Assembly (NCBI GenBank): GCA_030710605.1
Contig: CP092865.1
Span: forward strand, 137,553,585-137,617,584
DNA from: Cordylochernes scorpioides
Lineage: Eukaryota; Arthropoda; Arachnida; Pseudoscorpiones; Chernetidae
Length of the DNA stretch: 64,000 nt
Direction of reading: 5' to 3'
The position numbers were made by a program, and so were the translations under genes. This document shows, in pieces, positions 1-64,000 of this stretch (positions are counted from its first letter, which is position 1; the number at the start of each line of letters is the position of its first letter). The notes beneath the pieces were generated by a model. That model was not told the DNA's origin and did not search any database. It was given only the letters and a program-made list of their open reading frames with translations.

Positions 1-962
1 TCGAGCTGTTTTATGATGAGCAGCGGCCTCTCCCAAAGGTCCTGTTTAGTGCATCTAATACAAGCCAAAATGTGTTCTGGAGCTGCAGGTGCCAAGCTAC
101 ATTTTGGGCAAGTAGGGTAGATTTTTTTATTATTTTCTATCTTCAATGGCTTGAGATGGCCTGTTCTAAATCTTGTTAGTGTTGTTTGATGCTGTCTATT
201 TCTGATGTTCAGAGTTCCTCCTGGGTTTACTCCACTGTACCAACTGTGCTTAGGTGGGATCCTCCAGTTTTTGTTTATTTTTGTTTTGGCTACTGTTTCT
301 ATTTCTTTAAAAGTAAGTTTATTTTTCTGTGGCAAGGGTTTTTTGTGCCTTTTTTCGCTAACACATCAGCAGCTTCATTGTCTTCAATGCCAACATGTGA
401 GGGTATCCATTGAAGGTGAATTTTTGAGGTTTTTGAGAGTTTTTGGAGATAGCCAATTATGTTCCTGCTTACTTTGTCTCTAAGTTCCCCTGTATGATTC
501 AAGTGTTGTATGGCACTTCTACTATCAGTGAGAATTCAGATATCTTGATAATTAGTATTTCTAATGGATTTTAAGGCTTCATAGATGGCTATAAGTTCTG
601 ATCTGAAGACTGAACAAAAATTTGGGTTTCTTCTGTTCATTTTCTCAATGCCATTTATGGTTTTAATGAGACAGCCACTGCCAGTGTGTCCCAACTCATC
701 TCTGCTACCATCGGTATAGATAGTTATTGCATTTTTAGGAATGTTATTAATTATTTCTAATGATAATTGTTTTAAGTATTCTGGATTTTGATATTGTTTG
801 TTGGTGGGTTCATTTAAAGTGTCATTAAAAATAACATTTTGTAGTGGTTTGCATGGAGAATTTTTCTTATATATATATAGAAGATGGTTTTTAAAAATAT
901 CTTTTAGTTTCATGATGCTCGAATAAATTCTGAAAGCTATGTGAAAAGTTTTAATATTAATT
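1..962 (-). mobile_element. 3' part of a non-LTR retrotransposon (RNase H and C-terminal zinc motif)
   Basis: Read on the minus strand, 913-299 is one RNase H frame interrupted by an in-frame TGA at 536-538. Before the stop are IYTDGS and FRSELIAIYEAL; after it come LTDSRSAIQ and WIPSHVGIEDNEAADVLAK, so the catalytic acidic residues are visible. Near 300-320 the frame shifts at an A-rich stretch and continues to the window edge through RFRTGHL and a CPKC...H...C cluster, the usual C-terminal zinc motif of Jockey/CR1-like LINEs. The reverse transcriptase is missing, so the copy is 5'-truncated. Its truncated end lies within a few bases of the stop codon of the ORF at 965-1505. The window edge cuts the 3' end. 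Confidence 0.8.
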
Positions 963-964
963 GA

Positions 965-1505
965 TTAGGCTAATTTTTTCTTGAGGTAGCGAAATACCCG
1001 CTCTATCAATTTGTAGCCAGCAACAATTCCATAATAGGTGATGGACAGAAGTAGAAATTCATTTGGGCAGAGTATGATAAGGACTGGGGCAATAAACAGC
1101 ACCCATGCTGGGAATGTCGCAAGAAAAATATTCTGGCAGTATAGGTCCCCTTTGTATTCTACCACTGGTAGGAATGTTTCGGACTCTTTATACTCCAGAA
1201 CAACAGTCTTTTTTGAAATGGATGGGGCAGTTTCATTTAAATTTCTTTGGAAAAAAGAAATTGATCCTTGTTTTCTTTCATCATCAGATGGTATCTCCAA
1301 GGGAGGTATTGGTTGGGAAATGCTGGGTAGATTCAGGTAATTAATATGATCAACATTTTCAATAAAATAAATGTGATTTTTTTTCTTGTGGAACATTTTC
1401 AAAATTATGGTCAGGTAGACCGGTAATGTAGAAGAATTTTGTATTTGGTGGCTTTTTAGTTCGCTTTAGAAAAAAAGAACAAAATCTCTTCCATTTTTTA
1501 GCCAT
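965..1505 (-). pseudogene. unidentified ORF with two C-terminal membrane segments, one frameshift
   Basis: An ATG at 1505-1503 opens a frame starting MAKKWKRFCSFF, basic and aromatic. After about 43 codons it meets a run of eight A (T at 1377-1384 on plus) and stops. Removing one A carries reading into the frame that runs to the TAA at 965-967, giving about 180 residues. The C-terminal part has two hydrophobic stretches, around IFLATFPAWVLFIAPVLIIL and EFLLLSITYYGIVAGY, then a basic tail RYLKKKLA. This looks like a small integral membrane protein with a polar N-terminal region, possibly a single exon. I do not recognise the family. The frame breaks only at the homopolymer, so it may be an intact gene with a consensus error. 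It could instead be cargo of, or a remnant beside, the adjacent LINE. Confidence 0.4.
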
Positions 1506-1692
1506 TTTGGTAAACTATATATATAAAGCTTTTTAAATTCTAATTGTTATATTTATAATGAAGTTCTATTGTTACATATATTTTGATATCAACACTACAT
1601 CTGAGTGCATGAATGAATAGATGAAAATACATAATAAAATAAATGATACCTATATATACAATGTATCCACAAGGGGGGTCGGTGGAAGGATG

Positions 1693-1748
1693 GTCTAAAT
1701 CATTGGTTTTCAACCGCTACGACCCGGGTTCGATTCCCGCATTAGACA
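1693..1748 (+). tRNA. tRNA-like sequence without a D arm (UUC anticodon position)
   Basis: GTCTAAA at 1693 pairs with ATTAGAC at 1741-1747 (6 of 7 pairs). A 7-nt loop TTTTCAA with TTC at 1709-1711 sits on a stem with one mismatch, and the T arm has loop TTCGATT with 4 of 5 stem pairs. GGTTCGATTCC is a perfect B box. Only two bases separate the acceptor from the anticodon stem, so there is no D arm. A T run follows at 1750, as for a Pol III terminator. The anticodon and T arms resemble eukaryotic tRNA-Glu(UUC). It is most likely a tRNA-Glu pseudogene or SINE head with the D loop deleted, not a working tRNA. Confidence 0.4.
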
Positions 1749-1865
1749 CTTTTTTTCTTATAAAAAAAAATGCTTCAATGTCCCCCTATTCTTAGAAAAG
1801 CACAACCACACCAGCGAGTGAGAGTAACGAAATGGGGCTTTTACGATATGTAAATTGTGCTATAC

Positions 1866-1940
1866 AAAGAGCAAATATGCAAAGAGCAAATATGCAAAGA
1901 GAAAATATGCAAAGAGAAAATATGCAAAGGGAGAATATGT
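1866..1940 (+). repeat. 15-bp tandem repeat, five copies
   Basis: Five consecutive 15-bp units of the type AAAGAGCAAATATGC lie head to tail with a few substitutions (units 3-5 carry AAAGAGAAAATATGC or AAAGGGAGAATATGT). No coding role is seen. The stretch from 1941 to about 2260 holds no recognisable gene. Confidence 0.85.
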
Positions 1941-2272
1941 AAAGATACAACACAATTATTTTCAATCTTAAAAAAAAAAAACTAAGATATATCTAACCAC
2001 AAAATATTTACAAATAAAATGCTGATGTCACTTAACTAATGATGATAAGCTGAGTAAACCATCACAGATTATTCTATGACATTATTTACATTATATTTTG
2101 GCGTTCAAAACAAAAAGATTTTCCACAGAACGAAGTATAAAAACATGATTAACGTCATCACGTAACACCGTGTGTTGTAACAGCTGATGTTGTGTTGCTA
2201 AACGATCCAATAACAATAAAGGAAACAACCATAGCAATTAACAACAGCAGGTGGAAACTGCCCGTAACTTCT

Positions 2273-2309
2273 TATAAATCCCAGCCGATACCTGTCTTTT
2301 TCTCAAACA
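2273..2309 (+). promoter_or_regulatory. putative TATA promoter with initiator-like site
   Basis: TATAAA at 2273-2278 is followed about 28-32 bases downstream by TCAAACA (2303-2309), the position expected for a transcription start. The first ATG lies only about 12 bases further on, at 2317, giving a very short leader. Spacing and the downstream signal-peptide ORF make this a credible Pol II core promoter, but it is called from motif spacing only. Confidence 0.45.
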
Positions 2310-2316
2310 GACGAGA

Positions 2317-2377
2317 ATGAAGACCCTGACACTCATCTTGATCCTTGTACTGGCTGTGGCCATCCAAGAATGCTATG
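2317..2377 (+). CDS. putative first coding exon encoding a signal peptide
   Basis: ATG at 2317 begins MKTLTLILILVLAVAIQECY, a textbook secretory signal peptide: short basic start, leucine/isoleucine/valine core, then a polar end near Ala-Ile-Gln-Glu-Cys. Reading meets the strong donor GTAAGT at 2378, leaving intron phase 1. Beyond the donor lies a LINE fragment, which fits an intron and argues against the longer unspliced frame. A TATA box lies 39-44 bases upstream of the ATG. The mature product cannot be named because the next exon is not identified: the exon candidate at 8259-8350 does not join in frame directly (a stop follows), so an intermediate exon would be needed. Confidence 0.45.
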
Positions 2378-2460
2378 GTAAGTCTTCTGACTCTTCAAAG
2401 TCGTTCTCAAGTAGCGTCATCGGCTCGCAGATCGGCCATGTGTTATGGCCAGTATTTTCA

Positions 2461-2621
2461 CCATCCATATATTCTCATGCCAAGAAATGGCCGCAGCCTT
2501 GCAGAAAATTGACATGGACCCAGAGCAGCAGCTTTACACACCAAAGATAGAGAAATTTGATGTGATAGAGATGCATGAAGACATCTAAGGCTCTCCATTG
2601 GACATGACAACAACAACAATA
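2461..2621 (+). mobile_element. LINE 3'-end fragment
   Basis: This 160-bp piece matches the 3' end of the larger copy at 4245-4835: a coding tail around IFS-CP-AMAAALQKIDMDP and LYTPKIE, then GGACATGACAACAACAAC. It has the same orientation and an ACA-rich tail. It lies in the putative intron after the signal-peptide exon. Confidence 0.75.
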
Positions 2622-2839
2622 TTTTCACCATCTTCAGCCAACTTCTGAAAGTGACGGTATGATCTCATGTTAGGCCTTGTCTTTAATCTAGACTGTTCGA
2701 GGTGTTCTTTATTTGGAACATACCTTACTGTAATACCCTCTAAAAACTTTTTCAAATGCATTTATATGTTTTGTACAATATTCTATACCATGTTTTCTAA
2801 GCAGTTTATCCAATATATTAACTTCTATCTATATAAATA

Positions 2840-3062
2840 ACAACAACAAGCCTTTTATTGGGGACATATTCCATGCACAGGATTCTCCCAGGATCCCAGG
2901 CTTACATGCGGCTCTTTTGTTCTCAATGTTTCTTCACTTGCTCAGCCCTGTAAAACTTGCCACTGCATTGGATTTATTCTTTGTCGTCCTAGACAACAGA
3001 ACCTCCAGAGCAAGATGATTTGATCGAATTTTATTTAAAGAAAGGATTCCTCTAAAAACTTT
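2840..3062 (-). mobile_element. LINE 3'-end fragment with GTT-rich tail
   Basis: On the minus strand this sequence ends in AATAAAAGGCTTGTTGTTG. That resembles the 3' terminus of the LINE at 13085, which has GCCCTAATAAAGCTGTTTTG followed by a TTTGTTG tail. The reverse complement also carries a GAATCCTGTGCATGGAATAT-type block comparable to the GGAGAATCCGTACAGGGC block in the other copy. It is probably a 5'-truncated relative; no reading frame survives. Confidence 0.5.
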
Positions 3063-3137
3063 GTCAACTCTCGCACAAAGAATAGGACATCTTATCTCTA
3101 TTCCACTTCATAAAATATTATTAACTTATAAAGTCTA

Positions 3138-3343
3138 AACTCATAGACAAAACTTAAGGAAGTCTAAAGCCGGAAGATATCGCTGGTAGTCTTTTTTTGA
3201 AGGAGACAGAGTCAATTTTGTTCACACTTGGTTATCTCGTGTGTCTTCAATAAAGGTCACTGTAATATCTTTCAGAGTTATTGTCTGAAACCCGATATGC
3301 ATGCTAAATGGTACAACTTCCTTAAGTTTTGTCTATGAGTGTA
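3138..3343. mobile_element. Tc1/mariner-type MITE (ACTCATAGACAAAAC ends)
   Basis: About 206 bp bounded by inverted ends ACTCATAGACAAAACTTAAG and CTTAAGTTTTGTCTATGAGT, with no coding capacity. The same family recurs at 8421-8633 and, in a broken cluster, at 29719-30090. All share an internal block with GAGTTATTGTCTGAA and TCTTCAATAAAGGTCACTG. TA-type ends fit a non-autonomous Tc1/mariner element. Confidence 0.75.
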
Positions 3344-4244
3344 CTTGGAATGTATTGGGAAAGTTAAAAGAGATATTTAACTACATCCATCAAAAAGTAA
3401 AGACCCCATAAATCTCTACAAAAAGCTAGGTAATATACAAGTCTTACAGCTTGTACAACTGACAATTAACTCTGAAGTAGTCTTCATGACCAATTTGGTA
3501 GATCGTTGAGGTACAGCTTACATCATGCTGACGAGAGACAAAATCATATACGTGGTTGGTTGGCTATTCTTGATATACCAGGGAAAAAAGCCAATATTTG
3601 AATTTGTAATTACAAAATGAGAAAAATCGACGATAGAAGCTGAATGTTGAAGCAGCCATGTTATGCAAATTTCATCGGCATGCTCAGGAAATCACTCTGT
3701 GTCGTTAATTCAGAAATTTGGATAAAAGAAGAAAGGACCCATAAAATAATTTGGGAGAAACCTTCACAATATATTTGTCCATTTTTGAAAAAAAAGTGAA
3801 TGCGAAGAATTTTATTTCAAACTTATTTGCACAATTAAGAGAAAAACATCTGATCGTGTAACTGAAATTTGCTAAAGGCTTGCGCCATTTTCTTTCAGTT
3901 TTCCTCTCAGGAGATGCATTTTTTCATAATTTGAGTACAAAATTCGCTATTATTTTGGTTATATATAGGTTTTTAAATATAAAATATTACTGGAGGTTGA
4001 TGTTCATGTGCCAAAAGTGGAACCTCTCACTTTCGGGCTTTGGTCCTCATTAGTACAGGGGACAGCTTCGATTTCATAACATCCTACCAGATATATTATG
4101 AAATCGGAAAAATTTATCAAAAAAAGTGTTAAGTTGGTGAGTTGACAGGACCGATTTTCAAGCTAGAATACAACATAAAGTTTCTGGAAGATGATATTCA
4201 TGTACCAAAAGTGATATCTCTAATGAAATTTAAAGGCAAACAGG
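3344..4244. other. no gene recognised
   Basis: AT-rich sequence with short open frames only. No domain, tRNA box, clear repeat boundary or splice-flanked frame is visible. It may be intron or decayed repeat. Confidence 0.4.
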
Positions 4245-4835
4245 TTGGCTTTTGCTTGAATTTGTCAAAACTGGTGTTGTAACTCATTCCTTATTACCAT
4301 CACTATGTCTATCACGCACCACTCGTTACTTACCCAACTGGAACCATTGGAGAAGAACTGCATTCTACAATGGATTCCTGCCCATGTTGGGATCGGGGGG
4401 GATGAGATGGCAGATGAATTGGCAAAGGAAGTCAGAAAGTTGAGCCAAAGAAAAGAACACATTTCAGTATTTGATGCTGATGCTTTGGAAAAATACAAGA
4501 TAATTCAATAAAATATAAGAAAAGATCAAATATGCGAAATAAACTATGAGAGAAGAATTAAAAAACTAAAACAAGACATAGAACAAAACACTATAAAGGA
4601 ATGACAATACACCCAGATGGCACAAGAACCTACAGGACATTCAACAACTGTCCTGGTGTGGAACTAACACCTACCCACATATTCTCATGCCCAGCAATGG
4701 CCGCAGCCTTGCAGAAAATTGACATGGACCCATAGAAGCAGCTTTACACTCCCAAGATAGAGGACATTGCATTTGCTGTGATAGAGATGCATGGAGACAT
4801 CTGAGGCTCTTCATTGGACACGACAACGACTACGT
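4245..4835 (+). mobile_element. 5'-truncated LINE, RNase H C-terminus and zinc motif
   Basis: The frame at 4305-4511 encodes the end of RNase H, including LQWIPAHVGIGGDEMADELAK. Further downstream, in other frames, come TFNNCPGVELTPTHIFSCP and AMAAALQKIDMDP, a C...H...C terminal zinc motif, then a conserved tail ending near GGACACGACAACGAC. Two or more frameshifts and stops break it. The reverse transcriptase is absent. It is the longest copy of the family that left the fragment at 2461-2621. Confidence 0.8.
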
Positions 4836-5615
4836 TTTGTACTGAAGTGATAAACAAATATGTTTTAATATATTTCTAAAAAGAATAGCTGCCGCTTTTG
4901 TTACATATATAGTTTTCACATTAATTATAATTGTTAATGTTGTCATGTGAAAAGTTTATCTAGATATCAAACTTTCTCAATGGATGTGTTCCAAGCTGTG
5001 GCTATCGAGATAAAAAAAATGCTCAGAACATTTACTTAAAAACGAATCCTATTTCAAAGATCCTAATGAAAGGAATTTGCGACTACTTTTCCTAAAATTT
5101 ATGAATCTCTTGTTTCGATGTCTGGCAAACATGATTTGAAGCCCAAGGTGAGCATTTAAAGATTCCCTTGGAAGCTTGCTGTGAGATTCCAACAAGAACT
5201 TATGATCCAGAATAGATCAGTGAGGACCTACAGGTCAGCTTCTAGAAAGTCACAATAAATCTGTGTTGTGAAAATACATTAAAACTAATGATTTTAAATA
5301 AGAAATTTGTGCGCGATACAAGAAAACTGATCTAGCTTTTAAACCACCAGAGAGATAGGGCGAAATAACCAAACAAATAATAGTATTAGGATAAAAGAAG
5401 ATCGTCTGAAGAAAATATAAGCTTATGTCCATAGGTTCTCTAAACACCCCTAAACTGCCTTCCATAGTAAATACAGGGTATATAAGAAAAACAATACATA
5501 CAATAGTAGAGCGGTCTGGATATTAATTTGGCGAAACTGCTGAGAGGGTTTACCACTAATGAGCCAAGCCCTTTCATTCAATAACTTTTATCATTGCACA
5601 CACAGTGTAAAAGGT
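4836..5615. other. no gene recognised
   Basis: AT-rich unique-looking sequence. The short open frames here, including one of 71 codons on the minus strand at 5250-5465, show no motif I can name. Confidence 0.4.
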
Positions 5616-5779
5616 CTAGAGATAATATTTAATATGTGAAAAGAAACATATTGCCACAAAAATAAGTATGTGGAATGGTTGTGTGCGTGTTAGTGTGGCT
5701 TGTGGAAAGGCCACTGATAAAATTATAATTATTTTTATAAAATAAATTAATTTATTTAAAGCCAGAAATATACAGAGAG

Positions 5780-5965
5780 GAAAGAAGTAACGGCCGCTGG
5801 AAACAAGCCTTGTTGTTGACGACGCGCGTGCTAAGAGTCCCGGATGTCGCCCGTGCATGCGTAGTGAGGTGTTCTCCCAGCTCGCGCTTGCCGAGGCGTA
5901 GTGAGGCCGCCACACTACTGCCCGTATGTGTAGTGAAGCTTTGTCCGCGCTCGCTGAAGTAAAGT
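5780..5965. repeat. GC-rich block with internal repeated motif
   Basis: A sharp GC-rich island in AT-rich surroundings. GCGTAGTGAGG-type motifs followed by CTCGCGCTTGCCGAGGCG or CGCGCTCGCTGAAG recur about three times, about 40-60 bp apart. It looks like a short degenerate tandem repeat or the GC-rich end of an unidentified mobile element. The overlapping minus-strand frames are probably by-products of low stop density. Confidence 0.4.
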
Positions 5966-6026
5966 CGCCACAAGTATTATAATAAAATAAATAAGTTGTT
6001 TCGGATACGATCATTGCCTCACTTAC

Positions 6027-6164
6027 TAAGCTCGGAAAGCTTGCCGCATCCTGGATATGTCTGTTCTTATCTAAATAGTTGTGACAGAGCTTGATTGTAT
6101 CTTCTTTCCAGACTTCTGGTCTCCAACCGAATTGAAGCCTATATGCTTCCTTAAAAGTGCCCAC
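6027..6164 (-). CDS. possible exon of unknown protein
   Basis: On the minus strand this open segment reads MGTFKEAYRLQFGWRPEVW and continues through KEDTIKLCHNYLDKN to FPSL, where CTTA/GTAAGTGAGG gives a plausible splice donor at about 6027. Residue composition is protein-like (Trp, Cys, His, charged mix), unlike the simple frames nearby. The upstream boundary is either the ATG at 6164 or an acceptor-like ...TTTTAAG. I do not recognise the family, and it may be a fragment of an unrecognised repeat. Confidence 0.22.
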
Positions 6165-6587
6165 AACACACTGATGACACTAATAATTCACCAACCAACA
6201 CCCGATTTATAACTGACACACGTTTTTTAAACTTACACACATCCTTATATACAGAATTATAATTACAAATATGTAAATCTTATGAAAAAAAAAAGAGAAA
6301 TTTATATAGCCGGCGTCTCCATAAGTATTTGTTCCAAACTAACTTCTAACAAACAAATGATATTTAAAAAAATCAAACAAGGAACTTACGGACAGTGCAA
6401 TAAGGAAACTTAATTGAGATCTAGCTGGGGAAGGAGTCAAAGGGTGTTCAATGAAATACTAAAAATAACTTGATAAAGAGGCGTGCTAGACTTGAAAAGA
6501 ACTATAAAATACATCTTTAACGGCCATACTAGACTAGCGACTACTTTCAAAAATCCCAAACCCGCTCTATTAAAACAATATGTTCAA

Positions 6588-6803
6588 TATAAAAATTCGA
6601 AACTAGTATAGACGTGTAAGATTCTTTTTAAAAATTAAACAATTTCTATTGCCCTTACTGCAATTGAAAAATTAATGGGAGGACCTCGATTATAAGTGGT
6701 GAACCCTCCCAGCGGTTTTTCCATTGCAGTAAGGACAGTAGAATTGTTTAATTTTTTTTTTTAATCCTACGCGTCTAAAATAGTTTCGAATTTTCATAAC
6801 AGA
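6588..6803. mobile_element. foldback MITE with 70-bp inverted arms
   Basis: The left arm (AAATTCGAAACTAGTATAGA, then an A/T tract and CCCTTACTGCAAT) is mirrored by the right arm (ATTGCAGTAAGG, then TAGACGCGTAGG and AGTTTCGAATTTT in reverse). There is no coding capacity. A shorter relative lies at about 27308-27457. Both share the AACAGATRGCGCGCTA sequence just beyond the right arm, so the true boundary may extend a little further. Confidence 0.6.
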
Positions 6804-6949
6804 TAGCGCGCTAATGTATCATAATATATTCAATGATTGCCATCTACTTAAATCCGACCAGTGACCTCAAAAATTTGTTCCCTAAAGTTCCCCGTTATTT
6901 AATCAAATAACATTTTATGTGAATTTTATGTAAACTCCGCCTTTGTCAG

Positions 6950-7345
6950 TCCCAAGCCCGGATGTAAAAGGAGGAGGGGGAGCAGTAACAAGCTCACTAA
7001 AAAACTTGGGCTCAGCTGGCCTGGCTGATAGTACCCTGTGAGGGCTCCTAATCCAGGGATACAGGATGATCAGCGTTTGTACTCCATGTTAAGAGCGGCT
7101 GCACATGGTGTCTGTTCCTCTTGTCAGAGGCGGCCATTTCTTTTGGAGCTAAGTCGGCCTGCCACTGAGTAGTGCTCCCAGTATTAATGACAAAGGCAAA
7201 CGCATTCTACTTCACCCAGTCATGATGGTTGTCAAATTATTGACTGTATTGACTCATCCATTGATGTGCTCTACTCTTCCCCAGCAGACACCATCAAAAG
7301 TCTCAAGCTTTACAAGCTTGATACCCTAATATGATTGAGCGGAGA
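6950..7345 (+). repeat. possible decayed LINE segment
   Basis: A moderately GC-rich stretch ends in CTTGATACCCTAATATGATT followed by GAGCGGAGATAAGAAAGAAG, an A/G-rich tail like LINE 3' termini. Broken frames such as DKGKRILLHPVM suggest former coding sequence. I cannot assign a clade from the surviving residues. Confidence 0.3.
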
Positions 7346-7765
7346 TAAGAAAGAAGAAAACATTTTATAGAGAGAAATAGTCTAGTGGGGATTTTTGTAA
7401 ATAACGATGATATAATTGCATAATTTTATTTGTCTAAATATTGGTCTAAACAGCGATGTTTAATGAAGTGTTTTAGGGTATGAAATCTAGGAAATTTTGT
7501 CATCTTATTTAATAAGTTGATTTTTCAAAAAATAAGGAGCAGTCTTTAGAAATATTTAAAACTTAGTTCAAATCATTTTAGGTCTCTCCATACTCAGGTA
7601 AGACCTTTTACCAATTTTGGCAAAGATCTAGATTGACCTACCACTATAAAACTGTGCTCAGGGGGAAATGGATTCTCCAGAATTCTTTCCAACATTCTGG
7701 GATCCAAAACACAAGAAGTTTTCAGGCCGAATGTGGATATTCTTAAATTCATCTGATTAAGGATA

Positions 7766-7949
7766 TACAGTAGAACATACTCCATGAGAGGACACTCACG
7801 CTAGAGGACACCTCTCTATAAAGGACAGTTTTATTTACAAATTTACCATTTTTACTATTTAGTAACTCTCCTGTAAGAGGACACCTCTCTCTAAAGAACA
7901 CTTTGGCTCTACAATTAGGTGTTGTCCTTTACAAGAAGGTTCTACTGTA
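7766..7949. mobile_element. pogo/Tigger-like MITE
   Basis: Flanked by inverted ends TACAGTAGAAC and GTTCTACTGTA. The interior holds repeated GAGGACACCTCTCTATAAAGG-type motifs, as expected of deletion derivatives of pogo-like DNA transposons. Non-coding, about 184 bp. Confidence 0.65.
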
Positions 7950-8258
7950 CCCGAAAGCTATTATATATAGCCTTTTTCTTAAATAATAATAATTTTTTAT
8001 TATATTGTTCAATAAATTGATAAAAAGGGAGTAATCACTCGAAATATCTTAAAAAAATTTTTTTTCTTTCTTTTTTCCACAGAAATTCAGATACGCCATT
8101 TTAAATATAAATATTCCATTGGGATTTCCTTTTGACTCAAATAATAGAAAAGCTGAAAGGTGTAATCTTTCCTTTTATACTTTTATCTAAGTCTGCAAAT
8201 CTCTGACAAATATGAATGCTAGAGTTAAAAAGTTGCATTTGTCTTTATTCCATTCCAG

Positions 8259-8350
8259 AATGGCTGAGGACCGTTGTGTAACAGGGGCGGAAGGCCGGCT
8301 TTGGCGCGACGGCCAGCTGTGGCAAGGGACCTACAGCAGGGGAAGAAGAG
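8259..8350 (+). CDS. candidate coding exon, GC-rich
   Basis: A pyrimidine-rich tract ending TTCCATTCCAG (8258) precedes 92 bp that end at the donor GTGAGT (8351). Only one frame is open: MAEDRCVTGAEGRLWRDGQL, then WQGTYSRGRR, with two tryptophans and one cysteine. The block is about 60% GC against AT-rich flanks, a coding-like contrast. It enters in phase 2 and leaves in phase 1. Alternatively the ATG (A at -3, G at +4) is a start codon after a non-coding exon. Function is unknown. C...GRLWRDGQLW vaguely recalls von Willebrand C-type modules, but that is weak. Confidence 0.35.
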
Positions 8351-8420
8351 GTGAGTATGCAAATACTTTACGCCATGACACCTTATGTAATTATATGTCC
8401 TTTATTATTATATTTTCAAT

Positions 8421-8633
8421 TACACTCATTGATAAAACATAAGGAAGTTGTATATTTTAGTATGCATATCGGAATTCAGACAATAACTCTGAAAGATATT
8501 GCAGTGACCTTTATTGAAGACACATGAGATAACCAAGTGTGTGTGTGAACAAAATTGCCTCTGTCTCCTTGAAAAATACTGATAACCGGCAACATCAAAG
8601 ACTTTCCACTTCCCTAAGTTTTGTCCAAGAGTA
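8421..8633. mobile_element. Tc1/mariner-type MITE
   Basis: Starts TACACTCATTGATAAAACAT and ends CTAAGTTTTGTCCAAGAGTA. The interior shares GACAATAACTCTGAAAGATA and the TTTATTGAAGACACATGAGA block with the copies at 3138-3343 and 29719-30090. It lies 70 bp downstream of the exon candidate at 8259-8350, consistent with an intronic insertion. Confidence 0.75.
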
Positions 8634-9888
8634 TATATTGTGTTTTGTTATTTTAAACAATATAAACAATACATTAAAACGTCTTGGTGGCTTTTCCTTT
8701 CTAATATTTTAGGGAATCGCACTCCTAAGTCAGGTTCTATCACATTTACATTTTTAAGCCTTCCAATAACTTAAAGATATTGACGCGAACGTGCTTGGAA
8801 TGCAGATTAAGATTGACAAACAAATGGTAAACTAACAGAATTAAAGTCTTCAAAGGAAAAAAAAGGTCCAAGACAAGTTAGGCTATATATTTGTATTTTA
8901 TTCTCTAAGACTTCAATGATGTGTTTTAAACTCATTTTCACAAAGACTTCGATGAATATTGTTATATTAAATAAAAATTGAGATGTCGAATGAAAAGACA
9001 AAGTGGAGATCTGTGTGATCCCTTGTGCGAAATGTCCCGCTCCACACACAGTTCACGTACAACGACACCGACTTGTAGACTGATCCGCTGACATCTTCAT
9101 TCAGTCGTCAACATGGTCTGGTAAGCTTAACGATACCTCAGCAGTTAGGTCGCGGAGATATACCTCGAATAAACTTAGACGTTAAGTCTTTAAATGATTT
9201 GCAAACATGTTTCTTTATTCAATCAGCAAGCGGTGAAAGCCACGAATCGCACTATACTCCTCTCTACTCTACTCCTGACACAGGTAGCATCCCATTTTTA
9301 TAACGTAAAAAAAAAAAAACAATAAAAAAGATAAATTCAAAATAACTATTCACATAAAATAGTGTTTAAAACGATATTCCTAGCGACGGCATACATTGCG
9401 AAAGGGCTTACGAACACCCTCGAGTTTTCTGTCTTTGTAGTTCTACTTTGTGAACTATAGCTAGGTTCGACATAGTATTTTTATCCTGCCTCTTGTTTTC
9501 TCACTATATGCAAATGAACATGGTTATGCAAATATGTTAATGGACGCTGCCTATCAATTTTTGAATATGTAATTATGACTGTTGCGACTACTAAAGTAGT
9601 CAACTTTATTTTTATGTAAATATTTTTGTAATCTAAAAACAAAGAAAAATATTTGTAAATTTATTTGAATGTATAAATTAGTATGTAAATTTCTTTTAAT
9701 GTATAAATTGACCGTGCTGTTCAATAAAAAAGAGTTCTGGATAAGGTTTGGACAGTTGATAGTCGTCCTTAGAGCCTCTTCCTTGGAGTTACCGAGCTGG
9801 TCAAGTAGCTGGACTAAACACTAAGTTGTCTCTCAAGGTAAAGAGAGACATCAATCTATATTGAGAACCCTCAATAATGACAGTGTTC
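8634..9888. other. no confident gene; possible host intron sequence
   Basis: AT-rich sequence with no transposon protein. GTCAACATGGTCTG followed by GTAAGC at about 9112-9126 could be a short exon with a start codon, and CTCTCAAG/GTAAAG near 9838 a donor, but neither has supporting coding sequence. This stretch was contiguous with 18348 onward before the Penelope insertion. Confidence 0.3.
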
Positions 9889-9965
9889 TTTATATAATGT
9901 TTAGGACAAAATAACAAAGCCTCCGAGGTTGTGTTTCTTTTTTTATTTTTTTTATAACGTTTGAT

Positions 9966-10000
9966 ACTCTAGCTTTCGGGTATGGTGGCTCTTCTACAGG
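9966..10000 (-). ncRNA. hammerhead-like relic in Penelope terminal repeat
   Basis: On the minus strand CTGTAGA (9999-9993) is followed by a short paired region and GAAA (9977-9974), then GC. The order core-hairpin-GAAA matches the hammerhead layout that Penelope-like terminal repeats are known to carry. CTGTAGA deviates from CUGANGA at the invariant A6, so activity is unlikely. The same motif recurs on plus at 18210-18235 and 27232-27250. Confidence 0.4.
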
Positions 10001-10030
10001 AGCAACGCGAATGGTGGTGAATCGTTAGTA

Positions 10031-10251
10031 GCTGCTATAGTACAGTCTTTTCTGTTTGTTGATTATATTGGTATAAAAGGTTTTTGGGTTACTTAGGTTG
10101 AAGGTGTGACCTGTATTTTGAGTGTGTTGGAATAAAAGGGAATTTTTATCTTTTCTATTTATGGATCTGGTGTGCTCATTCATTCTATCTATTTCTTGTC
10201 TGCTGGTTTCGCCTATGTACATACTATTGCATTGGTTGCATTCTATTGAGT
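10031..10251 (-). repeat. duplicated GIY-YIG segment inside the element's own 3' region
   Basis: This about 220-bp piece repeats the end of the element's coding region, including MYIGETSRQEIDRMNEHTRS and the FNLSNPKTFYTN stretch, in the same orientation. It sits between TAGGTAAATA and TATAGCAGC, which are continuous in the other copy at 18157-18185. It is therefore an internal insertion of the element's own sequence, not a separate gene. Confidence 0.7.
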
Positions 10252-10461
10252 ATATTTACCTAATATATTTACATCTTTACAAATTTTTCATAAAAGAACT
10301 ATTAATTTCTTGATATATGCTAAGTATCCAGACTATTTACATCTTTCTAAACTAAGGTAAAAACTATTATATAACAATTTAACTTATGAGATTTGAATTA
10401 GCTATGGAACAGAGTTATGAAACAAGAGTTACTGTATTAAATATGGGGAAGTGTACATTTT

Positions 10462-11874
10462 TTAATTGCTATTTATGAGTTCTGTATATGATTCTGGAAT
10501 TTCAATGTGCCTATTGATGCTTGCGTGTTTTAATGATAAAAAAGCTTCTAAGTACAGTCTTTTCTGTTTGTTGTTTATATTGGTATAAAAGGTTTTTGGG
10601 TTACTTAGGTTGAAGGTGTGACCTGTATTTTGAGTGTGTTGGAATAAAAGGGAATTTTTATCTTTTCTATTTATGGATCTGGTGTGCTCATTCATTCTAT
10701 CTATTACTTGTCTGCTGGTTTCGCCTATGTACATACTATTGCATTGGTTGCATTCTATTGAGTATATTGCTTGACTGTTGTATATTGGTGAGTTATGGCT
10801 ATTGTTTTTTGTTATGGGATTTCTGACTATTGCGCCTATGTTGGGTGTGTTTTCGTAATATGTCTTTATACCATATTTTCTAATTTCTCGGGCTATTGTT
10901 ACGCTATTAGGGGAGTACGGTATGATGCAAATAGATTTGTATGTTTGACTATTGTTTGTGTTATTTGGGTTATAAAAGTGCCTTAATGTGAAATTTTTTG
11001 GGTATCCGTCTGTGGTGAGATATTGAATTATATTTTTAGTTTCTATTGCTTTACATGTGTTGTTGGAGCAATGTGTGTATATCCGTTTTGTTAGGGTTTT
11101 TACTGTTATTTTGTGGCTTAGTGGGCAGTATGACGAATATTGTATGAAATTGGGTTGGAATGTAGGCTTGTAATATACTGTGGAAGTGTACTGTGAGTTG
11201 TTTTTAGTAATGAGGATGTCTAGGAATGGTAAGGAATGATTGTTTTCTTTTTCTATGGTAAAGTTTATTTCACTATGGAGGCTATTTATTTCAGTTAATA
11301 TATCGTTAATTTTATCTGTTTGGCAAATACAAAAAATGTCATCTATGTATCTTTTCCAGGTTTGTATTATATTAGGGAAACGACTGATTATGGTTTGGTC
11401 TATGTGTCTCATGACTATTTCGGCTAGTGGGGAGGATAAAGGACTACCCATAGGGGAGCCATTGGTCTGTGTATAGTATTTAGAGTTAAAGGTGAATATG
11501 TTTATTTTTAAACTTAGGCTTATCAATTTTGTGATTTTGTCGGAGGTGCTGTTGTCGATACTGTGTTGCGAGGGGAAGTTTTTGGTGGATTCTATAATTA
11601 AAGGGTGGGGTAAACTGGGGTATAAGTTTACGACGTCGAAAGAAACCATAGTGTGATTATCCCTGTAGGGGGTATGCCATATTTCTTGTATAAACGTAGG
11701 AATGGAGTTAATAGTAGTGTGGCTATTGCTATCTCTGAGTATGGGCGTAAGGAACATATTTAGGAATTTCGCTAAGGGAGCTGCTGGAGAGAGATAATAG
11801 GCAACTATTGTCCTTAATGGTATACCTGTTTTGTGGAGTTTTGGCAATCCGTATATGTATGCTTCTGTGTTCAT
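10462..11874 (-). CDS. Penelope-like reverse transcriptase with GIY-YIG endonuclease
   Basis: 470 codons. The reverse-transcriptase order is clear: YIYGLPKLHKTGIPLRTIVA near the start, MVSFDVVNLYPSLP, then QTNGSPMGSPLSSPLAEIVM and the catalytic YIDD box (11349-11338). The C-terminal domain has the GIY-YIG signature YSIECNQCNSMYIGETSRQ with downstream Arg, His and the conserved HTQNTGH. These enzymes nick target DNA and prime reverse transcription in the nucleus. The N-terminal part is the separate frame at 11964-12491. The two are joined by restoring one base in an A8 run at about 11965-11972, so the full protein was longer. The absence of other stops makes this a recent, possibly intact copy. 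Confidence 0.92.
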   Translation of the reverse strand: MNTEAYIYGLPKLHKTGIPLRTIVAYYLSPAAPLAKFLNMFLTPILRDSNSHTTINSIPTFIQEIWHTPYRDNHTMVSFDVVNLYPSLPHPLIIESTKNFPSQHSIDNSTSDKITKLISLSLKINIFTFNSKYYTQTNGSPMGSPLSSPLAEIVMRHIDQTIISRFPNIIQTWKRYIDDIFCICQTDKINDILTEINSLHSEINFTIEKENNHSLPFLDILITKNNSQYTSTVYYKPTFQPNFIQYSSYCPLSHKITVKTLTKRIYTHCSNNTCKAIETKNIIQYLTTDGYPKNFTLRHFYNPNNTNNSQTYKSICIIPYSPNSVTIAREIRKYGIKTYYENTPNIGAIVRNPITKNNSHNSPIYNSQAIYSIECNQCNSMYIGETSRQVIDRMNEHTRSINRKDKNSLLFQHTQNTGHTFNLSNPKTFYTNINNKQKRLYLEAFLSLKHASINRHIEIPESYTELINSN

Positions 11875-11963
11875 CTTGGATATGAAGTTCTTAAGTTCCT
11901 CATCAGATATTGTTTTTTGTCTTTGCAGGTGTCTTAGTTCCTTTTTGAATTTGTTATAAGTTT

Positions 11964-12640
11964 CTATTTTTTTTCTAATTCGGAAGCAGGTTCGTAGTAT
12001 CTATGATCATTCAGGGTGGTGTGCATCTTCTCGATATATTCTGTTGTATCCATTATAACCGTTTGGGCGCCTTTGTCTGATCTAGTTATGACTATTTCGC
12101 TTTTATCTCTAAGTCTTCTGGCTATGGTTTTGTTCGCGGGGTTTGATTTTGGATTATTTGGGGTCTTGCTCAATGTGGTTGTTACAATATTCCTTATTTT
12201 AGCTTTTTCCTGATGATTCAGCCCGTTAATAGAGGCCTCTAAACCTGCGATGATTTTTAGATTATCACTTGTTTTCATGTTTCTATGTTTCAATCCTTTT
12301 GATAAGAATTTAGTTTCATCCTCTGTGAGTTCGGTGCTGGATAGGTTGACGATTTTAGGCTGCTGTTTTTCTGAGTTGAACTGTATTTTATATTTCATTG
12401 ACCAGTATCGTAATTTTCTATTGTGTTTTTTATCCATTTCTGCGTTTAATGTCTTGATGTCCTGAGTTGTTCTGGTTATGAGATTCACCATTATATCCGG
12501 ATGTACTTTTTGAGATGTGATGGATATTAAATCTTTGATAGTTTTTGAAGTGAGCCGTATGAATGAATGGCATCCTTTAATTCGTGATTTCAGTAACCCT
12601 TTCTGGGTTTATTTTATGATCTTGGCAGAAAATGGATTCC
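11964..12640 (-). CDS. N-terminal part of the Penelope-like protein
   Basis: The frame reads through SRIKGCHSFIRLTSKTIKDL upstream of the Met at 12491, then MVNLITRTTQDIKTLNAEMD and DKSEIVITRSDKGAQTVIMD. The latter motif, just before the reverse transcriptase, is characteristic of Penelope-like proteins. It ends at TAG only because of an A8 run; a one-base shift continues it into the reverse transcriptase (EPASELEKK, then LRHLQRQKTISDEELKNFIS). An in-frame stop lies further upstream, near 12615. Confidence 0.8.
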
Positions 12641-12691
12641 TTACAGGATCTTTTACTCTGAGTGAGGGCGGGATAAAGGCATATCATATTC

Positions 12692-13084
12692 ATATTAAGG
12701 CACTTTTATAACCCAAATAACACAAACAATAGTCAAACATACAAATCTATTTGCATCATACCGTACTCCCCTAATAACGTAACAATAGCCCGAGAAATTA
12801 GAAAATATGGTATAAAGACATATTACGAAAACACACCCAACATAGGCGCAATAGTCAGAAATCCCATAACAAAAAACAATAGCCATAACTCACCAATATA
12901 CAACAGTCAAGCAATATACTCAATAGAATGCAACCAATGCAATAGTATGTACATAGGCGAAACCAGCAGACAAGTAATAGATAGAATGAATGAGCACACC
13001 AGATCCATAAATAGAAAAGATAAAAAATTCCCTTTTATTCCAACACTCTCAAAATACAGGTCACACCTTCAACCTAAGTAACCC
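12692..13084 (+). mobile_element. inverted Penelope-like copy, first part
   Basis: Plus-strand sequence starts within the coding region (LRHFYNPNNTNNSQTYKSIC) and runs through the GIY-YIG domain to HTFNLSNP. It is the inverted, 5'-truncated partner of the minus-strand copy that ends at 12691, and the two meet without spacer. It breaks off at 13084, where a LINE has inserted, and resumes at 17825. An extra A near 13022 shifts its frame. Confidence 0.85.
13070..13084 (+). repeat. target-site duplication of the 2A-bearing LINE (left copy)
   Basis: CAACCTAAGTAACCC at 13070-13084 is repeated exactly at 17810-17824. Removing the sequence between them restores the Penelope reading frame (LSNPKTFYTN), which proves the insertion. 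Confidence 0.95.
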
Positions 13085-13227
13085 AACAACAAACAACAAA
13101 CAAAACAGCTTTATTAGGGCATCTAGCCCTGTACGGATTCTCCGTGGAGTTACAGACAATATTAACCATAAGAGAACAGATGAAAATAGAGTATTTACAA
13201 TTAAGGTATGGCAAACAGGGTGACTTT

Positions 13228-14043
13228 TTATTGTGCCCCTGTTCTTTTCTCTTCCATGAGTGCAATTTTATTCCCAACCGCTTTTTGAAAGTTGAACAGT
13301 TCAATTGCCCAACTTTTCTTATCTGAAACAGTTTTTATTAGCTTTATTGAGTTCAAATGCGGTCTAGGAAGACTTTTCAGGATATTTTTTCTCTCTCCTT
13401 CCAGATCCCCGCATTCAGCAATAAAATGGTATATTTCATCAGTTATCTGACTTCCACATAACCCACAGTACAAATCTTCTTTCTTAATTGCGTAAATATG
13501 ATTTTCTTTGATCATTGTTGACATTAATCTGATCTGTGCAATAAAACTCACTAAAGCTGAAGACAGATTGCATGAAAAGCAATTTTCTGGAATAAATGAA
13601 TCATAAAGTAACCTATAGTTTGAGTATGTTTTCGTAAGAGATAATTTTGCCAGATCTTGCTGCAATAGCTGTTCAATTTTTATTTTTAGTATATTCGGAA
13701 GTTCGATCTGTATGTCATCATAATTTAACCTATAGTTTAGCCATGTGAGTCCACAATGATTGATGATATCCATAATATTCTTACAGAATCCTATAGGTTT
13801 TTTTGTCATTAAGGTAATTTCCTTCAATCTATTCCAGCATAGCTTAGGTAGTCTATTGTCTTCCATTTTTTGTAATCTAATGAAATATTTCAAAATTAAT
13901 TTGATCGTTGTAAAAGTCAAAGATATTCTGCCTGTTTCCAGCCTTACAATGTACCCTGGTATATATCTTGGTAGATTCAGAAAATTTTTGATAAACGTAT
14001 TCTGTAATTGGTCTATAATATCCGTATTGTCCCAAGCCCACAC
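13228..14043 (-). pseudogene. LINE ORF2 C-terminal region with zinc motif
   Basis: 271 codons follow the reverse transcriptase after a frameshift near 14043-14068. The region is the thumb/connection part of LINE ORF2 and ends in a cysteine-histidine cluster, YCGLCGSQITDEIYHFIAEC, resembling the CCHC motifs near the C-termini of CR1/RTE-like ORF2 proteins. The frame ends shortly afterwards with KRTGAQ. Confidence 0.75.
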
Positions 14044-14064
14044 AGGGGCCGCATAGAGCAGTAT

Positions 14065-15215
14065 TCATTTAATAACTGAGTCAAATAGATCCAGAGCAAC
14101 TTTTAATGAGTTAATTTTTTCTTTTTTTATCAGTCTAATAGTTGCATTTATTGCCGTATTTGCTTTGGCTTTATAAAAGAGGGCTACCTTTTTACTATTA
14201 ATAGTGGAAGTGAATGGATATCCCAGATATGTAATATTGGACGCAACAGTCAGTGGGGTGTCACCCCAGTACCAGTTTTCGTGTCTTGCCGGTCTTCCTC
14301 CATTTCTGAATACCATTATTTTGGACTTATTTTCATTTAAAACTAATTTGTTCTTATCCAGGTAAGACTTTAGTAAATTGATTTTAATTTGAAGATTAAT
14401 TTTCGATTCTCCAATTATGGCTATGTCATCCGCATACATAAGTAGGTGTAAAACACCAAAATCAGGGAGATGAAATCCTGTAAGTGCCGAGTTATTATAA
14501 AGTTCTATTAGGTCGGCCATATATAGTATAAATAAAGTGGGGAAAGTGATTCTCCCTGCAACACTCCAGAATTAATTTTCACATTACTTGAATATTGTCC
14601 TTTCCATCGGATAGTGATCTTAGCTTCTTGGTAAAAGTTTTTTATCAGCATTGCAAATTTATTGCTAATGCCCATTTTATGCAATTTTTGCCAAAGTAAA
14701 TCATGTGGGACTGTGTCGAAAGCTTTAGTCAAATCGACGAAGAAGACATATAGCTTGCCTCGTTTTCTTCTCAGAGATAATTGGATGAGTGAATTCAATA
14801 GTATTATGTGGTCAGTGCATGATCGGTTCTTACGGAAACCTGCTTGGTTTTCTAAAATAATCTCTCTTTTTTCTATCCAGTTGTTTAATCTGTTTCTTAG
14901 TATTGTAGTAAATAATTTAGATATATTACTGCAGAGGGCAATCCCTCTGTAATTTGTTGGGTTATTCTTATCACCGCTTTTATATATAGGGTGTACTATT
15001 GAGTTCGTCCAGAGTTGCGGGTATTTTTCTGTGGACATTATTTTGTTGAATAGGTTTTTCAATTTAATTAAAGTCGGTATTGGTAAATTCTTTAGCAACT
15101 CATTTGGTATACCATCGAGTCCCACTGCTTTGCCATTCGCTAGTTTTTTTACTACATCATGGATCTCTTCAAGGGTTATTTCCGCGTCTAAATCTGGATC
15201 TTTCCAACCGATCAT
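14065..15215 (-). pseudogene. LINE ORF2 reverse transcriptase
   Basis: Two overlapping frames (15215-14508 and 14520-14065) make up the reverse transcriptase. Visible blocks are HPIYKSGDKNNPTNYRGIAL, FRKNRSCTDHI, FFVDLTKAFDTVPHDLLW and SGVLQGESLSP, then the catalytic YADD at 14436-14425. The shift lies just after GVLQGESLSPL, around 14508-14550. Apart from that indel the domain is complete. Confidence 0.88.
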
Positions 15216-15483
15216 CTGGTTTAACGTAAAAGTAGCTTCTTTATTTTATTTGTTCAGTAAATTTTTATAAAATAAAAACCATTCTTTTATATCAATCTCA
15301 CCTTGTATTATTGGTTTTTTTCTGAAGGATGCAATGGCATTCCAGAAGGATTTGGGATCTTTGGCGTTTTTTATCCTTTCATTCTTGTCCTTGTTGAATT
15401 CATCTCTTTTTCTTTGCAGGAGCTTAAAATATTCCCTCCTAGCCTCAATATATTTTTGGCGGTCGTGTATGTTATTTGAGTTC

Positions 15484-16535
15484 CTACATCTTTGTAAACT
15501 TACTTTGGTCGTTTTTTTTCATAATATAGCAATCTTTGTCATACCAAGGTTTTGAAAGTTGGTGTCGTCGTTTAGCAAATTTAATTATATTTGCCGATTC
15601 CATTGCCGTGTAGATCTGTTTAGTAAAATTTACTGTTTCTGTGTTAATATCGGTTTCATTTCCAACTTCAATATCACTTAAATTATGTTTTAGCATCTCC
15701 ACATTTTCTTTCGTCCAAATGAATTTTCGTGTTAGTATTTCATTTTTGTACGAGGATTTAATAGCTTCATACCCAGTATTAATTTGTAAAACAATTGGTA
15801 AGTGGTCTGAATATGAAAGTTCTTCGATCCACATATCCGATATGATCTGTGTTAAACCGTGTGTGTACATGAAATAATCCTAAACAGATGAACCTCTTTC
15901 TGAAATAAAAGTGAATGAGCCGTGCGTGTCACCCTTAGTTCTTCCATTAGCTATTGTTATAGAATTTGAATCAGTGAAGGAAATTAGTTTTTCAGATAGT
16001 TTCGAAGATATTAGGTCTTTAGATTTCCTATATTTGTTGAGGGGTGAATTTAGTTTCAGTGGGTTATGGAAGCCTCCAGCATTGCCTATTCTAATATTGA
16101 TGTCACCAGCTATTAGCACTTCGTTACCTTCACTCATGTGATAATCAATATGCCTAAGTAAATTTGTTAAATTTTGTTATTGTAATACATTAGGAGGTAA
16201 ATAAGCAAACAACAAACATATACTCTCGGTGGTTTTGTCTAGAAATTTGTGCGTCAAGACAGATATCCAGTAAGGGTTTGTTTCGATTTTTCTAACCGTA
16301 TGTTGGAACTTTTTTTTTATTCCAATCAGAATTCCCCCCGAGCCCCTTTCCCTTTAGTTCTGTCTTCATTGCTGGGCTTTTAATTATGTAATATTCATCT
16401 GTTAATAATTCAATAACATCAGTGATCCATGTTTCATTTAGTGCAAAAATTTCGTATTTTTTTAGGTATTCAACGAGTGGAAATATTGATGTTATTCTAT
16501 TGAATCCATTTATATTCCATTGTAATATTTTAATT
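15484..16535 (-). pseudogene. LINE ORF2 apurinic/apyrimidinic-type endonuclease
   Basis: On the minus strand the domain starts near 16530 with ILQWNINGFNRI and FALNETWITDV. It continues in a shifted frame as NPYWISVLTHKF and CLLFAYLPPN, then LIAGDINIRIG (from 16137) and ends with YSDHLPIVLQI (in 15870-15484). These are the N, E, D and SDH catalytic blocks of the APE-like endonuclease. One shift is in a G run near 16338-16343; another break is near 16180; an in-frame stop lies at about 15880. This enzyme nicks target DNA to prime reverse transcription. Confidence 0.8.
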
Positions 16536-16780
16536 TTAGTATCTATATGTTTGGCCTGGGTTACTTGTTTGTCTTTTATTGCCGATTCACAGTTTTTCGT
16601 ATGTGTATACCTAATTTTAGTTGTATTTCTATCTGATATATTTTCCGTAACCTTTGAGTTTTTAATTTTAGAAGTTTTAGCCGTGAGTGTTTAATCATAA
16701 AGTGGCTGTATGGACACTGTATTAGAGATCTGTTTATCAATGGGTTGACTATTTACAAGTGATTGTTTCCTATCTGCCTG

Positions 16781-17235
16781 CTACAATGAATGCCCATTGG
16801 CATCTACAATTTGTCCATCACAGACCTTATATGCTATGCCATTAATTATTAATTTATTGTCCCTTAGCTTAGCTAGAGTACCTTTTTCGACGAGTTCTCT
16901 TCTTTTGACATTCAAAACGCGTCGTTGTTCTCTCATCTTCATACTATAGTCCTTCGATAGTGATATCTTAGTTCCTCTTAGATTGAAAGCAGCTTTGAAT
17001 AGAGTTGTTCTATCGTTTTGTTCTGGGACTTCAACCAGGATCGGTGCACCAGGTTTTCTGGATACTCGGTGGCTTCGCGTGATGTTTATCTTCTCCGTTG
17101 TCCGCATATTTTCTTCGATAACCCTCCGTATCCGTTTTCGGCAGTCCTCGTTATTATCTTGTTCTATTCCGTAAAAAATAAGGTTCCTTTCTCTGCTCTT
17201 TGCATCCAAGTATTCAAGCTGGTCTTCTAAGTCTT
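16781..17235 (-). pseudogene. LINE ORF1 C-terminal half (RRM-like nucleic-acid-binding part)
   Basis: The frame includes DAKSRERNLIFYGIEQDNNE, then INITRSHRVSRKPGAPILVE and LSKDYSMKMREQRRVL. RNLIFYGI and the downstream R-x-G-...-P-x-x-V pattern mark the RRM-like ORF1 domain of L1/CR1-type LINEs. It joins the N-terminal half at an A8 run (17241-17248 on plus); deleting one A gives continuous reading. Confidence 0.8.
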
Positions 17236-17687
17236 TTATTTTTTTTGGAGTTTTGAGAGAGTGCTGCCTTTGTAACGGTAGAAGATTCCTCTAATTGTTG
17301 CAGTCTTTGATTTATATTTTCTACTCTATCGTCGATTGCCGAAAGACGGGATTCCAGCCTCTCACCCCAGTTATCCAGCCTTTTGGTGAGTGCATTTATC
17401 AGATCTTTGATATCTTTATCCCTATCTAAGCTTGTTTCCAACGTCGTTTGTTTGGACATCTTAGGGCCTGGATTTTGTTCAATACCAGCTAATATTAAGA
17501 GCATTAAAACTACACATATAAGGAGAAAGTTTCGGAAATATTTTGAAAGTGAAATATTGACGCGTGATAAGCAAATCTTTTTGCCGCCGTATGTATCCGG
17601 CTTGAAAGTATGTAAATTTAACTCAGAATTCTTGTCTAATAGACATAAAATTATGATGGTAAGATATATTGGATATGAAGGTTTCAT
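17214..17687 (-). CDS. LINE ORF1 N-terminal half with 2A-like peptide
   Basis: 157 codons starting MKPSYPIYLTIIILCLL, itself hydrophobic. Residues about 52-67 are a second hydrophobic run (RNFLLICVVLMLLILA) leading directly into GIEQNPGP at residues 68-75 (17486-17463) and then K-M-S-K. NPG-P preceded by a hydrophobic run is the hallmark of 2A ribosome-skipping peptides, which occur at the N-terminus of some CR1/L2/Rex1-type LINEs. The canonical D is replaced by G two residues before the E. After it follow heptad-rich residues (LTKRLDNWGERLESRLSAID), a coiled coil expected to trimerise ORF1p. The frame ends by a shift in the A8 run. Confidence 0.85.
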   Translation of the reverse strand: MKPSYPIYLTIIILCLLDKNSELNLHTFKPDTYGGKKICLSRVNISLSKYFRNFLLICVVLMLLILAGIEQNPGPKMSKQTTLETSLDRDKDIKDLINALTKRLDNWGERLESRLSAIDDRVENINQRLQQLEESSTVTKAALSQNSKKNKRLRRPA

Positions 17688-17824
17688 TTCAGAGATATAT
17701 TGAGTTTGAACTTTAGTAAAAATAGAGAAAATATTTTAGTAAGACAGTTCACTTACCGAGAGCGACGTTGCGTGCTGCCTATTCGTGCCGCCTCCTAGCG
17801 GAGAATCCCCAACCTAAGTAACCC

Positions 17825-18333
17825 CAAAACCTTTTATACCAATATAAACAACAAACAGAAAAGACTGTACTTAGAAGCTTTTTTATCATTAAAACACGCA
17901 AGCATCAATAGGCACATTGAAATTCCAGAATCATATACAGAACTCATAAATAGCAATTAAAAAATGTACACTTCCCCATATTTAATACAGTAACTCTTGT
18001 TTCATAACTCTGTTCCATAGCTAATTCAAATCTCATAATTTAAATTGTTATATAATAGTTTTTACCTTAGTTTAGAAATATGTAAATAGTGTGGATACTT
18101 AGCATATATCAAGAAATTAATAGTTCTTTTATGAAAAATTTGTAAAGATGTAAATATATTAGGTAAATATATAGCAGCTACTAACGATTCACCACCATTC
18201 GCGTTGCTCCTGTAGAAGGGCCACCATACCCGAAAGCTAGAGTATCAAACGTTATAAAAAAGAAAAAAGAAACACAACCTCGGAGGCTTTGTTATTTTGT
18301 CCTAAAGATATCGCAGAGGTTATAATATTGGAA
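17825..18333 (+). mobile_element. inverted Penelope-like copy, second part
   Basis: Continues the frame interrupted at 13084 (KTFYTNINNKQKRLYLEAFL), reaches the stop after TELINSN, then the 3' untranslated region and terminal repeat, ending AACCTCGGAGGCTTTGTTAT plus about 40 bp. The terminal repeat carries a hammerhead-like relic (CTGTAGA 18210-18216, GAAA 18232-18235). The 14-bp duplication TTTATATAATGTTT follows at 18334. Confidence 0.85.
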
Positions 18334-18358
18334 TTTATATAATGTTTTTGTGTTTCAG

Positions 18359-18391
18359 ATTTATCCAGACCTGTCTCCTCAACCCTAAGCA
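18359..18391 (+). CDS. possible 33-bp micro-exon
   Basis: TTTTTGTGTTTCAG (ending 18358) is a strong acceptor, and GTAAGT at 18392 a strong donor. The 33 bp between are a multiple of three and open when entered in phase 2 (FIQTCLLNPK). The Penelope cluster inserted 10 bases upstream of the acceptor's pyrimidine tract end. No flanking exon is established, so this may be chance. Confidence 0.2.
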
Positions 18392-18449
18392 GTAAGTTGG
18401 CAATGAAGTTCTTTTGCTTTGTTAAACTCTATTTTTTTCATTTAAACAC

Positions 18450-18452
<3 letters not shown>

Positions 18453-18482
<30 letters not shown>
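18453..18482 (+). repeat. (AG)n microsatellite
   Basis: Fifteen AG dinucleotides in a row, non-coding. Confidence 0.95.
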
Positions 18483-18484
<2 letters not shown>

Positions 18485-18775
18485 ATCTATCCGTATGAAT
18501 TATGCAAATTAGGAATTCAAATTAAAACGCACTGAGAGGATGAAGTTGGCAGAGATGGTCAATAGATGGCGTTCAGTTTTATGTCTATTTTGAATGTAGA
18601 GGTGACTTTAATTCTTTTCTGTTCTCAATATGTACTGTGCGTGTTCCAGTTATCCCGAAAACTCTCAACAGGCTGGTGTTTTTCCTAGCAAGTGAGTACT
18701 GTAAAATACCGGCTTGTTGTCTGCCCCCCATCAACTCGGGTTTAAAAAAATTATACTTCATATTCTAAATAAAGA

Positions 18776-19099
18776 AAGCATATCTTGACCAGGAGCACAA
18801 GTGCTTTACAGAAGGCAGAGCGCCATCTAGTGGAACAGAAATAAACTAAACATTGATTTAGCCTGTTCCCTGATATTTGGCCAACCCAATTTCTTAATAA
18901 ATCAAGAAAAGCCATCCACGAACGCGTTTCGCGCTGTTGGCGCTCGTCAGCGTGGAAAAGGCTGTACCACTGCGACCAAAAAGAATTTTGGTCCCAGAGG
19001 CTTCTTGAGAAACCAAGAAATGGGTATTTAAGGCCAAATTTGCGTAAATACGCTTAACACATAAAAAAATAATAGAAAAAAAAAGGTCAGGTGTTGATA
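18776..19099 (-). mobile_element. hammerhead-bearing repeat, unit 1 of a tandem array
   Basis: Begins AAGCATATCTTGACCAGGAG and ends near AAAAAGGTCAGGTGTTGATA. The same start sequence recurs at 19572 and 20063, and the same end at 20037-20056, so units lie head to tail. A complete hammerhead motif is on the minus strand at 18955-18916. No coding capacity. Size, tandem layout and ribozyme fit the small hammerhead retroelements (retrozymes or Penelope-derived repeats) reported from animal genomes; the assignment is by analogy. Confidence 0.7.
18916..18955 (-). ncRNA. hammerhead ribozyme (type I, minimal stem III)
   Basis: Minus strand, in order: CCACG, CTGACGA, GCGC-CAACA-GCGC, GAAA, CGCG, TT, CGTGG. 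CTGACGA fits the invariant core CUGANGA and GAAA the second core block. Stem II is four GC pairs and stem I is CCACG/CGTGG. The predicted cleavage triplet is GUU. Stem III would be only ACGCGU, self-complementary, so cleavage as a dimer is the likely mode. The copy at 63571-63610 has the same architecture with a compensatory stem II change. Confidence 0.82.
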
Positions 19100-19563
19100 T
19101 CTTCTATATATATAAAAATGAATGTTTGTATGTTTGTCTGTTGGTTGGTCTGTATGTCCGGTATACAAATTCGCAGTAGTTCACTAATACAAACCAAAAT
19201 TTCCATACATAGGTAAAAAAAAACGAGGATGACGATAGGCTATTTTAAAAAATATATAAATCAATTATTAAAACTATATATTCAAATTATTCTAAATAGC
19301 TCACGAGCAGCGCCCTTTAGAACGCGGTGGATCTGATGGCGGGGCGCGCCCATTGGCCGCCTGCGAGCACGTGGCTTCCCTGTGCGCGCGCATGCGCCGG
19401 GAAGCCACTTGCTCGCCGGCAGCCGACGGGAGCAGTCACTTGCTCGCCGGGAGTCAACGGGCGCAGACATTTACTCGCTGCCAGCCAACGGGCACATGTT
19501 TAATGTGTTTGAATTATACATTTAATCATGTAAACCCGGGCGTTGCCCGGGTCATTCGTCTAG
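19100..19563 (+). mobile_element. non-autonomous Helitron 1
   Basis: Starts TC (TCTTCTATATATATAAAAAT) after an A and ends CTAG before a T, the Helitron A/T insertion rule. A GC-rich hairpin ACCCGGGC-GTT-GCCCGGGT lies 8 bases before CTAG. The interior shares CAAATTCGCAGTAGTTCACT and CAAAATTTCCATACATAGG with the copy at 37378-38319. It has no Rep/helicase. It has inserted between hammerhead units 1 and 2. Confidence 0.85.
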
Positions 19564-20058
19564 TTAAACATAAAGAAAGCATATCCTGACCAGGAGCACA
19601 TGTGCTTTACAAAAGGCATTTTTATTCTGTTAGTGTGTGTTATATTGTTGCACCAGGCTACGGTTTGGAATATTCTTCAGTCTTGATTCTCTCCTCAGAC
19701 GCGTCTTATATCTTTCCAGAACGTGTCTCAACCATCCTACAAGGTTAAACCAGTCAATAATAAGACAACTATATTTTTAGGTAACACCTAGAATATCTCT
19801 TTATTTATCACATCAAAGTTTAAAGCGGGTTGGGTATTCAGTGTATCAAAATACAAATGATTTTATAGTACATAATATTTCCTAATAATATTCTGCTTCA
19901 TAAAAATAAATAAATGTAAAATTTACATTTGAAATATATATGGAAAATAATATTATAAATAATTTTAAAAATAGGCGCATTAATCATGATGCAACAATAT
20001 ATAGATATATGCAAAAATGATAGAAAAATAAATAATAAAAAGGTCAGATATTGATATT
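19564..20058 (-). mobile_element. hammerhead-repeat array, unit 2 (rearranged)
   Basis: Opens with GAAAGCATATCCTGACCAGG at 19573 like the other units and closes with AAAAAGGTCAGATATTGATA. After GCTTTACAAAAGGCA the interior is unrelated AT-rich sequence, and the hammerhead is missing. It is either a deletion/insertion derivative or a unit interrupted by another repeat. Confidence 0.55.
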
Positions 20059-20269
20059 ATAAACAAAGAAGGCATATCCTGACCAGGAGCACATGTGCTT
20101 TTTAGATAGCAGAGCGCCATCTAGTTGAACAGAAATCAACTAAACGTTGATTTAGCCTGTTCCTTGATATTTGACCAACCCATTTTCTTGATAAATCAAG
20201 AAAAGTCATCCAATTGGCCAAATATCAGGAAACAGGCTAAATCAACGTTAGTTGATTTCTGTTCAACTA
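20059..20269. mobile_element. hammerhead-repeat array, unit 3 (foldback), left part
   Basis: The unit start (AAGGCATATCCTGACCAGGA) runs to CAAGAAAAGTCATCCA and then reverses into its own complement. The right arm is cut at 20269 by the R1-like LINE and resumes at 24914-24983. Rejoined, the arms form a long palindrome. The reversal point is where the hammerhead would begin, so the ribozyme is lost. Confidence 0.75.
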
Positions 20270-20483
20270 TTTATTATTTATCCATCAAATCAGACGCGAC
20301 ATCCCCACAAGGGATGCTTGCGTCAATAACAACACCAAATTCAGATACTATATTACAAAAAGAAAAAAAAATTAAAATAATTACAAGATTTGAAAAGATA
20401 AGAAAGAGAACATTAAAATCATTCTTGATTTTACATCACAACCAACGAAATAAACAAACCAAAAATATACAAATAGGTAATAA

Positions 20484-21140
20484 TTAAGGTTTTTTTAACC
20501 AAGAGAGAAAATCATAAATATATTTACAGAATTTTCTAAATTTAAAATACGAGTCCTTACTATTTACAAACATAGAAAGATCCTTGTATTCGATGTTTTC
20601 CCGGTTTCTGTAGTTCTGGAAGATTGGGCACTCAAGAAGCAGATGACTGGAATCCTGCTTTCTCTTTCCACATAAACATCCCGGATCGTCTATAGCTCCT
20701 ATTCGAAACAGAAAATCTCCGAAATTTCCATGACCAGTAACGAATTGCACATTGTAAAAGTCAGGGCGGAAATATTTTGGAATGCCCAAAGGGAAAAAGA
20801 GACGAAAGTGATCACTTGTATTAGAAAACATATCTTCCATTCTTGTTCTTAAAAATCCATTTATTATTGAAGGAGAATGTGGACTGAACGTTCGTTGGTC
20901 TTCCTCGCTTAGTTGGTCCAATTCATATTTAATCAATCTTGATTCGATAAAATCAGTCAGGAATGGGATCTCTGCCAGACAGTGGACACAATTTGAGGAA
21001 GATGTTTTAAACGATCTAGTAGCCCAAAGAACAATTTGGTATTGCATAGAATTTAATTTCTGTTTACAGCGGTTATTTATTTGGTAAAACCAAATTTCAG
21101 CTCCATATGTTAGAATAGGTCTAATTAGCGTCTTATACAA
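20484..21140 (-). CDS. R1-like LINE ORF2 C-terminal region
   Basis: Continues from the reverse transcriptase after a shift near 21140-21154 (MYKTLIRPILTYGAEIWFY is the usual block after the polymerase). It ends in a cysteine-histidine motif, CLCGKRKQDSSHLLLECPIF, typical of R1/Jockey-type elements. Stop at 20484, then 3' untranslated sequence to 20270. Confidence 0.85.
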   Translation of the reverse strand: MYKTLIRPILTYGAEIWFYQINNRCKQKLNSMQYQIVLWATRSFKTSSSNCVHCLAEIPFLTDFIESRLIKYELDQLSEEDQRTFSPHSPSIINGFLRTRMEDMFSNTSDHFRLFFPLGIPKYFRPDFYNVQFVTGHGNFGDFLFRIGAIDDPGCLCGKRKQDSSHLLLECPIFQNYRNRENIEYKDLSMFVNSKDSYFKFRKFCKYIYDFLSWLKKP

Positions 21141-21153
21141 AATTAACCTTTTA

Positions 21154-22773
21154 TTAGAGTTTATACCCCATATTTTGCCGCTGAGGGAAAAAAAGCAGAT
21201 TTTTCATGCGATGCGCTTTATGCAAAATCTCATTGATGTGCGGGGTGAAATTTATTTTTGTTCTGAACCTGTGATTAGATAATTTCATTCCCAAAATTTT
21301 GATTTCATTTGAAGGCTTTATGACGGTTTTTTGAAATTCCAACTGGAACCTATGGAAATTATGAAAGTGAATCAAGTTTGTTTTTTCTGGATTTATTTTT
21401 AACTTGTTTGAGCGACACCATTGAGTGACATAGTTTAGGGTGTTCACTAACTCAGTTTTTAGACCCTCTAAATTATAATGCCAACATATTATAGAGATGT
21501 CGTCCGCGTAGCAAATAATTTCAGCGTTTGTTGATTTAAAATTCATTAAAATATCGTTTAGCAAGATGTTCCATAATAACGGTGACAGTGGACTACCCTG
21601 AGGACAACCCTTAGTAAGGTTTTTGGAGACCGTTTTGCCACCGTATGACAGACAAACTGTCCTTTTATTATTCAAATAGGATTGGATGATTTGAATCAGA
21701 GAGCTGGGAACGTTGTCTAAATCCATTCTTTTTATTATAGCTGGCCACCATGCATTATCAAAAGCCCCTGATAAGTCCACTGCGATCAACGCCGTCAGTT
21801 CTCTTTGCTTGTGTTCCAGAATAGTTTCAGTCAGCTCTTTCATAGTAGTAATTGTTGATTTATGCCTGGAGAAGCCATGTTGTCTATGACTCATCAAATT
21901 GCTTTCGTCATAAAAGGTAGTAAGTTTATTTTTAATTATATTTTCGAAAATCTTTGAAATGTTTGATAGCAAGGAAATTGGTCTGTAGCTTTTACTAACA
22001 TCATAACTAGTTTTATCTACTTTAGGAATGATTTTCACAAAAGAGTTTTTCCAATAATCTGGGAAATATCCCAAACTTATACATTTTTCGAATATTTGAT
22101 GGAGGATTATGGAAATCCTAGGGTAGGCGTATTTTATCATATTATTGCTAATATTATCTGATCCAGGTGCTTTCTTATTTTTCAATAATACAATAATTGA
22201 TTCAATATCTTTTAGGCTTATGATCACTTTGTTTCTATTATTGTAAATTGGCGAGTAATATCTAGTTGCTTTGTGAAGTTCCTCCTCGGAAGAAATATCA
22301 TCGTCCGGGAAAAGATCGTTCAATAAACTTTCCATTTTTGAAGTCCTCGCAAAATCCGGTGCGTTGTCTATCAATGGAATCCCTGTTGTGTTAAATGATG
22401 CTTTTAAAGTTTTGAAAGTTTTATAAGTGTTCCCAAAAGGATTAGTTGATTCGTTTTCTTCGAGAAAGAATCTCCAGCTTTTAAATTTTGCCCTGTTAAT
22501 GGCTTTATTATATTTGTTACGAGCAGCTTTAAAAATTTTTTCATTAATTATTTTGCCTCGATAGAATAAATTTCTTATATAATTAAAATCATTTTTCATT
22601 TTTTCAAGTTTATTCGTCCACCACTTGAATTTGACTTTGTTTTTGTTTATGGTTGATTTTAACTTGAGGGATGCGTAAGCTGCTTCACTGATAATATCTG
22701 TGAGTTTTAAAACAGCTCTATCTACACCTTCGGAATTTTTTATTTGGTTTGCCTCATCCGCGAGGCTTAGCAA
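21154..22773 (-). CDS. R1-like LINE reverse transcriptase
   Basis: 539 codons. Blocks in order: FVKIIPKVDKTSYDVSKSYR, PISLLSNISKIFE, RQHGFSRHKSTITTM, LIAVDLSGAFDNAWW, KGCPQGSPLSPLLWN and the catalytic YADD (21510-21499). The GCPQGS form is typical of R1-clade enzymes. The preceding endonuclease frame (22871-23527) is separated by about 100 bp with a frame break near 22780-22870. Confidence 0.92.
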   Translation of the reverse strand: MLSLADEANQIKNSEGVDRAVLKLTDIISEAAYASLKLKSTINKNKVKFKWWTNKLEKMKNDFNYIRNLFYRGKIINEKIFKAARNKYNKAINRAKFKSWRFFLEENESTNPFGNTYKTFKTLKASFNTTGIPLIDNAPDFARTSKMESLLNDLFPDDDISSEEELHKATRYYSPIYNNRNKVIISLKDIESIIVLLKNKKAPGSDNISNNMIKYAYPRISIILHQIFEKCISLGYFPDYWKNSFVKIIPKVDKTSYDVSKSYRPISLLSNISKIFENIIKNKLTTFYDESNLMSHRQHGFSRHKSTITTMKELTETILEHKQRELTALIAVDLSGAFDNAWWPAIIKRMDLDNVPSSLIQIIQSYLNNKRTVCLSYGGKTVSKNLTKGCPQGSPLSPLLWNILLNDILMNFKSTNAEIICYADDISIICWHYNLEGLKTELVNTLNYVTQWCRSNKLKINPEKTNLIHFHNFHRFQLEFQKTVIKPSNEIKILGMKLSNHRFRTKINFTPHINEILHKAHRMKNLLFFPQRQNMGYKL

Positions 22774-22870
22774 TTCGGGGGAGGAAAATTTTTCATAAAA
22801 TGCATTCCAGTTTGCGTCAGTTTCGCTGAATTTCCACGTTGATTTATATCCGTCTATATGACTGTTGTCT

Positions 22871-23527
22871 TTACTGACGATCCTCGTAGGTTATTGTCAC
22901 GTGATCGGAGGTGTCCGTCATTATGGATGTATTCCAGTTTTTTAATAGACTGATTGAATTTCTGTTGGAGATAGTGAGGTCGATCACGCTAGAATTACGA
23001 CACGTTGTAGTTTTAATATTATGGACGAAGAGATTGTGTTGGTTCACTATTGAATGAAGTTTGTGACCGTTTGAGTTTGTCTTTCGGTCATACCAGACGG
23101 GATGCCTAGAGTTAAAATCCCCACAAAGCAGAATCGGTTGAATTTTGAAAGTTTCCAAGATTTCCTCAATAAACCTTTGATGGGTTTCTGAAAAAGAATT
23201 GGGGAGAATGTAAAAATTCGCTATAATAATATTTGACTTTGCTAAAAGTATTGAGCTTGTAGTACAAAATGAGTTGGTGAATTGATCTATCTTATTGTAT
23301 TTTAATCCTTTATTTAAAATTATTGTTGCCGAGTTTATCCTGTTTCCTTTAGCTGTTAAAACTGAATGCTCGTCTCCGCCAAAAATAACAACATTGTTCA
23401 CTGTGTAGGGCTCCTGAATAAATAATATGTCTGGTGGGTCGTTAGCTATCTGAGCCAGGAGCTCATTTGTTGCGTTTATGCTTTTTCTTAAATTTTGTTG
23501 CACACACTTAATAAATGGAGCTTGCAT
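22871..23527 (-). CDS. R1-like LINE endonuclease
   Basis: 218 codons starting MQAPFIKCVQQNLRKSINAT. APE-like endonuclease blocks are visible: QQNLRKS (N), ILFIQEPY (E), ILLCGDFNSRHPVW (D/N), SVIDLTISN, and the terminal TSDHVTITY (SDH). The start ATG follows ORF1's end by about 28 bp. The enzyme nicks chromosomal target DNA. Confidence 0.9.
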   Translation of the reverse strand: MQAPFIKCVQQNLRKSINATNELLAQIANDPPDILFIQEPYTVNNVVIFGGDEHSVLTAKGNRINSATIILNKGLKYNKIDQFTNSFCTTSSILLAKSNIIIANFYILPNSFSETHQRFIEEILETFKIQPILLCGDFNSRHPVWYDRKTNSNGHKLHSIVNQHNLFVHNIKTTTCRNSSVIDLTISNRNSISLLKNWNTSIMTDTSDHVTITYEDRQ

Positions 23528-23554
23528 TATATATAATAGTACTAATAGTACTAG

Positions 23555-24376
23555 TTAGTTACTTGATTGTTCAGTTGGGAAATAACTTGTTCTTTCAATT
23601 ATTCTGTCTATTTGTGTTTTATATATAGGACATTCCTCTGAGTTTGCTCTGTGTGATGAGGGCCTGTTTCTATACTTAGGATGTTGGGAACAATTGAAAC
23701 ATTTAGGAATTCCCGAGCAATCGTGAACTCCCTGAACTCCACATGTCCTGCATATTGGGGTGTTAGGGCATTCTGCCGTTTTGTGGGTGGGGTTAAATTT
23801 CAGACATTTCTGGCATTGTTTCACCAGAAACCGATCTACAACAACGCATCGTTCACAGTCAGTATAGATTTTATTGTTTAATTTATTAATGGTTTGATAA
23901 ACTCTGGGAGAAACTCGTAAAACTATGTTGTGGGTAGAGGTGTTAGATTTAGTGCAGAATAGCACTTTAATTTCGCTTTTCATATCCTTTAGTTCGTCGT
24001 TCATCTGACAGATTGTTTCTTCGAAGGAATTTACCTCGGTGATTTTATTAACATTTTTAACCATTATCGTCGGATCTCTTTTGGTCGGAATAAATGTTTT
24101 GCATATATTTGTTAGCTGCGTAGATTTGCATATTTCCTCTTTTAGAAAATTAGATTCGCGCTCGTCCGACATTTTTATAATAATAGATTTTTTCGTGTTT
24201 ATAATTTCATTGACTCGAACTTTTTTATTTTCCTCTCCTAATACTCTGATCTTATTAACAATAGCGTGGTGTAGATCTTGATTATTTCCCTCATTAAAAG
24301 GCTGCGCAATGATTACAAATTCTTTTTCACTACTTTGTTTTTTATTTATTGTATCTCTCGTTGTTTGAGTTTTCAA
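23555..24376 (-). CDS. R1-like LINE ORF1 (Gag-like) with zinc knuckles
   Basis: 273 codons. The C-terminal part has consecutive CCHC-type motifs around CQKCLKFNPTHKTAECPNTP, CRTCGVQGVHDC and CFNCSQHPKYRNRPSSHRAN, as in Gag-like ORF1 proteins of R1, I and Jockey elements that package LINE RNA. It joins the upstream frame (24397-24642) by a shift around 24380-24410 (GREFKTLRPSFSEVLK). Confidence 0.88.
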   Translation of the reverse strand: MKTQTTRDTINKKQSSEKEFVIIAQPFNEGNNQDLHHAIVNKIRVLGEENKKVRVNEIINTKKSIIIKMSDERESNFLKEEICKSTQLTNICKTFIPTKRDPTIMVKNVNKITEVNSFEETICQMNDELKDMKSEIKVLFCTKSNTSTHNIVLRVSPRVYQTINKLNNKIYTDCERCVVVDRFLVKQCQKCLKFNPTHKTAECPNTPICRTCGVQGVHDCSGIPKCFNCSQHPKYRNRPSSHRANSEECPIYKTQIDRIIERTSYFPTEQSSN

Positions 24377-24396
24377 AACCTCTGAAAAAGAGGGCC

Positions 24397-24679
24397 TCAG
24401 TGTCTTGAATTCTCTCCCTTGAATTTGTCCAGTTTTTGATCAAGGACATCAGACACTTGCACAGAAAGCTGATCTAAAAAGTCCTGATTGTTGATATCCC
24501 TCAAGGCCGTAATACCATCTTTGGTCTGCTTTACCATTGTGGACAAATAGGATAGATCATTTTTTGTGAGGTTTTTTTGGTTCTCTCTCTCTCTCTCTCT
24601 CTCTCTGTTTGATCTTATTGTCAAAATACTCATAAATTTCATCTAATTTTACAGTCAATGTTCTTATTAGTAAATCCAT
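24397..24679 (-). pseudogene. R1-like LINE ORF1 N-terminus containing a GA microsatellite
   Basis: An ATG at 24679-24677 starts MDLLIRTLTVKLDEIYEYFD and enters a GA dinucleotide run (about 24583-24606 on plus, read as Arg-Glu repeats). Downstream, NQKNLTKNDLSYLSTMVKQT and coiled-coil residues are in a different frame. Changing the dinucleotide count by one unit shifts reading by two bases, so the microsatellite decides whether the N-terminus is in frame. Confidence 0.6.
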
Positions 24680-24913
24680 ATTCTATTTTTGCATATTTGT
24701 GCGAAAACAACAATTGAAAAGGCTTTTAAAAAAAAATGACTAAACTCTTAAACAGTGATTGCCAATTTAAAAAAAAGGTTATAATATTTTTAATTAAACA
24801 ATTTATAAAACTTTTATAAATTATACAATAAGTAAAATGAATATTTAGAACAATATTTACCGGAACTAGCGGAGCCTAGCGACGCACGTCCGGTCAGTTT
24901 CGCCTCCTGGCGG

Positions 24914-24985
24914 CAACTAGATGGCGCTCTGCTATTTAAAAAGCACATGTGCTCCTGGTCAGGATATGCCTTCTTTATTTTTAAT
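24914..24985. mobile_element. foldback unit 3, right part
   Basis: CAACTAGATGGCGCTCTGCT continues to GGTCAGGATATGCCTTCTTT, the exact complement of the unit start at 20061-20120. It is the right arm of the palindrome split by the R1-like LINE. Confidence 0.85.
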
Positions 24986-25739
24986 GATTAAATAATGATT
25001 AAATAATTAAGTTCATGATAGAGTTAAGCCAGTTTATATATTGTTATTGGTTTCTATAGTGTAGATATATGTTATGATTATTTTGTTTTGTTGTTGAAAA
25101 AGATAGAGAATTGAAGGTGCAGTTGTGAAAATAATAAAGATAATTATTTACCCATCAAGTAGTTTTTATTTTGAATTACTTGAAGCAAATTACACTTAAA
25201 ATTATTTATCACAGTAATATAGAATTTATAAAATGAATCTTATATTCGTGATTTAAATAACTATACATATTTACAACAAATATTCAAAGTGTATTCTAAA
25301 TCTATGGTCAAAAATAAAAGAATAGTCAATGATGAAAATAAAATACATGTTTTTAAAAAATAAACTATTTGAATTTTAGGTTATATAATATATATATAGA
25401 TTGAATGAACGATGTGTCATATCAACCATTTGAGCAGGTTCCAATTTCGCCAAAAGTTTGCTTGTGATGTTAATATCTCAGCCTCACAGATCTACAAACT
25501 TTTTAACAACAGCCACCTTATCAGACTCGTATCTTTCTTTACTTTTAATATCGTTATTTTTAAATCTCCCAAAAGAATCTTATTAAAGACTGTCTTTTCA
25601 AATAGATTTTGTGAGTTAAAATCAAAGTCTATGGAAGCAATGTTTTCTAAACCTGTTGTTTTTCTACTAATAATTCAAGGTCGATGGCCAAAGGTAGAAT
25701 ATATTTGTCATTTGTTTTGAATTGTAGTTTCCCATTTGT
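24986..25739. other. no gene recognised
   Basis: AT-rich sequence without recognisable protein or repeat boundary. The left end of the mariner relic may extend into it, but no matching inverted end was found. Confidence 0.35.
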
Positions 25740-27032
25740 ATTAGGAATTATGAAGGTTGAAGAAATCACATTAAAAGATGACCTTTTGTTTTCAGATTTC
25801 GTAAGCACCTTGCTGACAAACCCAATCGGTAAGTTTTTTTATGAATGTCATAATGCTGTTGAAATGCTAGTTCAAAGTCAATTTTTCTAAGCTTGTTTAG
25901 CTCCACCGTCGCATTTTCAATTACTTCTGATGACGATGAAAAGCGCCTCCCTTTTAACGTCATTTTAAGTTTTGGAAAGAAGAAATCGCATGGGGCGATA
26001 TCAGGAGAGTAAGGAGGATGCGGCAAGACAGATACAGAGTGCTTGGCTAAATAGTCTTGAACAATAAGGGGCTCTATGAGCAGGGGCATTATCACGTAGC
26101 AATTTCCACTGTTTTGATTTAAAGAGTTGGTTTCTTTTTCTTCTTATCGCATCACGAAGGCGCACAAGTATTTCTTTGTATGCCTGTTTATTAATAGTAA
26201 CCCCCTCTTTAATGAATTCATAATAGACAAGTCCTTGATAATCGAAAAACATTACAACCATTACTTTTCATTTGGACTTGTCAAGACGAACTTTCTTCTT
26301 CCTAGGAGAACTTGGTGTGTGCCATTCGAGTGATTGTTTTTTGGCTTGTGGATCAAAAGTAAGCACCATGTTTTATCACCAGTTATTATTATTTTTAAAA
26401 AATCAGAATAATTATTTGCAATTTCAATTATATCTTTGCAAATTGATAATCTGGTTTCTCTTTGTTGATCTTTAAATTTCGTGGGACAAAATAACCACAA
26501 AGTTTTTTTCATGTTTAAATGTTAACCAATAATTTTTTTGGCAACTACCATGCGAAATTCCAAATATTTCAAATATATTATCAATAGTAATTTTTCTATC
26601 AGCAACAATTAAATCACGTACCTGTCCAATATTGCGATCCGTTGTTGACATCAATGGCCGACCTGACTTGAATCAACTGCGATGCTCTTGCGGCCATCTT
26701 TAAAACGTTTATACCTGAAATAAACTTGCGTTCGTGACAATTTTTCGTCTTCATAAGCTTCATTCATTAATGCTAATGTCTCTGTGAAAGACCTTTTTAA
26801 TTTTACACAAATTTAATATTTGCCCTTTGCTCAAATAATGACATTGAAGAAACCGACGCGAGCTAAATACTAACAACAAAAATATGCCTAAAATGAAAAC
26901 TACGCATGCGCAATTACTGGCGTTGCTAAATTATATTTAGGCTTTGTTCTTTACAGTAAAATTGATTTTGCATTTTTCAAAAGTTGTTTTATATTTTATT
27001 TTTCAAAAGTTCGGGAACTTTTTGATCCTACC
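25740..27032 (-). mobile_element. mariner transposon relic
   Basis: Four overlapping minus-strand frames form a broken mariner transposase: DRNIGQVRDLIVADRKITID (helix-turn-helix side), then IITGDKTWC (first catalytic D), LLRDNAPAHRA (second D) and YSPDIAPCDFFFPKLK (third D). At least three frameshifts separate them. The right end ACGGTAGGATCAAAAAGTTC looks like a terminal repeat; its left partner is not visible. Inactive. Confidence 0.85.
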
Positions 27033-27306
27033 GTGTAGAATTCAAATTTGCAATAGAGAATATAACTACAAAATAATAAGTCAAATTAACCAATAATCGA
27101 ACACTCAAGATATAATAAACAACAAGTAATATGCAAATAATAATAAACTCAATAAAATTAATGCCAATATGCAAAAATCCGGCCAATATACAAGTATAAT
27201 AGTTATCTAACGGTGTGATATATTTGTAATACTGTAGAAGGGCTACGAAAGCTAGAGTTGACAATAAAAAGGAAAAAGAAACTCATCTCCGGAGACTTAT
27301 TGACTT
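27033..27306 (+). mobile_element. Penelope-like terminal fragment
   Basis: CTGTAGA (27232) ... GAAAGCTAGAG, then a short AAA-rich tract and CTCCGGAGACTTATTGA. This follows the same order as the right end of the cluster at 18210-18300 (CTGTAGA, GAAAGCTAGAG, CTCGGAGGC). Non-coding. A short foldback MITE has inserted directly after it. Confidence 0.5.
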
Positions 27307-27307
27307 A

Positions 27308-27457
27308 AGATTCTTTTTGAAATTAAACAATTACTACTACCCTTACTGCAATGGAAAAATTAATGGGAGGACAGTAGAAATTGTTTAATTTCAAAAATAA
27401 TCTTACGTCTTTAAAATAGTTTCGAATTTTGAAAACAGATGGCGCGCTAGCGCATCA
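27308..27457. mobile_element. short foldback MITE
   Basis: AAACAATTACTACTACCCTT and its complement AGGACAGTAGAAATTG are near-inverted arms, as in 6588-6803, followed by ACAGATGGCGCGCTAGCGC. ACTTATTGACTT occurs on both sides (ending about 27306 and 27469), a probable target duplication. Confidence 0.55.
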
Positions 27458-27799
27458 ACTTATTGACTTGTTTATTTAAACATTATTAGTTCCCATCAAT
27501 CATGCCATAAAGGTTGGAATGCTGACACAATGGTTGTGACAGCTGGACTGGGCAACACCGTGGGGCAGCGGTCAACTCTCTTGTCTCAGATGTCGGTAAG
27601 TACAGCCTCCACACACAGCTGAGGATATCTTGAGCAACCTTCGACCCATTGAATGTTGAAACAAACATCCCTAAATATCTAGTTATATACCCGTTATCTA
27701 GGTACCCAGGACCTAATCAAACTTCACTAAGAGCTGGTTGTGTCTCAGTGCCCTTGGACGGACTGATAGGCGGTGCACTTACTACCTTGCTTGAAGTGA

Positions 27800-29060
27800 G
27801 TTATTTGATTCTACATTGTTCTAATCTAAGTTCTACCTCCTTTACAGAGATTTTATCTCTGATCTATCTTCTGCCTCCTTTACGTAGATTCTATCTCTGA
27901 TCTATATCTACCCTTAGATTCTATTGTCCTGAACTACCTTAGATTCTATTGTTCTAATCTAGCTTCCACCCTTAGATTCCATTGTTCTGACCCATCTCTA
28001 TATAATTGTATTCTATTGTCCTGATTTATCTTCTACCCTTAGATTCCATTGTTCTGACCCATCTCTATACAATTAGATTCAATTGTCCTGATCTATCTTC
28101 TACTCTTAGATTCCATTGCTCTGACCCATCTCTATACAATTGTATTCTATTGTCCTGATCTATCTTCACCCTTAGATTCCCTTGTTCTGACCATCTCTTT
28201 ACGTAGATTCTATTGTCCTGATCTATCTACCCTTAGATTCCATTCTTCTGACCCATCTCTATATAATTGTATTCTATTGTCCTGATTATCTTCTACCCTT
28301 AGATTCCTTGTTCTGACCCATCTCTATAATTAGATTCTATTGTCCTGATCTATCTTCTACCCTTAGATTCCCTTGCTCTGACCCATCTCTATACAATTGT
28401 ATTCTATTGTCCTGATCTATCTTCTACCCTTAGATTCCCTTGTTCTGACCATCTCTATACAATTGTATTCTATTGTCCTGATCTATCTTCTACCCTTAGA
28501 TTCCCTTGTTCTGACCCATCTCTATACAATTGTATTCTATTGTCCTGATCTATCTTCTACATTAGATTCCCTTGTTCTGACCCATCTTTATACAATTGTA
28601 TTCTATTGTCCCTGATCTATCTTCTACCATTAGATTCCCTTGTTCTGACCCATCTTTATACAATTGTATTCTATTGTCCTGATCTCTCTTCTACACTTAG
28701 ATTCCCTTGTTCTGACCCATCTCTATACAATTGTATTCTATTGTCCTGATCTATCTTCTACCCTTAGATTCCCTTGTTCTGACCCATCTCTATACAATTG
28801 TATTCAATTGTCCTGATCTATCTTCTACCCTTAGATTCCCTTGTTCTGACCCTCTCTATACAATTGTATTCTATTGTCCTGATCTATCTTCTACCCTTAG
28901 ATTCCCTTGTTCTGACCCATCTCTATACAATTAGATCTATTGTCCTGTTCTATCTTCTACCCTTTGATTCCCTTGTTCCGACCCATCTCTATACAATTGT
29001 ATTCTATTTTACATATCTATATTCTTTACCTATATTCTATCTATTCTACAATTAAATTCT
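27800..29060 (+). repeat. 67-bp minisatellite, about 16 or more units
   Basis: Unit: TTCTATTGTCCTGATCTATC, TTCTACCCTTAGATTCCCTT, GTTCTGACCCATCTCTATAC, AATTGTA, repeated with 66-68 bp spacing (starts at 28402, 28468, 28535 and so on). Units are most alike at 28330-28930 and decay towards both ends. The open frames here are artefacts of a repeat whose length is not a multiple of three. Confidence 0.95.
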
Positions 29061-29718
29061 ATTATTTTGACCTATCTCTACTATACGTAAATATATGTTA
29101 AAATCACCACTGAATAAATCAGATTTCAGGAAAAAAAGAAGTGCAGAGGATTAAATTTAGTTTTGCTAATATGATTCTGAATAAACAAAGAAATCTGGAG
29201 TGGAGAGGTCCTTCTTCCACACAAAGAAAAGTAAGGAGGCAAAGAAGATGCAAAATTAGGCAATAATGATTGTGTGTTTTTTCTTAACGTGGAATAAAAT
29301 ACATAGCGTAAAGAGGTTTTATCCTACTAGATGGACAGTTGGGTGTCGGTATTATTATCTGGAATTGTCTATGCGTCTTAGATTTAAAATCAGACAGAAA
29401 AGCCAATACTTAAGCATCATACCGGAGATTGGATTCTGTTTCACCACAATTTTAGAACCTAATAAGGTGTTGATAATATCTAAGTTTCTAGACAAACATT
29501 GAATTCCTGAACACTTTCACACTAACCCTAATTCCTATATCTTTCACACGCTGTGGAATTTTCTTATTTATAAAAATTTAAATTCTCTAATGAAACATAT
29601 TTTGATGAAGTTAAAGAGATATAAATAAAATGTAAAATTCGAACTTAACAAGGTTACTTTAAAAGAATTTTCAGAATGGTTTGTTATCCTAATTATATTA
29701 TGGGAAGGGTCCTATATA
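29061..29718. other. no gene recognised
   Basis: A 78-codon open frame at 29266-29502 has no motif and no splice context worth claiming. The rest is AT-rich. Confidence 0.35.
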
Positions 29719-30090
29719 CGCTCATAGACAAAACTTAAGGAAGTTGTACCTTTTAGGATGTATATCGGGATTTAGACAATAACTCTGAAAGATACACTAA
29801 TGGACAAAACTTAAGGAGGTTGTACCTTTTAGCATGTATATTGGGATTCTGACAATAACTCTGAAAGATATACTCATGGATAAAACTTAAGGAAAGTTGT
29901 ACCTTTTAGCATGTATATCGGGATTGAGACAATAACTCTGTAAGATATTTGTTACACAGTAACCTTTATTGAAGATACACGAGATAACTAAGTGTGAACA
30001 AAATTGCCTGTCTCCTGGAGAAAAAAATAGAGGACTGGTAACATATAAGACTTATTAGTTCCATAAGTTTTGTCCATGAGCGTATATATA
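29719..30090. mobile_element. broken cluster of Tc1-type MITEs
   Basis: Three consecutive starts of the same element, each an ACAAAACTTAAGGA-type end followed by AAGTTGTACCTTTTAG (about 29722, 29794, 29873), lie in a row. One body and one closing end follow (AAGTTTTGTCCATGAGCGTA at about 30066-30085). They share the interior with 3138-3343 and 8421-8633. Repeated left tips suggest tandem truncated copies produced by abortive repair. Confidence 0.75.
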
Positions 30091-30212
30091 AGGAAATGGA
30101 ATATTTTGAAGAGGATAAACATGAAAATGTGAGATTAGCTCTAATAAACATTGATAAAAATTGCTTCGAAACTTTTGAATGGACTTTAATATAGTTTTTC
30201 AAATTAAAGATA

Positions 30213-30336
30213 ATTCGGCCAGTAGATCGTTTTTATTGTCTCGACGTTTCGACAAAAATCTTTTGTTCTCTTCAGGAGCAAACAAAAAATATTTTTGTCG
30301 AAACGTCGAGACAATAAAAAGATTTACTGAACGAAG
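30213..30336. mobile_element. palindromic Penelope-like terminal fragment
   Basis: TTTATTGTCTCGACGTTTCG with ACAAAAATCTTTTG at left is mirrored by ATTTTTGTCGAAACGTCGAG at right around a short centre (TCTTCAGGAGCAAAC). The minus strand carries a hammerhead-like core (see 30239-30279). No protein. Confidence 0.55.
30239..30279 (-). ncRNA. hammerhead-like motif
   Basis: Minus strand: GCTC, CTGAAGA (30275-30269), a hairpin GAACAAAA-GAT-TTTTTGTC with one bulge, GAAA (30250-30247), CG, TC, GAGAC. CTGAAGA fits CUGANGA, and the predicted triplet is GUC. Stem I is short (about three pairs), so activity is doubtful. Confidence 0.5.
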
Positions 30337-31029
30337 TATCTTTAATTTGAATAATTATGAATGCTAGCCAGGCAACCTTTATCTTTACGATTGAATATAG
30401 TTATTAGGAAGGAAGAAGTTTTCCTATTCTGCCCCCAGTCTATGCAGTGTGAACTCAGTAAGTATGTAAATGAGTCGTTCCCCATTGTGCGGCAGATGGG
30501 CCAATGACGGCGTTGAGAAAGTTGCTGGATAGCTGCACTACAAGGTGTGCTACTTATTCTGTGATAGTTAGGTTAACAACACCCCAGTTCCCTTAACTAT
30601 TTATACAGGGGAAAGATCCAGAAATGAAGATACACTTTAATAGATTATATATATAAAAATAATTGTATATAGGTTGATAAAATGTATTTAGGCGCAAGTA
30701 TCCAAGCTGGGATATCGCGTCCGATATTTCAAATAGCAATCATCAAAAAGTATTCAGAAATTTTATAATCGATATAAAATACACTAAGTAGGAAAGTTGA
30801 AATTGTCTATACATGGACAATAATATCAAGCAAATTATTGTTCATTTCATCACACAGATGATCGTTTGGAGAATATTTGCATATCCTTGTCACGTGTACA
30901 TGGAGTTGTACACGATTTTTATCGATGATAATGTTATTTAGCTGTAAGATGTTTTTAGGTTGTTTTATAGACCTGTCTCTTAAATAATCCACCACCAATT
31001 AATCAACACCATGAACATGTTTGTCTCCC
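30337..31029. other. no gene recognised
   Basis: No transposon protein or repeat boundary seen. One moderately GC-rich stretch (about 30410-30600) has no convincing splice-flanked frame. Confidence 0.35.
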
Positions 31030-32145
31030 CGTAATGTTTGATTGATTTTCTCTGTAAATAGGTAAATGATAATAATTTTTAATATTTATCTGGTCTGCAT
31101 GATAGAGGAATTATTTAAAAAATAAAATTCAATGATTTTTAATATCTTCTTTCAATATGTAGGGTTTCAGCAGCTTGAAAATATGTAAAAATTGTTTAAT
31201 TTAATTATAAAAAACAATAATTATAATTAAATGTCTTTGTTTTATTATTAAACTAGCCGAATGACCCGGGAAACGCCCGGGTTTTACCCAATTAAATGTT
31301 TTTATTCAAATACTATTCGTTACAATTATAAATTGGCGCCGTGGATGTCACTTCGTGAAATGTCCCGTTCCAAACTTTCTGTCTGAGAAGCGATATTTTT
31401 ACAGAGAGATGATCTGGCTTTGTGTCTTCTGCTCGAATGAATGTTTTTTCTGTTAGAATTTTGTTCCTGCATACTAAAAATGAAACTGGCTTCATCCGTT
31501 GTATCTGCTTTTTGAAATTTTTCCCGTTATAATTTTGTTTCTGATAATCAAACATGATACAGAAATATTGTCATAATCATTTTCTGACTATAAAACAACT
31601 ATTTTTGCCCAGAACCTGTCAATTTAAATTTTTCTTTGCTAAAAATCCGATAAATATATCTTCCAGAATTTTCTCTATGTTCTGTTAAACCACGCTTTAC
31701 ATGTACATTAGGTCAGCTGATATTACCTCCCATCTTCACCGCAGGGAGGCGCTGCTTGCGAGCGAAAGGGCAAATTCGCCAACGCAATTTGCAAATAACT
31801 CGAAGAATATTCGAGATAGAGACCTAAAAATATCACTATAAGTTTTTCCAGATTCTACTCTATATACTGTTAAAAATTCAGTCAGATTAGTTACGTTTTG
31901 TGGACGTGTATAGCCGACATAGGAACAAACACACATATACATACACTGACTTTTATATATATAGGGATTAAATAATTTTGGGATATTTTCAAGTTGCTGA
32001 AACCTACATATTGAAAGGAGATATTAAAAAAGCATTGAATTTTTTTTAACAAGTCCTCCATCATGTTGATGCAGATAAAATATCAAATATTATCATTTAC
32101 CTATTTACAAAGAAAATCAATAAAACATGAAATATTGTTGACTTT
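31030..32145. mobile_element. long inverted repeat with Helitron in its loop
   Basis: The left arm (about 31035-31205: GATTGATTTTCTCTGTAAAT to TTTCAGCAGCTTGAAAATAT) is complementary to the right arm (about 31985-32130: ATTTTCAAGTTGCTGAAACC to AAAGAAAATCAATAAAACAT) with scattered mismatches. The sequence just right of it (TTTATTGAAACTGATTCC and beyond) recurs at 38380, so the host repeat is a multicopy family. Confidence 0.65.
31253..31967 (-). mobile_element. non-autonomous Helitron 2
   Basis: On the minus strand it starts TCCCTATATATATAAAAGTC after an A and ends with the hairpin ACCCGGGC-GTTT-CCCGGGT, ten bases before CTAG (31256-31253) and a T. It shares the GGTCAGCTGATATTACCTCC region and the cytosine-rich end with Helitron 3 in opposite orientation. 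Open frames inside it are by-products. Confidence 0.8.
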
Positions 32146-32624
32146 TGCTTAGAATTTTTATTGAAACTGATTCCAATAATTATTAAATAAACATTGTATT
32201 TATTGATTTACAAGAGAGAGAACAAAATATAAAAGGGAAACTAAGATTAAACAAAGGAACTTTTTTTTGTTCGGTTAACGCCTATTTACCTGTGAGCTTA
32301 CACACACTCTGTGGTAACAATTAAATAATATATATTCAACAAATATAATTATCTTTCATATATATGATACTTATGCGGTTTTAAAGCAGTATGACATACC
32401 TGTTCTGGCCTACCATGTATTAATCACAACAACTGTGTGATTGCAGTGAGGGCGGTGGATCCAGCGGACTTAAAGGGAAATTGACAATAAAGGGTTTTGT
32501 TCATGCGACAACTGAGTCCATCCAGCCTCCATAACACACCACGTTGAAGGACACAGTCGATGTATATTGTGGTACCTAGGGAACAAATCCTTGTGATGGT
32601 TCTAAAACAGCAGTCGGGTATATC
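32146..32624. other. repeat flank and unassigned sequence
   Basis: 32146-32340 matches 38360-38425 plus 38719-38850 (ACAAGAGAGAGAACAAAATA). The remainder, moderately GC-rich from 32440, is unassigned; an acceptor-like TGTGATTGCAG lies at 32434-32444. The last bases GTATATC are the 5' edge of Helitron 3, split off by the Gypsy insertion. Confidence 0.5.
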
Positions 32625-32857
32625 TGTGGGGACCAGGGATGCAGCACCCCGCCGACGCCGCCGCCAGGATAAATAAACAGACGGCCGCCATAAATCACCA
32701 ACCACAGCGGAGGAATCTGGAGAGAGGACCAGACGTACATTCCGGGCTGCTGTGCTCTAGGTCTTCCCATATAATGTAGCCAACAAGAAACTCCAATAAA
32801 CACTAACTTTGAGAGACTTTCTGAGCCATCGCTGGACCAGTAAATTGACACGCCACA
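32625..32857 (+). repeat. Gypsy-1 5' LTR
   Basis: 233 bp, GC-rich at its 5' part (CCGCCGACGCCGCCGCC) with AATAAACA motifs (32665 and 32796) that may serve polyadenylation. Partner LTR at 37142-37375. Confidence 0.95.
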
Positions 32858-33134
32858 TTGGTGAGCCGGACGTGATTGAAAAGAAAAGCATACGAAGATC
32901 TCAAGAGATAAAGAAATGCAAAAAGTGATTCAAGTTTGAAAAGAAGCATCATCAGGATATCGGGATATCATCTCAAGACTAAGATAAGTTTTTATATTAT
33001 CTTCCTTGTTATTTTATCTCAATATTTTTATTTTTAACTTTATCTCTAAGCTGTTGTGTCGAATTTAAATTTACGTAAATGGAAACAGAAATAAGCCTAG
33101 CGATACCTCAGAAATATGCAAAGTTAGTGTTAAA

Positions 33135-33780
33135 ATACCGCCTTTCTGGGTTGAAAAACCTGAAATATGGTTCTTCCAGGTAGAAGCACAGTTCAAAATA
33201 GGTGGAATTATTCAGGAAGACACTAAATTTAATTATTTGATCTCCCAATTAGAACCTAAATATATAGAAAACATTTGGGACATAATTAATAGCAAAAGCG
33301 ACAACAAGTACTCTGAATGTAAATCACGACTACTTGAATTGTTCAGAGAAAGTGAAGGGTTGAGAATTAAAAGTTAATTTCAGGTATTGAGCTCGGAGAC
33401 ATGAAGCCGAGCCAGTTATTACAAAAGCTCAGATCCCTCGCTACCCCAGATATCTCTGACAATTTAATAAAAACTTTATGGCTTGATAAACTGCCCACAT
33501 CCATAAAGAATATACTTATTGTAAGCGAAGAGGACATTAGAAAATTGGCCATTATGGCCGATAAAATACATGAAATAAACTCTTCCAAAGAAATATATGA
33601 TGCGGAAGTGCCTTCTTCATCAACAGATCGCTTGATCGCCAAATTGGAAGATCTTGAACGGCAGCTGTCCGAATTGAGACTGGATAGATCTGATAGATCT
33701 AGATCTCGATCCAAAATAGGACTCAGTCAAGACCGAGAAGTAATTCTCAAAGATATTTCGATCCAAAAGGGAAATACTGC
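33135..33780 (+). pseudogene. Gypsy-1 Gag
   Basis: Reads IPPFWVEKPEIWFFQVEAQF then KFNYLISQLEPKYIENIWDI in one frame, and MKPSQLLQKLRSLATPDISD, LWLDKLPTSIKNIL in the next (from 33401), with a break near 33375. This is the conserved Gag core (retrotransposon gag fold) of the Gypsy family that also supplied Gypsy-C. The charged coiled-coil-like tail (LIAKLEDLERQLSELRLDRS) runs into an Arg/Ser stretch. Confidence 0.8.
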
Positions 33781-33819
33781 TAATACCATTTTAGATTTGG
33801 TCCTAATTGCTTGCAAAAT

Positions 33820-34208
33820 AAATGCAGGCCTCCGTGCAGTTGGAAAGAGTCGGAAAACTCCAACCGGCGGACAGAGTAGCGACAAGCTCTTCTGCCGGCA
33901 TTCAGGATTGTCGCAATCTCCGATTATTTGTGACGGACAAAAACACGGGATTGCGCTTTTTAGTGGACAGTGGTGCTGATATATCTATAATACCTCCAAA
34001 GGATAAAAATAGGATGCCTAGCTCTGATTATAAATTATATGCAGCCAATGGTACAGAAATTGTTACCTATGGAACAAAGGTTAGAAATTTGGATATCGGA
34101 CTTCGACGTCAATTCCAATGGCCTTTTGTAATCGCCAATATAAACAGAGCAATAATAGGAGCCGATTTTTTTGAACAACTTTGGATTGATTATCGATATA
34201 AAAAATAA
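33820..34208 (+). pseudogene. Gypsy-1 aspartic protease
   Basis: NTGLRFLVDSGADISIIPPK holds the DSGAD active-site triad of retroviral-type proteases. LNIGLRRQF-type and AIIGADFFEQL residues form the second conserved half (I-I-G-x-D). Frame breaks before 33822 and near 34190 separate it from Gag and the reverse transcriptase. Confidence 0.8.
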
Positions 34209-35680
34209 ACGCCTAATTGATGGAATAACTAATCTTTCCATAAGAGGCGTCATTCAGTCAATCTCAGACATGGGAAATATTAGCACTCTAAATTCAACAT
34301 CCAAGATCAGCGCTATCCTAACCAAATATCCTAACCTATGTAGGCCACCATCAGATTTTGTAGAAGCAAAACATACCGTTAAGCATTATATTCCTACAAG
34401 AGGTCAGCCAATTCACTCAAAAGCCGTCGCCTAGATTCACAGAGATTAACTCTTGCTAAGGCAGAATTTCAATATATGTTGAATAATGGAATAATTAGAC
34501 CCTCAAATTCTCCTTGGGCGAGTCCACTACATTTAGTTTCAAAAAAGGACGAGTCACTAAGACCTTGTGGTGATTATAGAAGACTCAATGCAGTTACACT
34601 TCCAGATCGTTATCCAATCCCTAGACTGGACGATTTCCACCACATCTTAAAAGGTACTCGTGTGTACTCAAAAATAGACCTATGCAAAGCATTCTATCAG
34701 ATTCCAATTGCTGAAGAGGATAAACCAAAGACTGCCATCATTACTCCTTTTGGGCTATTCGAATTTAATGTAATGAGTTTCGGTCTTAGAAATGCTACTG
34801 CTACCTTTCAGAGATTCATGCATGAAGTCTTAAGAAACTTGGACTTTGCATTTGTCTACTTAGATGATATTCTGGTAGCCTCTAAACGGAAGAAGAGCAT
34901 TATAGCCACCTTGAAACCTTATTCAGCAGACTAAATTCCTATGGATTGAGAATCAATCTTTCTAATCTAAATTCCTAGTACAGGAAATTGATTTTCTAGG
35001 ATACCTAATTACCTCTCACGGTGTGAAACCACTCCCAACAAAGGTTAAAGCTATTCTAGAATATAAGAAACCAGAAACAGTTCATGAATTACGCATATTT
35101 TTGGGAATGCTAAACTTTTATCGTACCTTTTTAAACAATGCCGCAGAGACTCAGGCAATCCTTCATGAATACTTGAGGGGAGCCAAGAAAAAGGATAGAA
35201 GCGAAATAAAATGGACTGAAGAAGCTGAAGTTCAGTTTGAAAAATGCAAACAAGCCCTAGCTAATACAGCACTGTTAGCCTACCCCGATACTGAACTGCC
35301 TATCTCACTCTGTACAGATGCTTCAGATCGGGCAGTTGGATCAGTTCTCCAACAGCTTGACAATAATAATTGGAAACCAATAGCATTTTTCTCTAAAAAA
35401 TTAAATCCTGCTCAATGTAATTATAATACATATGATAGAGAGCTTCTCGCAATATATTTGTCTATCAAATTCTTCAAGCACCTGCTTGAGGCACGTGAAT
35501 TTACAATTTTGACTGATCACAAACCTTTAATTTACGCATTCAAACAAAAAAATGAGAAAGCTTCTCCTAAACAATTAAGACATCTACAATACATTTCCCA
35601 ATTCACTACTGATATCAAGTACATAAAAGGTACTGACAACATAGTCGCCGATGCTCTGTCCAGAGTTGATGCTATCACAA
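34171..35680 (+). pseudogene. Gypsy-1 reverse transcriptase and RNase H
   Basis: Linker at 34171-34434; polymerase at 34476-34934 with PSNSPWASPLHLVSKKD, YSKIDLCKAFYQIPI, FGLFEFNVMSFGLRNA and the intact YLDD box. After an indel near 34925-35020, the thumb (LRIFLGMLNFYRTFL) and RNase H (LPISLCTDASDRAVGSVLQQ, NYNTYDRELLAIYLSIKFFK, FTILTDHKPLIYAF, DNIVADALSRVD) read cleanly from 35023. Catalytic D/E/D residues are present. Confidence 0.9.
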
Positions 35681-36990
35681 CTATCGACTATGAAGAGATC
35701 GCCAAAGAACAAACTGGTGATTCAGAACTACAAAACCTGATTTCAAAGAAAACTTCTCTAAAATTTAAGCAATGCCCACTACAATCAGGCAATTTGTTAT
35801 GGTGTGACGTGTCTACCAATAATATTAGACCATTCATTCCAATTAAATTCCGAATGATGGTTTTTAGGAACTTCCACGAACTCTCACACCCAGGCATCAA
35901 AGCCACTACTAAACAATTAACATCAAGATTTATATGGCCCAATATGAATAAAGACATTAGGAAATGGGCTCAAGCTTGTGTCAACTGCCAAAAGTGCAAG
36001 GTGTCGATACACACAAAATCAGAAATAGGCAAATATCAAGAAGTGGATGAAAGATTTAGTGTTGTCCACATAGATCTAATTGGTGCTTTACCTCCATCGA
36101 ATGGTAACATCTACTGTCTGACCTGCATCGACAGGTACACCAGCTGGATGGAAGTTGTTCGCTACCAGATATGAAGTCTGAAACGGTAGCGAGAGCGTTC
36201 TACGAAAACTGGATTGTTAGATTTGGAGCACCGCATACAGTGATATCAGACCGAGGAAAGCAGTTTACTTCTCAACTTTTTCAAAGATTTAACAACGCTG
36301 TGTGGTATCAAACTTCGCCATTCCACGGCGTACCACCCTCAGTGTAATGGAAGATTGAAAGGCTTCATAGAACCATTAAAACTGCCATTCGTGCCCACAA
36401 TAGTATTAAGTGGACAGAAACGCTGCCAACAGTTCTCCTAGGCTTGCGTGCTGCTATCAACAAAGATAACAACCATTCTTTGTCTCAGATGGTATATGGC
36501 AAAACCATCAGACTGCCTGGCGAATTCTTTGATGATTCTAAACATCACCTGCATGCTGAAGAATTTGTTCAACAGCTTCAAAAGCAAATGGAATTGCTCA
36601 AACCCTTAAATGAAAAACATCATTCGAAGACTAAAGTATTTGTTCATAAAGATCTGAAAACATGTTCACATGTATTTATCAGGACAGATCGAGTGAAGAA
36701 ACCTCTGGAACCACCATATGAGGGACCCTTCCCAGTCCTTGAAAGAACAGACAAGTATTTCACACTCAAAGTGAAAGGAAAAAAACGTTACCACATCGAT
36801 TGACCGATTGCGACCTGCTTATTTGCTGGCAGATTCGGACAATATAACTGCAGAACATCCTACTGCAGCAAGACCCATCGTGTCGGGAGCGCTGCCTTCT
36901 ACATCGTCCCAACAGAATCCTGACCCACCAGATGTGGAGAAGTACACAGAATTCAAGGAACAGGATCAGCACCAGACCTGCCTAGGACAA
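35680..36990 (+). pseudogene. Gypsy-1 integrase
   Basis: The zinc-binding HHCC part is visible as HELSHPGIKATTKQLTSRFI ... CVNCQKC. The core begins VVHIDLIGALPPSNGNIYCL (first D) and, after a shift near 36170, continues with SDRGKQFTS (second D) and the region around HRTIKTAIRAHN. The C-terminal part (36444-36803) has YGKTIRLPGEFFDD and the KPLEPPYEGPFPVL domain typical of Gypsy integrase tails. Frame breaks near 36170, 36285, 36350 and 36790. Confidence 0.88.
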
Positions 36991-37141
36991 GATCGGGGAG
37001 AATAATCAAGAAACCCGTGAGATTTAAGGAGCAATAGACTATATTTCTCCTTATTTTATTTTCTTGCCTATATGATGTATATATATTGTACTTAACCACT
37101 TTGTGCACAAATCGTGACTACGCCACTGGAGGGGGGAGTAC

Positions 37142-37375
37142 TGTGGGGACCAGGGATGCAGCACCCCGCCGACGCCGCCGCCAGGATAAATAAACAGACG
37201 GCCGCCATAAATCACCAACCACAGCGGAGGAATCTGGAGAGAGGACCAGACGTACATTCCGGGCTGCTGTGCTCTAGGTCTTCCCATATAAATGTAGCCA
37301 ACAAGAAACTCCAATAAACACTAACTTTGAGAGACTTTCTGAGCCATCGCTGGACCAGTAAATTGACACACTACA
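37142..37375 (+). repeat. Gypsy-1 3' LTR
   Basis: 234 bp, nearly identical to 32625-32857. Followed by TATC, the target duplication, which is at the same time the first bases of Helitron 3. Confidence 0.95.
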
Positions 37376-37377
37376 TA

Positions 37378-38319
37378 TCTTATATATATATATATATAAA
37401 TGAATGTTTGTATGTATGCCCCAGTATACAAATTCGCAGTAGTTCACTAATTCAAACCAAAATTTCCATACATAGGTAAAAAAATAACGGGGAAGACGAT
37501 AGGCTATTTTAAAAAAATATATAAATCAATTATTAAAACTATATATTCAGATTATTCTACTTGGCTCACGAACAGCGCCCTCTAGAACGCTTTAGAACAA
37601 AAAGCAGGCGACCTGCCGGCGGCGCGCGCCCGTTGGCTGCCGGCGAGCACGTGACTTCCCTGTGCGCGCGCATGGCTGTCGGCGAGGGCAGTTTCACGCG
37701 ACCGCCCGCCAGCGAGAGAAGCTTTTTCCTTAATTACAATGCAAGTCCTTAACCTATATTTACAGATTTTCTAATTTATAACTATTTCACAACTTCGCCG
37801 TTTAGAATAACTGCTCTAATTCGAAATATTTGGTATGTTTTATTTGTGTTCACTCTATTTCTATTTATTTGAAGTTTATAATTTCCATGTTTCAAAAACC
37901 TATTTCAAAAGGTCGTTAGAAATATGTAAGGCCTGAAATTGCTTTACATGCTAATATTTATGGTGCCGAGCGTAGCTTAATGGTTAGGTGTATGGCTTCG
38001 TATTTCCACAACCTTGGTTCGAAACTAAGCCTGGGTGTTTTTTTTTTTTTTTTTAATATTTTTGAAGCAATTTTTTTTTTACAGTACCAAAATTTCCATA
38101 CATAGGTTTGCGTACACACGAGTTTGCCCTTTTGCTCGCGAGCAGCGCCTCTAGCGGTGAAGATGGGAGGTAATATCAGCTGACCTAATGTACATGTACA
38201 GTTTGGACGGGACGCTTCGCAAGAGTGACATCCACGGCGCCAATTTATAATTGTTACGCAGTGTTTGAATAAAACATTTAATCGTGTAAACCCGGGCGTT
38301 GCCTGGGTCATTCGTCTAG
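37378..38319 (+). mobile_element. non-autonomous Helitron 3
   Basis: Starts TCTTATATATATATATATAA and ends AACCCGGGCGTTGCCTGGGT (hairpin) then CTAG at 38316-38319 followed by T. It shares CAAAATTTCCATACATAGG with Helitron 1 and contains that phrase twice (about 37457 and 38088), so it carries an internal duplication. A tRNA-like block is embedded at 37962-38037. Confidence 0.82.
37962..38037 (+). tRNA. tRNA-derived (SINE-like) block with A and B boxes
   Basis: TAGCTTAATGG (A box) and GGTTCGAAACT (B box) are spaced as in a tRNA gene. The T arm CTTGG-TTCGAAA-CTAAG pairs (with one G-T). The acceptor does not pair well, so it is a pseudogene or SINE head. A run of about 18 T follows at 38038, a Pol III terminator. 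It is embedded in Helitron 3. Confidence 0.45.
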
Positions 38320-38425
38320 TCATCTATAATGGGGAGGAAGAAATATTCCTGAAGTTACTGTTGACTTTGCTTTGAATTTTTAATGAAACTGATTCCAAGA
38401 ATTATAATCAAACATTATATTTATT

Positions 38426-38718
38426 GCGAAAAAATAGTACAAATGTGATATTGTACTGGGATAAGGTGCATAAATTATAAAAAAGGCATCTCCCTATTGT
38501 GCAACTGAAAGTTGCTGATGGTATGCGCCATCTATCGGAATAAATATCAACTATTCTCGTTGATTTCTTTTCTTGATTAATCAAAAATGGGTATTTGGCC
38601 AATTCTGGAATAATTAAAAAATCAACGAGAATAGTTGATATTTATTCCGATAGATGACGCAAGCCATCAGCAACTTTCGGTTGCACGATAAGGAGATGCC
38701 TTTTTTTTATAATATACT
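38426..38718. mobile_element. foldback derivative of the hammerhead repeat
   Basis: GGCATCTCCCTATTGTGCAA ... CTATTCTCGTTGATT and its complement at right form a palindrome of about 230 bp. The left flank CGAAAAAATAGTACAAATGT is the complement of the end of the repeat at 63427-63711. The hammerhead itself is absent. TTTATTG on both sides is a likely target duplication within the repeat seen uninterrupted at 32170-32230. Confidence 0.7.
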
Positions 38719-38991
38719 ATGTTTATTGATTTTACAAGAGAGAGAACAAAATATAAAAGGGAAATTAATATTAAAAAAATAAAACTTTTTTTTCGGTTAG
38801 CACCTATTAACTTGAGATCTTACACATGCTCTGTGGAAACAATCAATTAATTAATAATTATACAACAGTTTTTTTTTGTTAAAAACTACAAATATTCCTC
38901 TCAATGAGTTTATTTTAATTTTAAAATGCCAACTTTCAAGTGCACTTGCAGTAAAAGCGTGCGTTAACTTGATACGGAAAAAATATATATA

Positions 38992-40301
38992 TTGGGAGTA
39001 CAAATAAGTTTTGAGGGATTTGCAAAAGAAGCCACAACAAATATTATATAAATAGCAAGGTTATAGCATAGGTTATAAATAGCAAACTTTGTAAGGTTCA
39101 TGTTAAGGCTTCATCATTTCCCCAAAAAAATCAGAAGAAGTCTTTTCACTCAAGTGTAAGGAACTTTTTTTTTTTTGGTGCTCTAACCATGTCAACCTTT
39201 TTGCCAACAAAACACAATTTGCGGGAAGCGCTGCTTTTTGTTTTAATTTGAAGAAAAGTGCAACTGATGGACATCGATTGCTGTGTGAGGCATATGGTAA
39301 ACATGCTCTATCAATAAAATCATGTGAGTACTGGTTTCGGCATTTCAAAAGTCGCGATTTTGACACCAGAGACAAAGAACGCGGAGGGAGGCCAATAAAG
39401 TTCGAAGACGCTGAGTTGGAGGCTTTATTGGACGAAAGATTCAAGCCAAACTCAAGAGGAGCTCGCTGAAACCTTGGGAGTGACTCAACAAGCGATTTCG
39501 AACCGTCTCAAGGTCATGGGTATGGTGCAAAAACAAGGAAATTGGGTTCCATATGAACTCAAGCCAGGAAACATCGAGCGCCGTATTTGCACGTGCGAAC
39601 TACTGCTCAAAAGACAAAATCGGAAGGGTTTTTTGCATCGAATCGTGACGGGGGACGAAAAGTGGATTCACTACGACAAGCCAAAGCGCAGAAAATCGTC
39701 GGTTAAGCCCGGTCATGCATCAACTTCAACGGCCAAACCGAATATTCATGGCAAGAAGCTAATGCTGTGCATCTGGTGGGATCAGCACGGAGTGATCTAC
39801 TATGAGCTACTTCAGCCTAACGAAACCATCACTGGAGAACGTTACCAACAACAATTGATGCGATTAAGCCGAGCATTGAAGATTAAACGCCCACTATATG
39901 CCAAAAGACATGACAAGGTGATCTATCAGCACGACAACGCTCGGCCACATGTTGCAAAAGTTGTCAAGGAGACTTTGGAGGCGCTTCAATGGGATGTCCT
40001 ACCCCACCCGCTGTATTCACCAGACATTGCTCCTTCAGACTACCACATGTTCCGTTCGATGACACATGGCCTGGCCGAGCAGCACTTCACTTCTTACGAA
40101 GAGGCGAAAAATTGGGTCAATGTTTGGATCGCCTCAAAAGACGAGGAATTTTTTCGACACGGAATCCGTATGCTGCCTGAAAGATGGGAAAAAGTCGTAG
40201 CTAAAGATGGACAATACTTTGAATGAAATATATTGTACTGATTTCTCTGAATAAAGCTTCGAATTTATAAAAAATCCCTCAAAACTTATTTGTACTCCTA
40301 A
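38992..40301 (+). mobile_element. mariner transposon with TIRs, nearly intact
   Basis: 1310 bp. The left end TTGGGAGTACAAATAAGTTT with TTGAGGGATTT is matched by the right end AAATCCCTCAA plus AACTTATTTGTACTCCTAA, flanked by TA on both sides. It contains a single transposase gene. Confidence 0.93.
39189..40226 (+). pseudogene. mariner transposase (DD34D), two single-base frameshifts
   Basis: ATG at 39189 (MSTFLPTKHNLREALLF), helix-turn-helix region ALSIKSCEYWFRHFKSRDFD and LGVTQQAISNRLKVMGMV. Catalytic residues are in VTGDEKWIHYD, IYQHDNARPHVAK and YSPDIAPSDYHMF; the last two aspartates are separated by 34 residues, the mariner DD34D triad. Two breaks interrupt the frame: one T missing in the run at about 39234-39238, and one extra A at 39435-39437. 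Both are in homopolymers; otherwise about 345 codons are open. Family assignment is firm; whether it is active cannot be told. Confidence 0.9.
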
Positions 40302-40633
40302 TATATATATATGCTGTCAACATCTCAAAATTATTATTCTCATATTTATTTTTTCATAGAACTTTATTCCAATAATCATCATCACTTAGCATTGTTTACA
40401 GGTAAACTTTGTAAAAAGGAGACGTTGGTTAAAAATAAAAAACTAACGAGACATACATTCTTGATTTTTATTTCCTTTACATTAAAAATAGCTATAAAAG
40501 AAAAACTTACATCCGCTACATACTTGGCGCAGTCGAAAGGATACGAAAGAAAATTAAAAAGGTAAATTTTTAATTAAAAGATTATATATTCAAATTTAAA
40601 TATAACTCATTTAGAAACATCTTTATTGTTATA

Positions 40634-41363
40634 ATGACAAATATACATAGATTTAAAAAATATTCTGGCAGTAAGAATAATATAAAAATTGAAAGTTGGA
40701 TTAAGTTATATGAAGTAGAAAATTTTTTTAAAAGCAAACGATGAAGAAAAAAATACACAATCTTATCTACTATTTAGCAGATGAAGCCTTAGAATTTTTT
40801 GCTGATGAAATTCTTACAAATGCACATATAAAAAAAAGGGAAACTGTAAAAGATAAACTCAATGCCAGATTTAAGCCTTGCACATATAGTCCCATTGTAT
40901 TAGCATCTAGCAGAAAGCTCCTTGCAAGTGAAACTGTGGAGACTTATTTAAAGAAAAAATGGACTTACTGAATCAAACATCCTTGAAAAGGGAAGAGAAA
41001 ATACAGCTACTAACAGATGGGCTACCTTTGAGTTGGAGGGATGTGTTTGCAGCAGCACAACCTGCAGATCCAACCAAATGGATACAAGTTGCACTTTCTG
41101 TTGAGCATAACAGGCAACAAAGTAAGCTAAGAAATTTGTTTAAACCCAAAGTATGCACTCTATCTCAACAGGAAAGATCAGCTTCAAATTGCCCATTTTT
41201 CTGCCCAATTTGCATGAAGAAAAGAATTAAAGTGAAACATTGGTTGAATGAATGTCCTGATTATGACCCAAATTATAAAACAGAGAGATCATCTAAAAAT
41301 ACACAACCAAAACAATTCATTACAACAGTCACCGAATCAACCACAAGTAATGAAACAAAGTAG
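40634..41363 (+). pseudogene. Gypsy-A Gag
   Basis: ATG at 40634 starts MTNIHRFKKYSGSKNNIKIE with IESWIKLYEVENFF, then a stop near 40741. The frames at 40741-40971 (YYLADEALEFFADEI) and 40959-41363 (EEKIQLLTDGLPLSWRDVF, then FFCPICMKKRIKVKHWLNEC) continue it. The C..C...H...C cluster is a nucleic-acid-binding knuckle. At least two frame breaks. Confidence 0.7.
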
Positions 41364-41429
41364 CTTGCTTATCAACTAACAATCCTCCTTATAAATAGAT
41401 AGACTTTAAAATTTGTGTCAACAAACATC

Positions 41430-41840
41430 CTTTACAAGCCTTCATGGACACAGGTGCTACCATATCTTTAATAAGTCAAAATTTAATAAAAAGTTTGAAT
41501 TTACATCCTTTAATAGATTTTCCCATGCAAATTCAACAAGCTAACTTATTAACCAAAACTTTGGGATATGTTCATGTAAATTTGCAAATTCATAATAAAA
41601 CTAGAAAGGTCAAAAACTTCATGTAATACCTAATTTAAATTCCAGCTACTCATTGGCTTGGATATTACAGAAGACTTTGAACTTATTGTTGACACTAAAG
41701 ATAAAACAGTGTACACTAAGCAATCGGCAGAAATGGCACTTGTTTGCACAACCTTTAATCATTTGCAAAAACCTAACCAGGATGAGTTGAAAAATTATTA
41801 CAGGAAAATGAGCAAATTTTCAGTCAACATCAAACAGATA
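41430..41840 (+). pseudogene. Gypsy-A protease region
   Basis: AFMDTGATISLISQNLIKSL contains the DTGA active site of retroviral-type aspartic proteases. A shift near 41625 separates it from LLIGLDITEDFELIVDTKDK, the second conserved half. Confidence 0.75.
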
Positions 41841-43022
41841 TAGGAAGAATCTCCATTCAGCACAATATAGTCACCAAAGAACATTTTGCCTATTAGTTTA
41901 AGACCATATAGAAGACCCATCTCTGAATATGAGAAAATTTCCGAACAAGTCAAAGAAATGATTAAGAAAGGATTAATTAAAGAGTCATCCTCCCCATGGT
42001 ATTTTCCAGTTGTTTTAGTGCAAAAAAAAAGATGGGACCAATAGACTTTGTGTAGACTACATGGAACTCAATAAAATTACAATTGATGATAAACAACCCT
42101 TACCACTTTTGCAAGATATTTTTGATAGACTTCATGGAGCAAAGTATTTCACACACTAGATGTGGCTTGGGGATAATGGCATGTTCAAATGCACCCTGAG
42201 TCAGTTCCCGAAACAGCCTTTGTCACCAATGATGGACATTATGAATTTTTCGGTTATGCTTTTTGGGCTCAAAAATGCAGCATCAACATTCCAGAAAATC
42301 ATCCAGCAAGTGATAGGAACTCTTTTATGGAAAGGAGTATGTGTTTTCCAAGATGATATCATCATTTATTCCTCATCCTTTTCCCAGCATATGAACCTGA
42401 TAAAGCAGGTATTTGAAAAATTGCTTGAATACAACATCAAGCTTAAGTTCAACAAATGCTCATTTGCACAGTCAGAGGTCAAATACTTAGGCCATATCAT
42501 TGGTCACAATAAAGTAAAACCTGATCCTGATAAAATCAAAGCTGTTCAAGACTTTCCGCAACCAACAACAGTTAAAGGAATCAGAAGATTCATTGGCTTA
42601 GCAAATTTCTACCGGAAATTCATTCCAAGATTTGCAGAGATTGCCACCCCTCTCACAAACCTGACACAGAAAAATAAATTATTCTCGTGGACACCTCAAG
42701 TTGATAAATCCTTTATAGAATTAAAAGCAGCTTTAACATCAGAACCAATTCTTACCACTTACAAACCAGAAGTACCTTGCAAACTATATACAGACGCATC
42801 AGCAATTGGAATAGCAGGAATACTAAGTCAAGAAATTGATTCAACAGAACATGTAATCATGGTAAACGGTTTGCGGATTTCGACAAATTAGAAAGAAGGA
42901 ATCATATATCGCCGCAAACTCTTTTTTATTAACGCGATAAAAGAAGCTTTATAAAAGCTTTATATAAAAAAACCATCTTCAGAGGTTCACCTTCCATGGC
43001 CTCGATTCTAAGAAACCAATCA

Positions 43023-43361
43023 CCAAAAGCACCGACCAGAAACAGAAAAAAGATTTAGTTTACCAAATTCTCTGCCTCAACTGCAATAGTGTCTACATCG
43101 GCGAGACATCAAGAGACCTTTCAATCAGAATCAAAGAACACCAAAGAAACATCTCTAAACTAAACCCAAACTCCTTAATAGTTGACCACGTCAGGGAAAC
43201 CGGACACACTCCAGACTTCAATAATACCAGAATCCTCCATACAAATGCCAAATCTAAAACCCAAAGACTCATTCTTGAAGCAATAGAAACCATGAAGCAC
43301 CCTAAACCATTAAACAAAAGTATACAGTTGCCATCACAGTACGTTCCCCTTCTATCCTAAA
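43023..43361 (+). CDS. GIY-YIG endonuclease domain of Penelope-like element 2
   Basis: Reading in the frame KKDLVYQILCLNCNSVYIGE, the GIY-YIG core (Y...VYIGETSRDL, R, H) is followed by HVRETGHTPDFNNTRILHTN and ends QLPSQYVPLLS and a stop. Only the 3' part of the element's gene is present; the reverse transcriptase is lost by 5' truncation. Confidence 0.85.
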
Positions 43362-43609
43362 AATCTTCAAAAGTCTCCACTAAATCCTTTGAACTGTTTA
43401 TTGTTGATTCTTTATATTTATTCAATTACGTAAATTTCTTTTAAGATATCTTTGTACTATATTATATTTGAAGTTAGGATCAGATTTGACGTGGCCACGC
43501 GGTGCTATTGAAACGAGGGCGATAGGGGCGTGGTAATTTTCTTTTCTTTTATTTTATTTATATTAAAAACTATATATATAATATCTCCTTGTTTGTACAC
43601 TATAATTAG

Positions 43610-43640
43610 CTGAAGAAGGGCTTGCCCGAAAGCTTCTTTT
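43610..43640 (+). ncRNA. hammerhead-like motif in Penelope terminal repeat
   Basis: CTGAAGA (43610-43616), then A-GGGC-TT-GCCC and GAAA (43628-43631), followed by self-complementary AAGCTT. CTGAAGA fits CUGANGA, but an extra A precedes stem II and stem I is poor, so this is probably a degenerate copy. Confidence 0.42.
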
Positions 43641-44039
43641 ATCGCGTTAATAAAAAAGAGTTGCGGCGATATATGATTCCTTCTTTCTAGAACATGTAAT
43701 ATCATACTATTCCAAAAAGCTTCTTAAACACCAACAGAACTACTCAGCTTATGAACTGGAATGCTATGCTGTCATCCAAGCAATAGATTATTTTGAGTAT
43801 CTGGAAAAACAAGCCCTTCCAAGTTATTACGGATCACTCAGCCTTACAGTGGCTACTCAATCTCGAAAATCCAAAATCTAAATTTTTCAGGTGGCTAGTC
43901 AATTTATCAACTAAAGCCTTTACAATCACACAGATCTGGAACCAAACTGACTCATGTAGATGCATTATCAAGAGCCCCAGTACTAAGTATTTCCATTTTC
44001 GAGCTACAACAACATCAAAGAAAGGCAGATCTCATCTTC

Positions 44040-44612
44040 ATTGAAGACCCTCAAGATCATCAAAACACAGTGATGGTCAAGAAGAGAGGACTACTCAGGG
44101 CTGTGGTGCCTGCTTCTTTTAAAGAACATATTCTGAAGGAATATCATGATAACATGAGTCACCCATCCATGAACAAGACAGTCAAATTAATAGTTCCTTT
44201 ATTTTGGTGGTCAGACATGGTACAGGAAATTAAATCTTATGTGAGATCATGCAAGACATGTCAACTGACCAAACATCTAACCAACCAACTCTAGGACAAC
44301 TAATAATTCCAGACACAGAATTACAACTAGCTCAAGTAATAAGTGCAGATACAATAGTTATGGGAACATCAGCTGAAAAGACAAAGCACAAGTACATCCA
44401 AGTGTTCATTGATCATCTTACAAGATATGTTTGGGGCATTTCCCACTATCAAAAACACAGCTCAAGCAACGCTACAATGTTTCAACAGAATCCTTCAAGT
44501 CTCGCTACCCATAAAACATATTATCACTGACAACGGAAAAAACTTTAATTCCAAGGAATTCAAAAGGTGTTTGAAAGTTTCATAACATCAAACAAACTTT
44601 CACCACACATAC
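44040..44612 (+). pseudogene. Gypsy-A integrase, first part
   Basis: EYHDNMSHPSMNKTVKLIVP ... CKTCQLTKH is the HHCC zinc module. VISADTIVMGTSAEKTKHKY and FIDHLTRYVWG form the start of the catalytic core in the next frame, and ITDNGKNFNSKEF the second catalytic D in a third. The core is cut at 44612 by Gypsy-B and resumes at 50878. Confidence 0.85.
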
Positions 44613-44738
44613 TGTGTTGTTATCCAAGACGAGGCAAGATTAAACTAAGCATTAGTTTATTTCCTATTATAATATATATTTTATATACAAGTCAAAGGAG
44701 ATCACTAGCAGAGTATTATTCCTTTTGGTTTCCAGAGC

Positions 44739-46166
44739 TCAACAATCTATGAGCCTAATACTCTGCACATCTCCTCCCTTAACTTTACAGGAACCTTCGA
44801 GGTATCTTGACTGCCCTTCCATATCTTGTATGCACGGCTGGCATTGAAGGGAGGCTCTTCTCTGGATCCTGGTCTTGGTTGTCCCTCTGCATCCTTCCAT
44901 CTCTTGTAGATGAGGCCGTTTGGTGTAGGGCAATCCTCCTCGGTCCTCTTGCTCCTGGTCATCCTTGCATCTCCTTGAGAGCCGGGTTGATGTCGAAGTG
45001 GGGGTCTCCTCATTTCTCTGCTCCTGGCGCTGGCCCTCCTCAGAAGCATCCATGGTACCTCCCATTTTTGGTAGAGGTGTGAGGTGGAGTCTGTTTCGCC
45101 TAACTTTTCCTTGGGGAGTTTGTACCCAATAGGAACGCGGTTCTTCGGATTTGTGAAGAACTGTTCCTTCTACCCTTTGATCTCTAATCCAAACGCTGTC
45201 CCCTTGTTGAAGCGGAGGCAAGCTATGTACATCGTGTCGTTTATCATATAGGCGCTTCTGGTTGATCACCCTCCTTTTCTCTCTTTCTTGCAAAGCTTCG
45301 GAGTCCAAGTACCTTGGCATCAGTGATGATTCTATTGCTGGAACAGAGGTCCTAAGGCGTCGTCCCATTAATAGTTCAGCTGGACTATAACCACTTTCCA
45401 GGGGCATCGTTCTATATGCTTGAAGAGTCAGATAGCAATCTTCTTCTTTCTTAAAACTTTGCTTTATATTCTTGATAATTGCTTCAATAAATCCATTGCT
45501 TTGAGGGAATTTCGGGCTGGATGTGATATGTTTGAAAGACCATTCCTTAGAAAATTTTGAAAATTCGGAACCCAGAACTTTTTGGAATTGTGGTCCATTA
45601 TCGCTTCTCACAGTCTCAGGTGTTCCATGCCTAGCAAATATAGATTTAAGACGGCTTATTACTTCTTGAGCAGTTAGATTTTGTAAAAGTGATATTTCTG
45701 GGTACCTGGAGTAGTAATCACATACAATTAGATACCATCTCCCATTTAGATAAAAGAGATCCATTCCGACTTTTTGCCAAGGCCTGATCGGAAATTCTGA
45801 GGGCATCAAAGGTTCATGCTTGGGTTTTCTCTCCTTCAAGCATTTTGTACACGACGAAACCATCCTTTCAATCTCTTGGGAAATTCCTAACCACCAAACC
45901 GATTCTTTTGCTCTAGATCTGCATTTATTGATCCCAAAATGGCCTTGGTGCAATTTCTCAAGGATATCTTTCCTCAATGACTTAGGGATTAGAATTCTTT
46001 GTCCTCTAAGAAGAAGACCATTCTGATAGGTCAGGTCCTCCTGAAATTGCCAGTATCCTCTTAGTGCTGGATCTACTTCTCTTTTATTCTTAGGCCATCC
46101 ACTCATACAGTATTTAGCCAATTGAGAGCAAAGTGAATCTTTCTTTTGCTTTCTAGAAATCTCCAA
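44739..46166 (-). CDS. Gypsy-B integrase
   Basis: 475 codons. HQGHFGINKCRSRAKESVWW ... CTKCLKE is the HHCC module. The catalytic core has GMDLFYLNGRWYLIVCDYYS (D), VRSDNGPQF (D) and SPKFPQSNGFIEAIIKNIKQ (E). The C-terminal region carries LLMGRRLRTSVP and a basic tail. The frame overlaps the LTR at its end and joins RNase H upstream through a one-base shift near 46200. The long uninterrupted frame suggests a recent insertion. Confidence 0.93.
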   Translation of the reverse strand: MEISRKQKKDSLCSQLAKYCMSGWPKNKREVDPALRGYWQFQEDLTYQNGLLLRGQRILIPKSLRKDILEKLHQGHFGINKCRSRAKESVWWLGISQEIERMVSSCTKCLKERKPKHEPLMPSEFPIRPWQKVGMDLFYLNGRWYLIVCDYYSRYPEISLLQNLTAQEVISRLKSIFARHGTPETVRSDNGPQFQKVLGSEFSKFSKEWSFKHITSSPKFPQSNGFIEAIIKNIKQSFKKEEDCYLTLQAYRTMPLESGYSPAELLMGRRLRTSVPAIESSLMPRYLDSEALQEREKRRVINQKRLYDKRHDVHSLPPLQQGDSVWIRDQRVEGTVLHKSEEPRSYWVQTPQGKVRRNRLHLTPLPKMGGTMDASEEGQRQEQRNEETPTSTSTRLSRRCKDDQEQEDRGGLPYTKRPHLQEMEGCRGTTKTRIQRRASLQCQPCIQDMEGQSRYLEGSCKVKGGDVQSIRLIDC

Positions 46167-46204
46167 AAGTCTTTCTTCTGTTGCTGGAAATTCAATGGAT
46201 TGGA

Positions 46205-48127
46205 TTACGCAGAAAGTTCTTCTTCCAATTCATCTTTATGTGGTTTAGACATAGGCTTCCTTGATAACATATCAGCCACTATTTGCTTTTTGCCAGCAAT
46301 GTGACTTATTTGATAAGAATACCTCATCATCCTCATTTTTAATCGCTGAAGTCTGGGAGTTATGTCTTCCAAGGATTTGGACGTAAAAATGGCAATCAGT
46401 GGTTTGTGATCTGTTTCAATATGGATTTTAATACCTGTAACATAATCCTTTAGTCGATCACAAGTCCATACTATAGCCAGTCCTTCTTTTTCAATTTGGC
46501 TGTATCTTTTCTCCGTTTCTGAAAGTGTTCTAGAAACATAAGCTATAGGTTTTAAAGATCCATCAGGTTGTTCTTGTCTTAGAACCCCACCTAATCCAAA
46601 TGAAGAAGCATCAGCCGATACTATGGTCGTTCTTGAGGGATCAAATAAAGCGAGGTTAGGTCTAGATACTAACTCTTGTTTCAGCAGGTTAAAGCTCTTT
46701 TTCTGAGGTTCATCCCAAACCCACTCGTTTTTTGTACTTAGTAACGAATTCAAGGGTTGTAATTTATCCGCAAGGTTGGGAATGAATTTTCCTAAATAAT
46801 TCACCATGCCTAAGAAAGACTTCAATTCTTTTGTTGATCTAGGCGCCTCCATTTTTGTAATAGCATCGAGCTTTTCTTCGTCAATGAATAAGCCTTCTAA
46901 ACTCAATGTGTGTCCCAGGAATTTTACAGTTTTAACTCCAAATTGACACTTTTCTGGGTTGAGTGTCATCCCTTCTTCTTGGATTTTCTTCAAAACTTGG
47001 CGTACCCTTTCGTTATGTTCTTTTAAGGAAGATCCGTATACTACAATATCATCCATGAAGCATACAACCCCTTCTATTTTGCCCAGAAGCTGAGTCATCT
47101 TTCTTTGAAAGATTTCTGGTGCCGACGTTATTCCAAATGGGATTCTTTTGAAAAAGAACCTGCCGAATGGCGTTATAAAGGTGGTTAGTTTTTGGGATTC
47201 TTTAGCTAACCCAAACTGCCAAAATCCAGAATTTGCATCTAGCTTGGAAAAATAGCAAGCATTTCCCAGCTGTCCCAGGATATGCTCTGTCGCAGGTAGC
47301 GGATAATTTTCTCTTCTTATATATTGATTTAGCTTCGTTAAATCAACACAAATTCTTATTTTTCCTCCTGGTTTCGATACTGCGACCATTCCCGCACACC
47401 ACTCAGTCGGCTCTTCTACTGATTCAATGACTCCTAGCCTGGTCATCTCTTCAAGTTGTTCTTTTGCCTGTTTCATTAAGGGAATTGGAACCCTCCTAGG
47501 GGTGCATAAAGCGTATGGTTTCGCATCTGGTTGTAGGGATATTTTGTAATTTATTTTAGCATGTCCTAAACCATTAAATATTTCTGGAAACTCTCTTTTT
47601 GGATTTAAAAAATTTGATGATAATTGCTGAATCATTCTCACAATGTTTAATTTTTCACTTGTCTCCCCAGAGAGAAGTGGCTGCTTTAGTTTATCAACAA
47701 TGTATATTTTCGAGTTTAAGTGCTGGCCTTTATTTTGAAGTTCTACGTAGATCATTCCAACTGTTTCCAAGGGTATTCCATTTGGACCTTGTAATATTTT
47801 AACAGATTTTTCCAGTTTTATTCTTTGGAAACTTTGATAATAATATTGTAGGAGGAGCACGTTGACATCAGCTCCGGTGTCAATTTTAAAATTAATTTGT
47901 CTATTATTTACCCTAATTGGTACTATCCATTTCTTGGAATTATCCTCTACAGATCCCAAAAAAGCTATCTCTGATTTTATTTCATTTATGGCTTCTGATC
48001 TACATACTTTGGCATAATGGCCCTTTTTCTTGCATTTACTACAATACGAGTTCATAGCTGGACAATTTTTCCAATCATGATTATTTGAATTGCCACACCT
48101 GGTGCATCCATGTGATGACCCTCCCAA
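46205..48127 (-). CDS. Gypsy-B nucleocapsid, protease, reverse transcriptase and RNase H
   Basis: 640 codons in one frame: zinc knuckles (CTRCGNSNNHDWKNC, CSKCKKKGHYAKVC), protease FKIDTGADVNVL, polymerase with GGKIRICVDLTKLNQYI, YFSKLDANSGFWQF, RIPFGITSAPEIFQRKM and the catalytic FMDD (47060-47049), thumb ELKSFLGMVNYLGKF, RNase H (IVSADASSFGLGGVL, IEKEGLAIVWTCDR, HIETDHKPLIAIF). All catalytic acidic residues are present. Gag upstream (48254-48760) is in another frame. Confidence 0.95.
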   Translation of the reverse strand: MGGSSHGCTRCGNSNNHDWKNCPAMNSYCSKCKKKGHYAKVCRSEAINEIKSEIAFLGSVEDNSKKWIVPIRVNNRQINFKIDTGADVNVLLLQYYYQSFQRIKLEKSVKILQGPNGIPLETVGMIYVELQNKGQHLNSKIYIVDKLKQPLLSGETSEKLNIVRMIQQLSSNFLNPKREFPEIFNGLGHAKINYKISLQPDAKPYALCTPRRVPIPLMKQAKEQLEEMTRLGVIESVEEPTEWCAGMVAVSKPGGKIRICVDLTKLNQYIRRENYPLPATEHILGQLGNACYFSKLDANSGFWQFGLAKESQKLTTFITPFGRFFFKRIPFGITSAPEIFQRKMTQLLGKIEGVVCFMDDIVVYGSSLKEHNERVRQVLKKIQEEGMTLNPEKCQFGVKTVKFLGHTLSLEGLFIDEEKLDAITKMEAPRSTKELKSFLGMVNYLGKFIPNLADKLQPLNSLLSTKNEWVWDEPQKKSFNLLKQELVSRPNLALFDPSRTTIVSADASSFGLGGVLRQEQPDGSLKPIAYVSRTLSETEKRYSQIEKEGLAIVWTCDRLKDYVTGIKIHIETDHKPLIAIFTSKSLEDITPRLQRLKMRMMRYSYQISHIAGKKQIVADMLSRKPMSKPHKDELEEELSA

Positions 48128-48253
48128 CTGGTTTGACTTGAATTGTCTTATTTTTTATTCGTGCCTTTTTGTTTCTTTTATGTGATTAGGCATTTTCTTT
48201 ATTTGATCTATAGAATCTTGTTGGTAAAGGCTAGACTGCTGTTCTTTGACACT

Positions 48254-48760
48254 TTATAATTGCTTTGCCATTAGTGTGGCTTTTACTAAGGTCAAGTCTG
48301 TATCAAGTTGCATTCTTTCAGATAATGCTCTATCCCTTACTCCAACAACTATCCTATCCCTAACCAACTCATCATGTAACATCCCAAAATTGCAGTGCTC
48401 AGCTAGGCTATGGAGTGCTGTGATAAATTCATTCACCTTTTCCCCTTCCTGCTGACATCTTTGATTAAATCTTGCCCTTTCATAAATTATATTACGTCTT
48501 GGAATAAAGTGACTTTCAAAGCATTCAATAACTTTATTATAAATTTCTAGTTGGTCACTTGCTATTTTACATGACAACAAAATGTCATCTGCATTATCAC
48601 CCATGCAGTACACGAGCATATTAACTTGCTCATTTTCTGGGTTATTAATTAACCCACTTGCCTGCCTAAAACGTTCAAATCTCCTAATCCATTTTGGCCA
48701 ATCACCTGGATTTGAAAAATTAAAAGGTTCTGGGGCTACACAATTATAATTTTGGGACAT
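48254..48760 (-). CDS. Gypsy-B Gag
   Basis: 168 codons starting MSQNYNCVAPEPFNFSNPGD. It has the Gag core WIRRFERFRQASGL, MLVYCMGDNADDILLS, SHFIPRRNIIYERARFNQRC and HSLAEHCNFG, typical of Gypsy elements. A break between 48254 and 48127 separates it from the zinc knuckles. Confidence 0.88.
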   Translation of the reverse strand: MSQNYNCVAPEPFNFSNPGDWPKWIRRFERFRQASGLINNPENEQVNMLVYCMGDNADDILLSCKIASDQLEIYNKVIECFESHFIPRRNIIYERARFNQRCQQEGEKVNEFITALHSLAEHCNFGMLHDELVRDRIVVGVRDRALSERMQLDTDLTLVKATLMAKQL

Positions 48761-48804
48761 TATAAAGATTTATTTATAATATAATATAACTTACCAAAAA
48801 GTTT

Positions 48805-48950
48805 GCTTGATGTCAAGTTTCAAATTTTCTTCGAACAACGACCTTCTTTATGAATTCAGTTTACCGCTTCTAAGCTTGCTTGATGTCGAATTTCAAATTT
48901 TCTTCGAACAACGACCTTCTTTATGAATTCAGTTTACCGCTGTCACCATG
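48805..48950 (-). repeat. 73-bp tandem duplication in the Gypsy-B leader
   Basis: GCTTGATGTCAAGTTTCAAA through GTTTACCGCT repeats immediately (48805-48877 and 48878-48950) with two or three differences. It abuts the primer-binding site, so it duplicated part of the untranslated leader. Confidence 0.85.
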
Positions 48951-49020
48951 TGTTGTTATCCAAGACGAGGCAAGATTAACTAAGCATATATTAGTTTATT
49001 TCCTATTATAATATATATTT

Positions 49021-50774
49021 ATTTATTTATTTAAGTAACCCAGGTTCCTGGAGCGTACAGAAGTCGCCAACTACCCGGGATGTCCTTCTGACCTAAGTCT
49101 TCTTGGATTTATGTACAATGCCAGTGGAAGTCCAATTAATGAGGTGTTGCCAGGCAGATTTCTTTCTTGGGAGATTTTCTAGGGATGCTGGACATATGTT
49201 GGTGATACCTAGTAGAGTGGCTGTCTGGAATCTTTGGTATTGGAAGGTTGGGCAAGTGAAGAGGAGGTGGTCTACGGTTTGGTCTTCATCTTGGCAGTGG
49301 GGGCAAGTTGGGTCTTCTTTCGATACCGTTGCAAGGTCTGCCTGAATGTAGCCATGGCCGGTCAGGATTGTTGTGGAGGTAGATCCATGCTTGATGTTTC
49401 GAAGCATTTGGAGGAGTAGTTTCGGGGTAGCAGCAAATCTTCGTAGATTTCTGGTGGAGTAATCTTGGATGTTGAGGTCTGTCCACATTTTGAGGGCTAT
49501 CTGTTCTTTTTTACCGCGCGCGACGCTCTTTGGGAGGGTGGTAAAGGATAATGGCAGATTAGAATGTGCTGCAGCCTTTGCCGCCTGATCCGCCAGTTCA
49601 TTTCCTTGAATACCGCTGTGGCCTTTGATCCAGCAGAGTTGCACATTTGGTGAAAAATGCAGGTTGTAGATTATTTCCGCAATTAGTTGCGTTCTTGGGG
49701 GCCAAGACCTACATATGGCTGATAGAGCTGATTGGCAGTCTGAAGCAATGATAAAGTGTTCTTTCGGGAAATTCATGGTGAATTTTGTTGCGTAGAGAAT
49801 GGCAAGCAGTTCAGCTTGGAACGCTGAGCACTCCTGGTGGAGTTTAAGTTGTATGGTTTGAAGAGGAGGTGGTAGGATGACTCCAGCCCCAACTCCTTCT
49901 GATGATTGGGATCCGTCTGTGTAAATGGTGGTGACATTTAGTTGTAGTGATTAGCTAAAATAGATTATCTTCCGTAATGGGGGATAGGGTAAAGAGGAAG
50001 GACTTGGGCGTGATTCGTAGTGGCCCGTTTTCAAGGTTTTTAAATATTCTATGTGAGCCTTTATAGAGATATCGAGTGGGGGACAACCCGTCAATGAGAT
50101 AGCTGGTATTGTCGGTGTGCATGGACCACCTCTTATTATTGTTTTCGCATATTTGTAGTGGAGACTACGTAGCTTGCGAGCCCCATTTGTGTCATATGCA
50201 CGTTTTCCCCAGACACCAGAGCCATATAGTAGCGCTGGGAGAACGACTCTCTTGTAAATTTTGTGTCCGGAACTGAAGGTTGAACCAAATTGCCCTTTTA
50301 TGGTGCTAGTGAGCCTTGGGAGTATCCATCGGTATTTGAGTAAACTGTTATTGAGATGTTTAATAAATTGTCTCTTTGAATCAAAGGTAATACCAAGGAT
50401 TTTAATTGTTTTGTTGATTGCAATGGGCTGGTCGAGAAGTCGGATGCTGTCCTTGTTTGGCCATCTTGGTTTGTTTCTGTAAAACATGCATGCTTGAGTC
50501 TTGTGGGGATTTACCAACATTCCATGCCTTCTGCACCATTGTGAGAAATTTTCAAGAAAATTGTTTATTTGACATTTAGGAAGCTTTGGGGCCACCTGCA
50601 CCATTAGTGTGAAATCATCTGCGAAGCCCACTAATTCGCTCTTTCTAGGTTTTTGCAAGGTAAATGCTTTTCTTGCAATCATATTGAAGAGGAAGGGACT
50701 TAAAGCCGCTCCTTGTGGGACTCCACGGAGTGACAGAATGTGAGCAGTGTGTCCCCATGCGCTATAGGCCATTT
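49021..50774 (-). mobile_element. 5'-truncated LINE inside the Gypsy-B 5' LTR
   Basis: 1754 bp flanked by AATATATATTT (49010-49020, 50775-50785). The 3' tail on the minus strand is AAATAAATAAAT. The truncated start falls in the reverse transcriptase. It has reverse transcriptase and RNase H but no ORF1. Confidence 0.92.
49093..50772 (-). pseudogene. LINE reverse transcriptase (partial) and RNase H
   Basis: LRGVPQGAALSPFLFNMIAR and LVGFADDFTLMV (FADD) mark the polymerase; the frame continues to FYRNKPRWP and IYKRVVLPALLYGSGVWG. A single in-frame TAA at 49951-49953 is followed without shift by VTTIYTDGSQSSEGVGAGVI, CSAFQAELLAILYA, DCQSALSAICR and WIKGHSGIQGNELADQAAKA (RNase H D, E, D, H/D). 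The C-terminus has CPHCQDEDQTVDHLLFTCPT. The layout is that of Jockey/I-like LINEs with RNase H. Confidence 0.92.
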
Positions 50775-50877
50775 AATATATATTTTATATACAAGTCAAA
50801 AGAGATCACTAGCAGAGTATTATTCTTTTGGTTTCCAGAGCTCAACAATCTATGAGCCTAATACTCTGCACACATAC

Positions 50878-51305
50878 CACCCCCAGAGTAATGGAATGTG
50901 AAAAAGGTTAACGGAACAATCATGACCAAGTTAAGAGCGGCCTTGCTTGATAAACCAAGGTGAAATGGAGCACACTTTTGCTCAAGGTCATTACTGACTA
51001 CAACAACACCCCTCATGACGTAACAGGTTTTCCGCCATCTTTTCTACTTTTTGGTTACAATGTGCAGCCACAATTTGCTGATAACCCCTCAACCTCGGTA
51101 GAAGATGCTAGAAAACTGGCTATAAAAAGAACTCAACATCATCGTGATATTTCTAAAAGAAGACATGATTCAAGGCATCCCGACATTGAATTTAAAGTTG
51201 GAGATCTCGTTCTTAAAAGAATTCCCTACAATGATCCGAGGCTAATTAAAACAGCTCCCAAATACGAAGGACCATTCCAAGTTTTGAGAAGATTGTCTAA
51301 AGCAT
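50878..51305 (+). pseudogene. Gypsy-A integrase, second part
   Basis: TACCACCCCCAGAGTAATGG completes the YHPQSNG motif with the catalytic glutamate region, then WSTLLLKVITDYNNTPHDVT, FPPSFLLFGYNVQPQF and KVGDLVLKRIPYNDPR with YEGPFQVLRRLSK of the C-terminal domain. The coding sequence ends abruptly at the hAT border (51306). Confidence 0.85.
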
Positions 51306-51504
51306 GCATGTCAAACTCAAATCTTAACACGGGCCAAATAAAAAAGTAATAAGATTATGTGGGCCGCAAAAAAAGAAAACAAGTAATTAAATTTTTATAG
51401 TAACATTTATGTAGGTTTATTTTAAAAATACTAATAAGAAAAAAGAAAGTAAAGTTAATATTTTCTCCCTGATATTTGGCATCTCTTTTCTGCTACCATC
51501 TTTC

Positions 51505-52404
51505 CTACTTCGGGGGGGGGGGGGGGGGGGGGGGAATCTTGTTCGCAGTGATTAATTTTAAAACTGACCCAAGGTGAACGTCAGTAATTCTCGATCTGAT
51601 TGGAGACTTATTTCCATTCATAAGTGAAAATAACTGCTCGCACCGATAAGTACTTCCAAACATGGACATAATTTCATATGCTAATTTTCGAGTGTTTTCA
51701 AATCTGGCTGGCAAATATTTGTAAAATTCAGAAACGCCAACTTCAATGAATTTTGCCTTTAAATCTGAATCGCACTGGATATCTATTACCTCCATTTGCA
51801 TATGATTAGGTACTGATTCTATATTTATCGAGAAAATCGAAGAAAACAAAGTAAATTTGCCTTCCAAAGATTTGAAATCAGAAAACCTTGTTTCAAATTC
51901 ATTTCTAAGACTTAAATTTTTTTCCGCATATTTTTGATACAATGCAGTTTCACCTAAACTTGATTTGTACATGTTGCATGTCGGAAAGTGCATTAAATCT
52001 TCGTTTTTCAACTGCTTTTCCCAATGAACTAGCTTACATTTGAATGCATTAACTTGGTCACACATGTTGGTAATGATCTGATCCTTTCCTTGCAGTTTCA
52101 AATTAAAATCCGACAAGTGTTTTGTTATGTCAACCATGAAGGAAAAATCTTGCAACCATACTTGATCAGAAAACAAAGTGATGTCTTGATTCTTGGTTAT
52201 TAAAAACTGACATATTTCTTCTTTCAAGTCCCAAAATTGTTTGATAACCTTGGAGCATGATAGCCAACGTACCTCGGTATAGTATGATAAACCTGAATAT
52301 TCGCTTTCTAATTCAGTTAAGAGCAGAGAGAACTGTCGCTGATTTAAACCTCGAGATCTTATGAAATTGATGAATTTTTTGATAGGTGTCAACACATTTT
52401 CCAT
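51505..52404 (-). pseudogene. hAT transposase, C-terminal part
   Basis: 299 codons: FINFIRSRGLNQRQFSLLLT, YYTEVRWLSCSKVIKQFWDL (conserved RW), then helical sequence to FGSTYRCEQLFSLMNGNKSP and SRITDVHLGSVLKLITAN, the hAT dimerisation region of GTF2IRD2/ZBED-like transposases. The last codons read through a 23-nt G run (51512-51534, polyproline). The upstream part continues on the far side of Copia (57130). Confidence 0.9.
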
Positions 52405-52639
52405 TTTTATTACCTTCGTACATAATACTTCCTGATGTATAATTGTAGTATTTTAAATAATTACAACTCTCTTTAAAGCAATAAAATAATTATTTATTGC
52501 ATTTAGCAAGACAAGAAAACAAAACCAACACGGGAAGCCAAAAAAAAAAACGTACAGGTTAGTTCCTATTCCAAATCTAGCTTTCACACAGAGTATTCAA
52601 AAATAAAATACGACAATCCCTCCCCTGTGTGGAAGCTTC

Positions 52640-53708
52640 CATCAAACAAGTCCTAGAGAGTTTATACAGTTTTTAAGTTTCTCCTTGGGAAGACTCTTTG
52701 TTAATAGGTCCGCTTCCATTTCGTCACTCCTAACAAATTCAAGGTCGATTGTTCCTTCTTCCACAGCATCTTTTATAAAATACAATTTTCGGTTTATATG
52801 TTTCGTCCGGGAAGTTATTTTTCAGATTTAATCCACTTGATAGCAGATTGACTATCTGTTTTAAGCGTTGTAGGAAAGTTCGCATCCTCACATATTTCTT
52901 CTAAAAGTCCTTTAATCCATTTTACTTCGCACATCCCTTCGCATATCGGAATCAGTTCGGCTTCGCATGTAGACAGAGCCACCAAACATTGTTTCTTGCT
53001 TCTCCAACTGATCAGGTTGTTTCCCAGTTTAACTGTGTATCCGGAATAGGACTTTGCGTCACTTGTTCAACACCAGCTTGCATCTGTGCTGACAAGAATG
53101 CTATTTTCTGATGGCTTGTATCTTAACATTTTATCTCTGGTGCCCTTCAGGTATCTATATATTCTCTTAACTCCTGTTAAATGTGCTTCTCTTGCATCAT
53201 TGCAAAATCGGGATAAATTGCTCACATTAAAGGAAATATCTGGACGAGTTCCGGTTGCCAAATACATCAGGGATCCGATCATCTCTTGATACAATGTCCT
53301 GTCTACTGGTTTGGAGTCTTGACATTCATCAAAACTTTGGTCTCGATCTCCCGGAGTTTGTACAATGTTACATTCCTCGAGTGCAAATTTCTTCAAGATT
53401 TTATCGATATAATGGGCTTGTGATAGATCAAAACCGTATTCTGTTTTCTTTATCTCTATACCAATGAAAGGTTCATTCTCCCCTTTTTCTTTTAAAGCAA
53501 CAAATCTTCCTATCTCTGATGCTAGTTTTTCATTAAAGGTTTTATCCGTTCCGGCTATTATTAGATCATCCAGGTATAAACCCAATATTCCATATTCCTT
53601 TTCTAAAAGTGTACACACATGGATCATATTGCGATCTTTCCATTCCCAGTTGTATAAGTATCTCGTTGATATTTTTATTCCAACAATGTCCCGATTGTGG
53701 AAGTCCAT
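52640..53708 (-). pseudogene. Copia reverse transcriptase C-terminal part and RNase H
   Basis: LGLYLDDLIIAGTDKTFNEK carries the YLDD catalytic box. FIGIEIKKTEYGFDLSQAHY, YQEMIGSLMYLATGTRPDIS and HLTGVKRIYRYLKGTRD are Copia hallmarks. RNase H starts LVSTDASW and continues beyond a stop at 53067 in broken form (ADWC-like, ALSTCEAELI, TDSQSAIKWI) to about 52640. It joins the preceding frame by a shift near 53590-53640. Confidence 0.88.
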
Positions 53709-54369
53709 ATATACTTTTTAACAATTTGCAAACTTTGTCTTCTTCACCTTTTTCAACAAATCCTTCCGGCTGTTTCATAAAAATAGTTTCTTTCAATTCT
53801 CCGTAAAGGTAGGCGGTCTTCACATCATATGATGTTATAACCAAATTCAACTGAGCTGCTAGGGCTACAATTGCACGAAGACTTTCTTTTCTGATCACTG
53901 GTGAAAAAGATTCCTCATATTCTACGCCATATTTTTTATTACAACCAATAGCAACTAATCTAGCTTTTCTTCTATAAACACCCTCACCAGGCGTACTCTT
54001 TATGCTAAAGATCCATTTGCAATTTATGATCTTCATATTCTTTTCTCTTTGAACGAGAGTCCATACCTTATGCTTGTCAATAGAGTAAAGTTCTTCTTTC
54101 ATTGCTTCGAGCCATTCATATTTATTCTCGCAGTTAATCGCCTCCTCATAATTTTCGGGAATACGTTCTTCTGGTTCTAATATAAAATTCACGTTATTTC
54201 TTTCTTTTATTCTTTGTGAACGTCGAACGCCTTGTTCAAGCAATTTCATTTCTTCTTCTCTCAGTTTTGCTCTGTGTTTTTCTTCTAAAACCTTTTGTGT
54301 ATCTCCCTTTTTGCGACCTGACCTTACAATTCTTTCCTCGTTAGGTTCGTCTAGCGTGCGTTTCTTCAT
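53566..54369 (-). pseudogene. Copia reverse transcriptase, N-terminal part
   Basis: Linker rich in charged residues (RRSQRIKERNNVNFI), then EAINCENKYEWLEAMKEELY, WTLVQREKNMKIINCKWIFS, RLVAIGCNKKYGVEYEESFS and YDVKTAYLYGELKETIFMKQ with PEGFVEKGEEDKVCKLLKSI. This is the Copia polymerase fingers/palm. Frames break at both ends. Confidence 0.9.
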
Positions 54370-55153
54370 TTAGTTCTGAGGTTTCTGGACGCGTCCGAAG
54401 GTCGATTTCATTATCATCTTCCTCTTCCTTTTTATATGAAAAATGGTCGTAATTTGTGTCTTCTTGAAGATTTTTTGCATAATCAATTCCTTTCTCATTT
54501 TCGACACATTTTACTGATCTCACTTCTTCTATTTTCTTAGTGATTATGTCATACACTCGATAAGCCTTTCTTTTCAGAGAATAGCCAACAAAAATACCTT
54601 TTCGACTTTTAGGCATAAATTTACTTCTATGTTGTTGTATAATGGGCCAAAACGCCAAACAACCGAATATTCTTAAATGTCGAATGGAGGGTTTTCTTCC
54701 TTTCCATTTCTTCATTGGTGTATCAAGCTTGATTGACCTATGTGGAGTACAGTTTTTGACATATGATGCAGTAGCGACTGCCTCCGCCCAGAAAGCCATG
54801 GGTAATCCTGAATCAAACAATAATGTCCTTGCTGTTTCAATTAGGGTTCGGTTTACTCTTTCCGCAACTCCGTTACTTTGTGGCGAGTAGGTGGTGGAGA
54901 GTTGGTGGTGTATTCCATTTTTAATTAAGAGATTCTTGAATCTGTGATTAGTGAACTCTGTGCCATTATCAGTTCGCACATCCTTTATTTTCAGGTTTAG
55001 CTCATTTTCCACTCTTGCCTTAAATTCTTCAAACTTCCCCAAAGTTTCATCTTTGTTTTTCAGAAAGTAGATAAAGGTTCTTCGGCTGAAGTCATCAACC
55101 AGAACAAAAAGTATTTTGATCCACCTAGAGATTGGTATGGCATTGGACCACAC
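54341..55153 (-). pseudogene. Copia integrase
   Basis: LVDDFSRRTFIYFLKNKDET, VRTDNGTEFTNHRFKNLLIK and TYSPQSNGVAERVNRTLIET give the catalytic D, D, E. PMKKWKGRKPSIRHLRIFGC and KGIFVGYSLKRKAYRVYD are the typical Copia post-core blocks. The preceding zinc module is in the Gag-Pol frame (HRRLNHLNEAYMKEIIQQ ... CEACIMGK); the shift between them is in a T run near 55120. Confidence 0.92.
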
Positions 55154-56679
55154 AAATCCATATGCAACAATTCAAGGGGTTTGGTTGTACAGTTGGTGGT
55201 AACGGAATGGTAAGGTTGTCGAGTCAATTTCCCCATTATACAAGCTTCACATTCTGGCAAGTTCTTAAATTTAACATTAAACCCCAATACCATATTCTGT
55301 TGAATTATCTCTTTCATGTACGCTTCGTTCAAATGATTCAGTCTTCTATGCCACAAGCTGATATTGTCATTTGAGAAATCATCTTTTGTGGTCATGACAT
55401 TCTCCATCTTTTCCGAGTATTCATCTCTGGACCTTGTTTCCATTACATACATCCTATCCTGGATTTGAGCCTCTGCAATTAAATCATCCTGTTCATTGTA
55501 AATCTTTGCTCCATCTCTATTGAAAATTACAGTATTTCCTTTGTTAGTTAATTCGTATATTGATAAAAGATTAGACCTTAAGTTAGGTACATGCAGAACT
55601 CCTTTAATTTGAACATTCTCAATTCCGTTTTCGGTACAAGTAGAAACCTTGATATCACCTTTAGCTGTAGCATGTGTAACTTTACCTTCTTCTGCCAAAT
55701 TTATCTCACTTTCATAAGGCATTACATTTTCCATCCAGTCCAAGTGTGGAGATAAGTGCGTAGTACACCCTGAGTCAAGACACCAGGTTTGTATCTGACT
55801 ATAATTATTTGAGGAGTTTTCAAAAACTCGATCTGTGCTGGTATTGAAAGTTTGTTCCGCAGGCTTGCTTGAGACGGTATTCGCATTATTTCTGAAATTT
55901 TGTTTGTTATAGTTCGTATTTGAATTTGCATTTCTTTTCCCATGTTGTTCTTGAGTTCGCTTATTTTTGAACCAGCAATCTTTAGCTAAATGTCCTTTTT
56001 TATGGCAAACAAAACACTCCTTTTGTCGATTCTGTTGATAGTGATTTCTTCTGTCTTTACTTCTGTAAGCCTGTTCATTTTCATCAGAATGACTCCCATT
56101 CATCTTAGAATTCATTCGATTCTCTTCCTCTCTAAGTGACTGCCGAATTTCATCAAGAGTTAAGTCTCTTCTAGTTCTCAGTACAACAGCGATCTTTTCC
56201 AATCTTGGATGGATACCTCGCACAACATGAAACGCTAGTTCTCTTTGGGATATTTGGTGTCCGAGTGAAGAACTTTGAGAGGCAATATGTTTGGCTCTAG
56301 CCATATATTCATTTATGGATTCATTATTTTTCATCTTGATATTCTTAAGTTCAAGTCCAATATCAATGATCTTATCTTCTAGGTTGCCTGTGTAGATTTT
56401 CTTTAATTCATCCCATACTTTCTTTGCTTTAGTTTCATCTAGAAACATTCCTGCTTGTTCATCTGATAGAGTTGTAACTATAATTCCAAAGGCTTCGTCA
56501 TTCTTTTCACTCCATATTTGCCAAGCGACTTCATCTTTTATATCAGGCTCGGGATCCGAAATTAGGAATTTAAATAATTTCTTTCCACGTAAAAGTGCTC
56601 CGACTTTTAAAGCCCAAATCGGATAATTTGTTCCTGTTAAAGGTTCAATTTTTGTGGTTGGCGAAAAATTGCAATCCAT
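55060..56679 (-). CDS. Copia Gag, protease and start of integrase
   Basis: 539 codons from MDCNFSPTTKIEPLTGTNYP. Gag has PIWALKVGALLRGKKLFKFL and FHVVRGIHPRLEKI, with zinc knuckle CFVCHKKGHLAKDC. Protease has WCLDSGCTTHLSPHLDW (DSG). HRRLNHLNEAYMKE ... CEACIMGKLTRQPYH is the integrase HHCC, and PLELLHMDLCGPMPYQS (first catalytic D) leads to the frameshift. Good continuous frame, consistent with the nearly identical LTRs. Confidence 0.95.
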   Translation of the reverse strand: MDCNFSPTTKIEPLTGTNYPIWALKVGALLRGKKLFKFLISDPEPDIKDEVAWQIWSEKNDEAFGIIVTTLSDEQAGMFLDETKAKKVWDELKKIYTGNLEDKIIDIGLELKNIKMKNNESINEYMARAKHIASQSSSLGHQISQRELAFHVVRGIHPRLEKIAVVLRTRRDLTLDEIRQSLREEENRMNSKMNGSHSDENEQAYRSKDRRNHYQQNRQKECFVCHKKGHLAKDCWFKNKRTQEQHGKRNANSNTNYNKQNFRNNANTVSSKPAEQTFNTSTDRVFENSSNNYSQIQTWCLDSGCTTHLSPHLDWMENVMPYESEINLAEEGKVTHATAKGDIKVSTCTENGIENVQIKGVLHVPNLRSNLLSIYELTNKGNTVIFNRDGAKIYNEQDDLIAEAQIQDRMYVMETRSRDEYSEKMENVMTTKDDFSNDNISLWHRRLNHLNEAYMKEIIQQNMVLGFNVKFKNLPECEACIMGKLTRQPYHSVTTNCTTKPLELLHMDLCGPMPYQSLGGSKYFLFWLMTSAEEPLSTF

Positions 56680-57124
56680 TTTAGCCTTGTTTTCAACTTT
56701 TTAAAAATTAAACAATAAAGTTTAAAGGTAGTTTATAATTCAAAAAATGTTTTTTTTTTCAATCCTTATATTTAAAACTTTCTTTTATCAATATAATTCA
56801 AATTCTATTGAAAAATATTTCAAAATTTACATACCTTGATGCAGAAGAGATCTTTGTTTACCGATTAGAATTAAACGTATCAAACTTCTGAGATAAAATA
56901 TTTTCGCTTTTTCTCAAGTTTTAAATTGAACCAGGCTCTGCTACCATAAATTGTAGTATTTTAAATAATTACAACTCTCTTTAAAGCAATAAAATAATTA
57001 TTTATTGCATTTAGCAAGACAAGAAAACAAAACCAACACGGGAGGCCAAAAAAAAAAAACTTATAGGTTAGTTCCTATTCCAAATCTAGCTTTCACACAG
57101 AGTATTCAAAAATAAAATACGACA

Positions 57125-57656
57125 ATAATGCAATGCGTATGATGAATATTGGAACCATCAGAAATTTCACTTCGTTTTTTTCGCAGTAATGCTACGAAAC
57201 CGTTGGTTTTTCCAGTCATTGAAGGAGCTCCATCTGTTGCTACAGAAGTCAATTTTGATTGAGGTAAATTGTATTTTTGCAGAAGATCATAAACGCAATT
57301 AAATATATCTTCTCCTGTAGTAGTGCCATGCATCAGTACTAGTTCCAATAATTCCTCAAAAATGTTGAAATCCGTGTCTCAAGCTCGAAAAAAAAAACAG
57401 CTAACTGAGCTACGCCCCCAATGTCCGTACTCTCATCACAGGCAATGGGAAATGCTTCGAAACAAGATGATTTTTCTTTTATCTGATCATTTAAATTTCT
57501 GGCCATATCAGTAACTCTTTCCACAACGGTATTTCGAGACCAAGATATTGCTTGAAACGTCTTCACACTTCCAGGACAAACAATTTCTGCAGCTTTAATT
57601 AAACATTCCTTGATGAAATCGCCTTCAGTAAAAGGTTTTGAGTGTTTAGCTATCAT
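57125..57656 (-). pseudogene. hAT transposase, middle part (catalytic core)
   Basis: Two frames: 57656-57339 with FTEGDFIKECLIKAAEIVCP, SRNTVVERVTDMARNL and FPIACDESTDIGGVAQLAVF (first catalytic D), and 57348-57130 with TSVATDGAPSMTGKTNGFVA (second D) and HTHCII, where Copia cuts in. The shift between them lies at a run of ten T (read on minus) near 57388-57397. Confidence 0.88.
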
Positions 57657-58024
57657 CTCGATAAAACGTAGCTTGCATGCACCGCCGCTTCACTCTCTTG
57701 TGATACTTTAGTAAACATAAACTGTTGTTTTTTCATTCCCAACTTGAACTCTTTTAACTTTTCTTGTCTCATTAAACCTTCGTAGGTATCATATTTTGAT
57801 TTATGTTGTTCATAATGACGTTTAATGTTATATAATTTTGGTACACTAATAGCATTATTACATATCAAGCAAATGATTTTATCTTTTACTTCAGAGCAAA
57901 AATACTCTAATTCCAACTTTTCTTGAAAATTCCTATGTTCGTCAGCAATTTTTCGTTTAGTTTTACTGCCACTTGGTTTTGATGAAGATGTAGTCGTACT
58001 CTTCATTTTGACTATTTTAAACAT
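57653..58024 (-). CDS. hAT transposase N-terminus with zinc finger, start supplied by Gypsy-C LTR
   Basis: Basic start SSSKPSGSKTKRKIADEHRN, then FCSEVKDKIICLICNNAISV and YNIKRHYEQHKSKYD, a C2H2/BED-like DNA-binding finger. The Gypsy-C LTR joins at 57988/57989, so ATGs at 58024 and 58006 come from the LTR. The original ATG lies at 62768-62766 beyond Gypsy-C. A missing G near 57655 shifts it from the catalytic part. Confidence 0.88.
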   Translation of the reverse strand: MFKIVKMKSTTTSSSKPSGSKTKRKIADEHRNFQEKLELEYFCSEVKDKIICLICNNAISVPKLYNIKRHYEQHKSKYDTYEGLMRQEKLKEFKLGMKKQQFMFTKVSQESEAAVHASYVLSR

Positions 58025-58437
58025 GTTTATAATTTTAAAAAATGTATAATATTTTAAAAGTGTTTTAAAAACTATAATTTTATTAAATAATGAATATGCA
58101 AAATAATATACTTCATTATTTTATTTATTTTATTTTATTTTAGAATCAATAATAATTTGTATATTTTTGATAACTCTGTGACCTAAAAATATAGAAGTCA
58201 TTAGATACGTAGTTAAGTTCGTTGCTGGTAGATGTAAATATTAACCACCATTTTAATTTATCAATTTGTATTGTAAATAAAAATAATTAATTTGATTTAA
58301 AAAGGCTAAGGCTAATTCTTTAAAACATCTACCACAATTGGTGAGCCGGAATTAAAAAGAACAATTAAATCAAGAAAAACAAACATTATTATTAAAAATT
58401 CAAGATAGACCGAAGAGGAGTTAACGAGCGGCGGCGG

Positions 58438-59069
58438 ATGGAACCCTACCATGAAGCCTGCAAGGTAAGCATTAAAATACCTCCATTTTGGACAGATAAA
58501 CCTGAAATTTGGTTTTATCAAGTTGAAGCTCAATTTAACATAAATGCGATAACATCCGAAGAAACAAAGTTTAATTACTTAATTGCACAACTAGAGCCAA
58601 AATACATTGAAAATATTTGGGACATAATTACTCTCGATAGTAAATTTAAATACACTGAATCTAAAACACGCCTTTTAAATATATTTAAAGATAGTGAAAG
58701 TGTTCGAATTAAAAAACTTTCTCAGGAATAGAACTTGGAAATATGAAACCAAGTCAATTGTTACAAAAATTGAGATCTTTAGCCACTAGTGATATATCTT
58801 CTAATTTAATTAAGACCTTATGGCTAGAGAAATTACCTGACTCAATGAGAAACATATTGCTTGTAAGTGATGAAGATGTGACAAAATTAGCATCAATGGC
58901 GGATAAGATTATGGACATGACTTTTTCTCCTGATGTCTGTGAGGCTAGTTCTTCACAAACCTCTCATAATGTTATGGAGAACCTTTTAGAAAAAATATAT
59001 TCACTTGAAAAACAAGTAGCTGAAATTAACCTGTCAAGATCAAGGCCATCATTTAGAACTCGACGCTAA
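58438..59069 (+). pseudogene. Gypsy-C Gag
   Basis: MEPYHEACKVSIKIPPFWTD then EIWFYQVEAQFNINAITSEE, KFNYLIAQLEPKYIENIWDI; after a shift at about 58728, MKPSQLLQKLRSLATSDISS, LWLEKLPDSMRNILLVSDED and a charged coiled-coil-like region LLEKIYSLEKQVAEINLSRS. Near-parallel to Gypsy-1 Gag, including the break at the same place (after IKKL). Confidence 0.85.
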
Positions 59070-59279
59070 CGATCTAGATCCAGTAGCCGAATCCGTAGAA
59101 AATACGATCCAAAATGGCAGCTTTTGTTATTACCACTTTCGATTTGGAGCTCGTTGTATTCCTGAAAAATGCAAGCCTCCTTGCAAGTGGGTAATAAATA
59201 AGACGAATAATCAGGAAAACTCCATGCTGCCGTAGAAGACGCAGCACATTCTACAGCAGATAATTTAAATAGTTGCTGC

Positions 59280-60755
59280 AAATATCGTCTATTTATAAAA
59301 GATAAAAATTCTGGCCTACAATTTTTAATCGACAGTGGAGCTGATGTCAGCATTGTACCTCTTAATAAAAATGATAAACGTAAAAACGACTACAAGCTCA
59401 ATGCTGCGAATGGTTCGGAAATTGAAACCTATGGTGTCAAAATTTTAACCTTGGATCTAGGGTTACGCCGGGAATTTCAATGGCCATTTGTGGTAGCCAA
59501 GGTGAACAAAGGCATCTTAGGAGCTGATTTTCTAAACAAATTTAACTTACTTATCGATATAAATAAAAGAAAATTAATTGACGGTATTACCAATTTAGCA
59601 ATAAATGGAGTTATAACATCTATTACAGAAAATAATAATATAGTGACACTTTGCAATAATGTAAATTTTTCAAAATTATTATCTAATTACCCTAATATAA
59701 CCAAACCTGCATTATTTCCGACTAAACCAGAACATGATGTAAAACATTTCATAATAACTGAAGGACCTCCTGTACACTCAAAAGCAAGACAGCTTGATCA
59801 CAAGCGACTTGCGATTGCTAAGCAGGAATTTAAATTTATGTTGGAAAATGATATCATACGACCATCAAAATCTCATTGGGCTAGTCCATTACATATGGTT
59901 GCCAAGAAAGATGGTTCTTTCCGATTATGTGGTGACTATAGACAACTTAATGCTAAAACTGTCACAGACAGATATCCTATACCACGCATTGAAGATTTTC
60001 ATCATATTTTAAAGGACGCCAAGATATTTTCCAAAATTGATTTGCTGAAAGCCTATTTTCAGATACCAATCGAGGAAAAAGATAAATGCAAAACAGCTGT
60101 GATTACACCATTTGGACTTTTTGAATATAATGTAATGAATTTTGGCCTTAAAAATGCACCATCATCTTTCCAACGATTTATACATGAAGTTTTATGGGGC
60201 TTAGATTTTGTCTTTCCCTATTTAGATTATATATTAATTGCATCGGCTAGTGAGGTAGAACATTCTAGACATCTCAAAATTATTTTTGAAAGACTAAATA
60301 AATATGGTCTCAAAATAAACGTTTCGAAATCTATATTTGGTGTAACTGAATTGAATTTTCTAGGATATCTTGTTACACCAGAAGGTTCAAAACCTTTGCC
60401 TGATAAAGTACAAGCAATTGTTGACTACAAGTTACCTGAAACTGTTCATGACCTTCGAACTTTTCTAGGCATGATCAAATTTTATAGAAGATATTTAAAA
60501 GATGCGGCACAAACTCAAGCAATTTTACATGAATACCTTAGAGGTGCAAGGAAAAAAGATAAGCGTAAAATCCATTGGACAAAGGAAGCTCAGATTCATT
60601 TGAAAGGTGTAAACAAAGTTTAATAAATGCAACCTTATTATCCTTTCCCCATCCTGAACTACCCCTGTCTCTAAGTGCAGACGCATCGGATTCAGCAATT
60701 GGAGGGGTAATTCAACAAAAAGAAAATGGAATGTGGAGACCAGTCGCATTTTTTT
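59280..60755 (+). pseudogene. Gypsy-C protease, reverse transcriptase and RNase H start
   Basis: LIDSGADVSIVP (protease) precedes the long frame 59451-60623: IKPSKSHWASPLHMVAKKDG-like block, FSKIDLLKAYFQIPIEEKDK, FGLFEYNVMNFGLKNAPSSF and YLDY where YLDD is expected (60219-60230), so the second catalytic aspartate is changed by one base. The thumb is LRTFLGMIKFYRRYL. RNase H begins in the next frame (LPLSLSADASDSAIGGVIQQ). Confidence 0.88.
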
Positions 60756-62332
60756 CAAAAAATTAAATAATACACAAAAGAATTACAGCACCTATGATAG
60801 AGAACTTCTTTCAATTTATCTCTCAATTAAACATTTCAAATATTTGTTAGAAGGAAGAGAGTTTGTGATTTTCACAGATCATAAGCCATTAATATATGCT
60901 TTCGTGCAGAAATCTGAAAAAGCAACTCCAAGACAATTGCGACAATTGCAGTTTATATCACAATTTTCAACTGATATTCGGCATATTAAAGGACAAGATA
61001 ATATTGTTGCTGATGCTCTTTCAAGAATTGAAGAATTAACCTTGCTTGATTATGATGAAATTGCAGAAAGACAAAAGATGATGAGGAGCTTAGAAACTTA
61101 CAAAGTACATCAAAATAATTGAATTTCAAGCAATATCCTCTTTCATCTGGGAAATACTTGTGGTGTGACACATCTACAAATCATATTAGGCCTTATATTC
61201 CAGAATCTTTTAGATTTAGGATGTTTCAACAAATTCATGGCTTATCCCATCCAGGTATCAGATCTACTGTTAAGCAAATGTCATCAAAATTTATTTGGAG
61301 AAGCATAAAAAAGGATGTTCAGCAATGGTCTCGATGTTGCATCCCATGTCAAAAAAATAAGGTTACACGACATACTAAGTCAAATATTGGAGAATTCCAA
61401 GACCCTATGGAAAGATTCACCGAGGTACATATTGATCTTGTAGGTCCTCTACCTCCATCTAATGGCAATACTTATTGTCTAACTTGTATAGACAGATTTT
61501 CAAATTGGATGGAGGTTGTTCCTTTGGAAAATATTTCAGCTGAGAGAGTAGCTAGGGCTTTCTATGAAAATTGGATTTCACGATTCGGTACCCCACACAG
61601 ACTGATTTCAGATCGAGGAGCACAATTCACCTCTGAAACATTTAAATGCCTGTCAAGACTCTGTGGATTTAAATTACAGCATACTACAGCTTACCACCCA
61701 CAGTGCAATGGTAAAGTGGAGCGTCTTCATAGAACAATAAAAGCAGCACTGAGAACTCATGATAATTTAGCCTGGAGTGAAACGCTTCCAACTGTTCTTG
61801 TTGGATTACGCACTGCGTTACAGGAAGACACGAACCTCACAATTGCTAAAATGGTTTATGGAAAAAATATCCGTCTTCCAGGAGAATTCTTCTGTGAAAC
61901 TAAGATCCTGCCATCATCAGAGACTTTTGCAAATAAACTCCAAAAGCAAATGGAATCTATGGGACCAAGACAAAATAAGGTAAAATCTTCATATAAGATT
62001 TTGTGCCCAAGGATTTGTCATCGTGCTCGCATATTTTCCTTCGTGTTGATAAGGTAAAGAAATCTCTAGAACCACCATATAATGGACCCTTTCCAGTACT
62101 GACTAGAACAGAAAAATACTTTACAATTTGTGTAAAAGGAAAAGACATGACAGTTTCTATTGATAGATTGAAGCCAGCTTATTTATTAGGAGATTTTAAA
62201 TCAGACAATTTTGTTACGACACAGCCAGTTGTGACAAGACCAAATATTTCAGAACGGACTCAAGTACCCTCTGATATCAAGACATCTCGTTCTGGAAGAA
62301 TCATTCAACTTCCTGTTAGATTTCAAGACTAA
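60733..62332 (+). pseudogene. Gypsy-C RNase H end and integrase
   Basis: NYSTYDRELLSIYLSIKHFK, FVIFTDHKPLIYAFVQKSEK and DNIVADALSRIEE close RNase H (60733-61122). Integrase 61119-62057: HGLSHPGIRSTVKQMSSKFI ... CIPCQKN, VHIDLVGPLPPSNGNTYCLT (D), ISDRGAQFTSETFKC (D), YHPQCNGKVERLHRTIKAAL (E). The C-terminal domain 62003-62332 has KSLEPPYNGPFPVLTRTEKY. Shifts near 61120 and 62010-62040. RNase H and integrase catalytic residues are intact. Confidence 0.9.
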
Positions 62333-62761
62333 TAGACTATAACCTATTTAATAAGTAAATATTGATGTACATCCAAGTAGCTGAGCAGCTGTAAATATAC
62401 GCAACTTAGTTACTGGGAGGAGAGTAATGTAGTCGTACTCTTCATTTTGACTATTTTAAACATGTTTATAATTAAAAAATGTATAATATTTTAAAAGTGT
62501 TTTAAAAACTATAATTTTATTAAATAATGAATATGCAAAATAATATACTTCATTATTTTATTTATTTTATTTTATTTTAGAATCAATAATAATTTGTATA
62601 TTTTTGATAACTCTGTGACCTAAAAATATAGAAGTCATTAGATACGTGCTGGTAGATGTAAATATTAACCACCATTTTAATTTATCAATTTGTATTGTAA
62701 ATAAAAAATAATTAATTTGATTTAAAAAGGCTAAGGCTATTTCTTTAAAACATCTACCACA

Positions 62762-63157
62762 AAGACATATTGAATACAAAGGTCTGAAAAAAAATTCGTA
62801 ATCGCTAACACAAAATAATATAACGTTTTAATTAATATTTTAATTTTTTTTAAATTAATATTTTTTAACTTACAAGACACAGAATAACTGCACAAATTAT
62901 TGAATGTAACTTAAAAAATTTTTTTTTTTCTAGTACTCCGAAAGAATATTTTCTTTAAACTTTAAGGCACACAATACTTATGGCGATGTACATACTTATG
63001 TATGTAGGTATATTATCAAAACTTACGATTATTAATAAATAAATTATGTATAATTACAATTTTTAAAAATTAGGCTACAAATTTTTATTAATTATTTTTT
63101 TTAAATTCATGAAAATTTTTAATTAAATATATTGTCCATTTATTCGTTGTGGGCCGC
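62762..63157 (-). other. hAT 5' untranslated end
   Basis: From the minus-strand ATG (62768-62766) out to the hAT terminal repeat. AT-rich, no other gene; contains the GTGGGCCGC sub-terminal motif near 63149-63157. Confidence 0.6.
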
Positions 63158-63170
63158 GAGTTTGACATGC

Positions 63171-63426
63171 TTGTATTAGACTCGTCAAGATCATGAATAT
63201 TTTATGGTAAAATAATATTATAAAATATTAAAGTAGTATTATAAAAAATTATACAATTCTAAAAGTAACTTTATTTATAGATTAGTTTTAAAAATATTTT
63301 AATCAATATTATTTTTCTCTCTATGAATATTATTTATTTTAAAAACATTTTTGACCGCCCCTTCCCCTCCCCCTTTGCCGTTTATTTTGAAAATCTCTAG
63401 GGGTAGTATAATACATTTATTAATTA
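63171..63426. other. AT-rich flank, possibly Gypsy-A continuation
   Basis: TTGTATTAGACTCGTCAAGA could continue Gypsy-A's coding end (LVKIMN-like reading), but no LTR or terminal motif is seen. Ends with a C-rich patch (CCCCTTCCCCTCCCC). Confidence 0.3.
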
Positions 63427-63711
63427 AGAAAAAGGCATTTCCTTATCGTGCAACTGAAAGTTGCTGATGGCTGGCGCCATCTATCGGAATAAATATCAAC
63501 TATTCTCGTTGATTTTTAATTATTCCAGAATTGGCCAAATACCCATTCTTGATTAATCAAGAAAAGCTAACCACGGACGCGTTTCGGGCTGTTGGCCCTC
63601 ATCAGCGTGGTGCAAGCTGTACCTCAACGACCAAAAAAATTTGTCATTAAGGCATCCTGAAAAATCATGAAACGGGTAGTTAAGGCCAGAATTGCGTTAC
63701 ATTTGTACTAT
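63427..63711 (-). mobile_element. hammerhead-bearing repeat, second subfamily
   Basis: AAAAGGCATTTCCTTATCGT through ATTGCGTTACATTTGTACTA. It shares layout and ACTATTCTCGTTGATT with the foldback at 38426-38718, and the segment around the ribozyme (GATTAATCAAGAAAAGC) with unit 1 at 18776-19099. Single unit, no coding capacity. The ribozyme is at 63571-63610 on the minus strand. Confidence 0.7.
63571..63610 (-). ncRNA. hammerhead ribozyme, canonical core
   Basis: Minus strand, in order: CCACG, CTGATGA, GGGC-CAACA-GCCC, GAAA, CGCG, TC, CGTGG. Every invariant core base is present, with cleavage triplet GUC. Stem I extends to ACCACG/CGTGGT. Stem II has a G-C pair where the 18.9-kb copy has C-G, a compensatory change. 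Stem III is limited to self-complementary ACGCGU, as in minimal animal hammerheads that act best as dimers. Confidence 0.88.
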
Positions 63712-64000
63712 TTTTTCACATTTATTAATATTAGCCCTTTTGGGTGACCCGAGAGATTTGGCCAGATTTGAAATATGACGTCACGATGACGCGCGATGTA
63801 AACAAAGGTTATGATTGATTCATTGTTTTTTTTTAAACAAGAATTAATTATTAATATTTTAAATACCTGTGATTAATTTATATTTTTACTATATTTATAT
63901 ATTTATTTTTGTCTAAATGGCCTTTTATTTTAAATTAGAAATTTGTATGAAAATATTTAGCGCAATTGTAAACACGTGTGTGTTATGAATGCACAAGATG
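63712..64000. other. no gene recognised
   Basis: AT-rich end of the window apart from a GACGTCACGATGACGCGCGA patch at about 63777-63796. Nothing assignable. Confidence 0.35.

Follow-up and report, generated by a model that had tools for sequence, protein, structure and literature searches.

Small hammerhead retrozymes have been published for invertebrates including arthropods, and Penelope-like elements were named as strong candidate partners of retrozymes on the basis of shared features and co-occurrence (PMC7229834). A review states that the autonomous partner of metazoan retrozymes cannot be deduced from any conserved motif in them (PMC7761336). The metazoan non-LTR retrozymes of coral, mussel and axolotl are described as tandem copies of a non-coding unit of 170–400 nt with a GC content below 50%, a type I hammerhead and duplications of more than 4 bp, and for the axolotl HHR_Amex1 the description gives a palindromic helix III of one pair (PMC7229834). 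The sequence analyzed here, a stretch of 64,000 nt of the pseudoscorpion Cordylochernes scorpioides (contig CP092865.1, positions 137,553,585 to 137,617,584; in the following the window), contains a repeat which resembles these elements in each of the named features, with a unit of 338 nt and a GC content of 41%. Two differences were found. The helix III is weak in an invertebrate, whereas most invertebrate retrozymes cleave efficiently as monomers (PMC7229834). Furthermore, the repeat forms head-to-head arrays with outer ends at positions 278 and 324 of the unit (u278 and u324), whereas the words "inverted" and "head-to-head" are absent from the main text of PMC7229834.

The Penelope-like elements are the second group for comparison. 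In Anolis, the PAc protein cuts and extends both target strands and the tail is the stretch between two start sites of reverse transcription; in vitro, the start site was equal between the strands and hammerhead cleavage was not needed (PMC11167929). In Adineta, the pLTRs were described as inverted, one of them bearing a tail, and the duplications as 8–10 bp long (PMC3846280). Head-to-head copies, one tailed end and short AT-rich duplications are thus common to these elements and the arrays described here, and hammerheads have been reported in Penelope-like elements as well. In contrast, the retrozyme unit has neither an ORF nor a reverse transcriptase or endonuclease, and it was not found in the Penelope-like copies examined. 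The pairing of a short with a tailed end holds in 28 of 31 head-to-head arrays here, whereas the accounts of PAc and Adineta describe the tail as optional (PMC11167929; PMC3846280). The W-elements of Schistosoma are also hammerhead repeats with a very short stem III and one possible target-site duplication; however, they form satellite-like arrays in a flatworm, and a paired-end pattern is not part of the description drawn on here (PMC8490949).

The motif in the window is most probably (probability about 0.7) the ribozyme of a non-autonomous metazoan non-LTR retrozyme which is inserted via a Penelope-like protein on an RNA template. The retrozyme class itself is known. The paired-end rule of head-to-head insertion, which is also seen in a Penelope-like family of this genome, is apparently new, and no paper in the literature searched joins retrozymes with head-to-head insertions; priority is uncertain.

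The hammerhead motif and the retrozyme copies in the window

The following features of the retrozyme were identified in the window (u, position in the unit):

63425–63717, minus strand: copy A, unit positions u1 to about u278
63571–63610, minus strand: type I hammerhead core of copy A (stem I, stem II, ACGCGU helix III), from sequence reading and strict descriptor
63556–63630, minus strand: hammerhead of copy A with extended stem I, as modelled
63696–63722, plus strand: inverted head of copy A, a tailed end of 27 bp (u299–u325) which overlaps the duplication by a few bases
63413–63424: low-coordinate copy of the target-site duplication ACATTTATTAAT, 12 bp
63718–63729: high-coordinate copy of the target-site duplication ACATTTATTAAT, 12 bp
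18766–19078, minus strand: copy B, of a diverged subfamily with about 70% identity to the unit, from u305 to u277 across the unit junction
18916–18955, minus strand: second intact hammerhead, in copy B
38425–38709: copy C, head-to-head, without hammerhead, u323–u182 followed by u131–u272
20059–20264: copy E, head-to-head, without hammerhead, of the subfamily of copy B
3482–3932: copy D, old, with a decayed hammerhead at 3503–3574 (plus strand) and inverted 3′ pieces at 3833–3932

The initial annotation had reported a hammerhead at 63571–63610 on the minus strand with all invariant blocks in order. This observation was confirmed as a real type I hammerhead motif, a predicted ribozyme, exactly as claimed. 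The 40 nt read CCACG / CTGATGA / GGGC-CAACA-GCCC / GAAA / CGCGT / C / CGTGG and comprise the type I core CUGANGA ... GAAA ... UH with stems I and II and an open stem I. With a strict descriptor (stem I of 5 bp, stem II of 4 bp, CTGANGA, GAAA, TH), 2 motifs were detected in the window, whereas 200 dinucleotide shuffles held 0.035 on average and never more than 1. Across the fetched genome loci the strict motif occurred 78 times, 75 of them with ACGCGT; the search of viral and prokaryotic contigs for the exact motif pattern gave no match. The pairs CCACG/CGTGG, described before as closing stem I, are present, but the stem is longer and continues in copy A with an A-T pair, a 3x1 internal loop and AGCT/AGCT. 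The predicted cut lies between positions 63576 and 63575 (u121/u122).

The short stem III ACGCGU was likewise borne out. Within one copy it consists of a single A-U pair and the palindromic loop CGCG, whereas between two copies ACGCGU could form a palindromic helix of 6 bp. Because of this one-pair helix III with its palindromic loop, the two-copy hammerhead is the likely active form.

Covariation is in agreement with the claimed type I fold. Copies A and B differ in 85 of 281 aligned columns; the 6 substitutions at paired positions of the ribozyme form 3 compensatory pairs and none of the 14 pairs is broken, for which the probability under random placement is 0.0006. In 39 fetched loci the model gave 86 matches, 39 of them distinct. 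Changes on both sides were found at 9 of the 14 pairs, compared to a mean of 3.1 after shuffling (9 was reached by 0 of 500 shuffles), and 94.1% of the alignment cells pair. This alignment was fitted to the model structure and leans towards it, whereas the comparison of A and B is free of that bias. Both elements fold far better than their shuffles (z of −6.4 and −6.0), and one unit folded as a circle reaches −108.1 kcal/mol, closed by a helix which spans the unit junction.

The Rfam covariance search, put forward with the initial annotation as a check, gave hammerhead matches below the gathering score. The best scores were obtained with Hammerhead_HH9, namely 26.5 bits for copy A (E 2.3e-4, search of 601 bp) and 30.4 bits for copy B (E 1.3e-5), compared to a gathering score of 52. 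Neither in the window nor in four array loci was a match at the gathering score detected.

The description as a short non-coding repeat is correct but incomplete, since copy A is flanked by 12-bp direct repeats and the genome unit comprises 338 bp. A direct repeat of at least 12 bp in the geometry of copy A was found at 35 of 2000 random places and at 12 of 2000 AT-rich places of the window. The duplication of copy A recurs in two fetched loci (L002 and L003), which were treated as the same insertion, multiplied together with its surroundings. It was considered whether the element truly begins with the first 20 nt of copy A; this was rejected, as they belong to the inverted tailed end u299–u325. 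Copy C is framed by a near-duplication with 10 of 11 matching positions (38416–38426 and 38718–38728) and reaches just 5 bp in the exact-match test.

Other transposable elements are dense in the window (13228–24439, 33371–36803, 39399–40226, 44739–48769 and 51505–62057). Their frames were read as gypsy-, copia-, jockey-, mariner- and hAT-like, and one gypsy frame was supported by a search. Two proteins of Cordylochernes scorpioides match this frame with 97% identity over 82% and 98% over 80% of its length, while the hit with the top score has 81% identity over 100%.

Genome unit, insertion ends and template

The assembly of 2.62 Gb was searched with 301 bp around copy A. The 40 best-scoring of 446 candidates were scored and returned 45 matches, a sample which favours young close relatives of copy A. 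The unit in the fetched copies was found to be 338 bp in length (one copy: L012:541–878) and unbroken across its junction. Its GC content is 0.411, and the longest stop-free stretch of 49 codons leaves it without an ORF. After removal of five repeated insertions, 41 distinct arrays were obtained. Of these, 31 are head-to-head, with the 3′ ends of the units facing outwards, and none is tail-to-tail.

The outer ends of the head-to-head arrays lie near u278 (short end) or near u324 (tailed end), 46 nt apart. In 28 of the 31 arrays one short end is combined with one tailed end, and no array has two tailed ends. The exceptions are one array with two short ends, two arrays in which one end fits neither site and, outside the head-to-head class, the 10 of 41 arrays which run in one direction only. 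With an independent 50:50 choice of the ends, at least 28 unlike pairs out of 29 would have a probability of 5.6e-8.

Many arrays are flanked by duplications of about 12 bp. An exact flank repeat of at least 8 bp within 10 nt of the ends was found in 29 of 32 short/tailed arrays (repeated insertions and copy C of the window included), compared to 144 of 600 mismatched flank pairs. When at least three different bases were required and repeated insertions were removed, such a repeat remained in 18 of 28 arrays, compared to 51 of 756 mismatched flanks. Many flanking duplications are AT-only, and the other 10 of the 28 arrays have mostly AT-only stretches. Clear examples are ATAATGGCATCTG around an array of 2006 bp (L041) and ACATGCCTTTACAT around 1534 bp (L034). 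Among the short/tailed arrays with an arm longer than one unit, 13 of 21 have a duplication of at least 8 bp. A whole multi-unit array within a single duplication points to one insertion event.

The affiliation to the small animal retroelements, assumed in the initial annotation, was thus substantiated by unit size, tandems and flanking duplications. The features of a retrozyme are found together: a non-coding 338-bp unit with a type I hammerhead, tandems (35 of 73 arms exceed one unit) and duplications of more than 4 bp (18 of 28 arrays). The insertion pattern also gives indirect support to an RNA-templated spread of the repeat. An old head-to-head array of a subfamily about 70–76% identical to the unit adjoins a young array in one locus (L033:4830–5718).

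The arms reach a length of up to 4.4 units, and 60 of 73 traverse the predicted cut site. No excess of inner junction ends was found around the cut, with 4 of 70 at a distance of up to 10 nt and 4.3 expected (repeated insertions included). Both observations argue that the template of most arms is a circle or an uncut multimer and not a ribozyme-cut linear monomer. A snap-back cDNA of the ribozyme-cut RNA had been considered as the source of foldback copies, based on copies C and E, which lose the hammerhead just past the cut site; it was rejected on the same count of inner ends.

In the region u150–u270, the divergence between opposite arms of one array is 1.14% (49 pairs), similar to the 1.0% between units within one arm (28 pairs) and lower than the 2.87% between different arrays (3326 pairs); the value for opposite arms was matched by 0 of 1000 permutations. 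This higher likeness suggests that both arms were copied from the same or a near-identical template, to which later gene conversion could contribute. The two arms overlap by 1–9 nt at 23 of 34 head-to-head junctions, are joined bluntly at 1 and are separated by 3–19 extra nucleotides at 10 (repeated insertions included).

We consider the template to be an uncut, probably circular, retrozyme RNA. The strongest competing explanation is insertion from long uncut linear multimeric transcripts, with the ribozyme irrelevant to insertion; roughly one chance in three may be given to it. The frequent crossing of the cut site and the missing enrichment of inner ends fit such transcripts, and PAc RNA without hammerhead cleavage was the dominant substrate in vitro (PMC11167929). 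However, the hammerheads have been kept intact, as the strict motifs of the fetched loci demonstrate, and arms of 4.4 units would require transcripts that escape several ribozymes. The likeness of the arms fits one circle, but one long transcript as well.

Penelope-like elements of the host and the proposed mechanism

One Penelope-like element was identified in the window:

10030–13090, minus strand: Penelope-like element with reverse transcriptase and GIY-YIG (RVT_1 and GIY-YIG matches)

It includes pieces of its own ORF, inverted at 12689–13090 and direct at 10030–10256. On the ORF (12608–10462), the outer pieces of this composite stop at positions 2017 and 2066, at a distance of 49 nt from each other. 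This resembles a pair of short and tailed ends, but these ends lie in the 3′ part of the ORF. By eye, no duplication was seen around the composite element. A hammerhead search within it yielded nothing convincing, neither by covariance with the filters off (best E 0.28) nor by the strict descriptor.

For the analysis of further Penelope-like copies, the genome was searched with the protein P0002, and 51 of 70346 candidates were scored. Among the copies listed, long open frames are numerous, and both head-to-head pairs and tandems (period about 2.72–2.73 kb) occur. Of the P0002 family, two tandem junctions, the 3′ sides of twelve copies and the 5′ sides of eight were fetched. No match was obtained for one 3′ side (L066); the remaining eleven and the inverted arm in L071 provide twelve outer ends. 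Four of these end at a short site (L063, L064, L070 and L080) and eight at a tailed site 29 nt further (L062, L065, L068, L071, L072, L074, L076 and L078), where the tailed ends overshoot by 0–7 nt with the better-fitting reference and by up to 21 nt with the other. The three head-to-head insertions read at both ends (C24, C17 and C10) each combine one short end with one end bearing the 29-nt tail, and they share flanking words of 15, 17 and 13 bp, respectively, which may include a few element bases.

The pattern of head-to-head arms, one tailed end and a short duplication was therefore found in 28 of 31 retrozyme arrays and in 3 of 3 insertions of the host Penelope-like family. This agreement makes the Penelope-like protein a candidate and points to it as the enzyme which may spread the sampled retrozyme copies. 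In addition, the 24 nt before the short end were compared between the two elements. They are most alike exactly at this position (rank 1 of 338 unit positions), and a proportion of 0.0006–0.0008 of random window words scores as high, a value uncorrected for the choice of the best among four neighbouring positions. Over 30 nt the likeness is weaker, with rank 1 (tied) and rank 2 and proportions of 0.014 and 0.018. The likeness may be regarded as a lead toward a shared recognition sequence for the start of reverse transcription.

The connection to Penelope-like elements drawn in the initial annotation therefore holds for the insertion pattern, but the unit was not found inside the copies examined, and it has no ORF for a reverse transcriptase or GIY-YIG endonuclease as in Penelope-like elements. 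This bears on a second alternative, in which the arrays are no independent retrozyme but the pLTRs left by a Penelope-like element with a hammerhead after the loss of its coding part. Penelope-like elements typically have pLTRs in head-to-head orientation, with a tail and short duplications (PMC3846280), minimal hammerheads were reported in pLTRs (PMC7761336), and families other than those among the 51 scored candidates exist. On the other hand, no unit-like sequence was detected in the Penelope-like element of the window, nor within the element at the tandem junctions and ends of the one family analyzed; the single significant match, a retrozyme relic with 64.5% identity over 172 nt (L063:526–692), lies in the flank outside the Penelope-like insertion. 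Among the array loci, a clear long Penelope-like coding match was found in L005 only, whereas the other hits are weaker and concern chimeric gene models. The arrays themselves repeat the 338-bp unit without an ORF. The loss of a coding part is hence an unlikely origin of the arrays.

For an independent retrozyme inserted by the Penelope-like protein, the following course can be proposed. Genomic copies would be transcribed, and the type I hammerhead would cut the multimeric RNA into units of 338 nt, which could be joined into circles. A Penelope-like RT/GIY-YIG protein, the putative enzyme, would make a staggered cut in an AT-rich target, with the nicks about 12 bp apart. The two ends of the target would then serve as primers on the same RNA template, and reverse transcription would start at u278 from one end and at u324 from the other. 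The cDNAs would vary in length, often exceed one unit and cross the ribozyme cut site, and they would be joined head-to-head, mostly with short overlaps. In its most specific form, the proposal states that one circular RNA serves both ends of the staggered cut, that the Penelope-like protein primes them almost always at two different fixed positions 46 nt from each other, and that it travels round the circle more than once, with the two primings coupled and not independent, as the short/tailed pairing would then imply. This form is tentative, and we rate it at somewhat below an even chance.

The retrozyme insertions bear a mark in common with the host Penelope-like family, namely fixed ends in pairs, of which one is tailed, and a duplication of about 12 bp; this mark could make the partner deducible. 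The enzyme and the template of animal hammerhead RNAs would become testable in other genomes from the insertion ends. For the Penelope mechanism itself, the data suggest a rule of one short and one tailed end, which was not seen in vitro.

Inverted copies could also derive from twin priming of the LINE type. LINEs produce variable target duplications and inversions, which would fit such an origin. However, twin priming on one linear RNA is not known to repeat the same 3′ part in both arms, as is the case here, and the constant positions of the outer ends in 28 of 31 arrays speak against it, as do the same ends in the Penelope-like copies. This origin is very improbable. Even less credible is a DNA element of the satellite or foldback (MITE-like) type which unequal exchange or a transposase would have spread: the tandem units and long inverted arms would fit, and copy C alone resembles an element with inverted repeats of 94 bp, but multi-unit arrays lie inside one duplication, the outer ends differ by 46 nt, the inner ends vary over the unit and tail-to-tail arrays do not occur, and the reading of copy C as a DNA transposon was rejected on the same evidence.

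Finally, a hammerhead-like remnant was noticed by eye between tandem Penelope-like ORFs in two loci (L060, about 310–345; L061, about 297–330). Rfam gave nothing for this remnant, and the covariance model matched stem II and GAAA only (8.1–9.3 bits, E 0.2–0.5). It consists of CTGTAGA and a stem II with GGG/CCC, followed by GAAAGCTC.
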